In this document: piece after piece, positions 1 through 64,000 of the stretch | Position numbering within the stretch: position 1 is the stretch's first letter | How the letters are laid out: each line of letters begins with the position of its first letter | Source: a bacterium | GTDB taxonomy: Bacteria > Bdellovibrionota > Bacteriovoracia > Bacteriovoracales > Bacteriovoracaceae | Direction of reading: 5' to 3' | Assembly (NCBI GenBank): GCA_030425045.1 | Contig: JAUHVL010000016.1 | Coordinates: 1-64,000 of the forward strand | DNA length: 64,000 nt | Notes under the pieces: model-generated | What the model was told of the DNA's origin: nothing | The model's input: only the letters and a program-made list of their open reading frames with translations | Databases searched by the model: none | Made by a program: the position numbers and the translations under genes

Positions 1-155
1 GTTACAGGTAATGCTCCTGTACCCGTTCCATTGAACCCTGTTTGTAAGAGGTCTCTATCTTTTTCGAGAACATCTAATGGTCGTTCTTTGGCACATCCAA
101 AGAGTACTGAGACAATGAACACCCCAGTGAACAGTTTTGTGTTAATTTTAAACAT
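1..155 (-). CDS. lipoprotein, N-terminal fragment
   Basis: The gene runs off the left edge and only about 51 residues are visible. The start ATG at 155 follows a strong GGGGGGAAAG ribosome site. The N-terminus has two lysines, a hydrophobic core and a lipobox-like LFGC near residue 20, so the product is probably a lipid-anchored envelope protein. After the cysteine it continues with KERPLDVLEKD and a Gly/Thr-rich stretch. No domain can be recognised in so short a piece. It reads in the same direction as nothing immediately upstream except the outer-membrane gene at 188-1207, whose stop lies 32 bases before this start, so the two may be cotranscribed. Confidence 0.7.
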   Translation of the reverse strand, partial: MFKINTKLFTGVFIVSVLFGCAKERPLDVLEKDRDLLQTGFNGTGTGALPV

Positions 156-187
156 CTTTCCCCCCTAAAATCTTCCTTGCAGGTAAG

Positions 188-1207
188 CTAAAATCTATAG
201 CTAATCCCCGTATAAACTTCAGACTCTCTTGAGTCGAAGGCTTTTAAATTTGAATCTTGTCCGTTGACGTCTAGAGCTGAGCCACCGATTGCGTGACCAG
301 CATAAACACTAAATCCTTTCATAAAGGAATAACTCAACGATTGATCAAAACTAAATTGATCATTGTAATTACTGTCATAAGTCCATGCTCTGGCATAGAT
401 ATTGTCGAAACTTATCGAAAGGTTATCTATGATTGAGTAAGAGATAATAAATCGTGCATTCATACTATAGGAAGTATTTGATCTTCCTGACGTATCAACT
501 TTAAACTCGTGAGAATAAACTCTAACACCAGGCCTAAAAATTAAAATGAGACCAGGGATATAGTTTGGATCAACGCTGTAAACGGCAACAGGTGATAAGG
601 ATACTGCCGTTCTAAGGTTTGTTTCCTTTTTACTTCTATCACTAAAAGGTAAGGCCAAACTACTTCTTAGAGATAAAGTGAAAGTTCCACCACTTGAGGT
701 CGTCTTCTTTTTCGCAGTCTTCTTCTTATTCTTATCTTTTTTAGCCTTAGCCGTTTGTTTTTTAGATTTTGTCTTTGTTTTTTTATACTTATTTTTTAAC
801 TTTTTGATATCTTTTTGAGCGTTAGAATCTTTTAGGTTTTCAATATCTGTCTGAACGTTTGCTCCAATTATGGGAATCGAAATACTTAAGATAGGATCTC
901 TAACACTTTGTTTTCTTTCATCTCTTAAGTTCTTATCAATAACAATGGCAGCGCCAGCAGTAAAACCATACTCAGATCTAAAATTGATTGAACCTGAGGT
1001 GACATTATTAAATGTTTTATTGGCCTCATCACTAAATTCATAGAGATTTGTCTGAAAGGTGGTGGCCAATGTGCCACTAATTTTCTCAAGTAGTGCCTCT
1101 CTGGCCTTATCTTTTTGTGTCGCACTCATACCTTTTACCGGAGCAGAGGCCATGAGTGCTGGTCCGATAAATAAAATACATAACAATTTCGCGAAATTTT
1201 TCGTCAT
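188..1207 (-). CDS. outer-membrane beta-barrel protein with lysine-rich loop
   Basis: The 339-residue product has a Sec signal peptide (core LLCILFIGPALMA, likely cleavage after ASA near residue 22). It ends in alternating polar/aromatic strands with a C-terminal phenylalanine (YTGISYRF), the classic signal for Bam-dependent outer-membrane barrels. I do not recognise a porin family. Residues about 122-172 form a hydrophilic stretch dominated by lysine, which would be a strongly positive loop or plug inside the barrel sequence. Strand-like segments flank it on both sides. The start is supported by GGAG upstream. A sigma-54-type promoter (1252-1269) and a dyad further upstream suggest activator-dependent expression. 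Function is unknown; a surface or transport barrel is the safest reading. Confidence 0.8.
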   Translation of the reverse strand: MTKNFAKLLCILFIGPALMASAPVKGMSATQKDKAREALLEKISGTLATTFQTNLYEFSDEANKTFNNVTSGSINFRSEYGFTAGAAIVIDKNLRDERKQSVRDPILSISIPIIGANVQTDIENLKDSNAQKDIKKLKNKYKKTKTKSKKQTAKAKKDKNKKKTAKKKTTSSGGTFTLSLRSSLALPFSDRSKKETNLRTAVSLSPVAVYSVDPNYIPGLILIFRPGVRVYSHEFKVDTSGRSNTSYSMNARFIISYSIIDNLSISFDNIYARAWTYDSNYNDQFSFDQSLSYSFMKGFSVYAGHAIGGSALDVNGQDSNLKAFDSRESEVYTGISYRF

Positions 1208-1251
1208 TATGGCTCCGTCATGGGTTCACAAGTTGTGCGGTTATACAGGAT

Positions 1252-1269
1252 ATGCAACTTAAATGCCAG
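1252..1269 (-). promoter_or_regulatory. sigma-54 (-24/-12) promoter of the beta-barrel gene
   Basis: On the minus strand the sequence reads CTGGCATTTAAGTTGCAT. The GG and GC dinucleotides are exactly 10 nt apart, as in the RpoN consensus TGGCAC-N5-TTGC. Transcription would start near 1242, leaving a leader of about 35 nt with a GGAG ribosome site before the ATG at 1207. Confidence 0.65.
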
Positions 1270-1308
1270 AATTTTGTCATGATGCTGTAATTTATAAATA
1301 AAATTAAA

Positions 1309-1337
1309 TAGCTATCTGAAGTTTTTATAGGTAGCTA
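1309..1337. promoter_or_regulatory. dyad, possible enhancer site for the sigma-54 promoter
   Basis: TAGCTATC at 1309-1316 and GGTAGCTA at 1330-1337 form an inverted repeat matching at 7 of 8 positions. It is centred about 70 bases upstream of the -12 element, which is where bacterial enhancer-binding proteins usually bind. The assignment rests on position and symmetry only. Confidence 0.3.
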
Positions 1338-1387
1338 GATGTAAGATCATGTAAGAAAGAGGCTTGGTGATTTTATTTTATTAAGTC

Positions 1388-2068
1388 TTATTTCAACATT
1401 TCGGACTGCATTAAATTTTTGAGCGCCTCTTCGTTTTCAGACCAAATATCTTTTAGCGTGAGCTCATCCTTTAAAAGAGGACATTCAAAAGTGAGAACTG
1501 GGCATTGGTATTTCTCGGGAGCGTAGTCACCAAGAGAGCCAGGGCATAGGTGGCCTTCAATTTCTTCACATACTTCATAATGATTAAATTGGTGAAGGTA
1601 CTCGGCTACTTCTTTGCATTCACCGTTGTAATTAAGCATGGGTTTCCATGAGTGAAAACTAATAATTAATTTAGGCGGAAACTTTTGAAAAAGTTTATCG
1701 AGAAATTTATTTTCAGGCTCACTTAATGGACTTGGTCCAGAGTTGTATTTTTCATCTTGATATTCTTGTGACCAGCTTTTACTGGGAAAGTTGCGATTAA
1801 GATCAACTCCACCAGCATTAGTTCTGGTTCCATTTCTGTAACCATCGACGTTTAAAATAGGAACAATGACTAGAGGTGTATTAATGTCTGCTTCTTCTTT
1901 TAGCCAAGTAAAAAGTTTATCGAGTACATAGACTCCTTCTACTTCATCTCCATGAGCACCGGCCATCAGGTAGACGTACTTATCGACATTGTTTTTAGTT
2001 TGAAAATAATAAGCTTTGATGTCATCGCCTGCTACAGAAGTTCCAGATCTTAATTCAACAAAGTCCAT
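1388..2068 (-). CDS. M14-family zinc carboxypeptidase (MpaA-like)
   Basis: This 226-residue protein has the M14 metallopeptidase layout. The zinc motif HxxE lies in AGAHGDEVEG (about residues 38-41), a substrate-binding stretch GVDLNRNFP follows, then the third zinc histidine in ISFHSW, and a catalytic glutamate near the C-terminus in TFECPL. The short single-domain form, with no prodomain or signal peptide, resembles cytoplasmic murein peptide amidases (MpaA), which trim diaminopimelate from recycled muropeptides. A different acyl-amino-acid substrate cannot be excluded. The start lies 10 bases after the stop of the queD-like gene, so the two are probably cotranscribed from the promoter at 2620-2648. 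Confidence 0.8.
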   Translation of the reverse strand: MDFVELRSGTSVAGDDIKAYYFQTKNNVDKYVYLMAGAHGDEVEGVYVLDKLFTWLKEEADINTPLVIVPILNVDGYRNGTRTNAGGVDLNRNFPSKSWSQEYQDEKYNSGPSPLSEPENKFLDKLFQKFPPKLIISFHSWKPMLNYNGECKEVAEYLHQFNHYEVCEEIEGHLCPGSLGDYAPEKYQCPVLTFECPLLKDELTLKDIWSENEEALKNLMQSEMLK

Positions 2069-2077
2069 AGGAGATTC

Positions 2078-2587
2078 CTAGTCGAGATTTTTTAAACAGT
2101 AAGTGGCAGATTGCCCAACTGTTTCTTCGACTTCAATTTCTAACTCTTTAAAAGAAAATTTGAATCGCTCTTTTAATCTTTCGTTGATTTCTTTTGCGAG
2201 ATAAACAGCAATTCTTTCGACACTGGTATTAAGGATAGGGAGAACTTTTACATCATCAGCAGGAACAGAGAAACATGACCCATCGGGGGTTTCAAGTGAG
2301 ATATTCTGATCTTTAATTTCGTATTTCAGCAGGTTATTTTCTCCAGGGATAAGCAGTCTGTGGTCAAGTGAATCACAAACTTCTCTCACGATAGGTTTGA
2401 TATTAAGAAAATCGAAAACCATATCATCATCCAGGGAGCGCGCTTTTCCTCGGAGAGCAACTCTGTAGTTATGACCATGAAGTGGTTCTCTCGATCCATC
2501 TTTAAAAACCATAAAGTGGGCCGCAGCAAAATTAAAATATTGTTTGTAGACTTTAATAGAAAATTCTTCTTCAAGTACTTCTTGCAT
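2078..2587 (-). CDS. 6-pyruvoyl-tetrahydropterin synthase-family protein (QueD/PTPS-III type)
   Basis: The 169-residue protein shows the tunnelling-fold signature of the PTPS/QueD family: a first zinc histidine in FAAAHF (near residue 23), the HGHNY pair (near residues 38-42), SLDHRLL, and a late glutamate-rich EVEET. Normal QueD and PTPS enzymes carry a catalytic cysteine four or more residues before HGH. Here there is none, and the sequence reads EPLHGHNY. A glutamate three residues before HGH is, as I recall, the mark of PTPS-III enzymes, which make the folate precursor 6-hydroxymethyl-dihydropterin in place of FolB. The family is secure; the choice between queuosine and folate roles is inference. 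The start has an AAGGGA ribosome site. Confidence 0.82.
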   Translation of the reverse strand: MQEVLEEEFSIKVYKQYFNFAAAHFMVFKDGSREPLHGHNYRVALRGKARSLDDDMVFDFLNIKPIVREVCDSLDHRLLIPGENNLLKYEIKDQNISLETPDGSCFSVPADDVKVLPILNTSVERIAVYLAKEINERLKERFKFSFKELEIEVEETVGQSATYCLKNLD

Positions 2588-2619
2588 GCAGGCTATTCCC
2601 TTGGAGTTTGAGCAGAAGG

Positions 2620-2648
2620 ATTCTAAGTTATCCTCGAAACCTTGTCAG
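2620..2648 (-). promoter_or_regulatory. sigma-70 promoter for the queD-like/M14 pair
   Basis: The minus strand carries CTGACA, a 17-nt spacer and TAGAAT. It sits about 33 bases upstream of the ATG at 2587, with an AAGGGA ribosome site between. Confidence 0.55.
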
Positions 2649-2717
2649 TAGTTTTTTATGTTCATTTCAAAACTTATTAATTAAGATAACTTACAACTTT
2701 TTATAAAGAAATCAACG

Positions 2718-3365
2718 ATGAGTGAAGATAAGGCCTTAAAGGCAATAGAAGTATTAGAAAAATATTTTAAAGGCTCCCAAAAGGCGAAAGCTCCTCTTAG
2801 TAAAATAAAGAAACTCATTGCTGGAGAAGATATTTCAACTTCTGTCTCAGCAGGAGAGTTTCCAACTCCAGATGAAATACACGAAACAGGCAAAAAAGCA
2901 TTTGCCCTTTTCTCTGACGGTGCGTGTCGGGGGAATCCAGGCCCAGGGGCTTGGGGTGCGATGGGACAAAACCAAGCAGGTGATGTGCTCTTCGAGTCCA
3001 GTGGTATTGAAATGAGCACAACGAATAATAGAATGGAGTTACAAGGTGGTTTAGAAGCCTTGAAAAATATTGAAGAATATTTAGCAGGTGACACAAAAGA
3101 AACAGAAATTTGGCTATATAGTGATAGTAAATATCTTGTAAATGGATTAATAGATTGGGTTCCAGGGTGGAAAAAAAGAGGCTGGAAGAAAGCCGATAAA
3201 AAAACTCCGGAAAATTTGGATCTTTGGCAACAACTTGACGAGAAGCGTTGCCAGTGGGGACAATATTTAAAGCTAAGGTGGGTGAAAGGCCATAGTGGGC
3301 ACCCACAAAACGAACGATGTGATCAACTTGCGAATGAGGCACTCGATCAAACCTTAGGAAGTTAG
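2718..3365 (+). CDS. rnhA: ribonuclease HI with N-terminal extension
   Basis: RNase HI degrades the RNA strand of RNA-DNA hybrids. The catalytic domain starts near residue 62 and has all acidic residues in order: Asp in FSDGACRGNPGPGAWG, Glu in NRMEL, Asp in YSDSKY and Asp in ERCDQLAN, with the flexible-loop histidine in VKGHSGH. The 215-residue length exceeds the usual 150-160 because of about 60 extra N-terminal residues, charged and predicted helical. They do not look like the hybrid-binding domain of eukaryotic RNase H1. No clear Shine-Dalgarno precedes the ATG at 2718. The stop overlaps the GTG start of the next lipoprotein by one base, so translation is probably coupled. Confidence 0.92.
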   Translation: MSEDKALKAIEVLEKYFKGSQKAKAPLSKIKKLIAGEDISTSVSAGEFPTPDEIHETGKKAFALFSDGACRGNPGPGAWGAMGQNQAGDVLFESSGIEMSTTNNRMELQGGLEALKNIEEYLAGDTKETEIWLYSDSKYLVNGLIDWVPGWKKRGWKKADKKTPENLDLWQQLDEKRCQWGQYLKLRWVKGHSGHPQNERCDQLANEALDQTLGS

Positions 3366-4063
3366 TGAGACACTTTATCATTCTTCTCATTTCAACACTT
3401 TTTATCGTTAGCTGTTCTTATATGGATAGAAAGCCTGAGATCGTTCAGGTCAACCAAGCCGAAGATGGAGAAGCGAGAGAGGATTGGGATCAAATGATGT
3501 CAGGAATCAAGCTTGAAACTGAGCAGGCCATTAACCTTGCCGTATTAAAAGTTAAAAGCAATGAGACAGGCACAAGGCTCGGTCCTCAGTTACCAAACGG
3601 CTTAGTCGTCGATGGGGAGGCTTTACTTGTTCCTGGTAAGTTTATGGCTTTTAATCAAAATTTGAGATTGGAAGATTGGGAAATGACGATTGGCGCTTCA
3701 CAGCTAATCGAAATTTTGGAGCAAAAAAATATCAACTTTTTTGTCTATTGTTTTAAGAAAAGTCTATGTCCTCTCTTAAACGAACAATTGATTACGATGG
3801 GTGTTTCTCCAAAAAGATTAAAAGTGGAAGCTGTAAACTCAAAGTCCTTTGGTCAAAATTTAGACTCGTGGTTAAGTTCACATCCAAAGCATCTTTATGT
3901 TGGAGATAACCCTAAAGACGTTAAAAAAGTTTTATCGATGTTAAAAAATAATACCTATAAAAAAAGATTGAATAAAAGCTGGTACTCACGCTTTTTTATC
4001 ACTCTGCCTAATGCTCAAAGTCGTGTTGCTAAATGGCACAACTTTGATTCCCTAAGACAATAA
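3365..4063 (+). CDS. lipoprotein of unknown function
   Basis: A GTG start at 3365 sits inside the rnhA stop codon and has AGGAAG upstream. The 232-residue product begins with a lipoprotein signal (core IILLISTLFIV, lipobox VSC, cysteine near residue 17). The second half alternates beta and alpha segments. YVGDNPKDV near residue 178 recalls the last motif of HAD phosphatases and several halves of that fold seem present, but the essential DxD nucleophile motif is absent. It may be a HAD-like fold without activity; I do not assign a function. Coupling to rnhA looks positional rather than functional. Confidence 0.65.
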   Translation: MRHFIILLISTLFIVSCSYMDRKPEIVQVNQAEDGEAREDWDQMMSGIKLETEQAINLAVLKVKSNETGTRLGPQLPNGLVVDGEALLVPGKFMAFNQNLRLEDWEMTIGASQLIEILEQKNINFFVYCFKKSLCPLLNEQLITMGVSPKRLKVEAVNSKSFGQNLDSWLSSHPKHLYVGDNPKDVKKVLSMLKNNTYKKRLNKSWYSRFFITLPNAQSRVAKWHNFDSLRQ

Positions 4064-4137
4064 TTCTTCCCTTGTAATGATGAATTAAGACCTTTAATCT
4101 AATAAGGCTTATATTTTATCTTTATAAAGGAAAAGTA

Positions 4138-4905
4138 ATGAATTTTATGAAAACAATGTTGATTTCTTCACTTTTTGCAATCGTCCTCGTTGGTTGTAAA
4201 GGTGAACAAAAAGCGAAACTAGAAAATGATGATCAAAAAACTCTTTATTCACTTGGTTTTCTCCAAGGTGGAAACCTTAGCAATATGGAGTGGAAAGATG
4301 CTGAGAAAGCCGCTCTTGTTCAAGGTTTTAAAGATGCTTTAAATAAGAAAGAAGCTGCTGTAAAAGTGGAAGATTTTAGAAGAAATATTCCAACTTTGAT
4401 GAGAGACAAAGTAAAGAAAGCTGCTGAAAAAGTTAAGGCTGATGGTAAAGCTTATCTCGATAAGTTTGCCAAAGAAGAAGGTGCTCAAAAAACAGAATCA
4501 GGTCTCGCTTATAAAATTACTAAAGAAGGAACAGGTGCTATGCCTAAAGAAACTGATACTGTGAAAGTTCACTATCATGGAACATTAGTTGATGGAACAG
4601 TATTTGATTCTTCTGTTGATCGTGGTCAGCCAATTAGCTTTCCTTTAAATAGAGTGATCAAGGGTTGGACTGAAGGACTTCAAAAAGTTAAGCAGGGTGG
4701 AAAGATTAAACTTGTGATCCCTTCTGATCTTGCTTACGGAGACGGTGGAAATCGTAAGATTCCTGGTGGCTCTACCCTGATTTTTGATGTCGAGCTTATT
4801 GAGATCAACCCTAAAGAGGAAAAGAAACCAATGCCAGCAGGACATCATGCAGGTGACGGTCATAATCATGGCAAAAACGAAGTAAAACCTCGTAAGAAAA
4901 AATAA
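4138..4905 (+). CDS. FKBP-type peptidyl-prolyl isomerase lipoprotein
   Basis: The 255-residue protein is an envelope proline isomerase of the FkpA/Mip kind. A lipoprotein signal ends in LVGCK (cysteine about residue 20). It is followed by a helical FKBP N-terminal dimerisation region (about 30-120) and a C-terminal FKBP domain (about 125-225) containing [34 protein letters not shown] and FDVELIEI. The tail holds a histidine cluster ([10 protein letters not shown]) and ends in lysines, which could bind metal. An AAAGGAAAAG ribosome site fixes the start. The next genes encode a NIF3-like protein and an exported Hsp20-like protein, so the group looks like an envelope protein-quality cluster. Confidence 0.9.
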
Positions 4906-4928
4906 ATTAATTAGTGGGAGAGAGGGTC

Positions 4929-5252
4929 ATGTATAAACTCACCGTTTACATCCCTCTCACTCATTTATCTGAAGTCAAAAATGCCCTTTTTTCAGCTGGT
5001 GCTGGAAAGTATAAAAACTACGATATGTGTTCTTTTGAATTAATTGGTAAAGGTCAATTTCGTCCCCTTGAAAGCGCGAATCCTCATATTGGAAAGTGTG
5101 GAGATGTTGAAACTGTAGATGAGGCAAGAGTTGAAATGATAATACAAAAGTCATTTTTGAAAAATGTGATTAAAGCGTTAAAAGAATCTCATCCTTATGA
5201 AGAACCTGCATATGATATCATTGAACTAATAGATGGAGAGAATCTAAAATGA
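4929..5252 (+). CDS. NIF3/YqfO-type small domain protein
   Basis: The 107-residue protein matches the stand-alone PII-like domain found inserted in NIF3/YqfO proteins: YKLTVYIP at the start, GAGKYKNYDMCSF, GQFRPLESANPHIG and HPYEEPAYDI at the end. The biochemical role of this domain is not established; a regulatory or metal-linked role is usually proposed. I chose the ATG at 4929 because GAGAGGG lies just upstream. An in-frame GTG at 4914 would place the ribosome site inside the gene. The stop overlaps the ATG of the Hsp20-like gene in an ATGA, so the two are translationally coupled. Confidence 0.75.
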   Translation: MYKLTVYIPLTHLSEVKNALFSAGAGKYKNYDMCSFELIGKGQFRPLESANPHIGKCGDVETVDEARVEMIIQKSFLKNVIKALKESHPYEEPAYDIIELIDGENLK

Positions 5253-5827
5253 AGTTTTGTCTTTTCGTTTTGATCACTTTTTCTTTAGCTCAGCCTCAAG
5301 GGCCACAAGATCCCGTTCTAAAAAGATTAGAGCAGCAGTTACAGCGTTCCCAACATATGTTTGAGAAATTTTTCAAAGATGATTTCTTTAAAGGAATGGA
5401 TCAGCAGTTTCAAAACCATCCTTTTTTTAGGGGTAATGATCTGATCGAAGACGATTGGGGAAGAGGTCTTGGAGGAATTAAAACGTCTTGGAAGGATGTA
5501 GAAAATGCCAAAGTTTTAATTATTAATGGAAATATCTCTGGCGAGGACCCTTTAGATATCCAAGTTAAAAACGGTATGATTAGTATTAAGGGAATAGTTA
5601 AAAAAGAAGTCCAACAGAATGGAAAAAAATCTCATCATCAATATCAGTTCCAGCGATCTTATTCAGTCCCACGTGGTGCTGATATCGCGAAGATGAGTAT
5701 CGAAAAAAAGAATGACTCTGAAATATGGCTTATCTTCCCTTATGGTGATGATTCAAATGCACCTGTGAAGAAAAAAGATGATGGGCTTAAACCCCTAAAA
5801 TCACATAAGTCTGACCCCACTATTTAA
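5249..5827 (+). CDS. exported Hsp20/alpha-crystallin-like protein
   Basis: The 192-residue product starts with a short signal peptide (MKFCLFVLITFSLA, then QPQ). A phenylalanine-rich region follows (FEKFFKDDFFKGMDQQF), like the oligomer-forming arm of small heat-shock proteins. Residues about 85-165 look like an alpha-crystallin domain: DIQVKNGMISIKGIVKKE, then FQRSYSVPRGADIAKMSIEKK and a strand WLIFPYG that could supply the conserved tail contact. Small heat-shock proteins are normally cytoplasmic, so the signal peptide is unusual and suggests a periplasmic holdase. It overlaps the NIF3-like gene by 4 bases. The domain call is moderate because similarity is by pattern. Confidence 0.7.
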   Translation: MKFCLFVLITFSLAQPQGPQDPVLKRLEQQLQRSQHMFEKFFKDDFFKGMDQQFQNHPFFRGNDLIEDDWGRGLGGIKTSWKDVENAKVLIINGNISGEDPLDIQVKNGMISIKGIVKKEVQQNGKKSHHQYQFQRSYSVPRGADIAKMSIEKKNDSEIWLIFPYGDDSNAPVKKKDDGLKPLKSHKSDPTI

Positions 5828-5834
5828 AGTGGAC

Positions 5835-5862
5835 TAAAGTAATCCGATAAATTAGCCGATAA
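5835..5862 (+). promoter_or_regulatory. sigma-28-like promoter for cupredoxin-cpaF
   Basis: TAAA at 5835-5838, then 16 nt, then an exact GCCGATAA at 5855-5862. The flagellar sigma-28 consensus has 15 nt between these blocks, so this is one longer. The expected transcription start (near 5870) gives a short leader containing AAGGAG before the ATG at 5898. Confidence 0.5.
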
Positions 5863-5897
5863 AAATACTAAGAAATGGTCTCATTATTCAAGGAGCT

Positions 5898-6350
5898 ATG
5901 ATGACCAAGTATTTATTAGAGGCATTTTTAGGTATCGCCATTTGCATTGCGTGCTTATTTCAGGTCTCTATGGCCTTAGAAATTGATTACGGAAAACCTA
6001 AAAAGTTTAAAGCTCCTTACAGAGAGATTGCCATTATTGTGACTGAAGAAGGTTATTACCCGCAAAAAATAAGTGTTTTTCAAGGTGAGAAAGTTCGTTT
6101 TTTTGTTACTTCGACGACGGACACTCCTGGCTGTTTAATTATTCCTGAAAAAGAAATTTTTCTATCTGCAAGAAAGGGAAAAGTTGCTGAAACTGAAGTC
6201 TATTTTGAAAAAGATGGTCGATTTAAATTTTATTGCCCTTCAGGAAAAATGAGTGGGCATATTACCGCAATCAAAAAAGAATCACTTAATAAGAAATTAA
6301 AAAGGTCGATAGCAAGTCAGCCTAGAATTTGGAAACCTCGTGATGAGTAG
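5898..6350 (+). CDS. cupredoxin-like exported protein
   Basis: The 150-residue product has an N-terminal signal or anchor (IAICIACLFQVSMA) and then one cupredoxin-type beta-sandwich: a strand IAIIVTEEGYYPQKISVFQGEKVRFFVTS typical of the family in layout, and FKFYCPSGKMSGHITA at the end. The usual type-1 copper ligands are changed. The first histidine position reads TPGCLIIPE, and the CxxH of the last loop reads CPSGKM, leaving Cys, Cys and Met. It may bind copper differently or not at all. It is the first gene of a pair with a CpaF-type ATPase nine bases downstream. ATGs at 5898 and 5901 both fit the AAGGAGC site. Confidence 0.65.
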   Translation: MMTKYLLEAFLGIAICIACLFQVSMALEIDYGKPKKFKAPYREIAIIVTEEGYYPQKISVFQGEKVRFFVTSTTDTPGCLIIPEKEIFLSARKGKVAETEVYFEKDGRFKFYCPSGKMSGHITAIKKESLNKKLKRSIASQPRIWKPRDE

Positions 6351-6359
6351 GATGTTGAG

Positions 6360-7487
6360 ATGAGTGTATTTAGTGATGCTATTGCTAATTTTCTCTCTCC
6401 GATAGCGGATCTATTGGAAGATCCTGATGTATCTGAAGTGATGATTAACGGACCCCATGAAATTTTCGTTGAAAAAAAAGGTCTTGTTTATAAAGTTGAT
6501 AATCAGTTTCCAAATGAAGATGCACTTGATTCTGCTATGAGGGCCATTGCTCAATCAGTGGGCAGAGTTATCGATGCTGATAATCCAAGACTCGATGCCA
6601 GACTACCTGATGGTTCTAGAATACATGTGGTTCTTCCCCCAATGGCCAAAAATGGAACTACTGTTGCCATTAGAAAATTTTCTAAAGAAAAACTTGGTAT
6701 TAATGATCTGATTACCTTTGGGTCATTATCAAAAGTAGCAGCACGCTTTTTAGACATTTGTATCTACCTTGGAAAAAATGTCATTGTTTCCGGTGGGACA
6801 GGTTCAGGGAAAACAACCATGTTAAATGTTTTAGGCGGTCGTATTCCTAAAACTCAAAGATTACTTATCATTGAAGATGCAGCGGAACTTCAAATTAAAG
6901 CAGAGCATGTTGTAAATTTTGAAACGAGAAAATCTGATCCTACTAGAGGTGTTGGAGAAGTATCGATTAGAGATCTTGTGATTTCGGCCATGAGACTAAG
7001 ACCTGATCGTATCATTGTTGGAGAGGTGAGAGGTGATGAAGCCTTGGACTTAATTCAAGTGATGAATACTGGTCACGACGGGTCCATGGGTACAGTTCAT
7101 GCCAATAACCCACTTGAAGCTTGTACTAGGTTAGAAACACTTTGCTTAATGGGTGATACCAAAATTCCACCTGATGCCATTAGAAAAATGGTGGCCTCTG
7201 CGATGGGGATTATTGTGCAATGTAGTCGTTATCACGATGGGGGAAGACGAGTCTCTCATATCTCTGAAATTCTAGGTCTCGATGAGAATAATAATTATAT
7301 TTGTAAAGATATCTTTAGATGGGTTCAAACAGGTAAAGATCCCGAGACGGGTAAGTTTCAAGGAGAGTTAATACCTTGTAATTATCTCCCCAGCTTCTTT
7401 GAAGATATTGTCGTTAATAAACTCCCTTTTCCAAAAAGTAATTTTATCGCTCCAGAGTGGTATAACAAAATGAAAAAGGCCGCTTAA
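6360..7487 (+). CDS. CpaF/TadA-type secretion ATPase
   Basis: The 375-residue protein is a type II/IV secretion system ATPase of the CpaF branch. The N-terminal region carries EDPDVSEVMINGP and the arginine-rich DARLPDGSRIHVVLPP. The ATPase domain has Walker A SGGTGSGKTT (about residue 145), the Asp box EDAAEL, Walker B RIIVGEVRGDEA and the His box GHDGSMGTVHANN. CpaF enzymes power assembly of Tad pili or related export. No other tad or pilus gene is adjacent. Its only partner is the cupredoxin-like gene, so it may serve a dispersed machine. It ends by overlapping the convergent gene at 7484-8110 by 4 bases. Confidence 0.92.
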   Translation: MSVFSDAIANFLSPIADLLEDPDVSEVMINGPHEIFVEKKGLVYKVDNQFPNEDALDSAMRAIAQSVGRVIDADNPRLDARLPDGSRIHVVLPPMAKNGTTVAIRKFSKEKLGINDLITFGSLSKVAARFLDICIYLGKNVIVSGGTGSGKTTMLNVLGGRIPKTQRLLIIEDAAELQIKAEHVVNFETRKSDPTRGVGEVSIRDLVISAMRLRPDRIIVGEVRGDEALDLIQVMNTGHDGSMGTVHANNPLEACTRLETLCLMGDTKIPPDAIRKMVASAMGIIVQCSRYHDGGRRVSHISEILGLDENNNYICKDIFRWVQTGKDPETGKFQGELIPCNYLPSFFEDIVVNKLPFPKSNFIAPEWYNKMKKAA

Positions 7488-8110
7488 TCTTCGAGATCAT
7501 CGAGGTTCACTTCACTTGAAATAGTAAAGCCACTCATTCTTTCGGGCTCTTTTTTAATAAAAGGAAATTCTATTTTTTGAAGGCCGTCAAAGTCATGATC
7601 GTAAGCTATGGTTACCGTTTTTGGCATGAAGTCGGTGAGAGAGCTTAAGTAATAATCCTCAGGTAAATTGATATGAGGATTTTCTTCTTCATCGTTTTCA
7701 TCGAGTTCGGTCATTGGCTTTGCTGATGTATTTTTACAAATAAGAGCAGCTTTTAATTTTGTTTTTGGGATATCTGAAGTCAGTGACCAAGAACCGATAT
7801 GAAAAGAATCGAGATAGAAAGTAGATTTTCCATAAGTAAGCTTTCGAGGAATTAAGAGTGATTGAAGAAACTTTCTGGTGGAAGCATCTTTAGATTTTTT
7901 TGCCAACTTGTCTGCTAAAATTGAATCTTCAATTCTTATCAAATAAGCCCCAGGCTCCTTAGTTGACTTAAATAGTAGATACTGAAAGGCAATACTAAAT
8001 AAGGTGTAGAGCTTTTGCTGGGATAAATGGATATGATTAACATCGGACTCTACGAGGGTTTTAACCCCTTCATAAAGTTCTTCTTTTGGCATGTCTCTTC
8101 GACTTCTCAT
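7484..8110 (-). CDS. hypothetical cytoplasmic protein
   Basis: The 208-residue protein has no signal peptide or membrane segment. The first half is mostly helical and basic (LSQQKLYTLFSIAFQYLLF, ILADKLAKKSKDASTRKFL). An acidic linker (ELDENDEEENPH, about residues 140-150) separates it from a C-terminal half with short strands. I recognise no family. It could start at 8110 or at an internal ATG near 8092 (MPKEELYEG), which has a slightly better purine stretch upstream. It is convergent with cpaF and shares 4 bases with it, and the divergent neighbour is fusA. Confidence 0.6.
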   Translation of the reverse strand: MRSRRDMPKEELYEGVKTLVESDVNHIHLSQQKLYTLFSIAFQYLLFKSTKEPGAYLIRIEDSILADKLAKKSKDASTRKFLQSLLIPRKLTYGKSTFYLDSFHIGSWSLTSDIPKTKLKAALICKNTSAKPMTELDENDEEENPHINLPEDYYLSSLTDFMPKTVTIAYDHDFDGLQKIEFPFIKKEPERMSGFTISSEVNLDDLED

Positions 8111-8237
8111 AGCTTCAAAACATCTCTCTTCATATGGAAAGGTGATTAGTTAAGTGAATTATTACACCATGTCCATATGATTTTTTATTATTATGCATAA
8201 ACCTTGTGATTTCAGCAAAAAAAAGAACTTTCCATCG

Positions 8238-8266
8238 TTGACTCTGTGACGGGCATTGCTTAAGAT
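8238..8266 (+). promoter_or_regulatory. sigma-70 promoter of fusA
   Basis: TTGACT at 8238-8243, a 17-nt spacer and TAAGAT at 8261-8266. This is a near-consensus housekeeping promoter, as expected for a translation factor. The leader is about 45 nt and holds a CAGGAG ribosome site. Confidence 0.7.
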
Positions 8267-8318
8267 GCGTCTGGTAATCTGTCATTATTAAATTAGGGAG
8301 TAGTCCCAGGAGTATCTT

Positions 8319-10481
8319 ATGAAACTAATGGCCAAAACAAGAAATATTGGTATTTCTGCCCATATTGACTCGGGTAAAACGACATTAACCGAAAGAATTC
8401 TCTTTTATTGTGGTGAAATTCACAAGATTGAAGACGTTCGTGGTGGTGGAGATGGCGCCAAAATGGACCATATGGAGCTCGAAAAAGAAAAAGGGATTAC
8501 GATTACTTCTGCTGCCACAACTGTTTGGTGGAGAGGTCTAGAAGGTAAAGGGACAACCTTTGCTGAAGGTGTAGATAAAGAAACTAGAGTAAATATTATT
8601 GATACTCCGGGCCACGTTGACTTTACTGTTGAAGTTGAAAGATCTCTTAGAGTTCTTGATGGTGCCATCCTTGTATTATGTTCGGTTTCTGGGGTTCAGT
8701 CTCAGTCAATTACTGTTGACCGTCAGATGAAAAGATATCGTGTTCCTCGTTTAGCTTTCCTAAACAAAATGGACCGTATGGGTGCCAATGCTTTTAAAGG
8801 AAGAGATGCCCTTGTTGAGAAGCTAGGTCATAACGCTGTTCTTATGCAAATTCCTATTGGTGCGGAAGACGAATTCAAAGGTGTTGTTGATCTCATCACG
8901 AGAAAGGCCTATTTCTTTGACGGTGATAATGGTGAAACCGTTCGTGTTGAAGATTGTCCTGCTGAATTACAAGAACAAATGGAAGAAATGAGATCTGAGA
9001 TGATCGATAAAGTTGCAGAGTATGATGACGATATCATGGAAGCATACCTTGAAGGAAATGAGCCAAGTGAAGAAGATCTTCATAAGTGTATTAAAAGAGG
9101 GGTGCAAACTCTTGCTTTAACTCCGGTTTATATGGGATCAGCTTTTAAAAACAAAGGTGTTCAACCACTTTTAGAAGCCGTTACTCGTTACCTTCCTTCT
9201 CCACTAGAGTGTGAAAAGCCAACAGCTAAAAAAGAAACTTCTGAAGGGGAAGAAAATATTACTCTTAATCCAAACCCTGATGACAAGCTTGTCATGATGG
9301 CCTTCAAAATTACAGATGAGCAGTTTGGACAATTAACTTATACTCGTATTTATCAAGGTCGTTTAAATAAAGGCGATACTGTTTTTAATACCAGAACGAA
9401 AAAGAAAACGCGTATTGGCCGTATCGTTCGTATGAACTCAGACGACAGAGAGAATATCGATGAATGTCATGCTGGTGATATTATTGCTCTTGTTGGTGTC
9501 GATTGTGCCTCAGGTGATACGTTTGTTGGTGATCAAGACCTTATGGATATCTCTTGTGAAGGTATTCACGTACCGATTCCCGTTATTGAATTTTCAATCG
9601 CGGCTAAAGATAAAAATGATCAAGCGAAACTTTCAAAAGGCTTACAGCGTTTTGTTAAAGAAGATCCGACTTTTCACGTTTATACAGATGAAGAATCAAA
9701 TGAAACAAGAATTGCCGGTATGGGTGAACTTCACCTGGAAATTTACGTTGAAAGATTAAAGCGTGAATATGGTTGTGTTGTTGAAGTTGGTGCACCTCAG
9801 GTGAACTATCGTGAAACAATCACCGGAGCGACTTCTTTTGATTACACTCATAAAAAGCAAACAGGTGGTTCTGGTCAATTTGGTCAGGTTGTCGGTGAGC
9901 TTAAGCCTCTAACTGAAGAAGAAAAAGATACAGAAGCACAAGTGTTTAAGTTTCATAACCAGATTAAAGGTGGGGCGATTCCTAACGAATTTATTGGTGC
10001 TTGTGAAAAAGGTTTCCAAGACGTTATGGATAAAGGTCCATTGGCCGCTTTCCCAGTTATTAACTGTGAGGTTTTCTTACAAGATGGTAAGCACCACGAT
10101 GTTGACTCTTCTGACCTTGCCTTTAGAATTGCTTCTCGTCAGGCCATGAGACAAGCTATTAAAAGTGCTGGTCCAGTTCTGCTAGAGCCAATCATGAAAG
10201 TTGAAGTAACAACACCAGATGAGTATCAAGGGACAATTATTGGTGACCTTTCTTCTCGAAGAGGGATGATTCAAGGTTCTGAAACTGATCCTAATGGTGA
10301 AGTTATTATTAATGCAGAAGTTCCTCTTTCTGAAATGTTTGGTTACTCTTCAGATCTTCGTTCTTTCTCTGCTGGTAAAGCAACTTATACGATGGAGTTT
10401 GCGAAATATGCTGAATGTCCATCAAATATCTCTGAGAAAGTTATGGCGGAAAGAGCTGAGAAGCTTGCTTCAGACGATTAG
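8319..10481 (+). CDS. fusA: translation elongation factor G, mitochondrial/spdEFG1 type
   Basis: The 720-residue GTPase moves tRNA and mRNA through the ribosome. The G motifs are AHIDSGKT (about 14-21), a conserved EKEKGITI switch, DTPGHVDF and NKMD. Domains II-V follow, including GMGELHLEIYVERLKREYG and a domain IV start DYTHKKQTGGSGQFGQV. Compared with what I know of bacterial EF-G, it is closer to mitochondrial EF-G1: TVDRQMKRYRVPRLAF, GHNAVLMQIPIG, GSAFKNKGVQPLLEAV and DCASGDTF are hallmarks of that branch. That implies an spdEFG1 translocase, usually paired with an spdEFG2 recycling factor elsewhere. It is a single-gene unit with its own promoter and a hairpin terminator. Confidence 0.96.
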   Translation: MKLMAKTRNIGISAHIDSGKTTLTERILFYCGEIHKIEDVRGGGDGAKMDHMELEKEKGITITSAATTVWWRGLEGKGTTFAEGVDKETRVNIIDTPGHVDFTVEVERSLRVLDGAILVLCSVSGVQSQSITVDRQMKRYRVPRLAFLNKMDRMGANAFKGRDALVEKLGHNAVLMQIPIGAEDEFKGVVDLITRKAYFFDGDNGETVRVEDCPAELQEQMEEMRSEMIDKVAEYDDDIMEAYLEGNEPSEEDLHKCIKRGVQTLALTPVYMGSAFKNKGVQPLLEAVTRYLPSPLECEKPTAKKETSEGEENITLNPNPDDKLVMMAFKITDEQFGQLTYTRIYQGRLNKGDTVFNTRTKKKTRIGRIVRMNSDDRENIDECHAGDIIALVGVDCASGDTFVGDQDLMDISCEGIHVPIPVIEFSIAAKDKNDQAKLSKGLQRFVKEDPTFHVYTDEESNETRIAGMGELHLEIYVERLKREYGCVVEVGAPQVNYRETITGATSFDYTHKKQTGGSGQFGQVVGELKPLTEEEKDTEAQVFKFHNQIKGGAIPNEFIGACEKGFQDVMDKGPLAAFPVINCEVFLQDGKHHDVDSSDLAFRIASRQAMRQAIKSAGPVLLEPIMKVEVTTPDEYQGTIIGDLSSRRGMIQGSETDPNGEVIINAEVPLSEMFGYSSDLRSFSAGKATYTMEFAKYAECPSNISEKVMAERAEKLASDD

Positions 10482-10506
10482 TTTTAATAAAAAATTTCTC
10501 AATAAG

Positions 10507-10535
10507 AAAGCGACCTCTGTGGTCGCTTTTTTTTA
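10507..10535 (+). terminator. Rho-independent terminator of fusA
   Basis: AAAGCGACC (10507-10515), loop TCTGT and GGTCGCTTT (10521-10529) form a perfect 9-bp stem, followed at once by a run of T. It lies 26 bases after the fusA stop. Confidence 0.9.
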
Positions 10536-10746
10536 TTATTGCCAAGGAAACGAGGCTAATACTTTATAGTTTTATTTTTAAATGTGGCCTTGATATTTTT
10601 CACTAAGTATTTACTTTGATGTAGTAACCTTTCTTTTCAAAAAATCTGAACATAATTTCCGATAGAATCTCTTTGTATACTGACGAAGATCAAGTTTTAC
10701 GCTCTTTGAAACGATAAAGGAGTTAAGAAAAAATTTTGGAGAACTT

Positions 10747-11745
10747 ATGTTAGGTCGATTACCACTATATTTGATATTAATTCCTTTTATTTCATCTTGC
10801 GTTTTTGTGAAACTCACGACCCCTGATAGTTTAAATTTTTCAGTAGGTGATAAAGTGGTGTTTCAGGGAAGAACATCAAAAGGTGTGGAAGAAGTCATCC
10901 TGACAACTCCTAATGGAGGAAGTACAAGAGTTCCCGTTTCTAATAAGCAGTTTGCCTTTTCATTAACGTTTACAACAGAAGTTTCTAATGGAGAGCTTAA
11001 TTTAAAGGCGATGAAAAAAGGTAAAATCAAAGCGGAGTCTATTTATTATGTTAATGTCAGAGGGGACAAACCACCTGTACCTGATGATATGGGAGTGTTT
11101 GGTTTTGCTCCTCCAAGTAATGCAGATATTGAAAAGAATCATACCTTGTGGGCAACCTATTATTACCTTCTTGTTGCTGATGCTATTTCTGGAGGTACGC
11201 CTCTTAGAGATTTGCAAGGAAACCGTTTAGGGCCTGAAGTTTCTCGAAAGAATTGGTGCCTTGGTGCTCTTGAGGGCTCCATGCTGGTTTGGGAAAATGG
11301 TGTGGCCACAACTTATAATTATGCTGGAACAAGTAGTTCTCATAATGTTGATTGTAGTCCTTATTTTGATCATACACCCTCTCATCGAGTGAAGTTTAGA
11401 TTGGCCAATCACCCTTATGGTGATGGGGTAAGAAATTATCCATTAATTCCCTACAGAACAATTGCTGTCGACCCAAGGGTGATTCCCTATGGAAGTGTAA
11501 TTTATATTCCAGATGCAAGGGGAGTGAAGCTTACTTTACCTGATGGTTCTAAAGTTACTCATGACGGTTACTTCTTTGCTGGTGATACGGGTGGGCTTAT
11601 TAAAAATACTCATATCGATGTTTTCTATGGAACCAATACCAGTAACCCCTTTAGTTTTGTAAAAAGTAGGGCAACAGGTACGTTCAAGGCCTATCTCATC
11701 GATCCAGGTCATGAGGCTGCTGTATTTTTAGATAATATTCATTGA
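10747..11745 (+). CDS. 3D-domain lipoprotein, MltA-like fold
   Basis: The 332-residue lipoprotein (lipobox ISSC, cysteine near residue 18) has a beta-rich N-terminal module to about residue 105. The C-terminal part carries a 3D (Asp-Asp-Asp) domain, the double-psi barrel of MltA-type lytic transglycosylases: YRTIAVDPRVIPYGS (about 236-250), GYFFAGDTGG and HIDVFYG supply the three aspartates. Such enzymes cleave peptidoglycan glycan strands, so an outer-membrane-anchored wall enzyme is likely. The region 10536-10746 before it holds no gene I can support. The start has TTTTGGAGAAC upstream. No terminator follows before the LysR gene. Confidence 0.85.
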   Translation: MLGRLPLYLILIPFISSCVFVKLTTPDSLNFSVGDKVVFQGRTSKGVEEVILTTPNGGSTRVPVSNKQFAFSLTFTTEVSNGELNLKAMKKGKIKAESIYYVNVRGDKPPVPDDMGVFGFAPPSNADIEKNHTLWATYYYLLVADAISGGTPLRDLQGNRLGPEVSRKNWCLGALEGSMLVWENGVATTYNYAGTSSSHNVDCSPYFDHTPSHRVKFRLANHPYGDGVRNYPLIPYRTIAVDPRVIPYGSVIYIPDARGVKLTLPDGSKVTHDGYFFAGDTGGLIKNTHIDVFYGTNTSNPFSFVKSRATGTFKAYLIDPGHEAAVFLDNIH

Positions 11746-11818
11746 GATCAGATTGATTATTAGTCTTGTCTAATATATATAGGTTTTAGCATTATATAAA
11801 ACTTATAGATGAGGCAGT

Positions 11819-12739
11819 ATGATCGAAATTAGTCAGCTACAGACTTTAGTAGCGGTAGCAAAAATAGGTAGTTTTTCGAAAGCTGCTGAAAGTTTAAAAG
11901 TAACTCAGTCTGCAATCAGCCAGTCTATTAAAAATATTGAAAGCCGTATCGGTGTTAAAATCTTCAAAAGGGCCGGAAAGAAAGTTGTCCTCACGCTTGA
12001 GGGAGAAAAACTTTTTCATATGGGCAACCTTTTTATCTCTCAGATGGAAGATGTGCTTGATGAAATTAAGCAAGACAAAGAGTCTATGGCCGGTGCTATT
12101 CGCGTGGGAACATTAACAGGTATTGGTAAATCCTGGCTTGCTCCTATGATGTTACAGATTGCTGATGAGTTTCCAGAGCTGACAATATCTATAAACCTTG
12201 GCTTTCAAGAAGATCTTGTAAAAGAGTTTGATAATTATGAACTCGATTTCTTGATTCTTCCAGAAGAGGCCTTACCCACTACTGGAGAGAGGGAGCTTAT
12301 CGGTGAAGAGCGATCTGTTTTTGTTTATCCTGATAAGCCAGAGTATCAAGTTAACGGTGACTTAACGTTAGAAGATATAAGTAATTTTCCTACAATATTA
12401 TTTCAAGAGGGTGGAGACAGTCTCTATTTAAAATGGTGTAAAGAAAGATTTGGAAAAATTCCACGTAAAATTAATAAAAAATATATTATTAATAGTCATG
12501 GAAATATGCTTCAAGCTGTTCAAAAAGGTTTAGGTGTCGCTGTAGTACCAGTTCATGTTCTCAACAGATCTTATTATAAAGATAAGGTGAATTGTATGAG
12601 AGATATTGAAGTGAGTAATGGTAAGTTCTTTGTAGCCTATCATAAAGAATCTCTTGATTTGAACAGGGTAAGAACTATTTTACATAAATTAACTTCGGCT
12701 AGAAATCCGCTAGAGCAATTTCCACTTAATGCGCATTAA
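11819..12739 (+). CDS. LysR-family transcriptional regulator
   Basis: The 306-residue protein has the LysR winged-helix domain in residues 1-60 (LQTLVAVAKIGSFSKAAESLKVTQSAISQSIKNIESRIGVKIF, split here by recognition helix QSAISQSI). A periplasmic-binding-protein-like effector domain follows (RVGTLTGIGKSWLAPMML onward). LysR regulators often control a divergent gene, but the upstream neighbour is the 3D lipoprotein in the same direction, so no target is evident. The ligand is unknown. GAGGCAGT upstream supports the start. The stop lies five bases before the nucleotidyltransferase gene. Confidence 0.92.
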   Translation: MIEISQLQTLVAVAKIGSFSKAAESLKVTQSAISQSIKNIESRIGVKIFKRAGKKVVLTLEGEKLFHMGNLFISQMEDVLDEIKQDKESMAGAIRVGTLTGIGKSWLAPMMLQIADEFPELTISINLGFQEDLVKEFDNYELDFLILPEEALPTTGERELIGEERSVFVYPDKPEYQVNGDLTLEDISNFPTILFQEGGDSLYLKWCKERFGKIPRKINKKYIINSHGNMLQAVQKGLGVAVVPVHVLNRSYYKDKVNCMRDIEVSNGKFFVAYHKESLDLNRVRTILHKLTSARNPLEQFPLNAH

Positions 12740-12744
12740 TCTTT

Positions 12745-13953
12745 ATGGAATTCAAACATAAGCAAAAGATAGATCATTTTTTAAGCTTACTTAACTCAAA
12801 TGTCCTAGAGCTTATTGATGAGCTGATGGAGAATGGAGTTGGAGTCGCTCTTGTCGGTGGAGCGGTGAGAGACTTTGTTTTATCAAATAAAATACCAACA
12901 GATTTAGATTTTGAGATTTTTCCACTCGATGATTGTGATGAAAAAACTTGGGTTGAAAAGATCAAATCGACATTTGATAAACGGTTTGAAAAAAATGATT
13001 TTAATGTCCATAAAATTGATTTCCATGGATATGATCTTGAGTTCGCTCCTGCTCGAGTTGAGTTTTACGATAGTGATCAAGAGGTTTTCTCTCATTCAAG
13101 TTTTTCTGTAAATTATTTAACGACGTTTGTGCCGGAAAAAAGTTTTATCAGAAGGGATTTTACCTGTAATGCGATGGCCATTTTGTTTAATAAAAAAGAA
13201 TGTTTTTTTTACGACCCTTTTTCGGGGCTTGATAGTCTAAAAGAAATGTCACTTTATGCTTGTGGAGAAAACTTTTGTTTTGATCCCGTCCGTTTTTTAA
13301 GAGCGATAAGATTTTCTCTTTTTTTAGAAATGTCGCTTTCGAGTGAGCTTGAACAAACTTTAGGTAAAATGAACTTAGAGAGGTTAAGCGAATATTATTT
13401 CTTTAAAGAGGCTTTTAAAAGTCGTGATTTCTTTTCGTTTGTGAAGCAATTTAATCACATTGTAAAAACCTATAATATTAAGACTCCAGAATATTATCCC
13501 TATATAGAGAAATTAAACTTTCAGTATAGTGAAAAACCTCAAAATCAATTTGAACTATTAATACTTCTTATTTTGAAAAATGTTTCACAGGTTGAGTTAA
13601 TCGATTTAAATGGTCTTTTTCAATATAAAAAAGGTTTTATAGCTAAGTGGATGAATCTCTTCCGTCTTTGTGAATCGATAAGTATTGATGGCATGCAATT
13701 AAAACAACCATTAGAAAAATTCATAGAGAGCTCTCTTCGAGAGCAGTATTATGACCTTTATAAATTAATAAATAATCTCAAATTAGAAGATTATGATTTT
13801 ATTTTTTTGAAAACACTTAATAAGGATCTTTTCTCTAAAATAGAGTTTCTCATTAAACTTCATAAAACTAAGAAAAGCCAAAAACTTGATTATAACGGTA
13901 TCAGAGCAGAAGAAAGAAAGTATCTTCAAGCCTTCGAATTCTTTAAAGCCTAG
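12745..13953 (+). CDS. CCA-adding/poly(A) polymerase-family nucleotidyltransferase
   Basis: The 402-residue protein is a class II nucleotidyltransferase. The N-terminal catalytic head has LVGGAVRDFVL (about 35-45), the metal-binding pair in TDLDFEIF (about 53), and RRDFTCNAMAI, then DPVRFLRAIRF of the neck. The family adds CCA to tRNA 3' ends or polyadenylates RNA. Sequence inspection alone does not separate these roles, and no HD phosphohydrolase domain follows. The C-terminal half is AT-rich, lysine-rich and weakly conserved. The start lies close behind the LysR stop without an evident Shine-Dalgarno, suggesting coupling. Confidence 0.85.
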   Translation: MEFKHKQKIDHFLSLLNSNVLELIDELMENGVGVALVGGAVRDFVLSNKIPTDLDFEIFPLDDCDEKTWVEKIKSTFDKRFEKNDFNVHKIDFHGYDLEFAPARVEFYDSDQEVFSHSSFSVNYLTTFVPEKSFIRRDFTCNAMAILFNKKECFFYDPFSGLDSLKEMSLYACGENFCFDPVRFLRAIRFSLFLEMSLSSELEQTLGKMNLERLSEYYFFKEAFKSRDFFSFVKQFNHIVKTYNIKTPEYYPYIEKLNFQYSEKPQNQFELLILLILKNVSQVELIDLNGLFQYKKGFIAKWMNLFRLCESISIDGMQLKQPLEKFIESSLREQYYDLYKLINNLKLEDYDFIFLKTLNKDLFSKIEFLIKLHKTKKSQKLDYNGIRAEERKYLQAFEFFKA

Positions 13954-14070
13954 GTAAAACCTGCCTAAATAAAAGTTAGTGTGAGAGGATTTCCATTCAA
14001 TGGTAAAATGGTAGTGGGTAGGTCTGCGCTCAATTCATAATGGCGAGAATAGATTGTCTAGGAGGAAGGC

Positions 14071-14502
14071 ATGATTAATATTCACACAATCATTGCTGGC
14101 CATAGGTCAAAATCCAAGGCCACAAAAAGTGATCAGCTCATTTCACAAACTAAAAGTCACAAGACACCTACTAGTAGTGACATTCCTGATTTATTTTTTG
14201 ATGAGATTTTAGTGATTTATAAGTTACAGCGAGTTGAGATCATGGTGCTCATGTACCTTTACCGAAAGGTTTGGTGTAAACCCAATCTTTATAAAAAGTA
14301 TGGAATATCTCAGCTTCTGTCCCATACCGATATGGTTAATAGTTTAAACCTTTCGATAGAAGATGTTTATCAATCATTGAGAAAACTTGAAGAATTAGGT
14401 TTTATTGGAACCATAAGAAGTGGACAGTATTTTGTTAGAAAATATTTTACTCGTGAAAATGATGAGAAATATGAACAGACCTATGATGATTTCGAGGTAT
14501 AG
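14071..14502 (+). CDS. small protein with winged-helix-like C-terminus
   Basis: The 143-residue protein has a very good ribosome site (AGGAGGAAGG). Residues 1-45 are basic and disordered. Residues about 50-125 look like a winged helix: helices VIYKLQRVEIMVLMYLYRKV and MVNSLNLS, then IEDVYQSLRKLEELGFIGTIRSGQYFVRKYF, which resembles a recognition helix and wing. An acidic tail closes it. It could bind DNA or act as a protein adaptor. The next gene, a large receiver/PilZ-like protein, starts 9 bases downstream, so the two form one unit. I do not recognise a named family. Confidence 0.6.
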   Translation: MINIHTIIAGHRSKSKATKSDQLISQTKSHKTPTSSDIPDLFFDEILVIYKLQRVEIMVLMYLYRKVWCKPNLYKKYGISQLLSHTDMVNSLNLSIEDVYQSLRKLEELGFIGTIRSGQYFVRKYFTRENDEKYEQTYDDFEV

Positions 14503-14511
14503 GAAAGTATA

Positions 14512-16557
14512 GTGGTCGCAGGAAACAAAGGAAGCGCAAAAAATATCATCTTTTTTGGAGATGATGAAAGCTTTTATGAAAGCTTGAAGCCTCGTTTTGT
14601 TGAAAATTATGAACAGTTTCAATGGGAATTTATTTATATAAAAGAAGACCTTAATGAGCATGTTCAGGTCAAGCTGCTAGACTTAATAGAATTAAAACCG
14701 GTGATCATTTATTTTGACTTTAGCTGCTATAGTGATCGCTTGAAAAACCTCATTGAAATGGTGACGAAAGATTCTCGTTTTAAGGGGGTCGCAAAAGTTG
14801 GACTGTGTGAAAAGAAAGAAAGTTGTGTCAAGTATACAGGTCTTGGATTAGAACTGATTTATGTTAAGGGAGCTGAGCTCCATGACTTTGTATTTGGACC
14901 GTTAACTGTTGCAATGCCTGATGTCGCTCAAAAGAAACAGTTTGCAACGGCAAAATGTGAAGAAAGTATTTCGTTAAATAGTTATGGAAAAATTGGTTTT
15001 TTGACCGCCAGTTATGCTCATGTTGAAGGTAATATGATCTTGGAGCAAGGAGCTCGTTTATATCTTCATCACAATTTAGATAAATCGATTCTTCCTTCTT
15101 CAAATTTTACGGTTAAGGTAAATTATAATTATGATTTACATTATCATTTTGATTATTCATATGATCTTGAATTTCATTATGTCGATGAGCCAAATTTAGA
15201 AGACGATAATGAGCTAATGCATTCTGATGGTAGCGATGAAGAGGCGATGGCCCAAGCTGAAAAACTTGAAGAAGAAAGAGCACGAAGACAAGAAGAAATT
15301 GAAAGTTTTGATCATCGACTAAAACAAACAAAAAAGAAGTTTAAAGAATGGGTTTGGGATAAAGTCGACCTTGGTAAAGAGAAAAAACTTAAAGTGATGG
15401 TTTATGATCCTAAAATGAGAATTCTTGGTGAAGAAGAGTGTCAACCGCTTGATTCATATCCTTTTTCACTTAGGTGTTTTAGTAAGTTAAGTGATGACCT
15501 AGATGAGATAAAAAAAATCAGACCTGGCATTATCGCAATTCAATTAATGGGTGAAATCGAGTTTGAAAATAGAGAAATCTTTTTAAATGCGATAGAAGCT
15601 TATAAAAATAAAGAGAGTATGGAGCAGACGGGTCCTCCCAAAGCTGAATGGCAGATGAGTGAAGATGAAGTTGAGCTTGAAAGGCTTAAAAAGAACTTGC
15701 CTGAGCTTGAAGCAGACGATGGGGAGCTTGTAAAAAGACTGATCGAAAAAGTTAAATCGATAGATAATTATAGTCCTATCGTTGTCCTTTTAAATAGTCA
15801 CCTTCAATCAGCAGCGGCCTTACAACAAACATATCAATACTCTATGTTGATGACGAATGACTCTGAGATTTCAACAGTGTTAATTGAGTCAATGGCCACG
15901 ATGTTTTTGAAAAAGCAACAAGAGAAGTATGAAACACTGATGGAGCAAAAGTTAAATCAGTTAAAGCAAAAAGACCCTAAAAAATATCAACGATTTACCA
16001 TTCATGACCTTAAAGAGAAACGATACTATGTAAACAAAAATGATACCTTAGGCATTGTTCGTTATGGTGTTCCTGGCATGATCGTAAAAATGAATGAAAG
16101 TGAACTGGTTATATCTTCTGATAGCGAACTTAAACTAGGTATCTATCAAATTGAAGAGCCTTTTCCAATGTTTCTAACTTTTGTTCCTGTTGAAAAGGGA
16201 AAACCCTTTGTGAAAGAAAGAGGAACAAATTTCTATCGTGGACTAATTAATGGTATATCAGAAGAAGATAAAAAAGAACTAAGAAGATACGTAAACGAAG
16301 TTTTCTTTGCACCTCTTGAACAGCAAAAAGCAAAAGAACTTGAAGATTTTCAGAGTCTTAATGAATTGAAGCTACAAGAAAGAATTGAAGAAGAGAAAAG
16401 ACTTGAAGAGGAGAGACTTGCTGAACTCAATGTAGAAGAAGAGGATGAAAATGAGGAAGGCGAAGTCACCAATCTAGAAGGTGAAGAAACAGAAAGTGTT
16501 GAGGCAAGTGGTGAAGAGGCAGAAAATCAAATTGATGACATTGACGAAGCGAGTTAG
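14512..16557 (+). CDS. large receiver-like/PilZ-like protein with acidic tail
   Basis: The GTG start at 14512 has AGGAAAG upstream. The 681-residue product has no signal peptide. Residues about 10-125 alternate strand and helix like a response-regulator receiver (KNIIFFGDDESFYESL, KPVIIYFDFS, VGLCEKK). About 145-235 look like a beta-rich PilZ-type domain (SLNSYGKIGFLTASY). An acidic coiled region follows. About 295-460 resemble a second receiver with an insertion (KLKVMVYDPKMRILG, PGIIAIQLMG, YSPIVVLLNS). A second beta-rich part (about 505-570) and a long Glu-rich tail end it. The PilZ calls are tentative. It may be a c-di-GMP or phospho-signal scaffold and is analogous to the 922-residue protein at 50578. 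Confidence 0.55.
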   Translation: MVAGNKGSAKNIIFFGDDESFYESLKPRFVENYEQFQWEFIYIKEDLNEHVQVKLLDLIELKPVIIYFDFSCYSDRLKNLIEMVTKDSRFKGVAKVGLCEKKESCVKYTGLGLELIYVKGAELHDFVFGPLTVAMPDVAQKKQFATAKCEESISLNSYGKIGFLTASYAHVEGNMILEQGARLYLHHNLDKSILPSSNFTVKVNYNYDLHYHFDYSYDLEFHYVDEPNLEDDNELMHSDGSDEEAMAQAEKLEEERARRQEEIESFDHRLKQTKKKFKEWVWDKVDLGKEKKLKVMVYDPKMRILGEEECQPLDSYPFSLRCFSKLSDDLDEIKKIRPGIIAIQLMGEIEFENREIFLNAIEAYKNKESMEQTGPPKAEWQMSEDEVELERLKKNLPELEADDGELVKRLIEKVKSIDNYSPIVVLLNSHLQSAAALQQTYQYSMLMTNDSEISTVLIESMATMFLKKQQEKYETLMEQKLNQLKQKDPKKYQRFTIHDLKEKRYYVNKNDTLGIVRYGVPGMIVKMNESELVISSDSELKLGIYQIEEPFPMFLTFVPVEKGKPFVKERGTNFYRGLINGISEEDKKELRRYVNEVFFAPLEQQKAKELEDFQSLNELKLQERIEEEKRLEEERLAELNVEEEDENEEGEVTNLEGEETESVEASGEEAENQIDDIDEAS

Positions 16558-16559
16558 TC

Positions 16560-16588
16560 TTGTCGTAAAATGTGTATTCCTTTAAATT
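16560..16588 (+). promoter_or_regulatory. possible sigma-70 promoter of ppx
   Basis: TTGTCG, a 17-nt spacer and TAAATT lie just after the preceding stop codon and 18 bases before the ppx ATG. Confidence 0.4.
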
Positions 16589-16606
16589 AAAATCCATGGA
16601 TTTCAT

Positions 16607-17506
16607 ATGAAAAAAGTTGCGGCCATTGATATGGGCTCAAATGCTATTCGTTTAGCTTTGGCCACCATTAAGGGAAATGAAGATTATTTTATCTTTGATA
16701 GGGTGAGGACTCCTCTTCGTCTAGGGACCGAGGCTTTTTCTACGGGAATATTTTCAAAAGAAACGATTCAAAAAATGGTCTCTACTTTTAAAGAGTATAA
16801 AAAAAGAATGGATATCGATGGGGTAGAAGAACATCGAATTGTTGCAACGTCGGCTTTTAGAAATGGTAGTAACTCAAAAGAGTTGTCTGATCTCGTTTTT
16901 AAAGAATCTGGTTTATTGATTGAGCAAATTGAAGGGACGGTTGAAGCGGAGATGATTAGAAAAGCAGTTTCAACGAAATTGAGCTTAGAGGGAAAAGATT
17001 GGCTTTTGATAGACATTGGTGGTGGCTCGGTTGAGCTGAGTATTTTTATCAAAGGAATCTATATGGAGTCGATAAGCCTTCCTCTTGGAACTGTTCGTCT
17101 TATGCAAAATATTAATGAGGGAAATGACTTTAATGAACTGATTAACGAGTACGGCCCAAGTATGAATAGATTACTAGAAAAGTACACAGCAGAAGTGAAG
17201 CATTTTAGAGTCATTGGTACTGGTGGTAATTTTAGAAGATTATTGAAGTTGAAAAGAAGAATTCTTCCTCGTGGAAGAGGAGATCGTATTTATCCAGATG
17301 AAATAATCCCACTTTTAAAAATAGTTGAAAGAGAAGATATTTCACAACGAATGAAAAAGTTTAATTTAAGAGAGGATGCCGCTGATGTCATCATTCCTGC
17401 ACTTTATTTAATCGATAATATTATTTCACGTACTAAAGTTAAAAAGATCTATACACCAGATGTTGGTCTTATCGACTCACTATTTATCGAGATGTGCAAG
17501 CGCTGA
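16607..17506 (+). CDS. Ppx/GppA-family phosphatase
   Basis: The 299-residue protein belongs to the exopolyphosphatase/guanosine pentaphosphatase family, which shares the actin-like ATPase fold. Seen motifs are AAIDMGSNAIRLAL (residues about 4-17), DIGGGSVELSIF (about 140) and GTGGNFRRLL (about 205). It has the short two-domain form without the C-terminal HD region of E. coli Ppx. It lies tail to tail with polyphosphate kinase, overlapping by 27 bases, which supports a role in polyphosphate turnover. Hydrolysis of pppGpp is the alternative or additional role. No clear Shine-Dalgarno precedes the ATG. Confidence 0.9.
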   Translation: MKKVAAIDMGSNAIRLALATIKGNEDYFIFDRVRTPLRLGTEAFSTGIFSKETIQKMVSTFKEYKKRMDIDGVEEHRIVATSAFRNGSNSKELSDLVFKESGLLIEQIEGTVEAEMIRKAVSTKLSLEGKDWLLIDIGGGSVELSIFIKGIYMESISLPLGTVRLMQNINEGNDFNELINEYGPSMNRLLEKYTAEVKHFRVIGTGGNFRRLLKLKRRILPRGRGDRIYPDEIIPLLKIVEREDISQRMKKFNLREDAADVIIPALYLIDNIISRTKVKKIYTPDVGLIDSLFIEMCKR

Positions 17507-19567
17507 ACTGTGAAGCTTAATCATTTCTTCTTGAATATTAAAAACCTTTTTACTTGACTTTACCTGAGCATACTTGCCGTAATTCTTCAGCTCCCATAAA
17601 TGACGATTATCTTTTCCAAACTGATCGAGGTAATTCCATAGGTAGCTTTTAAGTGTGGCAGGAGCAATTTTTGTAATGACCTCAACACGATCATGTAGGT
17701 TTCGACTCATCCAATCAGCAGAGCCCATATAAAAATCTCCTTTGAGCGGATCGCTTTGTTTACCTTTAGAGAAATAATAGATTCTACTATGTTCTAAGAA
17801 TCGACCGACTAATGAATAAATTTTTATATTATCGCTGACGCCTTTGAGGCCTGGGACAAGACAACAAAAGCCACGAACGTATAAAGTAATTTTGACTCCT
17901 GCTTGTGAAGCTTCATAAAGAGCATCTATGATACCAGGGTCTTCAAGTTGGTTCATCTTGGCCACAATGATGCCTGCATTACCTTGTTTTGCTAACTTCG
18001 TTTCATTTTTAATGGATTTCAAAAAGGTTTCATACATATTGAAAGGAGCAACCAGAAGTTTTTTAAATTCAAGTTTTTCTGATCTTCCGGTGAGGTAGTT
18101 GAAAATTTCTAAAACCTCTCGGCTAATTTCGTAGTGGCAGGTGAAGTATCCCATATCTGTGTATACTTTTGAGGTTTGGGAATTAAAATTACCGGTGCCA
18201 ATATTGACATAAGTACGTATGCCATCTTTTTCTTTTCTCACGACAGAAATCATTTTTGCATGGGTTTTATATTCCATTAGACCATAAGATACATGGACAC
18301 CAGCTTCTTCTAGTTTTTGTGCCCAATGAATATTTCTTTCTTCGTCAAAACGTGCCGTTAGTTCAATAATACAAGCAACTTGTTTTTTATTTTCTGCGGC
18401 TTTTATAAGTGCATTGATAATTTTTCCATCACTATCTGTTCGGTAGAGTACAATTTTTATCCCTTGGACTTTAGGGTCATCGGCTGCGAATTTAACCATC
18501 GCCTCAACACTGCTACCAAAACTGTCAAAGGGGAAATGAACGAGTTGGTCTTTCTTTTTAATCAGATCAAAGAACTCTTTACTTGTTTTTGCCTGGCAAA
18601 GTGGAGCATGTTGAGTCGGAGAGAAGTGTTTGTACTTTCCTGCTTTTCCTCCGTATTTATAGACTTCAGATAGTTTAGTATAATTTGGTAAAGAGGTTAT
18701 TTCGTAGAGAAAGTCATCAGTTAAAGAGAGTTCTTGTTTAAGGTAATTTAAAAAATTTTGATCTGCTTTACTTTCATACTCTAGACGAACAACGGGGGCG
18801 AACTTCCTCTCTCGTAATCCCTCTTCGACAAACCCCATTTTATCTTCAGCATCATCTCCATCGTCACTAAGAGCGGCATTTCTGGTCACTCTAAAGATAA
18901 AAGAATTCGTTATAGTCATACCTGGAAATAAGGAATCTAAGTTGGCCTTAATAATACTATCTAAGTTGATAAACCTTAAAGCTGTTTTGGTTGGTTTAAG
19001 CTTGATCCATTGGTTAATCTCAGTCGGTATTTTTACTCGAGCAAAGTGAAATCCTTCATCATTAGAATCTGATAAAACAACACCTATCGATTTTGATAGA
19101 TTCGATAAGAAAGGAAAAGGATGACCTCTGTCTACAGCTAGTGGAGTCAAGATAGGATAAATTTGGCTTTTAAAATATTCTTTTAATAATTCCTTATCAT
19201 TATTATTTAACTGATCCCAAGAGAGTAAGAGGATTCCTTCTTTTTCAAGAGTGGGTAAGAGAGTTTTATTATAGTTTTTAGAAAATTGTTCGAGCTGGCC
19301 TGTGATGACATCTCTAAATTCAGATAAAAGGTCTTGGGCCGGACCATAGATACCTTCGTCTGAGAGTTGAGTTTTTTTATGAAGTGCTCCGACTCGCTTC
19401 ATAAAAAACTCGTCATTATTAGAGCGATAAATATCCATGAAGATCAAACGTTCTAAAAGGGGAACTCGATCATCCATACTCTCGGCCAAAACTCGCTGGT
19501 TAAATTCAAGCCAGCTTAGGTCACGATCAAAATAATGTTCTTCGTCGTATTTTCTCGTATAAGACAT
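17480..19567 (-). CDS. ppk: polyphosphate kinase 1
   Basis: The 695-residue enzyme makes polyphosphate from ATP. It starts with the conserved YFDRDLSWLEFNQRVL. The phosphotransfer domains contain IELTARFDEERNIHWA and YKTHAKM with the autophosphorylated histidine (about residue 437). A second histidine lies in LEHSRIYYF, and MGSADWMSRNLHDRVE is near the end. The length matches the family (about 690). Its 3' end overlaps ppx on the other strand by 27 bases, so the two mRNAs could pair. The upstream region (19568-19712) is shared with sufE in divergent orientation. Polyphosphate is linked to stress survival and motility. Confidence 0.96.
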   Translation of the reverse strand: MSYTRKYDEEHYFDRDLSWLEFNQRVLAESMDDRVPLLERLIFMDIYRSNNDEFFMKRVGALHKKTQLSDEGIYGPAQDLLSEFRDVITGQLEQFSKNYNKTLLPTLEKEGILLLSWDQLNNNDKELLKEYFKSQIYPILTPLAVDRGHPFPFLSNLSKSIGVVLSDSNDEGFHFARVKIPTEINQWIKLKPTKTALRFINLDSIIKANLDSLFPGMTITNSFIFRVTRNAALSDDGDDAEDKMGFVEEGLRERKFAPVVRLEYESKADQNFLNYLKQELSLTDDFLYEITSLPNYTKLSEVYKYGGKAGKYKHFSPTQHAPLCQAKTSKEFFDLIKKKDQLVHFPFDSFGSSVEAMVKFAADDPKVQGIKIVLYRTDSDGKIINALIKAAENKKQVACIIELTARFDEERNIHWAQKLEEAGVHVSYGLMEYKTHAKMISVVRKEKDGIRTYVNIGTGNFNSQTSKVYTDMGYFTCHYEISREVLEIFNYLTGRSEKLEFKKLLVAPFNMYETFLKSIKNETKLAKQGNAGIIVAKMNQLEDPGIIDALYEASQAGVKITLYVRGFCCLVPGLKGVSDNIKIYSLVGRFLEHSRIYYFSKGKQSDPLKGDFYMGSADWMSRNLHDRVEVITKIAPATLKSYLWNYLDQFGKDNRHLWELKNYGKYAQVKSSKKVFNIQEEMIKLHSSALAHLDK

Positions 19568-19678
19568 ATAATAAAAACCTAATTAATAGTACTCAGTATA
19601 AGTAATAATTGCGGTGCTGTTTAGATAGCAAATTATGATCAGTAGTTAATGACCCCTTGTGTCGCTTAAGGATCATCT

Positions 19679-19706
19679 TTGAAAGTGCTGTGAAAAGTGC
19701 TACATT
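19679..19706 (+). promoter_or_regulatory. possible promoter of sufE, leaderless
   Basis: TTGAAA, a 16-nt spacer and TACATT end only six bases before the sufE ATG. Transcription would start at or next to the start codon. No Shine-Dalgarno is visible. Confidence 0.4.
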
Positions 19707-19712
19707 CTGCCT

Positions 19713-20138
19713 ATGAATATTGAACAAAGAACGCAAAAATTAATCTCTGACTTTACTGCTCATCAAAACTGGGAAGATCGTTATAAGACCCTTATAGACC
19801 TTGGAAAAACGTTACCGGCCATGCCCGAAGAGTACAAAGTTGAAGACAATAAAGTGAAAGGCTGTCAGTCTCAAGTTTGGCTTTTTGCTTCACTTGATCA
19901 TGATAAGATTCTCTTTTATGCCGATAGTGATGCGGCCATCGCTAAAGGGATCGTTGCTCTTTTAGTTGAAGTCTATTCCAAATCGACACCAACTGAAATT
20001 CTCAGTTTCTCTGATGCTTTTCTTGATGAAATCGGTTTAAAACAACATCTATCGATGAGCCGAGCAAATGGATTGGCTTCAATGCTTAAGCAAATTAAAC
20101 TTTATGCTTTAGCGTTTCAAGCGAAGTTAAATCAATAA
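19713..20138 (+). CDS. sufE: SufE-family sulfur acceptor
   Basis: SufE takes persulfide sulfur from the cysteine desulfurase SufS and stimulates iron-sulfur cluster assembly. The 141-residue length is right for the family. The signature is seen in order: WEDRYKTLIDLGKTLPAMPE, the active-site cysteine in KVKGCQSQVWL (about residue 52), a strand with FYADSDAAIAKGIVALL, and LSMSRANGLASML near the end. It stands alone, with no suf operon nearby. CsdE is a close relative and cannot be excluded from sequence alone. The gene ends 15 bases before the convergent cysteine-repeat gene. Confidence 0.93.
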   Translation: MNIEQRTQKLISDFTAHQNWEDRYKTLIDLGKTLPAMPEEYKVEDNKVKGCQSQVWLFASLDHDKILFYADSDAAIAKGIVALLVEVYSKSTPTEILSFSDAFLDEIGLKQHLSMSRANGLASMLKQIKLYALAFQAKLNQ

Positions 20139-20153
20139 TATTTGAAAACAGAA

Positions 20154-23100
20154 TTATCTCGAACGAGAGGCATTTATTTCTGGAGCAAGTCGTTTCGTCA
20201 CGTTTTGATATCTTCTGGTGATAATATCAAATAAACTGGCATTTTTATTGTTTACGATATCTTCATATACATAAACTTCCTCTTCAGATGAATTACTTGA
20301 AAAAGCTCGTTCTCCGTTTGCATTGCTCGCGAGGTTTTCGACAAGACCTTTTCCTTTATTTTCTTCTTCAAAAAGGTTTTTGAAGACACCAAAATTATTT
20401 TTATTAAAGGCCATTGGCTCTCTCCAGTTCGCTTTTTTGTTAATAGCGTTGACTTTCTTCATGATGGAGTTGTTCGCATCACTAACAGATTTTTCAGGAG
20501 AAATTCCAAGTTTATTATTATCAAAATATGACTCTGCTTTTTTAATAGCATCTTTTCCATATTTAGAAGCGATATATCTTTTGGCCACATCTTCATTAAA
20601 GACGATGGGAGCTTTACCTGCCTTTTTTCTCATATCATTTAATTTCGTCAGCATTTTTTGACCAAACTCTAGTCTCTTTTGTGTATTGCCTTCCGCAGTT
20701 CTGGCCCAAGAACTTAATGACATATTACCGCTGGCAACTTGATTAAAATTTCTTGCAAGGTCACTTAGACCTGCTGACTCATTTGCACTTGAGAGACTAT
20801 CAGTTGTTAACTTACTTCCTGTCATATTGAAGCTAAACGATTGTGAGTTGAGCTGTTGACATGTTCCCGTGATCTTACATTCACAGCTAGGATCTACTCC
20901 TGATGTTGAAATACAGCCCGTTGGAGTGGTATTAAAGCTCGTTTGCTCTATTCCTTCACCCTGAAGTGCTCCTGCATTGCCATCGAGAGTGACTTGATTG
21001 GTGCCATTATTAAGCCCAAAGTTTTTAAATTTTCCGGTTGAGCCTCGAGTATTTTTTGCAAGCTGATTATCTTCATCATAGCCTGTACCCGTTTGATGGT
21101 ACTTATCAAAAGTATTTAAAATATCTTGAAGTTTTCCTGCCTTTGCTCTGTGATCCTTTGCTGCTGATGTGGCGGTTCCTTTTAATCCAGCTGCGATAGC
21201 AAGTGAGGCACCAGCGGCAGCTAATGTCGTTCCAGCACTTTTACATCCCCAAGGTTGAATCATTTCCATGACGGCCACACCCATTGAGGCAGCTGCGATT
21301 CCCATGATTAAACCATAATTTTCCGATTTCTCTTCATAAGCATTGGCCATTTCTTCGTAGCCTTTGACGGCGAATTCGAAGGCCAATCTTTGATATTCTA
21401 TCGAGCCTCGATTGAGCAGTTTTGTTTTTGCTTTAAACTCTTCATCTAACGCTTTCATTTTTTGTTCGACAATTTTACTATGATCAAACTCATTAAATAA
21501 GGCGAGTGCACCACCAGCAGCAAGAACAATACCTGAAATACATGGCTTGCTACCTGAAATCATTCCGATGAGGGCCGCTGCTGCTCCACCACCGGTTGCC
21601 ACCATTGCAGCCGTCATCGATTTTTTCATATCGTTTTTAAATTTATCGATATCTTTTTTAAGGTCGTCTTCTAATGTTTCGCCGGTTTTTGCTACTTCTT
21701 CGAGGTTTTCGTAACAGGCTTTTTGATCTTCTTCAAGTGGTTGAATATAACAGTTTACAAAAAGTTCTTTAAGTTCATCATTATGTTTTTTAGTGATACA
21801 TTTATTTGACTGGCAATTATACATTTCACTGCCAGCACATTTCGTTTGTGTTGCTTCAACACAATACTCGGTACCGACTTCATACTCTATTCCTCCAAGA
21901 CAGCGTTTCTTGGCATCACCTTCAAGCCCGTCACATCGGTCTTTTAAATCGACAAAGGCATTGACTTGCATTTTACATGTTTCTGATTCGTTGGGGTCTT
22001 CTTTTGCCCGGCATTCATTGATAGCATTTTGATAGTCTTCAATATCTTTTCTGATATTTGCTCGACAAGCTGTGGGGTCAGCGGAATCACTACAGGCCGA
22101 GAACTGACTGATTACGCCGTTTAGCCTTTCGACACAGGCAAGCTGGTCTTCTTCCTTCGGTTCCAGCATACAATCAGCTTTTGCATTATTGTATTGCTCA
22201 AGGTCTGACTCTAAGGAGTCTCGACAGGCTTGATCTTCACAGGCCACATAGAGATCGACGTAGGTATTGAGGTTAGAAATACATTGTTGTTTTTGCTCCT
22301 CTGTAGGGGAGGTTTCACATTTGTTAAACTCTTCTTCATATCGGTCTTTTTGTTTGATGAGATTGTCTTTACATACAAGATCGTCACCACACTCGTTATA
22401 CTTTGTTAAAAAGAGATCGAGGTTTTTAAGGCAATTGGTTTTTGCTTCACCTTCCATTGTATTACATTTTTCATTTGCGGCTTTATACTGCTCAAGATCG
22501 GATAAGAGACGATCTTTACAGTCTTGATCATCACCACAAGCATCGTAATTAGCGACAAAGCTATTGAGTCTATTAAAACATTTTTGCTTGTCAGCACCCG
22601 ATTTAGCCTCACAAATACTGAGTTCACTTAGGTAGGTATTTTTCTCAGATTCAAGTTTATTTTCACACTCGATATCACCATTACATTTTTTAAACTTATC
22701 AACATAGCTATTAATTTGAGCAAGGCACGTCTCTCTACTGGTTTGATCTTCAAGAGCATTACAGCGTAAAATTTGAGCATTATATTCATCTTTTCTTTCA
22801 ATGAGTTTATCTTTACATTGCTGATCATCACCACAATCTTGGTACATTTTGAGGAATTCTTCTAATTGCTCAAGGCAGGCTTGCTTTTTAGTGGGATCAT
22901 TCATTTCTTCACATTTATTTAACTCGGCAAGGTATAAATCTCTTTCTAACCTAAGCGCCTCTCGACAAGGTTCATCTTTACAGGCATTGTAGCGACTAAA
23001 AAAATCTTCGAGTCTTTCGATACATTTCTCTTTTTCAGATCCCTCTTTCTCATTACATTTATTTAGCTCTGACTGATACTCATCTCGATCTCGTTTTAAT

Positions 23101-26100
23101 TGCTCAATACATGCTTGATCAGGGCAGGCATTATATGCTTCTAAGAAGGCATTTAGCTTTTCTAAACAGCTAGTTTTTTCTGATCCCGATAAAGACTCAC
23201 ATTTTTCAACCTCCAGTAAATAAAGTTCTTTATCTAATAAGAGGTTTTCTTTACAGATTTCATCATCACCACAAGCAAGATATTTCTCCATAAACGTATC
23301 AAGTTGTTCGAGGCATTGTGTCTTTGATGGTTCAGGTTGTTCATTACAACGATTTAATTCAGAGTTATATTGATCTCTTTCTTCTTTAAGTTTATTTTTA
23401 CAGGCCCTATCACTTCCACAAGCAACATAGGCTTTAATAAAAGCATCGAGTTGTTGATGACACTTAATTTTTTCTTCCCCTGACTTTTCTTCACAGGTGT
23501 TGTAGCTAATTCGATACTCATCTCGATCTCTCATGAGGGCCGTTTTACAACTATTATTATTGCCACAGGCATTGTAATTATTAACAAAGTCATCAAGGAC
23601 AGCGAGACATGTCGTTTTCTTTGCAAGGTCCGTGATTTCCTCACAACGGTTGAGTTCTGCTAGATAATCATTTCTTGCATCATTGAGATCTTTTCGACAT
23701 TTATCAGTAGTACATTCATTAAGTTTTTTAATAAATTCATTAAGCTGCTCAATACAACGACTTTTTTCTGGCTCTTGTTTGGCATTACATGAGTCTAGGC
23801 TAGCTTGATAGTTGATAACGTTATTAATGAGATCATCTTTACATGTCTTACTGTTTCCACAAGCTGCAAAATCTGCAAGAAATTTATCTAATCTTTCAAA
23901 ACATTCAACTCTTTGAGTTCCCGATTGGGCCTCACACGCAAGTACTTGTGAGCTATACATTTCTCGTTGCTCTTCGAGTTCATTTTTACAGGTTTGGTTA
24001 TTGCCACAAGCTTTGTATTGATTCGTAAAGTTATCTAGTTGAGTTAGACAACGAGTTTGCTCAAGAGGGGGCTTCGCCTTACAGTTTGTAAGCTCATTAA
24101 TATAAAGCTCTCTTTGGTCTTTGAGATCTTGAATACATTGCTGGTTGTCACCACATTTTTGATACTCAATAACATAATCACTTAAGAGTTGGTGACATTG
24201 AGACTTATCGGGCTCGTCCATCGCCTCACACTTATTAAATTCGTTTTCGTATTCTTCTTTATCAGATTCAAGTTTATCAATACACGTTTGATTTCCATTA
24301 CAAGCATCGAGCTCGGCCAAATACTTGTTAAGTTGAATCATGCAGGCATCTTTTTGCTCTTTCGTTGGTTTTGCATCACATTTAGCAACTTCAGCTTGGT
24401 AATCTTTTCGCTGCTGTTCTAAATCGTTTTTACATGTTTGATTATCCCCACAAGCTAAGTATTTTTGAAGGTAGGTATCTAAGTTTGAAATACATTGGGT
24501 GCGAAGTGGTTCGCTTTTACTTTCACAAGCAGCAACCTCTGTCTGATATAATTCGCGATCATTTTCAAGTTGATCGATACAATCTTGGTTACCATTACAA
24601 GCTTTTAATTTATTCATATAATAATCTAGCTGTTCAAAACAAAGAACTCTTTCATTTTGAGTTGGCTTGGCATTACATTTGGCAACTTGATTATTGTATT
24701 CTTCTATATCTTGGTCGAGTTTATCTCGACATGCTTGATCAGGACAGGCTTCATACTTTTCAATATATTCATTCAACTCTTGTAGACATTGCTCCTTAGC
24801 AGGACTTGGCTTCGCCTCACAAATGGCCACTTGAGCACGGTAACTATCTCTTTGCTCAATGAGTTGATCAATACAAACCTGGTCGTTCCCACAGGCTTCA
24901 TATTTTGTAAGAAATTTTTCTAATTTTTCAAAACAATCGGCTTGCTCAGCGATAGGTTTTGTTTCACAACGATTGACCTCGAAAAGGTATTCATCTCTTT
25001 CTTTTCTTAATTTTTCACTACATTGAGTATCATTACCACATTGATCTAGTTCATTAACAAAACTTTCAAGCCTCTCAAGACATTTATTTCTTTCGCTAGT
25101 CGGTTTTGTCATACATTTATCTCTTTGTTCGAGATAATCCCTACGATCTTTTTTTAGCTGTTCTTTACATGGAAGATTATTTCCACAGGCTTGATATTTT
25201 GTTACATAATTATCTAGACGACTTAAGCATTGTTCTTTTTCAGGTGAGGCGAGTGCTTCACATCTAGAAAACTCAAGTTCATATTCTTGTCGCTCATTTT
25301 CTAATGTTTCGATACATGCTTGATCACCATTACATGCTTTAAACTTCGAGACATAAAGTTCAAGCTGAGTCAGACATTGAGTTTTTGCTGGCTCTACCTT
25401 TGCGTTACAATTGGCCAGTTCTAATCGATATTCGTTTCTTCTACTTTTTAGCTCTTCTATACATTGACGATCGTTTCCACAATTAAGATAACTCGTCATA
25501 AAATCATTTAAGTCATTGAAACATTTATCTCTTTCACTTCCTGTTTTTGACTCACACATGGCAACTTCTGCATTATAAGCTGTTCGATCATTTTCTAATT
25601 GATCTTTACAGTCTTGATCATCTCCACAGGACTTATAACGAGATGTATATTGTTCAAGTAAGTCAAAACACATGACCCTTTCGTCACCTACTTTTCCTTC
25701 ACAACGAATAACCTCCTGTTCATACATAGTACGTTCTTCGTTTAGCTTATTTTTACAATCTTGATTATTACCACATTGGTCTAAGCGAAAAAGATAATCA
25801 TTTAGTCGTGATAAACATCCATCAACCTCTTCTTGTGTTGACTTTGCTTCACATGTTGAACGGGCCTCTTGGTACTCGGCGATTTGACCATCGAGCTTAT
25901 CTTTACAAGCTTGATCAGGACAACTGAGATAAGAAGTCATGATTCTACTTAATCTAGAAATACAATTACTATCACCATTACATTTTTTTTCTTCTTCAAT
26001 AAATCTTAAAACTTGCGTATCGAGATCTAGACGACATTGCTCCCTCTCTGCCGGAGTATTTAATGTACGACAGTTTTGGAAGTCATATCCATCAAGTTGA

Positions 26101-26297
26101 CTTACTTGAGAGTCGGTAAGACAGTAATTGTATTTACAGATCCACTGATGAGACGTTTTACTTTTACAACTTGTTTCTTGTTCAGCGAGAGTACTACCGG
26201 CGGTATAGCCACAATTTGAAGCATATAGATTATTGCACGCTAGCATCATAAAAATGATGAATTTTAATGCAATGTAAATGTGGCCAATATGTTTCAT
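20154..26297 (-). CDS. giant secreted cysteine-repeat protein
   Basis: The 2047-residue product begins with a hydrophobic export signal (IYIALKFIIFMMLA; either signal peptidase cleavage near NLYAS or a poor lipobox). From about residue 126 to 1450 it consists of about 27 tandem units, mostly 49 residues, with cysteines spaced C-x5-C-x17-C-x10-C-x12 to the next unit; an N-terminal half unit precedes them. A typical unit begins CGNDQ-CK-L and contains a helix rich in Glu and Lys. Residues about 1560-1600 and 1655-1700 are Gly/Ala-rich hydrophobic segments that could insert in a membrane. The last 350 residues are polar and contain a small cysteine cluster. About 108 repeat cysteines imply extensive disulfides in the periplasm or at the surface. 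I do not recognise the family. Confidence 0.85.
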   Translation of the reverse strand: MKHIGHIYIALKFIIFMMLACNNLYASNCGYTAGSTLAEQETSCKSKTSHQWICKYNYCLTDSQVSQLDGYDFQNCRTLNTPAEREQCRLDLDTQVLRFIEEEKKCNGDSNCISRLSRIMTSYLSCPDQACKDKLDGQIAEYQEARSTCEAKSTQEEVDGCLSRLNDYLFRLDQCGNNQDCKNKLNEERTMYEQEVIRCEGKVGDERVMCFDLLEQYTSRYKSCGDDQDCKDQLENDRTAYNAEVAMCESKTGSERDKCFNDLNDFMTSYLNCGNDRQCIEELKSRRNEYRLELANCNAKVEPAKTQCLTQLELYVSKFKACNGDQACIETLENERQEYELEFSRCEALASPEKEQCLSRLDNYVTKYQACGNNLPCKEQLKKDRRDYLEQRDKCMTKPTSERNKCLERLESFVNELDQCGNDTQCSEKLRKERDEYLFEVNRCETKPIAEQADCFEKLEKFLTKYEACGNDQVCIDQLIEQRDSYRAQVAICEAKPSPAKEQCLQELNEYIEKYEACPDQACRDKLDQDIEEYNNQVAKCNAKPTQNERVLCFEQLDYYMNKLKACNGNQDCIDQLENDRELYQTEVAACESKSEPLRTQCISNLDTYLQKYLACGDNQTCKNDLEQQRKDYQAEVAKCDAKPTKEQKDACMIQLNKYLAELDACNGNQTCIDKLESDKEEYENEFNKCEAMDEPDKSQCHQLLSDYVIEYQKCGDNQQCIQDLKDQRELYINELTNCKAKPPLEQTRCLTQLDNFTNQYKACGNNQTCKNELEEQREMYSSQVLACEAQSGTQRVECFERLDKFLADFAACGNSKTCKDDLINNVINYQASLDSCNAKQEPEKSRCIEQLNEFIKKLNECTTDKCRKDLNDARNDYLAELNRCEEITDLAKKTTCLAVLDDFVNNYNACGNNNSCKTALMRDRDEYRISYNTCEEKSGEEKIKCHQQLDAFIKAYVACGSDRACKNKLKEERDQYNSELNRCNEQPEPSKTQCLEQLDTFMEKYLACGDDEICKENLLLDKELYLLEVEKCESLSGSEKTSCLEKLNAFLEAYNACPDQACIEQLKRDRDEYQSELNKCNEKEGSEKEKCIERLEDFFSRYNACKDEPCREALRLERDLYLAELNKCEEMNDPTKKQACLEQLEEFLKMYQDCGDDQQCKDKLIERKDEYNAQILRCNALEDQTSRETCLAQINSYVDKFKKCNGDIECENKLESEKNTYLSELSICEAKSGADKQKCFNRLNSFVANYDACGDDQDCKDRLLSDLEQYKAANEKCNTMEGEAKTNCLKNLDLFLTKYNECGDDLVCKDNLIKQKDRYEEEFNKCETSPTEEQKQQCISNLNTYVDLYVACEDQACRDSLESDLEQYNNAKADCMLEPKEEDQLACVERLNGVISQFSACSDSADPTACRANIRKDIEDYQNAINECRAKEDPNESETCKMQVNAFVDLKDRCDGLEGDAKKRCLGGIEYEVGTEYCVEATQTKCAGSEMYNCQSNKCITKKHNDELKELFVNCYIQPLEEDQKACYENLEEVAKTGETLEDDLKKDIDKFKNDMKKSMTAAMVATGGGAAAALIGMISGSKPCISGIVLAAGGALALFNEFDHSKIVEQKMKALDEEFKAKTKLLNRGSIEYQRLAFEFAVKGYEEMANAYEEKSENYGLIMGIAAASMGVAVMEMIQPWGCKSAGTTLAAAGASLAIAAGLKGTATSAAKDHRAKAGKLQDILNTFDKYHQTGTGYDEDNQLAKNTRGSTGKFKNFGLNNGTNQVTLDGNAGALQGEGIEQTSFNTTPTGCISTSGVDPSCECKITGTCQQLNSQSFSFNMTGSKLTTDSLSSANESAGLSDLARNFNQVASGNMSLSSWARTAEGNTQKRLEFGQKMLTKLNDMRKKAGKAPIVFNEDVAKRYIASKYGKDAIKKAESYFDNNKLGISPEKSVSDANNSIMKKVNAINKKANWREPMAFNKNNFGVFKNLFEEENKGKGLVENLASNANGERAFSSNSSEEEVYVYEDIVNNKNASLFDIITRRYQNVTKRLAPEINASRSR
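21845..25922 (-). repeat. about 27 tandem protein-level repeats of 147 bp
   Basis: The span encodes successive 49-residue cysteine units of the giant protein. The repetition is clear in protein but strongly diverged in DNA, with unit lengths of 48 to 53 codons. Units starting CPDQAC (shortened by one residue) recur about every ten units, which hints at an older block duplication. Confidence 0.8.
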
Positions 26298-26464
26298 ATA
26301 AAAAGTATTCCTATAACTATTCTAAATCTAGTAAGATGAAGTCCTTTTATAGTTCCTTTGTCCTTTGCTTATAATGTCTAGTTTCAGTAACTTATAACTA
26401 AATCACTTCTAAATCTTTAGGATTCATCTGCCCTAAAAATTGGTCAAAATTATAGTTTTTTGTC

Positions 26465-26491
26465 TTATCGGTATTTTAGAAAATTAACTTA
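26465..26491 (-). promoter_or_regulatory. sigma-28-like promoter of the cysteine-repeat gene
   Basis: The minus strand reads TAAG, 15 nt, ACCGATAA. It resembles the motif at 5835 and 49321. The leader to the ATG at 26297 would be about 160 nt and AT-rich, so a second, closer promoter is possible. Confidence 0.35.
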
Positions 26492-26508
26492 GTGGAAAGG
26501 TCGACTAA

Positions 26509-26537
26509 TTGTGGTCAATAGAAAGGCCGTATATAAT
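26509..26537 (+). promoter_or_regulatory. sigma-70 promoter of the small lipoprotein gene
   Basis: TTGTGG, a 17-nt spacer and a perfect TATAAT (26532-26537). Because it covers the in-frame TTG at 26509 and ATG at 26536, it argues that translation starts at the ATG at 26557. Confidence 0.6.
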
Positions 26538-26556
26538 GGAAATTAATAGGAAAAGC

Positions 26557-27117
26557 ATGAAATATTTAATAATAATCCTCTTAACATCTCTCATTTCAAG
26601 TTGTGTTGCTGAACAAGAAAGTTATGATAGCTCTGGAGATGATGGAACATACGTAGGGACTTCTGTTCCTTACAACGACGAAGACTTCGAAAGCAGTCTC
26701 TTTACCAGAACATGTCCAAATGTGGATATCACTTTAAGAATCCAAAATGGTGTCTACACGATTAATTTAACTGATAGCTATCGCGATGGCTTTGTACCCC
26801 ATGCCAATGTCGTCACCAATCACGGTGATACTGGAAGTACTTTTGATAATAATAAGTTTGTTGCAAAGGATACGTGGGCGATAGAAACAACTGATACACA
26901 ACTTTTCGATTTGAGAACCTTAGGCGTTTGTGGAGCAACTGCAAGTCCCGCCTCTAACGGAAGTTTATCAAACCTATCATTTGTCATTAGTGAAGACTTT
27001 ATTGTCGGTCAATATGGTCTTGGAAAAGCAAGAGGCTCACTGGTTTATGGGGTAGACTGTACTGATGGCGAGTTTGTTGAAGTTTGTGCTTATTATATGG
27101 ATCTAACAAAAATATAA
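26557..27117 (+). CDS. small lipoprotein of unknown function
   Basis: From the ATG at 26557 the product has 186 residues. It starts with a typical lipoprotein signal (MKYLIIILLTSLISSC, lipobox ISSC) preceded by an AGGAAAAG ribosome site. The mature part begins with an acidic, Ser/Gly-rich tether (SYDSSGDDG) and then a beta-rich domain holding four further cysteines (TCPNVD, GVCGAT, GVDCTD, EVCAYY), perhaps two disulfides. No family is recognised. Longer in-frame starts at 26509 and 26536 would fall inside the promoter. The stop codon touches the stop of pyrF on the opposite strand with no base between. Confidence 0.7.
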   Translation: MKYLIIILLTSLISSCVAEQESYDSSGDDGTYVGTSVPYNDEDFESSLFTRTCPNVDITLRIQNGVYTINLTDSYRDGFVPHANVVTNHGDTGSTFDNNKFVAKDTWAIETTDTQLFDLRTLGVCGATASPASNGSLSNLSFVISEDFIVGQYGLGKARGSLVYGVDCTDGEFVEVCAYYMDLTKI

Positions 27118-27816
27118 CTAATTTGAAAAACCTTTTAACTGTTCGAGCCTTTGGATTAAGTCGTGATTTCTTAATGATCTACCCATAACAAGGTATGAGG
27201 CTCCTCTTCCCATGGCATCTTTTGGTGAGAGAACTCTTTTTTGATCGCCAAGATTTCCACCCTCGATCTCGTCTTGAAATCGAATGCCAGGGCATACTTT
27301 TAAAAAGGAATAATTTTTTGTTTGCTCTAACTCTAGGGGGGAGCAAACAATTCCATGAATGGATGTTTTTTCGGCGAGATCAAAAAGCCTTTTGAAAGCT
27401 TCAGAAATGTCATCACTTTTTAAATCTTGAATAGCGTGAAAATAAGAGTCATCAAGAGACGTAAGGTAACTGACTCCAAGAAGCTTAGTTGTCGGTAGTG
27501 ATTGTTTTGCTTGCTCTAATGCCCCTTGTATCATCTCATCACCACCACTTAAGTGAATGGTTAAAAACTCAATAGGAAGACCAGAGAGTGATTTGATAGC
27601 ACCTCTTACAGTATTGGGGATATCGTAAAGTTTGAGATCTAGAAAAATTTTTTTTCCTGTTTTTGAATGAATCTCATTTACGATGGAGTGACCTTCTTTA
27701 TAAAAGAGCTCCATTCCAATTTTAACGACCTCAAAGTTATCACCAATTTTATCTAAGAATTCAAAAACTTCGGTTTTGTTCATTCCATCAAGGGCGGGGA
27801 TAACTTTATTAATCAT
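27118..27816 (-). CDS. pyrF: orotidine 5'-phosphate decarboxylase
   Basis: This 232-residue enzyme performs the last step of UMP synthesis. The TIM-barrel motifs are ALDGMNKTE at the start, VKIGMELF, the catalytic FLDLKLYDIPNTV (Asp-Lys-Asp network, about residues 58-70), HLSGGDEM and, at the end, GRGASYLVMGRSL holding the phosphate-binding region. It is the third gene of the pyrB-carAB-pyrF operon, starting 8 bases after carAB with an AGGAAAG ribosome site. Length and motifs are normal for the bacterial PyrF group I. Confidence 0.96.
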   Translation of the reverse strand: MINKVIPALDGMNKTEVFEFLDKIGDNFEVVKIGMELFYKEGHSIVNEIHSKTGKKIFLDLKLYDIPNTVRGAIKSLSGLPIEFLTIHLSGGDEMIQGALEQAKQSLPTTKLLGVSYLTSLDDSYFHAIQDLKSDDISEAFKRLFDLAEKTSIHGIVCSPLELEQTKNYSFLKVCPGIRFQDEIEGGNLGDQKRVLSPKDAMGRGASYLVMGRSLRNHDLIQRLEQLKGFSN

Positions 27817-27824
27817 CTGCTTTC

Positions 27825-30800
27825 CTATTTTAACTCTTGTAAGGCAATTGGTTGTAAAGATTCATCATTTCCATTTTCACCACTACCAACAATAGCCTCC
27901 ATCACGGCCTTAATATTTTCTGGTCTGGTAAAACAAGGAACGCCATGGCCAATGGCCGTGTTTCGAATAAATTCACCATCGGATTTTGATTTTCCGGTAT
28001 TTTTGGGAGTGTTAAAAACCATACGGATATGATTATCTTTTACTGAATCTATAATATTCTGATGTTCTCCATCTTCAATTTTTCCTACAAGCTCACAGGG
28101 AATACCTTGCTTTTTAATATAATCTCTTGTGCCAGAAGTTGCGATAAAGCTGTAACCAAGATTATGAAGACCTTTTAAGTAAGGGAGGAGAACTTCTTTA
28201 GAGCGATCGGCAAGAGAAAGCAGTATTTTTCCTTTCTTTCCTAAAAGAGGGTAGTTACCAAGGTAACTTTTAAGGACACCTTTATCTTTGTCCTTGTCTA
28301 ATCCCATGGTCTCACCAGTAGAGCGCATTTTGGGGCCTAGGATGATATTGTCTTGAAGAAAGCGATCAAAAGGGAAAGTTGACTGTTTGACGGCAAAGTA
28401 ATCTGATGTTTCTTTGTCCCAGTTTTCGATTTTCTCTCCAAGCATCGCATCTGTTGCAATTTGAGGGAGAGAAAGAGAGTTTGCTTTTGAAAGAAAGGGA
28501 AGAGTTCTCGACCCTCTAGGGTTCGCCTCGATACAATAAATACTATCTCCTTTCACAGCATATTGAAAATTTATAGGACCGATGATTTCTAGCTTTTCTG
28601 CTAATTGACGTGAGATTTCTTTCATTCTTTTATAAAGGGCGCTGGTTAAAACAACAGGAGGAGAGATCATTCCAGAGTCACCACTGTGGACACCGGCATG
28701 CTCAATATGCTCACATACTGTAAAAACACAATTGCCAAATTGGTCTCGAATTAAATCAACATCATATTCAAGAGCGTTTTCTAAATAGTTTTCAACTTGA
28801 AAGAGGGTACTGCTTCTTTTGAGCTGCTCTTTATGAGTATCGGGGAGTTCGTTAATATCGTCATGAGAATAGAAGATATACATCGATTCACCACCGATGA
28901 CATAACTTGGTCTAATGATTACAGGCATACCAATTTCGATCATGGCATTTAATAAAGCTTTGTGACCTCTAATCTCTTTTGACTTTGTATGGGAGAGTTC
29001 GACTTCTTTTGTGATCTCTGCAAATTGCTTTCTATCTTCAGTGAGATCTAGACTTTTTAAACTTGGTCCTAAAAAGTTAAATGTTTTGAAGTCTTTTCTA
29101 AAGCTATTTTCGATATGCTCTCTAATTCCAATTCCCGTTTGTCCTGAGAATGCTGTGATAACACCAGCAGGGTTTTCATTTAGAAAAATATCAAAGAGGT
29201 CTTCTGAAAAAAGAGGTGAGAGGTATAAGCGGTTACTACTATCATAATCTGTTGAAACCGTTTCAGGATTTGAGTTAATCATAATGGCCTTATGACCTTT
29301 TTCCTGAAGTCTTTGGCATGCTTTTACACAAGAATAATCAAACTCGATACCCTGACCAATACGGTTGGGACCTGATCCTAAAATGGCATAGGCATCGCCT
29401 AGTGAGCTTGCTTCATTTTCTACTTGATAAGTACTGTAAAAGTAGGGCGTTTCTGCTTGAAATTCACCTGAACATGTATCGACAGCTTTGTAGATAGGAA
29501 AAATTTTATGATCAAAGCGGTAGCTTAAAATTTCACTTTGTCCCTTGTTTGAGAGATAGGCGAGATATTTATCAGAAAAGCCAAGCTCTTTTGCCTTGAT
29601 GAAATTACTTTCTTCAAATAATTGTGTTTTACAAACCGTTTCAAGTTCAACAATCTCGCGCATCTGCTCGATAAACCACGGAGTAATTTGAGAGAGACTG
29701 AAAATTTCTTTTGTACTAAAGCCTTTCCTAACGGCTTCAAGAACAGTAAGTAGGCAATGCTCTCTTGGTGTAGAAAGTCTTTTTCTTAAATAGTCTTCGT
29801 CCAGAACAATAGGAGCGTCTTTTAATTGACTCATCATAGGTATCTCAAGACCGTTTTCCAGTGATCTTAAAGCTTTTAAGAAAGCTTCATTAAAAGAGCT
29901 ACCGAGGGCCAACACTTCTCCCACGGCACGCATTTGTGGGCCTAAAATATTGGAAGAAGTTGGAAATTTATTAAAAGGAAAGACGGGTATTTTTAACGCT
30001 ACATAATCAAGTGTCGGCTCAAAAGCAACTGGTGAAGCTTTTGTAATATCATTAAGAATTTCTCTTAATGAGTAGCCAACAGCTAATAAAGCTGAAATCT
30101 TCGCAATTGGGTATCCTGTTGCCTTTGAAGCGAGAGCAGATGAGCGGCTCACTCTTGGGTTCATTTCAATAACGACGATATCGTCTTCATCGATAGGGTT
30201 GATTGCAAATTGAACGTTTGCCCCACCGGCGACAACCTTCATATGTTTAGCAATGGTTAGAGACATAGTTCTGAGCTGTTGATAACAACGATCTGAAATG
30301 GTTTGGGCAGGAGCAACTGTGATCGAGTCTCCTGTATGGACTCCACAAGGGTCGATATTTTCAATAGAACAAATCACCACACCATTTCTTTCTTGGTCAA
30401 CCATCACTTCTAGCTCAATCTCTTTCCACCCAAGAAGTGATTTTTCCATCGTGATAGGAAATTCAATATCTGATTGAAAAACCTCTTTGAGTTCTTCTTC
30501 GTTTTTGACAATGGCAGCACCTTGTCCACCAAGAGCAAAGTCTCTTCTAATAATGAGAGGAAAACCAACACTAGTTCTCGCAAGAATTAGGGCATCTTCA
30601 GGACTGTCAGAGGTAAACCTTTTACCTGTTTTGTATCCTAACGTATCAAGCTCTTCTGCGAAGAGTTTTCGGTCTTCTGTTTTTTTGATGGTATCGACTC
30701 TTGCACCAAGTAGGGCGACATTATTTTCACTTAGCCATTTTTCTTCTTCGAGCTCTACACAAAGATTGAGTGCCGTTTGCCCACCCATTGTTGATAAGAC

Positions 30801-32243
30801 AGCATCAACTTTTTCTTTTTTGATAATCTTTTTAATCGTTTCTTTCGTGATCGGTTCGATATAGGTTCGATAGGCCATATCAGGATCAGTCATGATAGTA
30901 GCAGGGTTGGAATTAAGTAAAACAACATCAATTCCAATTTCTTTAAGTGACTTAAGGGCCTGGGTTCCAGAGTAATCGAATTCACTGGCTTGGCCAATCT
31001 TAATAGGGCCAGAGCCAATGAGAAGGATCTTTTGATAAAGGATATCTTTTATGACTGGTTCTTTTAAATTTACAACGGGAGTGAAACTTGATTCATCAAA
31101 TTTCTCAACGTCTCCACTTAGATAGTTTCTTATTTCCTCAAAAAAGACTTTCGCATCTTTTGGACCTGGATTTGCTTCAGGGTGAAACTGTACTGATCTT
31201 AAAAAAGAATCCTCTGTTGCCATGCCTTCTACCGAGTCATCAAATAACGATGTGTAGGTAATAAGAAGGTTTTTATTTAAAGGATTATCGGATTTAATTT
31301 TTTCTAAAGATGCTTTATCAGAACAATACCCATGATTTTGAGATGTAATGAGAATATTTCCCGTCGCATGTTCTAAACAAGGATGGTTAACACCACGCTG
31401 ACCAAAAGGAAGTCTGGCAATTTCAGCTCCAAGAGCAAGAGTTAATAACTGATGACCTAAGCAAATTCCTCTTAGGGGAATTCCAAGAGAAAGCATCTTT
31501 TTTACTTGCTCAATTTGCTCAGTAAAGGCCCTCGGATCACCGGGACCATTAGATAAAAAGATAAGCCTTGGGTTAATGGCTTTTATTTCTTCAGCTGTCA
31601 CATTGTAGGGAAAAGTCACAAGAGGTAGCCCAAAGTCTTTTAAATTTTCGACAATAGCATTTTTACAGCCGTAGTTAACAAGAGCGATGGGATTATCTCC
31701 TGGGATAATCACTTCTTTATTTTCTTGGCTTACTTTTTCTAAGTCATTTACGATTAAGCGAGCGTTTTTAAATTCTTCTGCCGAGGGAGAATCTGAACTT
31801 GCTGTGATAACACTTTTATGTGAAGCACTTGTTGATGTGAGGAACTTCACAAGTGATCTGGTATCAAGCCCAGAAAAAAGGGGTGTATCGATATTATTTA
31901 GAAATTCATTCTCTGAGAAGTTTCTCGCAATGAGAGAGGTCGCATGAACTCCGCCACTTTGATTAACCCTTTCATCTGCTTCGTAGTTTCCAACGTGTGA
32001 AGTGGTGAAGATAATATGCTGCCCGAGAAATGAAGGGTCCGTCATGGTTTCTTGATAACCAGACATGCCGGTTGTAAAAGCAGCTTCTCCCCAAATTCCA
32101 TTTTTTAGTTTCGGATCATCTGAATTCAGATTGATATATCCTTCAAAAGAGGTTCCGTTATCAAAATGTAAATAGGCTTTTGACCTGCGAAGGTTAGAGA
32201 GAAAGATTTGGTTACTAGAAGGTGAAAGTTCTTGGTCCGTCAT
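27825..32243 (-). CDS. carAB: carbamoyl-phosphate synthase, fused CarA-CarB
   Basis: The 1472-residue protein joins both subunits that bacteria usually encode separately. Residues 1-385 are CarA: the small-subunit N-domain (FEGYINLN, GEAAFTTGMSGYQE) and a class I glutaminase with nucleophile GICLGHQ (about 263) and FHPEANPGP (about 353). A short linker leads to CarB from about residue 399 (ILLIGSGPIKIGQASEFDYSG), with two ATP-grasp halves and an allosteric MGS-like domain from about 1338. The glutaminase makes ammonia that is channelled to carbamoyl phosphate for pyrimidines and arginine. The reading frame is continuous, with no stop or frameshift at the join. It overlaps pyrB by 29 bases. 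Confidence 0.96.
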   Translation of the reverse strand: MTDQELSPSSNQIFLSNLRRSKAYLHFDNGTSFEGYINLNSDDPKLKNGIWGEAAFTTGMSGYQETMTDPSFLGQHIIFTTSHVGNYEADERVNQSGGVHATSLIARNFSENEFLNNIDTPLFSGLDTRSLVKFLTSTSASHKSVITASSDSPSAEEFKNARLIVNDLEKVSQENKEVIIPGDNPIALVNYGCKNAIVENLKDFGLPLVTFPYNVTAEEIKAINPRLIFLSNGPGDPRAFTEQIEQVKKMLSLGIPLRGICLGHQLLTLALGAEIARLPFGQRGVNHPCLEHATGNILITSQNHGYCSDKASLEKIKSDNPLNKNLLITYTSLFDDSVEGMATEDSFLRSVQFHPEANPGPKDAKVFFEEIRNYLSGDVEKFDESSFTPVVNLKEPVIKDILYQKILLIGSGPIKIGQASEFDYSGTQALKSLKEIGIDVVLLNSNPATIMTDPDMAYRTYIEPITKETIKKIIKKEKVDAVLSTMGGQTALNLCVELEEEKWLSENNVALLGARVDTIKKTEDRKLFAEELDTLGYKTGKRFTSDSPEDALILARTSVGFPLIIRRDFALGGQGAAIVKNEEELKEVFQSDIEFPITMEKSLLGWKEIELEVMVDQERNGVVICSIENIDPCGVHTGDSITVAPAQTISDRCYQQLRTMSLTIAKHMKVVAGGANVQFAINPIDEDDIVVIEMNPRVSRSSALASKATGYPIAKISALLAVGYSLREILNDITKASPVAFEPTLDYVALKIPVFPFNKFPTSSNILGPQMRAVGEVLALGSSFNEAFLKALRSLENGLEIPMMSQLKDAPIVLDEDYLRKRLSTPREHCLLTVLEAVRKGFSTKEIFSLSQITPWFIEQMREIVELETVCKTQLFEESNFIKAKELGFSDKYLAYLSNKGQSEILSYRFDHKIFPIYKAVDTCSGEFQAETPYFYSTYQVENEASSLGDAYAILGSGPNRIGQGIEFDYSCVKACQRLQEKGHKAIMINSNPETVSTDYDSSNRLYLSPLFSEDLFDIFLNENPAGVITAFSGQTGIGIREHIENSFRKDFKTFNFLGPSLKSLDLTEDRKQFAEITKEVELSHTKSKEIRGHKALLNAMIEIGMPVIIRPSYVIGGESMYIFYSHDDINELPDTHKEQLKRSSTLFQVENYLENALEYDVDLIRDQFGNCVFTVCEHIEHAGVHSGDSGMISPPVVLTSALYKRMKEISRQLAEKLEIIGPINFQYAVKGDSIYCIEANPRGSRTLPFLSKANSLSLPQIATDAMLGEKIENWDKETSDYFAVKQSTFPFDRFLQDNIILGPKMRSTGETMGLDKDKDKGVLKSYLGNYPLLGKKGKILLSLADRSKEVLLPYLKGLHNLGYSFIATSGTRDYIKKQGIPCELVGKIEDGEHQNIIDSVKDNHIRMVFNTPKNTGKSKSDGEFIRNTAIGHGVPCFTRPENIKAVMEAIVGSGENGNDESLQPIALQELK

Positions 32244-33186
32244 TTAAAGGTATCCCTATGGTTTTATCTTTGTTTTGTAAAATTGCTTGAATGATCGCCA
32301 TTCTCATAAAGATGCTATTTCTTACTTGAAGATGGCCTAAGTAGAGATCAGACTTAATAAGGTCTTCTGATATTTCTAAACCTATATTTGCTGGTCCCGG
32401 GTGAAAAATAGGAAGTGGCTTATTCATCTTTTTGAGAAGATTCATATTTACCCCGTAATTTTTGGGGTAAGTATCATAATAAGCAGCTTCGACACCTTGA
32501 TGTCTTTCCTTTTGAATACGTAAGAGATAGAGAGCGCTTGCTTTTTCAATGGCCTCATCTCTATTTTCTGTCATTTCAATTCCGGCAGGGACCTCTTTAG
32601 GTAAACACTCTTTTGGTCCACACAAAATAACTTTAATACCAAACTGGGGAAGAAGATCGATAAGACTACTTCCAACTCTCGAATGATAGAGATCACCAAT
32701 GATGGCCAAAGTCGTCTCTTCAGGCACTAGGCCTGCTTCTACCATGGTAAAAAAATCGAGTAATGCCTGAGTGGGGTGCTGGTGAGTACCATCCCCTCCA
32801 TTGATGATTTTTAAAGGGGGATTTTCTTTAAATTGGGCCAGCTGGTGAGAAACAGAAGTTCTGATAATACAGAGATCGACTCCTTGAGCATAGAGAGTTA
32901 ATAATGTCTGCTCTAGTGATTCACCTTTTTTAAGACTAGATTTTTCCGCATTAAAGTCGATATAAGTCGCTCCCATTTTTTCAATGGCTATAGCGAAACT
33001 ATGCTTTGTTCTGGTTGAGTTTTCTAAAAAGCTTGTCGCAATGATCGGAGTTTTAATAAAAGGAACCGGAAGGCCTTGCCAATCTTTTGCATAACCTTTG
33101 AACTTGCGAGCTAAGGCAACTAGCCCATGGATTTGACTTTTGTTCAAATCTTGGATGGACTCCAGCACAGAAGGAAATTTGTGCAT
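32215..33186 (-). CDS. pyrB: aspartate carbamoyltransferase catalytic chain
   Basis: The 323-residue transferase joins carbamoyl phosphate to aspartate. The carbamoyl-phosphate loop reads ENSTRTKHSF (about 56-65) and the second motif reads HPTQALLDFFT (about 143); FHPGPANIGLEIS is near residue 270. Two positions differ from common ATCases: STRTR is STRTK here, and NRG/NRD in the third motif is NIG. Its place upstream of carAB and pyrF makes ATCase much the most likely identity. No pyrI or dihydroorotase gene is in the operon. An AGGT ribosome site and a strong promoter lie just upstream. Confidence 0.93.
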   Translation of the reverse strand: MHKFPSVLESIQDLNKSQIHGLVALARKFKGYAKDWQGLPVPFIKTPIIATSFLENSTRTKHSFAIAIEKMGATYIDFNAEKSSLKKGESLEQTLLTLYAQGVDLCIIRTSVSHQLAQFKENPPLKIINGGDGTHQHPTQALLDFFTMVEAGLVPEETTLAIIGDLYHSRVGSSLIDLLPQFGIKVILCGPKECLPKEVPAGIEMTENRDEAIEKASALYLLRIQKERHQGVEAAYYDTYPKNYGVNMNLLKKMNKPLPIFHPGPANIGLEISEDLIKSDLYLGHLQVRNSIFMRMAIIQAILQNKDKTIGIPLNDGPRTFTF

Positions 33187-33213
33187 TTCATTACCTCAGG
33201 TTTGATTGGACCT

Positions 33214-33242
33214 ATACTAATCCAGGGGATATGCTTTGCCAA
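33214..33242 (-). promoter_or_regulatory. sigma-70 promoter of pyrB-carAB-pyrF
   Basis: The minus strand has TTGGCA, a 17-nt spacer and TAGTAT. The leader of about 20 nt leaves no room for a PyrR-type attenuator, so control would be at initiation or by another route. Confidence 0.6.
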
Positions 33243-33286
33243 GATGGTCATAACTGAATTTGCTTGATTTAGAAAGAGAATATCCC

Positions 33287-34318
33287 ATGAAAGAATGGTC
33301 CACATTAGAGACAAAATCTCAATCAGAGGCCTTGATTAATGAGTTTAAGGGAAACCTTCTCGAGTATCTTTTGGCAATAGAGCTCGCTCAAGAATATAAC
33401 TGCGAAGCAGAGTTTATTTTTCAACTCGATGAATCTTATCGAAATCAACTCCTCTTATATGAAAATGAGTTGCGCTCGTTCGATCCCATTTTAATCAAAA
33501 AACTCCCCGAAATAGCGCGCAGGGCTAGAATAGAGCTCGTTGAGTTACTTGGGAAGAAATTCAAGCATGTCACTTTATTGGGAAAGGCAGGTCAACTTGA
33601 ATGGAAAAAATATTATCGAGAGGCAGACCTTTTATTAGATGATGGAAAAAAGCAGGTTCCACTTAGCTTGAAGCTTTGTCAGTATGGTGCCCTCGTTAAT
33701 ACAAAATCCGGTGGGGTTCGCACTTTTATCGAACATTATTTTAATTGTGACGATATTACAGAAAAACAAAATCAGCTAAACCTCTTTTTAGATCAGTCTT
33801 TTCAACAAATGGCCGGAACCCTCTACGAGTTAGCAGGTTTGGAATATCAGTCGGGCTTTGATGACAGGTGGAAAGATGCAGGTTTTAGTGATCTTCCGGG
33901 ACAATTACCTGTTGAGTTTCGTGAAATTCTTTATCAGCATTATCATCGTGTTATTCAAAAGATGTACTCTTTTTTAAGTGATATTTATCGCGAAGATCCA
34001 GAAAGCTTCTCCGACTCACTTTTTGAGTTGGTGGGGATGGGTCATCGAGACCTGGTTCAGCTTATGTGTTTTCATCAAAAAGAGGGTGAGGATCGTTATA
34101 ATATAGCGGCTATCGAAATTAATACGCTAAATAGTTGGAAAGACGCAATCGAACAGCTAAAATTTGAAGAACTCAAAGAAAATGTTTCTTATTTTAATTT
34201 GAGTTTGGGTGATAAAGAGCTCCAAATTAGGGTGAAACCGATGAATGTATTTACGGTGCCAGGCTTGAAGATTAATTGCTCAGTCAAAAACGTTGGACAA
34301 AAAAGGAATCAAGCTTAA
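33287..34318 (+). CDS. hypothetical protein, possible nuclease-like core
   Basis: From the ATG at 33287 the product has 343 residues (an in-frame TTG at 33260 would add nine). It is cytoplasmic and charged. The stretch ADLLLDDGKKQVPLSLKLCQYG (about residues 112-133, quoted in parts: ADLLL then PLSLK) places an Asp and a Lys in strands spaced as in PD-(D/E)xK nucleases, although the usual E/D before x-K is Ser. KSGGVRTFIEHYF, a later AAIEINTLNSW and a terminal LQIRVKPMNVF are also distinctive. I cannot name a family. Its stop is directly followed by the ATG of the phosphatase gene, so the two are coupled. Confidence 0.6.
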   Translation: MKEWSTLETKSQSEALINEFKGNLLEYLLAIELAQEYNCEAEFIFQLDESYRNQLLLYENELRSFDPILIKKLPEIARRARIELVELLGKKFKHVTLLGKAGQLEWKKYYREADLLLDDGKKQVPLSLKLCQYGALVNTKSGGVRTFIEHYFNCDDITEKQNQLNLFLDQSFQQMAGTLYELAGLEYQSGFDDRWKDAGFSDLPGQLPVEFREILYQHYHRVIQKMYSFLSDIYREDPESFSDSLFELVGMGHRDLVQLMCFHQKEGEDRYNIAAIEINTLNSWKDAIEQLKFEELKENVSYFNLSLGDKELQIRVKPMNVFTVPGLKINCSVKNVGQKRNQA

Positions 34319-35215
34319 ATGAGTTTAAAAGTTCAGCTGCAAACCACCCAAAACCGAGAAACGATAAAAAATATCCTAAAAGAACATCATATTGAGACGA
34401 CTGAAAGTCCGAATTTTCCCATTTTAAAGATTCATGAGACCTCAACTCAATTTGAGTTACAAGAAATCGATCTCTGTTATTGGCTAAAGAGGGCGATTAA
34501 AAGGTTGCCTGCGGTAAAAATGGTTCAGTTCTCAACGGATAAGGAAAAGGGAGATTTAATTTATCCTGCTTCTTTTGAAGGAAAATGCCACGATGGATAT
34601 AGAGATCTTGGGATCGAACTGACTTCACCAGAAGTTACAAGTAAAAGTGAAGCATCTACTCTACCTGTTACAAGAAAAGGGACTCAAAAAGCACTGCTTC
34701 TCGATAGGGATGGAATCATTAATCGAGATGATCGTTATATTTTTGAATATGAGAATGTCATTTGGGTGGACGGGATTGTTGATCTCATCAAATATGCTAA
34801 GGACTCCGGACTTAAAGTTGTTGTGGTCACGAATCAATCGGGTATTGGACGTGGATACTATACAGCTGATCAAATGCACTCACTTCATTCGCAAATGAAT
34901 CAGCAGTTAACAGCGTGGGGCTGTGCTATTGATAGTTGGTATTTTTGTCCTTTTCATACCGATGGAATCAATGAATACAAGGGATATTCCCTGTTAAGAA
35001 AACCGTTTCCCGCTATGGCCTTACAAGCTCAAGAAGAATTTTCTCTAGATTTAGAAAACTCAATTATGATTGGTGATAAGAAATCAGATAAGTTAAAAGA
35101 TTTAGATATGACGACATTTTTTCTCCAAGGAAATTATGATTTATCTGAGGAAGAAAATGTTTTTCAAACTCATTTTGAAATCATCGATCACCTCAAAAAA
35201 ATTAATTGGCCTTAA
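34319..35215 (+). CDS. HAD phosphatase (GmhB/HisB-N type) with extra N-terminal domain
   Basis: The last 175 of 298 residues form an HAD phosphatase of the heptose-bisphosphate/histidinol-phosphate class: LLDRDGIINRD (motif I, about 123), VVTNQSGIGRGYY (motif II), RKPFPAM (lysine motif) and MIGDKKSDK (motif IV). The zinc loop is incomplete. FCPFH is present, but the two cysteines normally just before RKP are missing (GYSLLRKP). About 115 residues of unknown fold precede the domain. The ATG directly abuts the stop of the previous gene. A lipopolysaccharide heptose role is possible, but the extension and the neighbour suggest a specialised substrate. Confidence 0.82.
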   Translation: MSLKVQLQTTQNRETIKNILKEHHIETTESPNFPILKIHETSTQFELQEIDLCYWLKRAIKRLPAVKMVQFSTDKEKGDLIYPASFEGKCHDGYRDLGIELTSPEVTSKSEASTLPVTRKGTQKALLLDRDGIINRDDRYIFEYENVIWVDGIVDLIKYAKDSGLKVVVVTNQSGIGRGYYTADQMHSLHSQMNQQLTAWGCAIDSWYFCPFHTDGINEYKGYSLLRKPFPAMALQAQEEFSLDLENSIMIGDKKSDKLKDLDMTTFFLQGNYDLSEEENVFQTHFEIIDHLKKINWP

Positions 35216-35307
35216 TAAAAAAAAATTGATTTGTCCTTGATTTTTTTGTTAAGAAAAGCGACGATATTCTTAATCAAAAAACTTTTGTAGGTTAAAAAAG
35301 GCAATTA

Positions 35308-35658
35308 ATGAAAGCCGCCCTTATTTTATTGAGCTTATTTTTCTTGATGGTCACATTTAGGGCAAGAGCTTTTGATGATTCCACCTCATCAACAATCGAA
35401 AGACAAATTAACTCACTTCTCGAAACCAAAGATCAGTTGGTCAGTCAGATCGATACAAGAAGTTTAGCGATTCGTGAATACCTCAGTTATGGAATTTACA
35501 AAGAATCATGTATTAAATTATCTGAGCTGTTTACTAGGATTAAATCCGATTCAAATAAGTTCTCCGAGAACTCCGATCAGTTAATGCGCCACCTTAAGTC
35601 TTGCAGTCAGGGTGTAGATGGTTTAGCTTTTCTATACAGTCAGCAAAAAACTCATTAA
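35308..35658 (+). CDS. small secreted protein
   Basis: The 116-residue product has a clear Sec signal (core ALILLSLFFLMVTF, cleavage after ARA near residue 22). The mature part of about 94 residues is helical (IERQINSLLETKDQLVSQI) and has two cysteines that could pair (ESCIKL and KSCSQG). No family recognised. It precedes the GT51 transglycosylase by 22 bases in the same direction and may be its envelope partner, which is positional inference only. Confidence 0.6.
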   Translation: MKAALILLSLFFLMVTFRARAFDDSTSSTIERQINSLLETKDQLVSQIDTRSLAIREYLSYGIYKESCIKLSELFTRIKSDSNKFSENSDQLMRHLKSCSQGVDGLAFLYSQQKTH

Positions 35659-35680
35659 TTAACCTTAAACGAGTACAATT

Positions 35681-36676
35681 ATGACAACTGAAAAAAGTGG
35701 ACAAAGCGCATCTAAACTCAAGCTTGTTAAGCTGATAAGTTTCTTTTTCGCCTTATTGATAAGTTTTCCTTTGATCTGGCTCTTTGTTCTCTCTCCTCGC
35801 TCAGACATTTCAAAACTTAAAGATCAGTTTGTTAAAACTGAATATAGTGAAGGGCAGGTGACTTACCATATTGTGAAAAAGAATCCTGAACAATGGGTAT
35901 CGTTAAAATCAATTTCTGAAAACTCTAAAAATGCTATCGTCATCAGTGAGGACTGGGGATTCTTTGATCATAAGGGTGTTGACTTCAATCAAATCAAAAA
36001 AGCTGTTCAAGATGCCCAAGAGGGAAAAAAATTAAGAGGGGCAAGCACCATTTCTCAACAGCTAATAAAAAACTTATTTCTTTCATCAGAGCGATCCTAT
36101 ATTAGAAAAATAAAAGAATTTGTCTTAGTCTCCCATCTTGAAAAAGAAGTTTCTAAGGAAAAAATTTTAGAAACCTATTTAAACATTATTGAATTTGGTG
36201 AAGGCATTTATGGCATTGGTGCAGCAGCGAAACATTATTTTGGTAAAAAACCATCGCAATTAACGGCCAAAGAGGGAGCTTTTTTGGCCATGTTATTACC
36301 CAATCCTAAAAAATATAGTAGTTCTTTTCGAGATAAAAAGCTGACTCCTTTTGCTAAGGAAACAATGACGGAAATTCTCAATAAAATGGCCATTGCGGGT
36401 CATATTAAAAAAGAAGATGTTAAGAGAATTAATTCTCAACGCTTTAATTGGAAAAAAGAATTATCAGCTCCAGAAAAAAGAATTCAGAAGATTAAGCAAA
36501 AAACTCCCGGAAAAAGAACCGGTGGTGTAAAGCGGGCCAAGTTAAATCGTCCAAAAAGCTATGAAGACCGTTATCGCAATGATAATGATCTTCAATTAGA
36601 TGATAATCTAGAATACGATGATGATGCTATTTTAGAGGATACCTCTGGATTGAAAGAAGAGTTTAGCGTCGAATAG
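35681..36676 (+). CDS. monofunctional peptidoglycan glycosyltransferase (GT51)
   Basis: The 331-residue protein polymerises lipid II into glycan strands. An N-terminal membrane anchor (LISFFFALLISFPLIWLFVL, about 17-36) is followed by the GT51 domain. The catalytic glutamate lies in VISEDWGFFDHKG (about 88-100). RGASTISQQLIKNLFL, the second glutamate in ETYLNIIEFGEGIYGI, and AAKHYFGKKPSQLTAKEGAFLAMLLPNP complete the motifs. No transpeptidase domain follows, so it is MtgA-like. Beyond the domain are about 90 residues, first basic (KRTGGVKRAKLNRPK), then acidic, that MtgA lacks. The lipoate ligase gene follows closely in the same direction. Confidence 0.93.
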   Translation: MTTEKSGQSASKLKLVKLISFFFALLISFPLIWLFVLSPRSDISKLKDQFVKTEYSEGQVTYHIVKKNPEQWVSLKSISENSKNAIVISEDWGFFDHKGVDFNQIKKAVQDAQEGKKLRGASTISQQLIKNLFLSSERSYIRKIKEFVLVSHLEKEVSKEKILETYLNIIEFGEGIYGIGAAAKHYFGKKPSQLTAKEGAFLAMLLPNPKKYSSSFRDKKLTPFAKETMTEILNKMAIAGHIKKEDVKRINSQRFNWKKELSAPEKRIQKIKQKTPGKRTGGVKRAKLNRPKSYEDRYRNDNDLQLDDNLEYDDDAILEDTSGLKEEFSVE

Positions 36677-36697
36677 TTTTTCACAGAAAAGTTGAAA

Positions 36698-38068
36698 ATG
36701 AATAAAAACCCACGTCATCAATTATTAGAATTGATGGAAAACCTGAATAAGTCTGAAATAAATTGTGCTCAATGTACTGGGGTTTGTTGTACTGACAAGG
36801 CAAACTCAATGAAAATTGATGAAGCAGAAACGGAGTCAATTTATCAATACTTAATCAGTCATAATATCTGGGATAAAGATTTGGAGAACTCTCTTCGTGA
36901 GACAATAGATAAGTACCGATTAGATCAAGAAATCTCCACGGGGAAGAATTCTGTTTTTAGAAAAACTTATACCTGTCCCTTTTTTAAATTTAAAAGTCTA
37001 GGATGTGCACTCCCTGCAGAAGTTAAACCCTATGGCTGTTTGGCCTTTAACCCCAGGACTTCTGGGATTAAAAATGGTGAAAACTGTGCTAGCGATGCTG
37101 AATTGTTAAAGTCAGTAGAACAACATGATTTAAAGTATACAATTCCAGAAGCACTACTTCGACGACATCGAAAAACTCAACTTGAAAAGCATAACCTCAT
37201 TATATCAAACTCATCAAATCCTTATTTTAATCTTGCTCTAGAAGATTATTTGTTAAGAAAAATCAAACATAATAAACCAACGTTACTTTTGTGGCGAAAT
37301 CGACCTAGTATTGTTTGGGGTAAATTTCAAAACCCTTGGCTTGAATGCCATATTCAAAAAGCGAGAGAGAAAGGGCTCATTTTCGTTAGAAGACAAAGTG
37401 GAGGCGGTACGGTTTATCATGACTTGGGAAATTTAAATTTTTCCATTTTATCTGATAATGGTTATTGCAATAGAGTCAGTAATTTAGATTTTATTATTGA
37501 TGCTTTCAAAGAAACAAAATTGCAACTTAAGAGAAATGAAAGAAATGATCTCGTTATTGAGCATCATAACAAAACTTATAAAGTCTCTGGAAGTGCATTC
37601 AAGCAAATTAAAAATAAGGGGCTTCATCATGGGACGTTATTAATTGACACTCAATTAGATAATATCTCAGGTCTTTTAAACCCTAAAAAGCAAGGGATTG
37701 AATCTAAATCGATTCGTTCAGTTCCTTCACCTTGTATTAATTTAAAAGAAATTGATCCAGATCTTAATTATGATAAGGCCATAGAGGTGATCTCTAACCA
37801 TTGGAATGTTCGCCATGGTTCTAAGACTCTTGTTGTAGATGAGAAAAATTACTCATTTGAGAATACTGAGAAATATCTCTCTTGGGATTGGATTTGGGCA
37901 GAAACACCTAAGTTTGAGTTTCAAGGTGATAAAGTTTGGGTGAAGGTCATGAAAGGACATGTGATCGAGTACAAAAGTAGTGATGGACTTGAAATTGAAA
38001 ATTTAATCAAGAGAAAAATAGGAATTGTTAATAACGATAATTTTGATGAACTAAATTTTCTTTTTTAG
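36698..38068 (+). CDS. YkgJ-type cysteine-cluster domain fused to lipoate-protein ligase
   Basis: From the ATG at 36698 the product has 456 residues. The first 150 carry a YkgJ-type cluster signature: C-x2-C-x3-CC in CAQCTGVCC, then Cys in YTCPFF, LGCALP and PYGCLAF, of the kind thought to hold zinc or iron-sulfur. From about residue 165 it is a lipoate-protein ligase A: RRQSGGGTVYHDLGNLNFS (about 230), YKVSGSAFK with the substrate lysine, and HHGTLLID. LplA attaches lipoate to dehydrogenase E2 and GcvH proteins. I do not know this fusion as a standard architecture. Its 3' end overlaps the methyltransferase gene by 4 bases. Confidence 0.85.
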   Translation: MNKNPRHQLLELMENLNKSEINCAQCTGVCCTDKANSMKIDEAETESIYQYLISHNIWDKDLENSLRETIDKYRLDQEISTGKNSVFRKTYTCPFFKFKSLGCALPAEVKPYGCLAFNPRTSGIKNGENCASDAELLKSVEQHDLKYTIPEALLRRHRKTQLEKHNLIISNSSNPYFNLALEDYLLRKIKHNKPTLLLWRNRPSIVWGKFQNPWLECHIQKAREKGLIFVRRQSGGGTVYHDLGNLNFSILSDNGYCNRVSNLDFIIDAFKETKLQLKRNERNDLVIEHHNKTYKVSGSAFKQIKNKGLHHGTLLIDTQLDNISGLLNPKKQGIESKSIRSVPSPCINLKEIDPDLNYDKAIEVISNHWNVRHGSKTLVVDEKNYSFENTEKYLSWDWIWAETPKFEFQGDKVWVKVMKGHVIEYKSSDGLEIENLIKRKIGIVNNDNFDELNFLF

Positions 38069-39198
38069 TAGACGAACGCCTTACCGCGAATATTTTCCAC
38101 GTGCTTTTTACCAGGTCTTTTCTTTTTTTCAATAAGGGAGAGATCAGAGTTTTTCATCATCTTCTTTAGAGATTGACCAATTGCTTTTCCAAGTAGCGGC
38201 GGCACGGCATTGCCAATTTGTCTCCACTGAGCAGAGAGTGGTCCATGAAAAACAAATTCATTAGGGAAGCTTTGAATCTTTGCTGCTTCTCTCGCCGTTA
38301 GGTAGCGGTTTTCTACGGGATGAAAATAATTATGACGATGAGTCATGATTGTTGGACCTGGAAGTTTTCTATCAAGTCTTTGGTATTTTGCCTGTCTAAA
38401 TCTATTCTCAGGGAGTTTTTCCCAGTCAACACCTAACTTAAGTGAAGGAGTGAGGTAGGCATCTTCATCTTTTTTGTAACGAATTGATTTGCCCTCTGGA
38501 ATGCGCTTCAGACGTCTTTCATCGATTTTTGATTTAGGAAGAGAAGCTTCAAGATCATGGTTATGAACGTTCCCAGATTTGTCTTTAAGGTCTGAGAAAA
38601 CTTCTCCAATGGTCACCGCGGGTCTATGAGTTTTTGCGATAATGGTGTCATGAGTAAGCTTAGGAAAGTGAACCATATGATTTACTCTGGTTCCGATAAT
38701 AATCGTTCGTCTTCTTTTTTCAGCTACACCATAATGGTGGGCACTTAGTACTTGGGCATCAAGGTTATAGCCAAGTCGGTGGAAGCAATTAAAGATGGCC
38801 TTTAATGTATTTTCATTTTTTTTAGCGAGAAGACCGGTTACATTTTCCATGACGACAAAATGAGGTCTAATATCTTTAACAAGTCTTACAAAATGTTTGA
38901 AAAGACTATTGCGGTCATCTTCTGGTTTCCCAAGACCAACTGTTGAAAAACCTTGGCAAGGTGGTCCTCCGACAATGGCGTGGATTTCCTTTCCTCCGGT
39001 TAGAGCTTTGACTTCTTTAGAGCTTAGTTTTTCGATGGGACCACAATAGGTATTGGCCTTTTTATGGTTGGCCGCAAAGGTTTCAATCGCATATTTATCG
39101 TGATCAACACCGAGGAGACAGCGCATTCCGGCCATCTCAAGGCCACAAGAAAAGCCGCCTGCACCAGAAAATACGTCAATAAAATTTAATTGGGCCAC
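38065..39198 (-). CDS. DNA (cytosine-5) methyltransferase
   Basis: The 377-residue enzyme has all main C5-methyltransferase motifs: I DVFSGAGGFSCGLEMAG (about 8-24), IV GGPPCQGFS with the catalytic cysteine (about 81), VI MENVTGL (about 116), VIII RRRTIIIGTR (about 160), and IX/X SFPNEFVF and GNAVPPLLGKAI near the end. The target-recognition region spans about 215-310, and its sequence specificity cannot be read by eye. No restriction endonuclease gene is adjacent, so it looks like an orphan methyltransferase. It has its own divergent promoter at 39228-39257. Confidence 0.94.
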   Translation of the reverse strand: MAQLNFIDVFSGAGGFSCGLEMAGMRCLLGVDHDKYAIETFAANHKKANTYCGPIEKLSSKEVKALTGGKEIHAIVGGPPCQGFSTVGLGKPEDDRNSLFKHFVRLVKDIRPHFVVMENVTGLLAKKNENTLKAIFNCFHRLGYNLDAQVLSAHHYGVAEKRRRTIIIGTRVNHMVHFPKLTHDTIIAKTHRPAVTIGEVFSDLKDKSGNVHNHDLEASLPKSKIDERRLKRIPEGKSIRYKKDEDAYLTPSLKLGVDWEKLPENRFRQAKYQRLDRKLPGPTIMTHRHNYFHPVENRYLTAREAAKIQSFPNEFVFHGPLSAQWRQIGNAVPPLLGKAIGQSLKKMMKNSDLSLIEKKKRPGKKHVENIRGKAFVY

Positions 39199-39227
39199 AA
39201 AAATCCTAGGGAAATTCTTATAGTAAA

Positions 39228-39257
39228 ATTATCGGCCATGGGGCCATCTAGTGTCAA
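39228..39257 (-). promoter_or_regulatory. sigma-70 promoter of the DNA methyltransferase gene
   Basis: The minus strand has a perfect TTGACA, an 18-nt spacer and GATAAT, about 35 bases upstream of the ATG at 39198. Confidence 0.6.
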
Positions 39258-39357
39258 CGAAAAGCTCGTCTTGTCTAAAAAATAGTCACAAGTTTATCTA
39301 ATGATTTCAAGGAATTAATGTGGATAACTTGGCCTCTATCTTGCTCCACTATAAGGT

Positions 39358-42300
39358 ATGAGAAAAGTTAAGTTCATCATCAAGGTTTTTGTAATCTATT
39401 TTTCTAGCTTTATGCTGGCCTATGGTGGTCCACTTTCTCGCATCAAGAGAATGCCTGCTCAGCAGGCCGAAAAATCAGAAATTTTAGCCTCTCTTTTTAA
39501 CCATAAAAAAGCGCTTATCGGTCATGTCGATACAAGTCATTGTCTGGAGAGTAGTCCTGCTGATGAAAATGCTGTTGAAGCGGTGATCGACAGGTCTTTT
39601 TTTGAACTGATCAATACTTGCCGAGAACAAGATCGTGAAGAGGCAGATCAACCAGAAGCGAACGCGTCTTCGTTACAGACATGTCACCCCAATGTTGAGA
39701 CTGGAATTAAGCAGGCCATCTTGCCTGTCATGGCCGAAAAAAGTGAAGAAGAAAAAGATTATATTTTAACGAGAGATGGCAGTGAGTATATAGGCCAATT
39801 GAGAAATTTTACTCAGCTGAAAAGTATGGTTGAAACGTATGTTTTTAATACTGGTTATGCTGAAAACGATAGAAGAGAAGTTCTCTATTCGTATATCGAA
39901 AATGTTGTTATTCCAACGAGAGAGATTCTTCTTATTTCGATGCCGGATGACCTTGGTGAGCTCTCTTCATTGTACGCTAGTTTATTTCCTCAGTTCCCCA
40001 AAAATTTATTTTCAGATTATGAAATATTAGTCGAATTGGAGTTAGGTCCTAACTCACAAAATGTTCCTTTTTTTGTTAAATTAAAAGAAGTCGACAATAC
40101 CAAAGCAACAATCGTATTTAATAATTTAAAGAGGCTCTCTGTTGATATCGCAAGCCTGATGGAGAGCGCTACTTATGATAATTATTTTAGAGCGCTTCGT
40201 CGCTCAACTCTTCTCATGATGTTTTCTCAAATACAGTTTTACGACGCTATTTCGGGAAAAGAGTCAAAAATTGAAATTCCTCAATCCTGTCAAAATCCAC
40301 TCAATGGAAATATGCCTTCTCGTTTAGTTCATGGTTATGATGAAAATAGAGAGTTTGGTGATACGCTCGTTACGAATATTATACAAGATTATAAATTGGC
40401 CTATACCGATGAAAGCCATCACCTCGAAGAGTTTTATAATAGTGTTCAAAATGTCGATATCGATCCCATATACGATGCCTTTGGACAGATAACTCCTTTT
40501 GAAGAGTTAAGAAATTCTGAAATTGCACTAGGAAATCTTTCAACGGGGCTAGGTGATGATGTCAAAATTGATGATATTGCTCATTATGAAAAAGTCTTAT
40601 CTATGCTCAATCAAAAAGTACAAAACGAATATGATAAGGGAGATCTTTATCGTTATGGTTATAATCGTGGACAAGAAATTGAGAGAGATTATATTGGTTT
40701 AGAGGTTTGGAACCAAATTACTTCCGTTCCTGAAGAGGGAGAAGTTTATACTTTTGAAAAAAATGGAAGTGAAGTTAGTTTTACTCCTTCATGGGATAAC
40801 CTTTCAACCTATTTAGCGAATTATCTCAAAAGAAAAAAAACAGGTAATATTGAAGAGGCCATTAGTAGCAATATTCGAAGTACGCTACAAAATAATAGAG
40901 TACGAATAGATTTCCCCGCTCTTTATGGATCACCTGTCTGGAGACAGTGGGCCTTATCAAAAGTTGCCTATGCATTTGATGATGTGGCCAGCTCTGAAGT
41001 ATCTCAAGGTGTTCGTTCTGTTTTTGAGACATTTTGTCACTTTCATCAAAACTCGTTGAGTAATACAACTAATATTTGTCTTAAATCACTCGATACAAAT
41101 GAAGAAGACAATTTGTTTGCCCATATGGCAGAAAGGTTAGCTCCCTTTAGAAATTCTAATAATTATGTTCCGCTAGATCGTCTTGAAGAACTGGGAATGG
41201 TACAGCTATGGCCATTTTTTCATGCTCTTTGGGAAACTGAATACTTTGCTGAAAATAGAACTCTTAATGAGTATGATTTTTTAATGGCCCAACTTTATGC
41301 TGGTAACCCATGGGCAAGACTACGTTTAAGTTATCTTGTTGCCCAGGAAGAGTTAGCAGAGCAGCCTAATCATTATAATTTTGTTTATGAGTCGAGACTT
41401 TTTGGACTCTCTCAAGTTCCCAATAGAGAAGGTCAGTGTTTTCAAGCGGCCATGATTGAAGAGAATAATAAATTTAGAAGTATTGGCAGAATTACCGGTC
41501 TAGATTCTAAATTAAATTTAAATTACGGAGAGTCACTTTTAAAAAGAAGAGAAATTGAGTCTCTTTGGGAGGGAATTCGTGATGAAGTTGATGAGAGAGG
41601 AAAACATCTCTTTACAACGAAAAGAAATAATCAAACTCCTTACTACCAAGTGATTGGAAGAATTAATAATAAAACGATAGTGGATCAAGATGCTCTAGAC
41701 TCCTTAAATAGCGCCCTTGGAAATTTAAATTTAGATAGCACTGCTAGAGCTGAAATACGGGAGATCTTTAATTCGGAAAGAGGTCTTCGCAGTGATTTTT
41801 ATATGGGGCTCTATCGGCTTCGTGGAAATATGAATGAACAATTAGAGTATTACACAAACTATCTCCAAGAAAATGATATTGTTCTTGATGAAGATATTAA
41901 ATTTGAGTTTGTGAGAGTCGATAACCTCATAAAAAATGCAGTTTACAAAAGTCTTCTTAGGGAAGCGGCTGAAAAAAGAAGGGCCATGATGATTACTCAG
42001 CTCGATGAAGTCTGTAAGTTCTCACCCGATAATCATGATGAAATGAAAACATTCTTTTATATGACGGCGAAAGCTCAAAATGAGCTGAATGAGCTTACAG
42101 GTTTACCGGCCGTACCAGAAGAAGTTATGGATCGTATTGAAGCATGGACTCGAGGAGAAAAGCTATCTCTTGCCGGAGGGTTATTTGCTGGTGTGGTTGG
42201 TGTTGGTGCTTTTATCGTGGCCTCTGCTTGTACGGCATCAATTATTTGTGGAATTGCAGGAGCGGCAGCGCTATCAGCAGTATTCATTCAAGGCGGACTT

Positions 42301-43824
42301 GCGGTTTATGAATATCGAAAATTTACAGCGGCGAAAGGTCATACGGCGAGAATTTTAAAAATGGAAGAGCTAGGACTGACTGACCGAAATAATTATAAAA
42401 AGATGAAACACGGCTGGTTTATGATGGCCTTTGAAATTGTATCGATCTTTCCTATGCTTGGGCCGTCAGCACGTGGCCTAGAATTAACAGGTCGAATGAT
42501 TAAAGGTTTACCAGTTCTCTATAAGTCTGGTCTCAAAAGTTATAAAGAAGTGTTAACCGCCTCTCATGAGATGGCCGATATCCGCTATGCCCTTTCCGTA
42601 TTAAAAAGAGGACTTTCTGAGGAAGATTTAGCAAGAATCAGCAGACTTGAAAAAGAACTTGCTGATGAAATTGAAGAAGTGATGACTCAAAAGCAAGCTG
42701 GACTGATTAATCGTACCACGATGATGCAAAGAGTGGCAGCTCTTCACGATACTTATATGACGAGAATCAAAAGTATTGGAAATAATTTCTTGCGGCAGTT
42801 AGACGATGAAGTTGTACGATTAAGCCAAAGAGAAATCGATGAAATGGTTGTTCATCAATTAAAAACATATCATCGTAACCTCGATAATTTCAAAAGAGAG
42901 TTTGTGGGCGTTAGTGGGAAGAAACTCGAGCGTGCCGTATCAAGAATGGAAAATGAAATTGAAAATGCTTCTGGAGTGAGAAAATGGTTTATGCGTATGC
43001 GCTCGGAACATCTTTATAAATACCGTGATACGATCACAAAAGTTCAACAAAACTTAGATCAGGCCATTTCACAAAATAAAAGTGTTGAAGTTTTCATGAG
43101 AGAGAACTTAGATGATCTCAATTATATTTATACTAAGAGACCTTTTGAAGCGAAGACATTACCTCATATGTTTTTTGGTCAAGGGGCCACCAACTCTATG
43201 GAGTTTGGTATTGGTCGAGCTGAGCAAGCTGTCGGAGGGTTGGCCGATTCTCTCTTAACTAAAAAGATTTTCCAAGCAAGAGACAGAGTTAGTTTTGAGG
43301 CCATTACAAGACAGGCAAAGACAACGATTGATCTTCCTGAAACGGCTGGGTCCATTAAAACATATAAAGTGTTTAGACAATTTAATATGAAAGTGATGCA
43401 AAGAGTGGAGGAGCTAAATCGCCCTGGTGCTATTGGCATTCAAATGCCTGAGAGAATGGCAATTTTAACTCATTATCAATCCTTGCAAGAAGAAGCGACC
43501 AGAGAAGCCTGGAGTGTTTTAAGAAGGCATCAAAAAGCGGATGGGACTTATAGAATCGGTCGTACCAGTTATGATCTCAATGAAGAAACTGTGCGAAGAG
43601 TACTCTTTAACCCACGTAGCATCGACGATGAAGTTTTAGCTGAGAGATTATGGGCATCAATGGATGTTGATAAAGTTCTAGGGTTAGAAAATCTCGATGA
43701 GCTCGCACATGTGGCCGCTAGAAGTTTATCAAATTACGGAAATATCAATGAGTATATGGATTTCTTATCAGCACTAAAAGTTCTCGTGATGAAAAGAAAG
43801 CCTGAGGTTGTAGACTTTATTTAA
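39358..43824 (+). CDS. giant secreted protein of unknown function
   Basis: The 1488-residue product has a signal peptide (core FIIKVFVIYFSSFMLA, cleavage near YGG). Most of it is helical and charged with scattered cysteines in the first third (SHCLE, NTCRE, QTCHP). Around residues 935-985 is a long Gly/Ala hydrophobic stretch (LAGGLFAGVVGVGAFIVA followed by CTASIICGIAGAAALSAVF), a helical-hairpin look, and a second, weaker hydrophobic segment lies near 1020-1045. The C-terminal third is rich in Arg/Glu and coiled-coil-like. No enzyme motif is recognised. It faces the four-gene envelope operon and overlaps its last gene by 8 bases. The layout (signal, repeat/helical body, central hydrophobic hairpin) recalls the cysteine-repeat protein. 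Confidence 0.8.
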   Translation: MRKVKFIIKVFVIYFSSFMLAYGGPLSRIKRMPAQQAEKSEILASLFNHKKALIGHVDTSHCLESSPADENAVEAVIDRSFFELINTCREQDREEADQPEANASSLQTCHPNVETGIKQAILPVMAEKSEEEKDYILTRDGSEYIGQLRNFTQLKSMVETYVFNTGYAENDRREVLYSYIENVVIPTREILLISMPDDLGELSSLYASLFPQFPKNLFSDYEILVELELGPNSQNVPFFVKLKEVDNTKATIVFNNLKRLSVDIASLMESATYDNYFRALRRSTLLMMFSQIQFYDAISGKESKIEIPQSCQNPLNGNMPSRLVHGYDENREFGDTLVTNIIQDYKLAYTDESHHLEEFYNSVQNVDIDPIYDAFGQITPFEELRNSEIALGNLSTGLGDDVKIDDIAHYEKVLSMLNQKVQNEYDKGDLYRYGYNRGQEIERDYIGLEVWNQITSVPEEGEVYTFEKNGSEVSFTPSWDNLSTYLANYLKRKKTGNIEEAISSNIRSTLQNNRVRIDFPALYGSPVWRQWALSKVAYAFDDVASSEVSQGVRSVFETFCHFHQNSLSNTTNICLKSLDTNEEDNLFAHMAERLAPFRNSNNYVPLDRLEELGMVQLWPFFHALWETEYFAENRTLNEYDFLMAQLYAGNPWARLRLSYLVAQEELAEQPNHYNFVYESRLFGLSQVPNREGQCFQAAMIEENNKFRSIGRITGLDSKLNLNYGESLLKRREIESLWEGIRDEVDERGKHLFTTKRNNQTPYYQVIGRINNKTIVDQDALDSLNSALGNLNLDSTARAEIREIFNSERGLRSDFYMGLYRLRGNMNEQLEYYTNYLQENDIVLDEDIKFEFVRVDNLIKNAVYKSLLREAAEKRRAMMITQLDEVCKFSPDNHDEMKTFFYMTAKAQNELNELTGLPAVPEEVMDRIEAWTRGEKLSLAGGLFAGVVGVGAFIVASACTASIICGIAGAAALSAVFIQGGLAVYEYRKFTAAKGHTARILKMEELGLTDRNNYKKMKHGWFMMAFEIVSIFPMLGPSARGLELTGRMIKGLPVLYKSGLKSYKEVLTASHEMADIRYALSVLKRGLSEEDLARISRLEKELADEIEEVMTQKQAGLINRTTMMQRVAALHDTYMTRIKSIGNNFLRQLDDEVVRLSQREIDEMVVHQLKTYHRNLDNFKREFVGVSGKKLERAVSRMENEIENASGVRKWFMRMRSEHLYKYRDTITKVQQNLDQAISQNKSVEVFMRENLDDLNYIYTKRPFEAKTLPHMFFGQGATNSMEFGIGRAEQAVGGLADSLLTKKIFQARDRVSFEAITRQAKTTIDLPETAGSIKTYKVFRQFNMKVMQRVEELNRPGAIGIQMPERMAILTHYQSLQEEATREAWSVLRRHQKADGTYRIGRTSYDLNEETVRRVLFNPRSIDDEVLAERLWASMDVDKVLGLENLDELAHVAARSLSNYGNINEYMDFLSALKVLVMKRKPEVVDFI

Positions 43825-44545
43825 GATCATCTTTTTTAAAGATCGTAAGAATATTAAAAACTGCCAGAGCTGCAATGATATGTTTTATGGAATGCCCACT
43901 GATCAATTCCAATACTTGAAATACCTGATGATCAAAAATTTCAAATATTTTTGCTAAGACGTAGAGTCCTATGGTTCCTAGAAAGACTTTATTTGGTAGC
44001 CGATTGGCCTTCAAAAGAAAGGAGGCAATTAAGCAATACACGATACCGCCATATTGAAGCAGAATATAAGGTCTAAGACTTAAATGGCCCCAGTGGTAAC
44101 CCAAAACGCTATAAAGTCCAAGCGGAATTAAAAGCGTGAGAATAACGTGTCCTAGTTTTAAAGAGATGCGATCGGCAATGATAATAGAAATAATGGCAGA
44201 AAAGCCAAAGGTCATCGTTAGGCGATCTGGAACAAGAGTGTCAGGAGTTGGTGCCCAATGAAAATAGGTTGAGCTAAAGGCCGTCAGCAGTGAAGAAAGT
44301 GAGATAAAAAAACCAAACCAAAAGAGCTCGTGTTTAGATTGATAAAGATTTTTAAAGCCGTAAATTCCGACAAAGAAAAAGGGAAGATTACTGAGAACAT
44401 CTAAGGCATTGGGAATTGAAATAAGTGTTCTTTTGTCAGCAAAATTGAAAAAACTTTTAGCATCTTCAAGGGGGATAAAGTTCCAAAGTGCGACTGATAG
44501 AACGATAACAAGGACGAGAAGAAAAAGAGGGGAGTTTTTATTCAT
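43817..44545 (-). CDS. ceramidase-like membrane hydrolase (CREST family)
   Basis: The 242-residue protein has about seven membrane helices. The pattern fits the CREST superfamily, which includes alkaline ceramidases: SNLPFFFVG in an early helix, SSTYFHW with a histidine (about 93-97), VPDRLTM with the aspartate (about 106), and GHSIKHIIAALA with the last two histidines (about 218-223). These residues bind zinc in ceramidases that cleave the amide of sphingolipids. The true substrate here is unknown. It is the last gene of the operon, 19 bases behind the 323-residue secreted protein gene. Confidence 0.8.
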   Translation of the reverse strand: MNKNSPLFLLVLVIVLSVALWNFIPLEDAKSFFNFADKRTLISIPNALDVLSNLPFFFVGIYGFKNLYQSKHELFWFGFFISLSSLLTAFSSTYFHWAPTPDTLVPDRLTMTFGFSAIISIIIADRISLKLGHVILTLLIPLGLYSVLGYHWGHLSLRPYILLQYGGIVYCLIASFLLKANRLPNKVFLGTIGLYVLAKIFEIFDHQVFQVLELISGHSIKHIIAALAVFNILTIFKKDDLK

Positions 44546-44564
44546 CTCCCCACTATAGCGTGAA

Positions 44565-45536
44565 TTAATCGAAGAAGCACCCTTTTGCTCTCATGCCTGA
44601 GATCATCTCATCAATTTGAGAATCGGCGAGATCTGGGTTTTCTCTTTTGGCCACTTTTTTCATTTCCGTAAAAAAGCAATCTTTTTTAGGATATTGACTA
44701 GCACAAGTTCCAGCGATTTCACTGAAATAACGGGCATAGGTAGCGTGATCTGCAGAGTCAAGTTCTACGACCAAACGGTAAAGTCTTTGAGCATTTCCTG
44801 CATCAAATAAATCGTATGAACCATCAGACTTTTTAGCAAACTCTTTGATTGCTTTTGCAAAATTAACAGTATCTGTTGGAAAATTGCTTCCATCTTTTAG
44901 TGCTTCTAAGAAAAGAAGCATGTATTGAGAGTCAGCACCATTGCTGGTGATAAAACTTGAAGAAGCATTCATTCTTCCCATTCCCGATCTTCTTAAAAGT
45001 CTTTGAATCTGACTTCTCTGACTAGACTCATTTGAATATCTTCTTAAAACACCTCTCATGGCCTGATTTTCTACAACAAATACATCATCAGAAAGTCTAC
45101 TTCCTGTGGCCACACAAGCTGTTTCACAGGTTCTTAAAATAACACCGTTTGGATCAATACTGTGAGCAGCTCTTTGTAGTTCTCTTGTTACCACATCGAG
45201 GTCTTCTGCTGAAATTTCACCTTCTGGTTTACTTAAGATGGCAATAATTTGATCTTTTTTCGTTTGAGGAATATTGGAGCCATTGATAAATCCTAATACT
45301 TGTTCCGCTGAAGGATTTCGATTGGTTCCTCCTGAGAGGCCAAAGATAGCGTTTGAAATATTATTACTATATCTCGAGGCATCTCCATCAGCGACATGTC
45401 GACCAATCAAAGCAGCTCGATCGGCTTGTCTACTACTATCAGTAAGTAACTTAATAAAAGTACCCACTAATGAAGCATCAACTGTCATGCTTAGAGAAAG
45501 TAATAATAGTAACGTAACTTGCTTTAAGGTTTTCAT
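44565..45536 (-). CDS. secreted protein of unknown function
   Basis: The 323-residue product has a Sec signal (core VTLLLLLSLSMTV, cleavage after DAS near residue 22). The mature protein is mainly helical with several cysteines in close pairs (RTCETACVAT, GTCASQYPKKDC, and KGCFF at the C-terminus), which suggests disulfide-stabilised folding outside the cytoplasm. No family recognised. Its ATG overlaps the stop of the 404-residue lipoprotein gene in an ATGA, so the two products are probably made together and may act together. Confidence 0.7.
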   Translation of the reverse strand: MKTLKQVTLLLLLSLSMTVDASLVGTFIKLLTDSSRQADRAALIGRHVADGDASRYSNNISNAIFGLSGGTNRNPSAEQVLGFINGSNIPQTKKDQIIAILSKPEGEISAEDLDVVTRELQRAAHSIDPNGVILRTCETACVATGSRLSDDVFVVENQAMRGVLRRYSNESSQRSQIQRLLRRSGMGRMNASSSFITSNGADSQYMLLFLEALKDGSNFPTDTVNFAKAIKEFAKKSDGSYDLFDAGNAQRLYRLVVELDSADHATYARYFSEIAGTCASQYPKKDCFFTEMKKVAKRENPDLADSQIDEMISGMRAKGCFFD

Positions 45537-46747
45537 TGTCCTTGCTCCCTCATATATCTATTCCATTCATTTTTTATATCTGAATGATTCCAATTGTCAG
45601 CGATTTCTTTGGCCTTATTTTCAATCCAAATATCTTTTGCTGTCTGTACCATAGTAGCATCATCTCGTTCTTCAGGTAATAGTTGAGCAATAATTTCATC
45701 TCTAAAACGATTTTCTTTGGCCATAAAACGAGCAATTTCATTGGCCATCATCTGCACTTCAAACTCCAGTAGTGTACTATTATGCTCAAATGTATCTTGT
45801 GAAAAATGTTTATAGGTCATATAACCCATGGTCATGGTCCCGCTGATCACTAGAATTCTTGAAACGAGGTTCTTTGAAAGCTGGATATTTGCCGTTAATC
45901 TTAATTCTCTTAGGATTTCCTCTTCGACTTCGTGATAGGGGCGGCTCATCCAATCAGAGAGCTTTTCTGGAGAAATATTGACACGATTTAGGTTTCCAAT
46001 GGGGATAATATCTAAGGCAACAGCGGCCAGAGATACAATTGATTTAAAACTCAGGCCAATCATTCTTAAACCTTTTGATTTAAAGTCTGCTCCCATGGTT
46101 GAGGCGGTTCTTCCTTGGTAAAACTTTCCAAGAGCTCCCGATACTCCATCTCGGTAGATTGTATCGAGATACCATTTATTTACGATATCTTTAGGGTTGC
46201 CATAGACCTTATACCAAAAGGCCAAAATACCTTTCGGGTTACTTCTTCCCATGAGAGCAAGGTGAGTAATATAGTCATCTAATTCTAGCCGGTTTACACC
46301 CGATCCCTCAGAGAAATTCCAACTTTCTAGTTTTCTCAAGATTTCATTCATTTCATCTTTTTGTGCAGTCCCAAGACTTGAGAGGTCATCAATTCTGGTA
46401 AAGTTTGATAGAGGAAATAATTTGTCAAAAAGTGCTACTTTTTCTTCTGCTGAATTGAGGTAATTGAGTTCTTGCATTTTTTCAATTAATTGTCCTCTTT
46501 CTATTAGCTGGGGAAAGTTTAAATTATTTTCAGTTACGATTCTATCGAGCTCGGCCCTGGCATTAGAATATCTTGAAAAAGAATACTCTCGACCACGAGA
46601 ACGGTTAAAAAACTTTTTAACAGCATCAGCACATGAGCTGACAAATCCTCTAGAGGAGGGAAGTCTTTGAGTCTTTTTTTCATATGTGCTGGTAACTTGA
46701 GCACAGCTTGAAAAAAATAAAAATGTTAAGACGAGTACCGTTTTCAA
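45533..46747 (-). CDS. lipoprotein with membrane-like segments
   Basis: The 404-residue product begins with a lipoprotein signal (VLVLTFLFFSSC, lipobox FSSC). The body is helical. Two apolar stretches, SFKSIVSLAAVALDIIPIG (about 225-243) and LVSRILVISGTMTMGYM (about 295-311), could sit in or on a membrane. No enzyme motif is seen. It starts two bases after the stop of the 856-codon lipoprotein gene and overlaps the next gene by 4 bases, so it is the second gene of a tightly packed operon. It may be part of a multi-protein envelope complex. Confidence 0.72.
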   Translation of the reverse strand: MKTVLVLTFLFFSSCAQVTSTYEKKTQRLPSSRGFVSSCADAVKKFFNRSRGREYSFSRYSNARAELDRIVTENNLNFPQLIERGQLIEKMQELNYLNSAEEKVALFDKLFPLSNFTRIDDLSSLGTAQKDEMNEILRKLESWNFSEGSGVNRLELDDYITHLALMGRSNPKGILAFWYKVYGNPKDIVNKWYLDTIYRDGVSGALGKFYQGRTASTMGADFKSKGLRMIGLSFKSIVSLAAVALDIIPIGNLNRVNISPEKLSDWMSRPYHEVEEEILRELRLTANIQLSKNLVSRILVISGTMTMGYMTYKHFSQDTFEHNSTLLEFEVQMMANEIARFMAKENRFRDEIIAQLLPEERDDATMVQTAKDIWIENKAKEIADNWNHSDIKNEWNRYMREQGQ

Positions 46748-46749
46748 TA

Positions 46750-49311
46750 CTATTCCTGTCTATCGTTTTCGAAATCACGAAGTAAGTTATAAACATGATT
46801 TCTTCTTAGAAGGTTTCTAAATGCACAAACATGATCTCTGTTTTGTACTCTTAACAAACGCCTTTTTGCGAGATCATTATTTCTATTACCTAAATAGTTT
46901 CTCAAGTGTTGAATATAATTTAGCATCAAACGATCAAAGCTCTCGTCAAGAGGCTCACCATCGAGTGAGTTATCACCATTTGGAGTATTTAAAACTGAGC
47001 CCATACAAAGGGGAGCAAACTTGGTTTTCTTTTTAAATGCGAGAGATTGAATACAAAGTCTATTAGAGAATTGTTCTATAGATCCCCAATAGTCATCAAG
47101 AAATTGTGGTTTTCTATAGCTAAAATTTTCTAAAAAATATCTCTCTGGATATAAAAGAGCGTAGGAGAGTGGTTCGTAGAGACCTAAACTTGGATTAAGT
47201 GAATCTCTAAGAAAAGCTTCTATAGTATGGTAGCGTTCACCATTACTAGCACCTTTCATATGGCGGATGACTCCTACATAACTATCAGAAAAAAGCTCTT
47301 CTAGGGCCCGTAAATTATTTTCGTGAACAATCATTGCAGAATTGAGTTGTTGTTCTATTTCAACAGGATTGGTGCTGTAGGAAGTATTTAGTGCGGAAGA
47401 AATAACTTCTTGTCCGGCCAAAACAAAAGCATACTTTTGAAATTTATCGAGGTCTTCGAGGTTTCGCACTTTATCGGCATATTCAAACTTCACCATGGTT
47501 TCAACACGGGCCTGTAAAAAAGTATCTCTTTGTAAAAGAATATTAAATTCGTCATAAACAGTATCAATAATGACATTATATTGAGAGGTGATGTCGGCAC
47601 TTTCAGCTAAGCGAGTAATTTCTTCTTCAATACGGGGATCGCCTGCTTCAAATTGGTTTTGGATATCCATCACCGCACGAATTAATCCTTGTAATTGCTC
47701 GAAGCCTTTAATGATATTATCGATACTGGCAATTGTTTTGGCCGTGAAAGAGAGGATTTCTATATCGAGGTTTTGACTTTCATCGAGGGCCTTTTCTCTA
47801 TAGATATCATAGACTCTTCTTAAGTATCTTCTCACATTAATGAGAGCTTGTTTTACCGTGACTCTGGTATCGGTTATGGCCTCAGTGGTTAAGTTGGGAA
47901 TATCAATGATAAATCTTTTTCTAAAATAACTTCTTGCCTGAGCTTCAGCTCTTTCCGTAATTGTTGAAACTCTCGATCTTAAAATATCATAAAGAGCATC
48001 GGGATCATTAAACTCTTTAATCCACTGGGGATCGTTAATTCTATCGTTACTTCCTGCCGTTTGAGCATATTCTTCAAAACGAAGACCTGTTGGAGTCCCG
48101 TCAGAAGAGAAGGCCTCTGGAGGTAAGCGGTCTCGTCCAATTAAAAAATAGGGCATTAATTCAGGAGTGACACCAGTCCATAAAAAGAAATTGACGTCAC
48201 CACGATTACTTCTTTGAAACCCACCAACAATTGTTTCGACCAACGTTTTAATTACAGTGTTGAGCATAAATGTCTTTTTACCTTGAAGATCAACTTGTGC
48301 ATCAAGGTCAACTTGATAGTTATTAAGTTGTGCTTTTAAATTGTTTACGTTTTGTAAAAACTCTGTGACGTTATCTAAAATTGTATTTTTGTACTGAGCA
48401 TCTTGGAGAAGTTTCGGCTCCACTCCAAACATAACCTTTAATAACCAACGACTAACAATATCGGTATCACGTGAGAGAACGAGGTATCCTTCAAAAGGAT
48501 TATTTGCTTCTCTTTTTATATCTTGTTCATTTTGCTTAAGGTACTCAAGCATACTTTTGGCATCAACTGCTTTACAGTAGCTTTCCGTCACAGACTCTAC
48601 AATACAAGAAAGAGAGAGAAAATATTCTGAGTTGTTGATTCTTGTTAAGGCGTTTGCAAATCTTTTTTCGCGAAAAACTGAAATTAAATTTGTTAATGTT
48701 TGATCCACACCACCTGAAAGTAAAATATCTCCACCAGCATAGGATGATGCCAATCTTATGGCACTGGTTACAATTGTTTGAAGAGTATTAGGATTATTAT
48801 AAAGACATTGTTGATGATTCGGGAGCTCACTTAAAAAACCATTAAGTAAGTTTAACCCATACTCTGAGCGATCAACGGTTGTTGAATTTTCTCTGTAGAA
48901 TTCAATTCTATTGTAGACATTATCTAGAGTTTTACCAAAAAGTGTATTAATGAGAACACCACTTCCATTATTGGAAATTGCCGATTGGGTGAGAGTGTTT
49001 AAATCAGAAAGACCCGTATCTTTTTTCTCTTGTAGCTCGGGTGCATTTGTTGCTACTGGAAATGTTTGAAGGACATTGATTAATGATTCACAACCAGTCT
49101 GATTACGAAGTTGATTGATGGCATCTTGTAAATCTTTTGATGCTGACATGGCATCATTCACCCAAGTTCCTTTTGAAACACAACTCCCACCAAAATTATA
49201 AGAAGCCGGTAATCGATTATTACTTTTTTTAGGTGAACTCTTCGAAACGGTCTTTTGATTAAAACAACCGGAGAGAAAAAATGTCATTATTAATAAAATA
49301 ATATATTTCAT
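46750..49311 (-). CDS. large lipoprotein of unknown function
   Basis: I place the start at the ATG at 49311 (853 residues); an in-frame TTG at 49320 would overlap the promoter's downstream edge. The product starts with MKYIILLIMTFFLSGC (lipobox LSGC). The mature part is almost entirely helical, rich in Asn, Gln and Arg, with long stretches that look like coiled coils and few cysteines apart from SCIVESVTESYC and a pair near the C-terminus. No domain recognised. It leads the operon that continues with a second lipoprotein, a secreted protein and a ceramidase-like enzyme. No Shine-Dalgarno is evident before the ATG, and the promoter is very close. Confidence 0.75.
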   Translation of the reverse strand: MKYIILLIMTFFLSGCFNQKTVSKSSPKKSNNRLPASYNFGGSCVSKGTWVNDAMSASKDLQDAINQLRNQTGCESLINVLQTFPVATNAPELQEKKDTGLSDLNTLTQSAISNNGSGVLINTLFGKTLDNVYNRIEFYRENSTTVDRSEYGLNLLNGFLSELPNHQQCLYNNPNTLQTIVTSAIRLASSYAGGDILLSGGVDQTLTNLISVFREKRFANALTRINNSEYFLSLSCIVESVTESYCKAVDAKSMLEYLKQNEQDIKREANNPFEGYLVLSRDTDIVSRWLLKVMFGVEPKLLQDAQYKNTILDNVTEFLQNVNNLKAQLNNYQVDLDAQVDLQGKKTFMLNTVIKTLVETIVGGFQRSNRGDVNFFLWTGVTPELMPYFLIGRDRLPPEAFSSDGTPTGLRFEEYAQTAGSNDRINDPQWIKEFNDPDALYDILRSRVSTITERAEAQARSYFRKRFIIDIPNLTTEAITDTRVTVKQALINVRRYLRRVYDIYREKALDESQNLDIEILSFTAKTIASIDNIIKGFEQLQGLIRAVMDIQNQFEAGDPRIEEEITRLAESADITSQYNVIIDTVYDEFNILLQRDTFLQARVETMVKFEYADKVRNLEDLDKFQKYAFVLAGQEVISSALNTSYSTNPVEIEQQLNSAMIVHENNLRALEELFSDSYVGVIRHMKGASNGERYHTIEAFLRDSLNPSLGLYEPLSYALLYPERYFLENFSYRKPQFLDDYWGSIEQFSNRLCIQSLAFKKKTKFAPLCMGSVLNTPNGDNSLDGEPLDESFDRLMLNYIQHLRNYLGNRNNDLAKRRLLRVQNRDHVCAFRNLLRRNHVYNLLRDFENDRQE

Positions 49312-49320
49312 ATCAATCAA

Positions 49321-49348
49321 TTATCGGTCATTCCCTAACTTTAATTTA
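49321..49348 (-). promoter_or_regulatory. sigma-28-like promoter of the envelope operon
   Basis: The minus strand reads TAAA (49348-49345), 16 nt, ACCGATAA (49328-49321). It is the same arrangement as at 5835. The -10 block ends 9 bases before the ATG at 49311, so the transcript would have almost no leader. Confidence 0.5.
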
Positions 49349-49419
49349 GGTACGTCCACACTTTTGGGACTCTGGGAGTCATTACTTGACACATTTAGTC
49401 CCAAAAGTGTGGACGTACC
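49349..49419. repeat. perfect 23-bp inverted repeat
   Basis: Arms at 49349-49371 and 49397-49419 are perfect reverse complements (23 of 23), starting GGTACGTCCACA on the left, with a 25-base spacer. The inner part also allows a rival small hairpin, GACTC-TGG-GAGTC (49368-49380). The left arm touches the -35 block of the envelope-operon promoter and the right arm touches the flagellin terminator. It is not followed by a T run on the side where a terminator would need one, so an operator or recombination site is more likely. Confidence 0.85.
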
Positions 49420-49447
49420 AAAAAAAAACCCTCTATTCAGAGGGTTT
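49420..49447 (-). terminator. Rho-independent terminator of flagellin gene
   Basis: AAACCCTCT, loop ATTC and AGAGGGTTT form a 9-bp stem. On the minus strand it is followed by at least eight T. A T run also flanks the other side, so it can act in both directions. Confidence 0.88.
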
Positions 49448-49489
49448 ATTTTTTTTAAATAAAGGAGAGATTTAAAAAATCTCTTAACT

Positions 49490-50323
49490 TTATCCAATAA
49501 GCTTAAGAGCGTTAGATCCTTGAGCGTTCGCTTGAGAAAGAACAGCTGTACCAGCATTATTAAGAATAGATAATTTAGCATTCTTAGCTGTTTCAGCGGC
49601 ATAATCCGTATCACGGATTTGAGAATTCGCAGAACTCAAGTTTTCACTACTAACTTGCAGGTTTTGGATAGTTGACGTTAGTCTGTTTTGTTTCGCACCA
49701 AGTTCCGCTCTTTGTCCCGAAACTTTAGTAATAGCAGCGTCTAGAGCAGCTAATCCATTTTGTGCGAATTCTTTGTTTTCAACACTTAACTCATTTACTC
49801 CTAAAGAGCCAGCTGTAGAATTTAATTGAGCAGCGTTGAATTTAATCCTATCCTGGAAGTCGTTATTGTTAATACCGATCTGGAAATCATACTGTTGTCC
49901 AGTTCCGTCTAATAGCTTACGGCCGTTAAATTCGGTAACTTGTGAAATCCTTTCAATTTCTTGCTTCAGGTTTTGATATTCAAGGTTCGTAAACTGTCTT
50001 TCTTGTTGTCCAACAGTATCCGAAGCTGCTTGAACTGAAAGTTCTCTCATTCTATTCAGAATGTTTGAAATTTCATTCAGACCACCTTCTGCAGTTTGAA
50101 TCATAGAAATACCGTCGTTAGCATTTCTCTCAGCCTGATTCAAGCCTCTCACCTGAGCCTTCAACTTTTCACTAATGGCCAAACCTGCAGCATCATCAGC
50201 AGATTTAACGATCCGTGTACCAGAAGAAAGTTTGTTGAGGGTTTCGCCTTGAGCGCGGCTGGTGTTACCTAATGTCCTCTGTGCAGACATGGAAGTAACA
50301 TTTGTGTTAATACGCAAACCCAT
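49490..50323 (-). CDS. fliC: flagellin
   Basis: The 277-residue protein is a short flagellin with both conserved ends. The N-terminus has INTNVTSMSAQRTL, LNKLSSGTRIVKSADDAAGLAISEKL (read in parts) and IQTAEGGLNEI. The C-terminus has AELGAKQNRL, DTDYAAETAKNAKLSIL and SQANAQGSNALKLIG. Only about 60 residues separate the two, so the surface-exposed D2/D3 domains are nearly absent. It has no signal peptide, as expected for export by the flagellar type III system. AAGGAGGATC is an ideal ribosome site. No other flagellar gene lies in the window; flagellin genes are often dispersed in such genomes. Confidence 0.97.
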   Translation of the reverse strand: MGLRINTNVTSMSAQRTLGNTSRAQGETLNKLSSGTRIVKSADDAAGLAISEKLKAQVRGLNQAERNANDGISMIQTAEGGLNEISNILNRMRELSVQAASDTVGQQERQFTNLEYQNLKQEIERISQVTEFNGRKLLDGTGQQYDFQIGINNNDFQDRIKFNAAQLNSTAGSLGVNELSVENKEFAQNGLAALDAAITKVSGQRAELGAKQNRLTSTIQNLQVSSENLSSANSQIRDTDYAAETAKNAKLSILNNAGTAVLSQANAQGSNALKLIG

Positions 50324-50421
50324 AGATCCTCCTTGTTGTCTGGCCCCTACCTTGGAACTTAACCCTTCTAACCGTGAGGATCAATGAGCATACTGCTCTC
50401 TTGTGTTCAAATCTTTGCGTT

Positions 50422-50442
50422 ACTTAATCACCGTGATTAAGT
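50422..50442. promoter_or_regulatory. 21-bp palindrome upstream of flagellin
   Basis: ACTTAATCAC, one central base, GTGATTAAGT. The two 10-base arms are perfect. It lies about 100 bases before the flagellin ATG and is the size expected for a dimeric repressor or activator site. In RNA it could also form a leader hairpin. Confidence 0.5.
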
Positions 50443-50453
50443 GTTCATGAATC

Positions 50454-50480
50454 TCATCGGAGGTGGAAAATTCTTCTTAA
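50454..50480 (-). promoter_or_regulatory. possible sigma-28 promoter of flagellin
   Basis: The minus strand has TTAA, 15 nt, TCCGATGA, matching the consensus -10 block at 6 of 8 positions. If used, the palindrome at 50422-50442 would be in the 5' leader. Confidence 0.3.
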
Positions 50481-50543
50481 GAAAAAATTGCCGATTTTTT
50501 AAAAAAATTGTCTTACGAAAAGGCTCTGGTTTTTATTTTTGTT

Positions 50544-50571
50544 TAAAAAAAAGCGCTAACTTTACCGAAAA
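50544..50571 (+). promoter_or_regulatory. possible sigma-28-like promoter
   Basis: TAAA, 16 nt, ACCGAAAA. The bases CTAACTTTACCGAAAA here match 15 of 16 with the site before the gene at 60845. It ends six bases before the ATG at 50578, so it would give a leaderless transcript; the purine run may instead be the ribosome site. Confidence 0.25.
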
Positions 50572-50577
50572 GAAAGT

Positions 50578-53346
50578 ATGAGTATGGATGGAAAAAAGCC
50601 ATTAATTTTCTTCGAACCAATGTCTGATACATTAAAGAAACTCTATGAAGTTATAGAGCCTAATGCTGAAGATGAAGGGATCGAAATTTATGTAGTAGAA
50701 GATATATCTGAGATGACTCAGCTCATTCCTACTATTGGTCAAGCTTTAGTCTTAGCTTCCAGTCCAAAAAAATGCGCTATGATGATGCAACAAAATCGTA
50801 GGGCGATAAAAAAGATTAAAACGAAAATTATTCTACTCTCACCAAAAACTATTCCACGAAAGATCCTAGAGAAATTTATGAAGCTAGGATTAACAGAATG
50901 TGTGGTGGAACCAGTTAACCCAAAAACACTTCTTTATAAAGTGAGACTTTTTTTACGTTCTATTGTGACTAAAAAAGAAGAAGCAGGCTTTAACGATAAA
51001 ACTGATGTTAGTTCTGATAGTATGAATTCCCAAAACCAAGGGGGAGGAAGTAAGAGGTTTAAAAAAGATCAAGAAAATGAAGAAGAATCGAATAGTGATG
51101 TAAAAGAGAAAAAGAAAAGAGAAGAAGTGACCATGGAGGATTACTCCAAGGGTATTAAAAAAGATAAAAGTGAAGAAGAGCCTATTGATAATTATTATCG
51201 TGGGGAAATGAAAAAGAAAGAAGAAGTAGAGTTAGAAGAGGAAGAGGAAAAACCTAAAAAAGCTTATCAAGAAGAAGCGATTGATACTAACTATAAAGGT
51301 AATATTTCAACTGAAGAATTAGACATAGAAGAAGATGAGGTGGGCAAAGTTGATATGCCAGACTTTGGGGATAGAGAAAGAGATGAACTAGAAGATCTTC
51401 GCCATAGTATGGCCCTTGAAGTTGAAGACGATTTAGGAAAAAGAAAAGAAAGTGAGTTTGATGATAGTCAGATTGACTCTCATATGAAAGGTAAGCTTTC
51501 AACAGACCAACTCGATGTCGAAGATGATGAACCAAAGACCAAAGAAAGAGAAAATTCTGACGAAGAGATCGATAATTATATGCGTGGAGAGAGCTCTTCC
51601 GCTTCCCTTAACGTAGAAGACGATGAGAAATCGGCAACACAAGAAAGAGAAAATTCAGTTGATAGGGGAGGTCACTATAAAGGTGAGATTTCTCAAGGTT
51701 TGGATATTGAGGATGATGCTTCAGAAAAAGAGATTAGATTAGAAGAAGAAAAAGAAGAAGAAATTGATAAAAAGAAAAAGCCTAAACTTGATCTTGTTGA
51801 TGATGAAAATATTTATAATCGCGAGTTAAGCGAAGAAGAAAAAGAAAAACAAGAAAGAGATAGAAAAGCCGCTTTAGATCTCATCGATGAGATGGAAGAT
51901 TTTAAGAAAAAGCAAGAACTTGATATTATTGAAGATGAACCTGAAGATAAAAAAAGGGATGCGAAAGCAGATCAAATTGATGGTTACATGAGAGGAGGTG
52001 CTGCTAAAAAAGACCTCGACCTTATGGAAGATGATGAAGATATTTATGCTCGCGATGAAAAAGAACAGCAAGAGCATAGTGAGAAAGAAAAAACGGCTAA
52101 ACTCGATTTGATAGATGATGCTGAAGAAAAAGAGAAAAAAGATACAGCCGAAGAAGACCAAAACCTCGATGACCTTTTTAAAAGAGCTGAACGATTGGCC
52201 GTTGTTGATGATGATCCTCGTGAGAGAGAAAAAGCAGAGAGAGAAGAAGAGGATGATCGAGAGCGTAGAAAGTCGAACTTCCAAGAAGAAGAACAGGGTA
52301 ATATGAGAGGTAAAGCCGGAGAAACTGAAAAGTTTGAAGACGGCTATAATAAGTCGAATAATAAAGCAGAACATATCCAAACTCATTACTCGAGTAAGGA
52401 AAGTGTTAGGCATGATGAAAAGTATGACTGGGATGTTCAATGGGAAAAGCAAGATAAAGAAAAGGAGGATGATAAAGGTCCTCAAGAAGAGAAATCTTTA
52501 ATTTTTGAACAAGAAGATCTCGGTGAACAAACAATAAACTATAAAAAATTAAAAGATGAGTTCGATGGCATCACGATTGATCGTGAAGCTGAAGGGGAAA
52601 AGAAAATTCAGACAGAATTTTCTGAAATTGCAGAAGTTAAGACATTTACAAAAACAGTTCTCGATGAAAATCTCCAGGAAGTTGAAATGGAGTTTGAGGA
52701 TGTTGTAATTGAGGAAGACCTTGAAGAGCCAGAGCAAAAAGTTTTTGAGCCTAAACCTGCTGGAATAGATATCTGTATACGAACTTTATCTTTATATATG
52801 GATAAAAAAACAACTTTGGAACAAGTTAACGAGTTTGTCGCTTCTAATATTTATCAACTCTATGGTGGAAAAACCGTCTTTTTTAAGAAGAATAAAGATA
52901 AGAAAGAAGATTTAGATTTTGTTATATTGCAAAATGGATATATTACAACACCTAACGAAGAAGCTCTTGAGGGTGAAGCTTTAGAAGAAGTGACCACAAA
53001 GTGGAATGAAATCTATACTGAACATTATAAAACATGGAAAGAGGCGAGACTTCCCGTTTGGAGTGATGAAACCTTTCAAGAAAAAGAAATTCAATTCATT
53101 TTTCCCTATTATGAAGCAGGTGATTGTATTGGTATAGGTGTCGTCTTTTTTGAAGATGGCTTTATACAAGAGAATACCGCCACTGTAGAAATGGTGATGG
53201 AGGTTTGTCGTGGTGTCTTTTTACAAGAATTGCACAAAACAGAAGGTGAGGAGAGGGTCATTGATCAAAAGCCAAAAGCAGGTAAAAAGCCAGGCAAGAA
53301 GAAGAAAGGATTTTTTGGAAGTTTAATAGATAAAATAGCAGGATAA
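50578..53346 (+). CDS. pseudo-receiver scaffold protein with acidic repeats
   Basis: The 922-residue protein has three zones. Residues 1-130 resemble a receiver fold (PLIFFEPMSD, ALVLASSPKK, KIILLSPKT, CVVEPVNPKTLLYKV), but the phosphorylated aspartate position is not acidic. Residues about 140-720 are highly charged and contain a recurring motif of the form ID-x-Y-x-RG followed 10-14 residues later by LD(I/V)EDDE, with about seven full copies and many partial ones. Residues about 735-900 form a globular C-terminal domain that could be GAF-like (GIDICIRTLSLYM, EIQFIFPYYEAGDCIGIGVVF), then a lysine-rich end. No membrane segment. Probably an adaptor that binds repeated partners; it leads a three-gene signalling unit. 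Confidence 0.65.
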   Translation: MSMDGKKPLIFFEPMSDTLKKLYEVIEPNAEDEGIEIYVVEDISEMTQLIPTIGQALVLASSPKKCAMMMQQNRRAIKKIKTKIILLSPKTIPRKILEKFMKLGLTECVVEPVNPKTLLYKVRLFLRSIVTKKEEAGFNDKTDVSSDSMNSQNQGGGSKRFKKDQENEEESNSDVKEKKKREEVTMEDYSKGIKKDKSEEEPIDNYYRGEMKKKEEVELEEEEEKPKKAYQEEAIDTNYKGNISTEELDIEEDEVGKVDMPDFGDRERDELEDLRHSMALEVEDDLGKRKESEFDDSQIDSHMKGKLSTDQLDVEDDEPKTKERENSDEEIDNYMRGESSSASLNVEDDEKSATQERENSVDRGGHYKGEISQGLDIEDDASEKEIRLEEEKEEEIDKKKKPKLDLVDDENIYNRELSEEEKEKQERDRKAALDLIDEMEDFKKKQELDIIEDEPEDKKRDAKADQIDGYMRGGAAKKDLDLMEDDEDIYARDEKEQQEHSEKEKTAKLDLIDDAEEKEKKDTAEEDQNLDDLFKRAERLAVVDDDPREREKAEREEEDDRERRKSNFQEEEQGNMRGKAGETEKFEDGYNKSNNKAEHIQTHYSSKESVRHDEKYDWDVQWEKQDKEKEDDKGPQEEKSLIFEQEDLGEQTINYKKLKDEFDGITIDREAEGEKKIQTEFSEIAEVKTFTKTVLDENLQEVEMEFEDVVIEEDLEEPEQKVFEPKPAGIDICIRTLSLYMDKKTTLEQVNEFVASNIYQLYGGKTVFFKKNKDKKEDLDFVILQNGYITTPNEEALEGEALEEVTTKWNEIYTEHYKTWKEARLPVWSDETFQEKEIQFIFPYYEAGDCIGIGVVFFEDGFIQENTATVEMVMEVCRGVFLQELHKTEGEERVIDQKPKAGKKPGKKKKGFFGSLIDKIAG

Positions 53347-53349
53347 AAA

Positions 53350-54438
53350 ATGTCTGAAGGTAAAGAATATTTTGTTATCGATAAAAAGTTCTTAGGGGAT
53401 CCTAATACGGAACCTCTATTTCCTTTTCATTTATACGTTTATAATCCCGCTTCACAACAGTACAGCACCTATCTTCATGCCAATAGTCCGTTGATTAAAG
53501 ACAAGAGAGTTTTTCTCGAACAAATAATTGATAAAGGGGGAAAGGTCGCCGTTTCTATGAAACAAAAAAGAACTTTCCTTGTTCATGGAGATGTAAAAGA
53601 AGAAGATATTGAAGATTTGGTTGAAGAGCCTGTTCATGAACTCGTTTTAAAAAGAGAAAAAATGCTTAAAGAGCTTGAACAAAAACAGGCGGAAGGTAAG
53701 TTTCATTTTAAAAAAGAGTTTAAAGAAGCTACGACGAAAAAAAGCGGTTCATTTCAGGTCCTAATAGATCAAGCTCGCTTAGAGATTCAAACTTTAAGTG
53801 TGACAAGATCTCATACAGTCAGTCTTGCGGTCTATTTAGCAGAACATTTATTAGTTGAAGATAATTTTATTAATAGAGTAGTTGCCTTTTCCTATCATTT
53901 AGCAAAAAGCTGTGGCATGGATGATGATCAGGCTATTGGCGATATTGTTTGTGCTGCCTATTTATCTCATCTAGGACAAACTCAAGTTGACTTTGAGTAC
54001 TCTCATATTCCTCAGCTTAAAATGAATGGTTTGCAACAAAAAGAATTTAGAAAGCATCCTGCTCTTTCACAGCATTTAATTAGAAAATCAGGCTTGTTGA
54101 TAAGTGAAAGATGCAACCAGCTTATTGTCCAACATCATGAAAGATTTGATGGGAATGGGTATCCTGATAAGAAAAAAGGTGATCATATTGAGCCACTTGC
54201 TCTTGTTCTTGGAGCAGCCTCTCATATTTTAGAGTTTCAAACAGGAAGAGTGACAGGAACAGAAGTCTCTATGCGAGCAATTATTAATTGTTTTAAAAAT
54301 GATGCCCCTATGACTGGATTAGAGGTGGAATTTGGCAAGGTTATATACGATAATTTACTTAATATGTTTGAAGATGAGAACTTAAGTGAAGCTGAGGGCT
54401 CCAGTTCTGATACTGAAGAAACCAAGCAAGCTGCTTAA
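53350..54438 (+). CDS. HD-GYP-type protein with degenerate HD motif
   Basis: The 362-residue protein has an N-terminal region of about 130 residues and an HD-GYP domain from about 150 to 345. The GYP part is intact (VQHHERFDGNGYPDKKKG, about 259-276), but the HD(I)GK motif that binds metal in c-di-GMP phosphodiesterases reads YLSHLGQT (about 204-211): His to Ser, Asp to His, Lys to Gln. It may therefore bind c-di-GMP or a partner without cleaving. It starts 3 bases after the 922-residue gene stop and precedes a CheY-like gene, so the three are one operon. Confidence 0.85.
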   Translation: MSEGKEYFVIDKKFLGDPNTEPLFPFHLYVYNPASQQYSTYLHANSPLIKDKRVFLEQIIDKGGKVAVSMKQKRTFLVHGDVKEEDIEDLVEEPVHELVLKREKMLKELEQKQAEGKFHFKKEFKEATTKKSGSFQVLIDQARLEIQTLSVTRSHTVSLAVYLAEHLLVEDNFINRVVAFSYHLAKSCGMDDDQAIGDIVCAAYLSHLGQTQVDFEYSHIPQLKMNGLQQKEFRKHPALSQHLIRKSGLLISERCNQLIVQHHERFDGNGYPDKKKGDHIEPLALVLGAASHILEFQTGRVTGTEVSMRAIINCFKNDAPMTGLEVEFGKVIYDNLLNMFEDENLSEAEGSSSDTEETKQAA

Positions 54439-54463
54439 GTACTTTATTAAGTAGGAGAGACCT

Positions 54464-54865
54464 ATGGCCTTAAAAGCTAGTATGAAAATTCTTTTAGTTT
54501 GTGAAAATGCAGGTAAGCGCCAAACAAATCGTGGAATGCTGAGAAAAATTGGATTTAAAAATGTCGTTGAAGCAGCAGATGGTGAGAAGGCCCTCGCTAT
54601 AATTAAAGAGTCAGCTGGAGAGGAACCTGTAGGCCTTATGATTATCGATGCAGAACTTCCAAAGCTAAGTGGGTTGGAGGTTGTAAAAGCCGTAAGGGCC
54701 GATGCGGCCATTTCCAAAACAAGAATTCTCTTTGTCCTTGCTGAAGCTGATCAAAAGCTGGTTGTCGAAGCTGCCCAAGCACGTGTGAATGAGATTATTG
54801 TTTCACCATTTTCTTCCAATGGGATTATGGAAAAAATTGGTAAAATCTTCGGGCAGAATAAGTAA
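54464..54865 (+). CDS. single-domain response regulator, partly degenerate
   Basis: The 133-residue protein is one CheY-type receiver. The phosphoacceptor aspartate is present in MIIDAELPKLSGLEVV (about residue 66). Two other conserved sites are altered: the acidic pair near the N-terminus reads VCEN, and the lysine-proline of the last loop reads VSPF. Phosphorylation may be weak, or the protein may work as a fixed-state partner. There is no output domain. GGAGAGACC upstream is a good ribosome site. It closes the operon with the HD-GYP protein and ends 11 bases before a convergent gene. Confidence 0.88.
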   Translation: MALKASMKILLVCENAGKRQTNRGMLRKIGFKNVVEAADGEKALAIIKESAGEEPVGLMIIDAELPKLSGLEVVKAVRADAAISKTRILFVLAEADQKLVVEAAQARVNEIIVSPFSSNGIMEKIGKIFGQNK

Positions 54866-54876
54866 TAGTTTTTTAC

Positions 54877-56376
54877 CTATACTATCGGCTGAAAGTGTAC
54901 ATAGCTATCTAAGTCAGTACCAAAGGGTTGCTCTGGAAATAACGTCCCAAATTGACCGAGATTATTATTTAACGCCATATAGTTTAAGATTACCCAATAA
55001 GCTAAATTTGTCGCTGAGTTGGCAACGAGGTTGGCAGCGGAATCAACACGTCCATTCATCATATAATGACCAAGTTGATGGCCAAGAGGAGTAAGTTGAG
55101 CTCTTCCATTTGGATTATAGACGAGGATTAATGCTGCTGAGGTTGTACCTGAATCACCACGCCAAACCCCTTTTCCTCTTCCATCAGCACTATTGTCGAG
55201 TTGTCCGTCAGAGCGAACACTTCCATCACTAAAAGTATAAAAAACCAGAGGTTGATTTTTTCTATGGGCATATTCTATCGCTGCCCCCATGGCAACACCT
55301 GCTTCAAAGTCACGAACCTCACCCGTAGCTCGACTGCCATTATGGTAGTCATAACCACCAAAGGTCATCACTCCTGCACCAACATATCCATTAACAATTG
55401 CTTTAGCATAAGTTGCAGCTTGGTTAAATTTTCGATTACCAGAAATATCACCGACATTGAAAATGGCGTTATTGCCAGCAACTAAGTCATTATCACTCAT
55501 GACATCTAGTGCAGCAGGATCAGAAAAGGCAACAATGGTATCAGTTGCACCTTTATAACCACATTTTAATAAATCTTTTTTAACCTGTGCTTCTTGAACT
55601 TTGTTGAGGTTAGTATTACTAAGATTTGCAATTCTTCTAAAAACACTCGCCGCTGAGGCGGCACCTATTTCTTGGGCCATGGTTCCAAGATCGATTGTTC
55701 CTGTTAATTGTCTGTAGTTTGAAATAAGAGCAGGTCTCCATTCGTCATTGATAAAATTCGTTGGAGACATGGAGCGTCCACCTGAAACAGAGTTACTTGT
55801 TCCGGCAAGTCTCGAAATGGCCCCTTCTGCACCTGCTTTAGCGATTCCATAAAGAGGGCTTTGAGTATTATTTTGAGTATCGTTAGCTAAACGACAACAA
55901 GCAATCGCCCCATTTACTCGAGCAAGAGCAGCAGCCGATGCCTTTGATTTTATACCTCTTAGAAAAGCACTATCTCCATGAAAGATAATTCCTAATTCGT
56001 TATTGGTATTGGTTGAAGTATTAGGAGCAAAGCCAAGGTAAGTATAACCCTCGGGTGAGAGCGCATCCATTTGTCCATTAGGCCCACCAACCATAACATT
56101 ACCACCAGCTATATTTGCTCCACCGGCCAGATCTAATCCGATAAAGGGAATCTTTGGATTTAAGGATTTACTTGAACAATTCATCTGTTGAGCTAGAACT
56201 TCTTTAGAGAGTGAGCCCAACAGTGAAGGGATCATCATCATGCCAACGCCATTTAAAAAACCTTGAGAAATTAATTCTCTTCTGGTCATATGTTTTGGGT
56301 TTTTATGTTTCCCATCGTTATGCAAAAGAGGGTCGTTTGCCCAAGGGAAAAGTTTTTTGATGTCTTTAATATCCAT
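54877..56376 (-). CDS. Tat-exported DUF1501-like protein
   Basis: The 499-residue protein starts with a 28-residue hydrophilic lead and then a twin-arginine signal (MTRRELISQGFLNGVGMMM, RR at about 31-32, cleavage near VLAQ). The body is Gly/Ala/Asn-rich and recalls DUF1501 proteins (alkaline-phosphatase-superfamily relatives common in Planctomycetes and other environmental bacteria): GLDLAGGANIAGGN, IFHGDSAFLRG, VMTFGGYDYHNG and VFYTFSDGSVRSDG. Tat export suggests that it folds, perhaps with a metal, before transport. It is the third gene of the haem/Calx-beta locus, 13 bases after the previous stop, with AGGAGAACG as ribosome site. Confidence 0.72.
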   Translation of the reverse strand: MDIKDIKKLFPWANDPLLHNDGKHKNPKHMTRRELISQGFLNGVGMMMIPSLLGSLSKEVLAQQMNCSSKSLNPKIPFIGLDLAGGANIAGGNVMVGGPNGQMDALSPEGYTYLGFAPNTSTNTNNELGIIFHGDSAFLRGIKSKASAAALARVNGAIACCRLANDTQNNTQSPLYGIAKAGAEGAISRLAGTSNSVSGGRSMSPTNFINDEWRPALISNYRQLTGTIDLGTMAQEIGAASAASVFRRIANLSNTNLNKVQEAQVKKDLLKCGYKGATDTIVAFSDPAALDVMSDNDLVAGNNAIFNVGDISGNRKFNQAATYAKAIVNGYVGAGVMTFGGYDYHNGSRATGEVRDFEAGVAMGAAIEYAHRKNQPLVFYTFSDGSVRSDGQLDNSADGRGKGVWRGDSGTTSAALILVYNPNGRAQLTPLGHQLGHYMMNGRVDSAANLVANSATNLAYWVILNYMALNNNLGQFGTLFPEQPFGTDLDSYVHFQPIV

Positions 56377-56389
56377 CTCGTTCTCCTAC

Positions 56390-59300
56390 TTACTTTAATA
56401 ATGCTGACGATGAAGATGTCGCAAGCATACATGATCCAACAAGGGTGTCTCTTACTGTTTTTCCTTGTCCGATCATATCTTGAATGAGTCCTTGAACTTC
56501 ACTATTCACTTCTGCCTGTGAAGGATTCGTGGTCACACTCGTATTAATTTTACTAGCAATGGCATTGGCCACTTGATTTCTGGTTGCTGTATTAAAAACA
56601 CTGGAAGCATTTCCAGATGTATTGATATTTGTTCCAAAGAAGTTATTTCTCCAAGTTGTATTGGCCACCATTTGCGAACAGTACTCATAGGTAAGTTTCG
56701 TTAAGTTAATCTGATGAGTTGTTGAGAAGGCATCAATACTATCCCCAATAGGAAGACCTTGTTTTACTTGATTGAAAATCATGGAAACTTGGTTATTATC
56801 TGTTGGAACACCTGTGAGGTTCGATAATGTTTGGTTAATTTCCATAAAATCTTTCGTACCAACTTGGTTAGAGGTTTCTCCAGGATTAAAAGCAATATTA
56901 TCGTTTTCATAGGGGTAAATAACAGGAGCTGAGATAACATTTGCCTGATTACCAAGCTGATCAAAACTTAAGGAGAAACGGTCGGACATGGCCCCTTGAT
57001 CAGCAGCAATGACCGGAGCACTTAGCATCAGGTCTTGATTATTAGAAACCATCCGATCAACGATTGCCCATGTTTGTCCTGAAATGGCCTTCGTGTCATT
57101 GACTAATACGTTTATCCCTTTGACTTGAACTGAAGAATTTAATCCCTTAAAGGTGAGGTCACTAAAAGTATATGTTTTTCCATCAATGGCCTCAATGGTG
57201 GCTTCAACTGTCGCTCCCGCATTTGTGTAAGGAGCGATATCAAAAACCAGAACAGTTTTTTCTGTATAGCCAGCATTAAAGTTTTGAAGAATCTGACTTT
57301 GGTTTAATGCTCTTCTGTGAACAGCGGCGAAGAAAATATCGCCTTTCCATACTCGATTACCAGAAGTTTCATTACAAAGAACAAAGTCATAATTTCTCTG
57401 CCAGTTTTCATTACCTTCATTTCCAAGAAGGCCTTTGATTTGACCATCGTAGAGTTTATCTCTTTCACCATCTGTAATTTCTCTACCATTGACAAAAAGT
57501 TTTCGTTCGCGACCATTAAACGTCATCACCACATGATTAACGGCAGGCCTCTCGTTAAAGATTTTTACCTGTGGTTCGTATGCTGGGTTAGATCCATTCC
57601 CACCATTTTCTTTTGTTCTGGCCCTAAAGTTTAAATAAGGTCCAACTTGTCCCATGGTAAAGTTTCGATTCCCCGTTCCACTAGAGTAGGTCATGATTCG
57701 AGAAGGTCCTTCTTGATCATCATTTTCAGCAATCACCCAAGCTTCTAGTGAAAACTGACCAGAAGAAGTAATAGCATTATAAAGCTTGTCAGGATTATTG
57801 TTTCTCGCCCAATGATTTCCGTTGGCCGGTGCTTTACATTTAATCCCTTGACCTCCAATCCATTCAACTTCACCGTTGATCGTTAAATTCATCGGCTCGC
57901 CAAAATTAGATTTATCCATGACCGTATTTCCAGTACCTTCTTTGAAATCCCACATGGCAATCACTTGGCTATTATAACGATTACCTGTCACACTTTGCCC
58001 ATCACCAAACGTTAGTTGGTTAGTTTTCAAGTTAGACACAGGGTTCGGTGTTGGAGTAGGGGTCGGGCTTGGAGTATTATTAAGCATGTCTGCCCATTTT
58101 TGAATCTCTTGCTGGATCATCATGGCATCGGCATTGGCATTACCAGACCAGGCGTTATGTCCCCCTTGAACTTTCGTCACGAGTCTTGAAGCCGCAGGAT
58201 TATTTAAATTTACTAAACCTAAATTCATCACGGTTGTATGGGCCTGATTGGGATCATCGTGAGAGTGATAAGGACTAATTGAAATTAATGTGCCGTTTGG
58301 TCTATGGCAGTTGAGACATCGACCAGTTGCTGGGTTTCTTAAAATATTATTGTAAACTGTATTGGTAAAGGCCATCACACTTGTCGGTGTTGGCGGAGTT
58401 GGTGTGGGTGTTGGAGTCGGCGTTGGCGTCGCTTGATCATCATTTTGAATCGTTAAAATAAACGCCGATGGAGTGGTAATTTGTACATTATTTCCACCAC
58501 TCAATGTGAGAATAAGAATCTCATCATTTTCAACAACGGTATCATTTGTAACTTGAATGGTAAGAGTACCTTCCATTTGACCCGCCGGGATCATCACTTG
58601 GTTTCCACTTGGGAAACTATAGTCAAGGTTATCAAGCCCATTATTACCTGAAGGAGTGAGGGTGAACGTTTGATTCATTGATGAGGTACGATCCATCATC
58701 ACTTTTAAGGCAACGGTTCCCACAGATTCACTAACCGTTTGATTGGCCTTATCGAGTCTCACATTTGGTGTCACGGGCATGTCGTTATCATTAATAGTGA
58801 GAGTGGCAACAGAAAAAGTACCTAGTGTCGCTCCTGAGAGATTTTGGAGCATAAACTGAACCGTTTCAGTACCTTCAACCGTATTATCATCTCTTATCTG
58901 GATAGGAATATTTACGCTCGTTTGTCCTGCGGCAATAGTGTAGTTTGTTTGTGCTAAAACATAATCACTTCCAGCTGCTGCACTTGAAACACTTGGTGAT
59001 ATTGAAAATGATATTGCCGATGAAGAGGTTTTATCAGCGGACACTTGAAAATTTATAGTCTGATTTCCTTCCGTCACGGTCATCATCGGTGAGCTAAATT
59101 GTATTTTAGGTGGAGTGTTTGGCGGTGGTGTTGTTGGGACATCAACATTTTCAATCAGTACTGTAAAGTAGGACTTATTTATATCAACACCATCAGAAAT
59201 CATTTCTAATTGTAAATAAAGTGATTCAAAATTATCTGTGACCTGATCACTGAGTGCTTGAATAAAGAGTGATTGTTTCACATCTCCGGAGTTAAAAGTG

Positions 59301-59650
59301 ACACTCTCAAGAGGGAGAACGTAGTCGACTGTATCTGTAGCAGATGAGAAGTACATTCTCTTGACACCGACAGTGATCGTTCTATCTGCAGGACGATCTA
59401 AGACGACATCAATATAGGTAAATTCTCCTTCTTTGAGCTCTTTGAGATTTTTATCAAATTTCACACTATAAGGAGTTACTTCTGGTGTAGGTGAAGGAGT
59501 TGGCTGCTGTTGTTGATCAATACCAACTTGATTAGCATCACTTGGTTCATCATATTTTTTCTTGTTTGAGGTTGGCTCTCCCGGCAAACAAGATGAAAGT
59601 AGGGCAACCAATGAATAAATTAAAATTTTACTAATTGTTTTATTTCTCAT
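56390..59650 (-). CDS. large lipoprotein with Calx-beta, c-haem and LamG-like domains
   Basis: The 1086-residue protein has a lipoprotein signal (LIYSLVALLSSC). After an acidic/proline tether come about three Calx-beta-like domains (about 60-165, 180-290, 295-405; e.g. VTEGNQTINFQVSADKT, DNDMPVTPNV). A Thr-Pro linker leads to a c-type haem motif, RCLNCHRPNG (about residue 443), with possible axial ligands just after. A second Thr-Pro linker leads to a LamG/concanavalin-like domain (about 560-790: IAMWDFKEGTGNTV, FSLEAWVIAEND, HVVMTFNGRERKLFVNG). The rest is unassigned. It is probably displayed on the cell surface as an adhesive cytochrome. It sits in the middle of a three-gene operon. Confidence 0.82.
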   Translation of the reverse strand: MRNKTISKILIYSLVALLSSCLPGEPTSNKKKYDEPSDANQVGIDQQQQPTPSPTPEVTPYSVKFDKNLKELKEGEFTYIDVVLDRPADRTITVGVKRMYFSSATDTVDYVLPLESVTFNSGDVKQSLFIQALSDQVTDNFESLYLQLEMISDGVDINKSYFTVLIENVDVPTTPPPNTPPKIQFSSPMMTVTEGNQTINFQVSADKTSSSAISFSISPSVSSAAAGSDYVLAQTNYTIAAGQTSVNIPIQIRDDNTVEGTETVQFMLQNLSGATLGTFSVATLTINDNDMPVTPNVRLDKANQTVSESVGTVALKVMMDRTSSMNQTFTLTPSGNNGLDNLDYSFPSGNQVMIPAGQMEGTLTIQVTNDTVVENDEILILTLSGGNNVQITTPSAFILTIQNDDQATPTPTPTPTPTPPTPTSVMAFTNTVYNNILRNPATGRCLNCHRPNGTLISISPYHSHDDPNQAHTTVMNLGLVNLNNPAASRLVTKVQGGHNAWSGNANADAMMIQQEIQKWADMLNNTPSPTPTPTPNPVSNLKTNQLTFGDGQSVTGNRYNSQVIAMWDFKEGTGNTVMDKSNFGEPMNLTINGEVEWIGGQGIKCKAPANGNHWARNNNPDKLYNAITSSGQFSLEAWVIAENDDQEGPSRIMTYSSGTGNRNFTMGQVGPYLNFRARTKENGGNGSNPAYEPQVKIFNERPAVNHVVMTFNGRERKLFVNGREITDGERDKLYDGQIKGLLGNEGNENWQRNYDFVLCNETSGNRVWKGDIFFAAVHRRALNQSQILQNFNAGYTEKTVLVFDIAPYTNAGATVEATIEAIDGKTYTFSDLTFKGLNSSVQVKGINVLVNDTKAISGQTWAIVDRMVSNNQDLMLSAPVIAADQGAMSDRFSLSFDQLGNQANVISAPVIYPYENDNIAFNPGETSNQVGTKDFMEINQTLSNLTGVPTDNNQVSMIFNQVKQGLPIGDSIDAFSTTHQINLTKLTYEYCSQMVANTTWRNNFFGTNINTSGNASSVFNTATRNQVANAIASKINTSVTTNPSQAEVNSEVQGLIQDMIGQGKTVRDTLVGSCMLATSSSSALLK

Positions 59651-59663
59651 GACCTTACTTCCG

Positions 59664-60845
59664 TTAGTTCATACAGCTGACGGCAACATCCGCCCACATA
59701 TTTTTAAAGTTATAATTTGACCCTTCAAAAGAAGTGGCAATATTTTCAATACTGGTTAAATCATTACTAGAAAGTTGCTTATCCGTTTTTAGGCATACTC
59801 TTTTATAAACTTGTTTAACGGCACACGAAGAAAATGCTCTCGTACCTGCAATTTCTCGTCCTAAACTTTTAGCACCGTTACCAAATGAGTACCCATAATC
59901 ACTATTCATTGAAATTCCACCACCGGTGGCCCTCCAACCTAAACTTGAATTTTGACCAACACGCCAAAAGTTAATCCAACGATCGTCAGATGTGACGTAG
60001 CCTTTTTTGAAGACATTATCGTTGATATGATATTTAGGTTGAACCTGACCGCTTGTATATTGGATTTGATTCGTCTCTTCATCCCACTCGTAATAAGCGT
60101 AAGCGCCAGCAATACCATCCATCCCCGCGTGGCAGCCAGCACAGTCTTGAGTAAAGGGATAATTACGAGAGACATCTTGGCGTACCATGGTTAATGGTCT
60201 TGAAATATCATGGACGGCCTCTAAGTCACGACAGAGATAATTGAGAAACATAAAACGAATCATTGCTCTGTTTGTACCGGCCGAGAAAAAAGCTTTGGCC
60301 GACTGACGGGTAGTAATAACTCCAGCGGTAGCACTAGCGGGTAGGTTCGATCCAGGAATACTTGATTGCGTTGTTCTAATCAGCTTCGACGGATCTGATA
60401 AGTCCACAGCATTATCTTCCATTTGCTGATAATGGTTGTTATCAGTTTGAGAGTAGGCAGGAAGTCCGAGGTTACCTGCTCCTATATAAAGAATGTCTGC
60501 AGAGAGTACTTGATTATAAGGAATATCGTCTCTCACCATGCCGATTAAAGTCGCGGTATAATCGTTTAAAGGATAGTACTTATTACTTTCTTCAGTTGCC
60601 CTTTGAATAAAGTGAGACCTCAGGGTTACGTTATAAAAGTCAGGATGATTCGTTAAAATCAAAGCCGCTTGTTTTCTTTGACCGCTCGTAATCAAGTTTT
60701 CTACTTCCTGAAACTTTGTGGGTGTCACTGCTGTTCCTAAAATACGATCCACCAAAAACTTTGTATCTTCTTTAGGTCCAGCTAACAGTTGAAAAGAAAA
60801 AATTAATAGAGCTATTAATCTGCACTTTCGTAAAATGATATACAT
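59664..60845 (-). CDS. secreted protein with one c-haem motif
   Basis: The 393-residue protein has a signal peptide (core LIALLIFSFQLLAG). A single CxxCH haem motif occurs in QDCAGCHAGMDGIAGAYAYYEW (about residue 234, quoted in part: DCAGCHAGMDG), preceded by FLNYLCRDLEAVHD, a layout like the DUF1592/PSD1 planctomycete cytochrome proteins that typically accompany DUF1501 proteins. Several cysteines sit near the C-terminus (SSCAVKQVYKRVCL). It is the first gene of the operon and has GGGGAAACC as ribosome site. Electron transfer or degradation of a polymer outside the cell is possible; the substrate is unknown. Confidence 0.72.
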   Translation of the reverse strand: MYIILRKCRLIALLIFSFQLLAGPKEDTKFLVDRILGTAVTPTKFQEVENLITSGQRKQAALILTNHPDFYNVTLRSHFIQRATEESNKYYPLNDYTATLIGMVRDDIPYNQVLSADILYIGAGNLGLPAYSQTDNNHYQQMEDNAVDLSDPSKLIRTTQSSIPGSNLPASATAGVITTRQSAKAFFSAGTNRAMIRFMFLNYLCRDLEAVHDISRPLTMVRQDVSRNYPFTQDCAGCHAGMDGIAGAYAYYEWDEETNQIQYTSGQVQPKYHINDNVFKKGYVTSDDRWINFWRVGQNSSLGWRATGGGISMNSDYGYSFGNGAKSLGREIAGTRAFSSCAVKQVYKRVCLKTDKQLSSNDLTSIENIATSFEGSNYNFKNMWADVAVSCMN

Positions 60846-60877
60846 AATGGTTTCCCCAAAAAACTAATCTCAATCTT

Positions 60878-60905
60878 TTTTCGGTAAACTTAGTGTTTTT
60901 CTATA
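60878..60905 (-). promoter_or_regulatory. possible sigma-28-like promoter of the haem/Calx-beta locus
   Basis: The minus strand has TATA, 16 nt, ACCGAAAA, a weak match to the signature at 5835 and 49321. The leader would be about 25 nt and holds the ribosome site. The rest of 60906-61077 shows only a short hairpin (around 61025-61048) and nothing else I can name. Confidence 0.3.
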
Positions 60906-61077
60906 CTTAAAAGCGCAAAATAGTATCATTGAAGCGAATCACTACAGAAAATCAGCAACCTAAAGCGCTCTCAGAGCAGATTCAAAGGAGAAAATTGCCA
61001 ACTTTTCTAGTCCGGTAAGAATGTAAAGGTTGAGGGTTCAACTTTTCAAGCGATCACAGAGAGTGTATTTCAACTAA

Positions 61078-61599
61078 ATGGAAAATTTAATTGGCCTTGG
61101 TGTGTGTCGAAAGGCACACGGAATTAAAGGGGCCGCTAATTTTTATAATCAGCATGTGCTTGGTAGTGATCTCTCTAAAGGCGATCAGGTTTTTCTTTTT
61201 CCTGAAAATGAAAATAGCTCTCTTCCTAAAACAGGCCAACTTTTTACAATTAGAAAAATTACCTACGGCCATAAAATCATGATTGAGGTTGATGGTATTC
61301 ATAATCGTAATGAGCTGGATGCCATTCTTCCTTTTGAAATCAAAATAGAAAGACCCGATTTACCTGAGGGAGAGTATTTGATTGAAGATCTTATCGGTTT
61401 TTCTGTTCTTTGTTCTCAATCAAAAAACGCTGTTGGTGTTATTGAGGGCGTTTATGACAATGGAGTTCAACAGGTTCTAGAGGTAAGAGGAGAAATTGAA
61501 ATTGATCTTCCTTTTGTTGAAAACTTTTTCCCCCATGTTTCACTTGAAAAAAAAGAAATAATGATGGTCGTTCCTGAAATTATCGAGGAAGAAAAGTGA
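61078..61599 (+). CDS. rimM: ribosome maturation factor RimM
   Basis: RimM assists 16S/30S head assembly. The 173-residue protein starts with LIGLGVCRKAHGIKGAANFYN, the typical RimM opening. It has a linker, then the PRC-barrel part with EYLIEDLIGFSVLC and a final DLPFVENFFPHVSLEKKEIMMVVPEI region (quoted in parts: FVENFFPHV). No rpsP gene precedes it, unlike the common rpsP-rimM-trmD order. No Shine-Dalgarno is visible at the ATG. The stop overlaps trmD by 4 bases. Confidence 0.94.
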   Translation: MENLIGLGVCRKAHGIKGAANFYNQHVLGSDLSKGDQVFLFPENENSSLPKTGQLFTIRKITYGHKIMIEVDGIHNRNELDAILPFEIKIERPDLPEGEYLIEDLIGFSVLCSQSKNAVGVIEGVYDNGVQQVLEVRGEIEIDLPFVENFFPHVSLEKKEIMMVVPEIIEEEK

Positions 61600-62321
61600 A
61601 AATTTGGATTATCGGATATTTCAAAGAATATTTTGATGCCTTTTCCAGCTGTGGTGTAATCGGCAAGGCTTTGAGAAAGGAAAGAGGTCAGGCCCCTGAG
61701 ATTAATTTTGTATCAGTATTAGACCATCTCCCAACGGGACATAAAGATGCCGATGATAGTCCCTATGGTGGTGGGGCTGGAATGGTTTTAAGGGCCGATA
61801 TTTTAAAAGATGTTCTCTACCGTGGAGTGATTATTCCAGGTGACTACGGTGATAATTGGAAGGAAAAACTTCACTTAATTCATCCTTCACCTCGAGGAGA
61901 ATATTGGAATCAAAATAAAGCTGAGCAATTACTTAATCATAAAAAAGATCTCGTCTATATTTGTGGTCGCTATGAGGGAATCGATGAGAGGTTTCTTGAA
62001 GCCTATATCGACGAATATATTAGTCTCGGTCCTTTTATCTTATCTGGGGCCGAAATTGCCATTATGGCCATGCTTGATTCAGCTCTTCGTTTAAGTCCTG
62101 GCGTTTTAGGTAATGAACAAAGCTTTCAAGATGAGTCATACCAAAACGATCTTTTAGAGTATGCTCACTATACAAAGCCTAGAGAGTTTGAGGGTAAAAA
62201 AGTGCCCGACATTTTATTATCCGGACACCATGAGAAGATTAAAAAATATCGTCAAGACTCAAAGCTTGAGCTGACGAAAAAGTTTCGTCCAGACTTACTT
62301 AAAGACATTCTGAAACAATAG
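61596..62321 (+). CDS. trmD: tRNA (guanine-N1-)-methyltransferase
   Basis: TrmD methylates G37 of tRNAs for Leu, Pro and Arg. The 241-residue protein has the SPOUT knot motifs: DDSPYGGGAGMVLRADI (about 47-64), LVYICGRYEGIDERF (about 124-138) and LSGAEIAIMAMLDS, plus LLSGHHEKI near the end. Length is normal. A GTG start overlaps the rimM stop. The last 23 bases overlap the convergent small secreted protein gene. Confidence 0.97.
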   Translation: MKIWIIGYFKEYFDAFSSCGVIGKALRKERGQAPEINFVSVLDHLPTGHKDADDSPYGGGAGMVLRADILKDVLYRGVIIPGDYGDNWKEKLHLIHPSPRGEYWNQNKAEQLLNHKKDLVYICGRYEGIDERFLEAYIDEYISLGPFILSGAEIAIMAMLDSALRLSPGVLGNEQSFQDESYQNDLLEYAHYTKPREFEGKKVPDILLSGHHEKIKKYRQDSKLELTKKFRPDLLKDILKQ

Positions 62322-62712
62322 TTTTCTTACAAAGATAATCTACAGGAATAAATGTTTTGTCCGCAGAAACACCAATAATTTTTGCAGGGAAAGTTGTGCC
62401 ATCATTATTTTTAATAGCTACTTTTCTGAAGGTAAGTTCTTCTTCAATTTTTGAAGGAGACTCAGCACAGCTAAACAATGTTCTTTTTTCAAGAAATGTT
62501 GCACTTCTTTGAGTTATTGAAAAATCGTTCAATTGAATTTTTTCGAGTTGTCCCGTGAATTCATTCATCGCTGTTACTTCAAGAAAGCGATCTCCCTCTA
62601 GTTGTAAATAAACCACATTCGCAGCAGGGTCTGAACATTCAGTAAAGCTTCCAATCTCAGCAGCATTCGTTTGGACTTGGAATAAAACGATCAGTGGTAA
62701 TAAAAATTTCAT
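62299..62712 (-). CDS. small secreted protein
   Basis: The 137-residue product has a signal peptide (MKFLLPLIVLFQVQTNA, cleavage before AEIGS) and an AGGAGAACC ribosome site. The mature domain is beta-rich with four cysteines (TECSDP, FSCAES, YLCKK, SECL at the C-terminus), likely two disulfides. No family recognised. It is convergent with trmD, which it overlaps by 23 bases, and divergent from the RNA methyltransferase gene. Confidence 0.65.
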   Translation of the reverse strand: MKFLLPLIVLFQVQTNAAEIGSFTECSDPAANVVYLQLEGDRFLEVTAMNEFTGQLEKIQLNDFSITQRSATFLEKRTLFSCAESPSKIEEELTFRKVAIKNNDGTTFPAKIIGVSADKTFIPVDYLCKKTIVSECL

Positions 62713-62781
62713 AAGGTTCTCCTGAATTGGTTGTTGCCGGAACTATAACTTAGAGGTAAAGATTCCACAAATGAGGTTAAA

Positions 62782-63360
62782 ATGAATTTGTACCTGGCCT
62801 TAGTCCATCATCCCATTAAGAATAAAAACGGTGAGTTAATTACCACTGCGGTCACGAATATGGACATCCATGATATTGGCCGTAGTTGCCGCACATTTGG
62901 TGTTGAAAATTACTTTATTGTTACACCAATTAAACCGCAACATGAGCTTGTTGGGCGTATTTTAGGTCACTGGGAGCAAGATAAGTCTGCTGCCTATAAC
63001 CCCGACCGTCAGGATGCTCTGTCCATTACAAGATTAGTAGATAGCGTCGAGGATGCAATTGCGCAAATAATTGAAAATACAGGGAAAAAGCCGATACTTG
63101 TGGCCACTGGAGCAAACTTCACTGAATTTAATCTCTTAGCAGAGAATCTTTGCGATGAGTTAAAAATTGACGAAGTGCCTGTTTTGCTGCTATTTGGTAC
63201 AGGCTGGGGACTTCACAGTCAGATACTAGAAAAGGTTGACTACTGCCTAAAACCTATAAGAGGATATTCTGATTATAATCACTTATCGGTTCGTTCTGCG
63301 GTGGCGATCTACTTAGATCGAATTGTGAGTCGAAAAAAATTAAGTAATAAAAGTTACTAA
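62782..63360 (+). CDS. SPOUT-class RNA methyltransferase between trmD and rplS
   Basis: The 192-residue protein matches the Methyltrn_RNA_4 type (SAM-dependent RNA methyltransferase, SPOUT fold) found beside trmD and rplS in many deltaproteobacteria and thermophiles. Features seen are LALVHHPIKNKNGE at the start, TTAVTNMDIHDIGRSCRTFGV (quoted in part: DIHDIGRSCRTFG), VPVLLLFGTGWGL and the knot region RGYSDYNHLSVRSAVAIYLDR. The exact RNA target is not known. It is likely cotranscribed with rplS 55 bases downstream. Confidence 0.85.
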   Translation: MNLYLALVHHPIKNKNGELITTAVTNMDIHDIGRSCRTFGVENYFIVTPIKPQHELVGRILGHWEQDKSAAYNPDRQDALSITRLVDSVEDAIAQIIENTGKKPILVATGANFTEFNLLAENLCDELKIDEVPVLLLFGTGWGLHSQILEKVDYCLKPIRGYSDYNHLSVRSAVAIYLDRIVSRKKLSNKSY

Positions 63361-63376
63361 CTTGTGACTTGTTAAA

Positions 63377-63391
63377 GACCCTATAGGGGTC
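63377..63391 (+). promoter_or_regulatory. leader hairpin before rplS
   Basis: GACCC, loop TATAG, GGGTC form a 5-bp GC-rich stem 25 bases before the rplS ATG. CTTG (63368-63371) and CAAG (63398-63401) could extend the structure around it. Autoregulatory L19 leaders are known in other phyla; a role here is inference. Confidence 0.3.
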
Positions 63392-63415
63392 CTCTGGCAA
63401 GACGAAGGGGAAAAA

Positions 63416-63781
63416 ATGAATTTAGTAGATGTCGTAAAAGAAAATTACGCAAATCCAAAAGTGAAAGACATGCCTCACTTTCGTTCTGGTGACACGATTG
63501 AAGTGCACGCAAGAATTAAAGAAGGTGACAAAAGCCGTATCCAGCTTTTTAAAGGTGTTGTGATTTCAGTCTGTAAGAGAGGAGATGTCGAAGGACATTT
63601 TCGTGTAAGAAAAGTTTCTAGTGGTATGGGTGTTGAAAGAGTTTTCCCATTTCACAGTAAGAACATTGAAAAAGTAACAATCGTTCAATACGGTAAGTCT
63701 CGTCGTTCGAAGCTTTACTATCTTCGTGAGAGAAGTGGTAAATCTGCTCGTATCGCGATTGACTACGATAGAAATAAGTAG
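63416..63781 (+). CDS. rplS: ribosomal protein L19
   Basis: The 121-residue protein has the L19 hallmarks: FRSGDTIEVHARIKEGDKSRIQLFKGVVIS in the first half (quoted in part: FRSGDTIEVHARIKEG), GVERVFPFHSKNIEKV and RRSKLYYLRERSGKSARI. L19 sits at the 30S-50S interface. GAAGGGGAAAAA upstream is its ribosome site. It is followed by two hairpins, the second a terminator. Confidence 0.98.
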   Translation: MNLVDVVKENYANPKVKDMPHFRSGDTIEVHARIKEGDKSRIQLFKGVVISVCKRGDVEGHFRVRKVSSGMGVERVFPFHSKNIEKVTIVQYGKSRRSKLYYLRERSGKSARIAIDYDRNK

Positions 63782-63804
63782 CCAATTACCTCTTCGGAGG
63801 TTGG
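63782..63804 (+). other. UUCG-capped hairpin after rplS
   Basis: CCTC, TTCG, GAGG form a stem with a very stable UUCG loop directly after the rplS stop, extendable by CCAA/TTGG with a 3-base bulge. There is no T run, so it may protect or mark the mRNA 3' end. Confidence 0.5.
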
Positions 63805-63855
63805 GCAAGGAGAACTTTCATAGAAAGATCCTGTAAATCCAAAAATTTTGATTTA

Positions 63856-64000
63856 ATGAAGGCCTCAAATTTGGGGCCTTCTTTTTTTATGGCCGCTATC
63901 GATGAAGTTGGTAGAGGTCCTCTGGCCGGTCCGGTGGTGGCGGCTTGTCTTTTTTGGTCCGGAAACCTGAAACAGCTTGGTGAAGATGAAGACTTTCTAA
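63856..64000 (+). CDS. rnhB: ribonuclease HII, N-terminal fragment
   Basis: The right edge cuts this gene; about 48 codons are visible. FMAAIDEVGRGPLAGPVVAAC is RNase HII (quoted in part: AAIDEVGRGPLAGP), with the first catalytic Asp-Glu pair, in the usual place behind rplS. Two in-frame starts are possible: ATG 63856 and ATG 63889. The longer one would translate through the rplS terminator hairpin; the shorter starts right after the T run and has no Shine-Dalgarno. I list the longer form, but the shorter matches the family's usual start better. Confidence 0.8.
   Translation, partial: MKASNLGPSFFMAAIDEVGRGPLAGPVVAACLFWSGNLKQLGEDEDFL
63858..63888 (+). terminator. Rho-independent terminator of rplS
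   Basis: GAAGGCC (63858-63864) pairs with GGCCTTC (63875-63881), followed by seven T. It overlaps the possible upstream start of rnhB. Confidence 0.8.

Follow-up and report, generated by a model that had tools for sequence, protein, structure and literature searches.

A 27-unit four-cysteine repeat protein of Bacteriovoracaceae: constant length, exchangeable arrays and a candidate envelope strut

The window analysed here, a stretch of 64,000 nucleotides from a member of the Bacteriovoracaceae, encodes on its minus strand a very long cysteine-rich protein (hereafter, the rod protein), whose gene is divergent from a small lipoprotein gene. The following features were recognized at this locus.

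20154..26297, minus strand: whole open reading frame, exported Cys-repeat protein of 2047 aa with 131 Cys (ORF translation)
26217..26297, minus strand: signal peptide, aa 1-27, cleavage site approximate (sequence, hydrophobic run)
25923..26213, minus strand: N-terminal 6-Cys module, aa 29-125, C..W-x-C-x4-C..C..C, with a transitional half unit
21933..25922, minus strand: array of 27 units of 49 (48-53) aa with four Cys each, aa 126-1455 (helical hairpins by AlphaFold2)
21678..21932, minus strand: second 6-Cys module, closing the array, aa 1456-1540
21096..21734, minus strand: four long helices in two hairpins, aa 1522-1580, 1587-1625, 1633-1680 and 1688-1734
20859..20915, minus strand: C-x9-C-x-C-x5-C motif, Cys1795, 1805, 1807 and 1813 (invariant in 27 aligned homologs)
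20157..20249, minus strand: conserved C-terminal family motif S-[IL]-[FW]-x-[IVL]-[IL]-[ST]-x-R-Y
26465..26492, minus strand: FliA-like promoter candidate CTAAG-N16-CCGATA upstream of the rod gene (match to the Bdellovibrio consensus)
26536..27117, plus strand: lipoprotein gene, about 200 aa, lipobox ..SSC, divergent from the rod gene

The signal peptide is evident in the sequence, in agreement with the export signal proposed in the initial annotation. Since Cys21 lies within it, 130 cysteines are left in the mature protein. Lipoprotein anchoring of the rod protein itself was rejected, as the residues preceding the cysteine do not fit a lipobox and the homologs lack it. The N-terminal 6-Cys module is common to the rod protein and its short paralogs.

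The array consists of 27 consecutive units from Cys126 to Cys1455 with the spacing C-x4/5-C-x17-C-x10/11-C-x13, the last unit having x8 in the first gap; thus the 49-residue units with fixed cysteine spacing described previously are real, except that the final gap is x13 rather than x12. The strict spacing pattern has 26 matches in the protein, while 2,000 composition-preserving shuffles yielded one each at the most. The mean pairwise identity of the units is 35% at the amino acid level and 56% at the DNA level, and Tandem Repeats Finder reported a single short 21-base pair within the gene. Recent expansion of the repeat is ruled out by this DNA identity together with the lack of a tandem-repeat call across the whole array, so the array is old and is not a product of recent slippage. 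Selection acting on the cysteines and on a small number of helix residues maintains it. Cysteine makes up 6% of the rod protein, and the array is very acidic, with a net charge of about -94.

The repeat had been described as belonging to no known family, and our profile and single-row searches bear this out. Searched as a whole, the protein exceeds the cut-off of no Pfam or NCBIfam family and matches no sequence in PDB; queries with profiles of the array and the C-terminus, or with individual rows from them, yielded only sub-threshold matches in the same three databases; and the full protein and a five-unit segment found no relatives in genome-contig, viral and plasmid scans. The most recurrent weak match is the GDNF/GAS1 domain (PF02351), which is hit by 14 of 61 array segments at E <= 1 (best E 0.0035), all below the curated cut-off, with the whole protein unmatched. 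This domain resembles the array in being cysteine-rich, all-helical and extracellular, but most array rows do not match it, and it occurs in animal receptors rather than in long tandem rods. The Cys-rich repeats of GLG1/ESL-1 (PF00839), found in the secretory pathway, are likewise tandem with about four cysteines per repeat, but GLG1 is eukaryotic; this family is absent from the protein's Pfam list at E <= 10 and from the top 25 families over the 61 array segments. As for TPR, HEAT and other alpha-solenoids, neither a Pfam repeat family nor a PDB fold match was obtained.

The initial annotation named a confident repeated helical fold, on modelling of adjacent units, as one thing that would support it. 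An AlphaFold2 model of five units, based on an alignment of 61 own and homologous array segments, has a mean pLDDT of 91 and contains ten helices, two per unit. In the predicted unit, Cys2 and Cys3 lie near opposite ends of helix A, while helix B has Cys4 close to its start and Cys1 of the next unit just past its end. This placement is as expected for disulfides, and we infer that all cysteines are paired, with staples C3-C4 within a unit and C2-C1' to the next unit. The number of mature cysteines is even in every complete homolog: 27-unit proteins have 130, 26-unit proteins 126 and G111 138. For G059 this includes Cys22, right at the beginning of the mature polypeptide (129 without it). Such even counts, changing in steps of exactly four, agree with complete pairing. 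A fold search with the array model found no solved or viral structure at significance, the best E-values being 0.59 (PDB, TM about 0.2) and 0.68.

Downstream of the array, the two Gly/Ala-rich hydrophobic stretches reported earlier correspond to two long hairpins: the Gly/Ala-rich composition stands for the tips, and the region is modelled as four helices with a cysteine at each hairpin tip. Most of the hairpin model has pLDDT 70-88 and is followed by a poorly predicted tail with the C..CxC..C motif. Helix hydrophobicity of both hairpins rises towards the tips, which carry Cys1586 and Cys1685, conserved in aligned homologs, and are moderately hydrophobic, with Kyte-Doolittle maxima of 1.4-1.8 in the window's protein. 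A fold search with this model returned nothing significant (all E 0.1 or more). The polar tail is also real, yet the conserved C..CxC..C and C-terminal motifs mean that it is not merely disordered.

The C-terminal part, previously read as the membrane-active end of a rod, is the conserved family element, and the cysteine array is one of several interchangeable inserts. We defined a scaffold family by the C-terminal region of about 500 aa, comprising the tip cysteines, C..CxC..C and the terminal [FW]xx[IL][ST]xRY, all of which are present in the rod protein. The C-terminal profile matches 125 of 129 Bacteriovoracaceae genomes, mostly several times per genome, whereas among 369 genomes of the phylum only four outside this group had marginal matches (about 1e-4). 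Named relatives in genome contigs belong to Bacteriovoracaceae or to unplaced Bdellovibrionales; the short form of G007 is from a contig of an uncultured Halobacteriovorax. As anticipated, the protein thus has its relatives mainly among close kin, the C-terminal family being essentially absent from the rest of the phylum. The scaffold family is present in nearly all Bacteriovoracaceae genomes and carries no annotation.

Both ends of the scaffold proteins are conserved, and the middle is either absent (forms of about 600-800 aa) or variable: the 49-aa four-cysteine array, about nineteen 70-aa 6-Cys units (G110 and G111), a decapeptide array (PF25296, 9e-194) with 6-Cys modules (G027), or Pro-rich and coiled-coil segments (G006). 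A long cysteine array is present in 12-16 of the 129 genomes. In the maximum-likelihood tree the short-form clade is separated from a clade uniting the 49-aa forms, the 70-aa forms and the array-less G010, and each of the two array types occupies one side of a branch. The nearly cysteine-free decapeptide array of G027 replaces most of the cysteine array at the same position in the tree. The first unit has gaps in common with the 6-Cys module, and the profiles are weakly similar, which suggests that the 49-aa unit was derived from such a module; direct descent from the 70-aa module may be considered on the basis of one hhalign comparison (62%, E 7.5e-5), which supports it weakly.

Several observations concern other members of the family. 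All short forms examined (L071:6732-9339 in the window's own genome; L021, L022, L023, L024, L076, L078 and L079) adjoin a gene for a VanY-type peptidase without an obvious signal peptide, and the pair constitutes a conserved cell-wall locus; on the other flank there is often a divergent gene for a small exported protein, possibly papain/NlpC-like. The Pro-rich or coiled-coil members L018:2794-8187 (1797 aa) and L075:67-3519 (1150 aa) instead have MurA-like and release-factor-like neighbours, a different neighbourhood that points to a possible third subfamily. An apparent occurrence of the array in genus g10 (G148; L110, contig G148:C140) is likely binning contamination, since this contig has the match scores and neighbours of G089 despite the different genus.

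Tandem-repeat proteins commonly change their copy number. Here, the unit count is 26 or 27 in all eight complete 49-aa homologs, which come from four genera. Measured between the first mature cysteine and the first tip cysteine, the span is 1500-1577 aa (CV 1.7%) in five genera and two unit types, G111 included; in G027 it is shorter, 1260 aa. Within a genus the positional identity of units is 0.575 versus 0.36, whereas between genera it is low, with offset 0 about equal to other offsets, and single units from different genera are scarcely more alike than random pairs. The significance of the array lies in this conjunction: 26-27 copies are kept over four genera despite near-background similarity of the units, and a sister lineage with another unit has nearly the same span.

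Two candidate partners co-occur with the array. In the set of 129 genomes the lipoprotein and the 49-aa array occur in precisely the same 12 records (the twelfth being G148), and the other 117 lack the lipoprotein. The second is an exported FecR-domain protein of about 680 aa with a strand-rich C-terminal half and an aromatic final residue; its FecR match is weak and below Pfam's cut-off (E 0.0013). Judging from the signal peptide, the strand-like sequence and the C-terminal aromatic residue, it looks like an outer-membrane beta-barrel. Strong homologs (E<1e-30) occur in exactly the 15 genomes, from six genera, that have a long protein of the array clade: eleven with the 49-aa array, and G033, G110, G111 and G027 with the 70-aa or decapeptide type, the long protein of G033 being cut by a contig end and its array type assumed from locus and genus. 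These six genera share ancestry, so inheritance from a common ancestor may account for part of the co-occurrence. The usual neighbours of the barrel gene are a LolA-like gene (PF17131), the array gene and, in many cases, a gene for an MMPL protein; the window's genome differs in that its MMPL, LolA and FecR-barrel genes lie together on a separate contig (L102), away from the array gene. Joining its FecR and barrel parts is a linker that in the 49-aa lineages (L061, L063, L064, L065, L066 and L102) contains two or three [IVFL]FG[DES]-like motifs, of which none was found in the G111 barrel (L067); this motif could possibly serve for docking.

Comparable gene sets are known elsewhere. In Thalassolituus, TOL_3187 and its neighbour encode MMPL, LolA-like and predicted porin components together (PMC6304351), but there MMPL and LolA form one protein, while here the barrel bears a FecR-like domain and co-occurs with a cysteine rod. 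A LolA-like/Omp85 export cluster has been reported in Borrelia.

The attack-phase promoters of Bdellovibrio have the consensus TTAAG-N16-CCGATA (PMC3627812). The site upstream of the rod gene agrees with it in 10 of 11 positions (reached by 1% of shuffles in the window's genome, G000), as do those in G007, G088 and G089 (0.25-1.75% of shuffles); four other genomes have sites with 9 of 11 positions, while in G059 and G081 the match does not rise above background. A site matching at 10 of 11 positions also belongs to the window's flagellin gene, and no FliA site was found upstream of the lipoprotein gene. The candidate promoter hints at expression of the rod gene in the attack phase.

The constant span, the exchangeable material, the even number of cysteines and the outer-membrane partner are explained most simply by a disulfide-locked helical strut of fixed length, with a C-terminal membrane anchor and a dedicated barrel partner, a reading to which we assign a probability of roughly 45%. 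The protein would be exported by Sec into an oxidising compartment, where the predicted two-helix hairpins, each with four cysteines at the helix ends and presumably all disulfide-paired, would turn 27 units into a helical rod resistant to proteases and stretching. The conserved C-terminal four-helix bundle, with its hydrophobic Cys-capped tips, may anchor this rod in a membrane, so that the strut would fix the distance between the bundle and its outer-membrane partners, namely the FecR-barrel and, in the 49-aa lineages, also the lipoprotein. The MMPL and LolA-like genes near the barrel gene suggest that the strut may serve or carry an envelope transport or assembly line, possibly switched on in the FliA-driven attack phase. 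It may either bridge the periplasm or project outward. Several facts weigh against the strut: the anchor helices are just marginally hydrophobic, 27 hairpins, if the rod is stretched, could be longer than the periplasm is wide, the FliA-like site is missing in G059 and G081, the G027 span is shorter, the co-occurrence is limited to related genera with the trio apart from the array gene in the window's genome, the barrel assignment depends on general sequence characters, and the FecR match is sub-threshold.

Of the roles considered in the initial annotation (surface fibre, spacer and prey contact), constant length and the barrel partner favour the spacer, and the FliA-like promoter leaves a link to the attack phase possible. 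The main rival is a surface fibre or stalk, exported and held outside by the barrel and the lipoprotein, whose N-terminal module meets prey in the attack phase. The number of repeats in known surface fibres is often variable, unlike that of the present array. The lineage is predatory, the promoter candidate resembles those of Bdellovibrio attack-phase genes, disulfide armour would suit the exterior and the partners belong to the outer membrane; moreover, Bdellovibrio displays fibre proteins for prey recognition, the chimeric, trimeric, fibre-like MAT (mosaic adhesive trimer) proteins being proposed for prey handling (PMC10769870). MAT fibres share with the rod protein their length and predatory host, but they are trimeric chimeras and not Cys-locked arrays of helical hairpins. 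Given that there is no adhesive tip domain, the N-terminus being one small Cys module also present in short paralogs, and that the long array is confined to a minority of Bacteriovoracaceae genomes, we regard the fibre as rather doubtful.

A membrane-inserting effector, in which the rod brings a pore- or translocon-like helical bundle into the prey membrane, is less likely still and seems to us improbable. The hairpin bundle with hydrophobic Gly/Ala tips, one of 27 members weakly matching the type III translocon protein SseD (6e-5), weak fold matches to the helical pore-forming toxins MakA and SmhB (E about 0.5-1.4) and the cell-wall peptidase genes beside short paralogs are consistent with it, but every fold match is insignificant, no secretion apparatus is encoded near the rod gene, and several scaffold paralogs in each of nearly all genomes would be expected of a housekeeping envelope component. 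Finally, the high cysteine content and acidity could suit a metal or redox buffer or a sulfur store, yet this is very improbable, as cysteines that are even in number, invariantly spaced and always set at helix ends point towards structural disulfides, length constancy would be left unexplained, and the sister lineage has another unit, with most of the G027 array being nearly cysteine-free.

A broader form of the strut reading would be a hitherto undescribed machine in the envelope of Bacteriovoracaceae that works during the attack phase: a trans-envelope, disulfide-welded ruler whose units (49-aa 4-Cys, 70-aa 6-Cys, or a decapeptide array plus Cys modules) are exchanged between conserved ends under selection for length, with the FecR/beta-barrel protein and the MMPL/LolA line as dedicated partner. 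That all these parts hold together is, in our estimate, unlikely. The rod and its partner set provide a natural and genetically accessible test of whether a protein sets length, and the scaffold family is a candidate for the biology separating Bacteriovoracaceae predators from Bdellovibrio.

Other genes of the window also deserve mention. A 1472-aa ORF at 27825-32243 (minus strand) looks like a fusion of the carbamoyl-phosphate synthase subunits CarA and CarB and is located next to aspartate transcarbamoylase and PyrF-like genes. At 36692-38068 (plus strand), an N-terminal cysteine-cluster domain is apparently fused to a lipoate-protein ligase-like domain. A row of large ORFs for exported proteins or lipoproteins of no evident family (1488, 323, 404 and 856 aa) occupies positions 39358-49320, before the flagellin gene.
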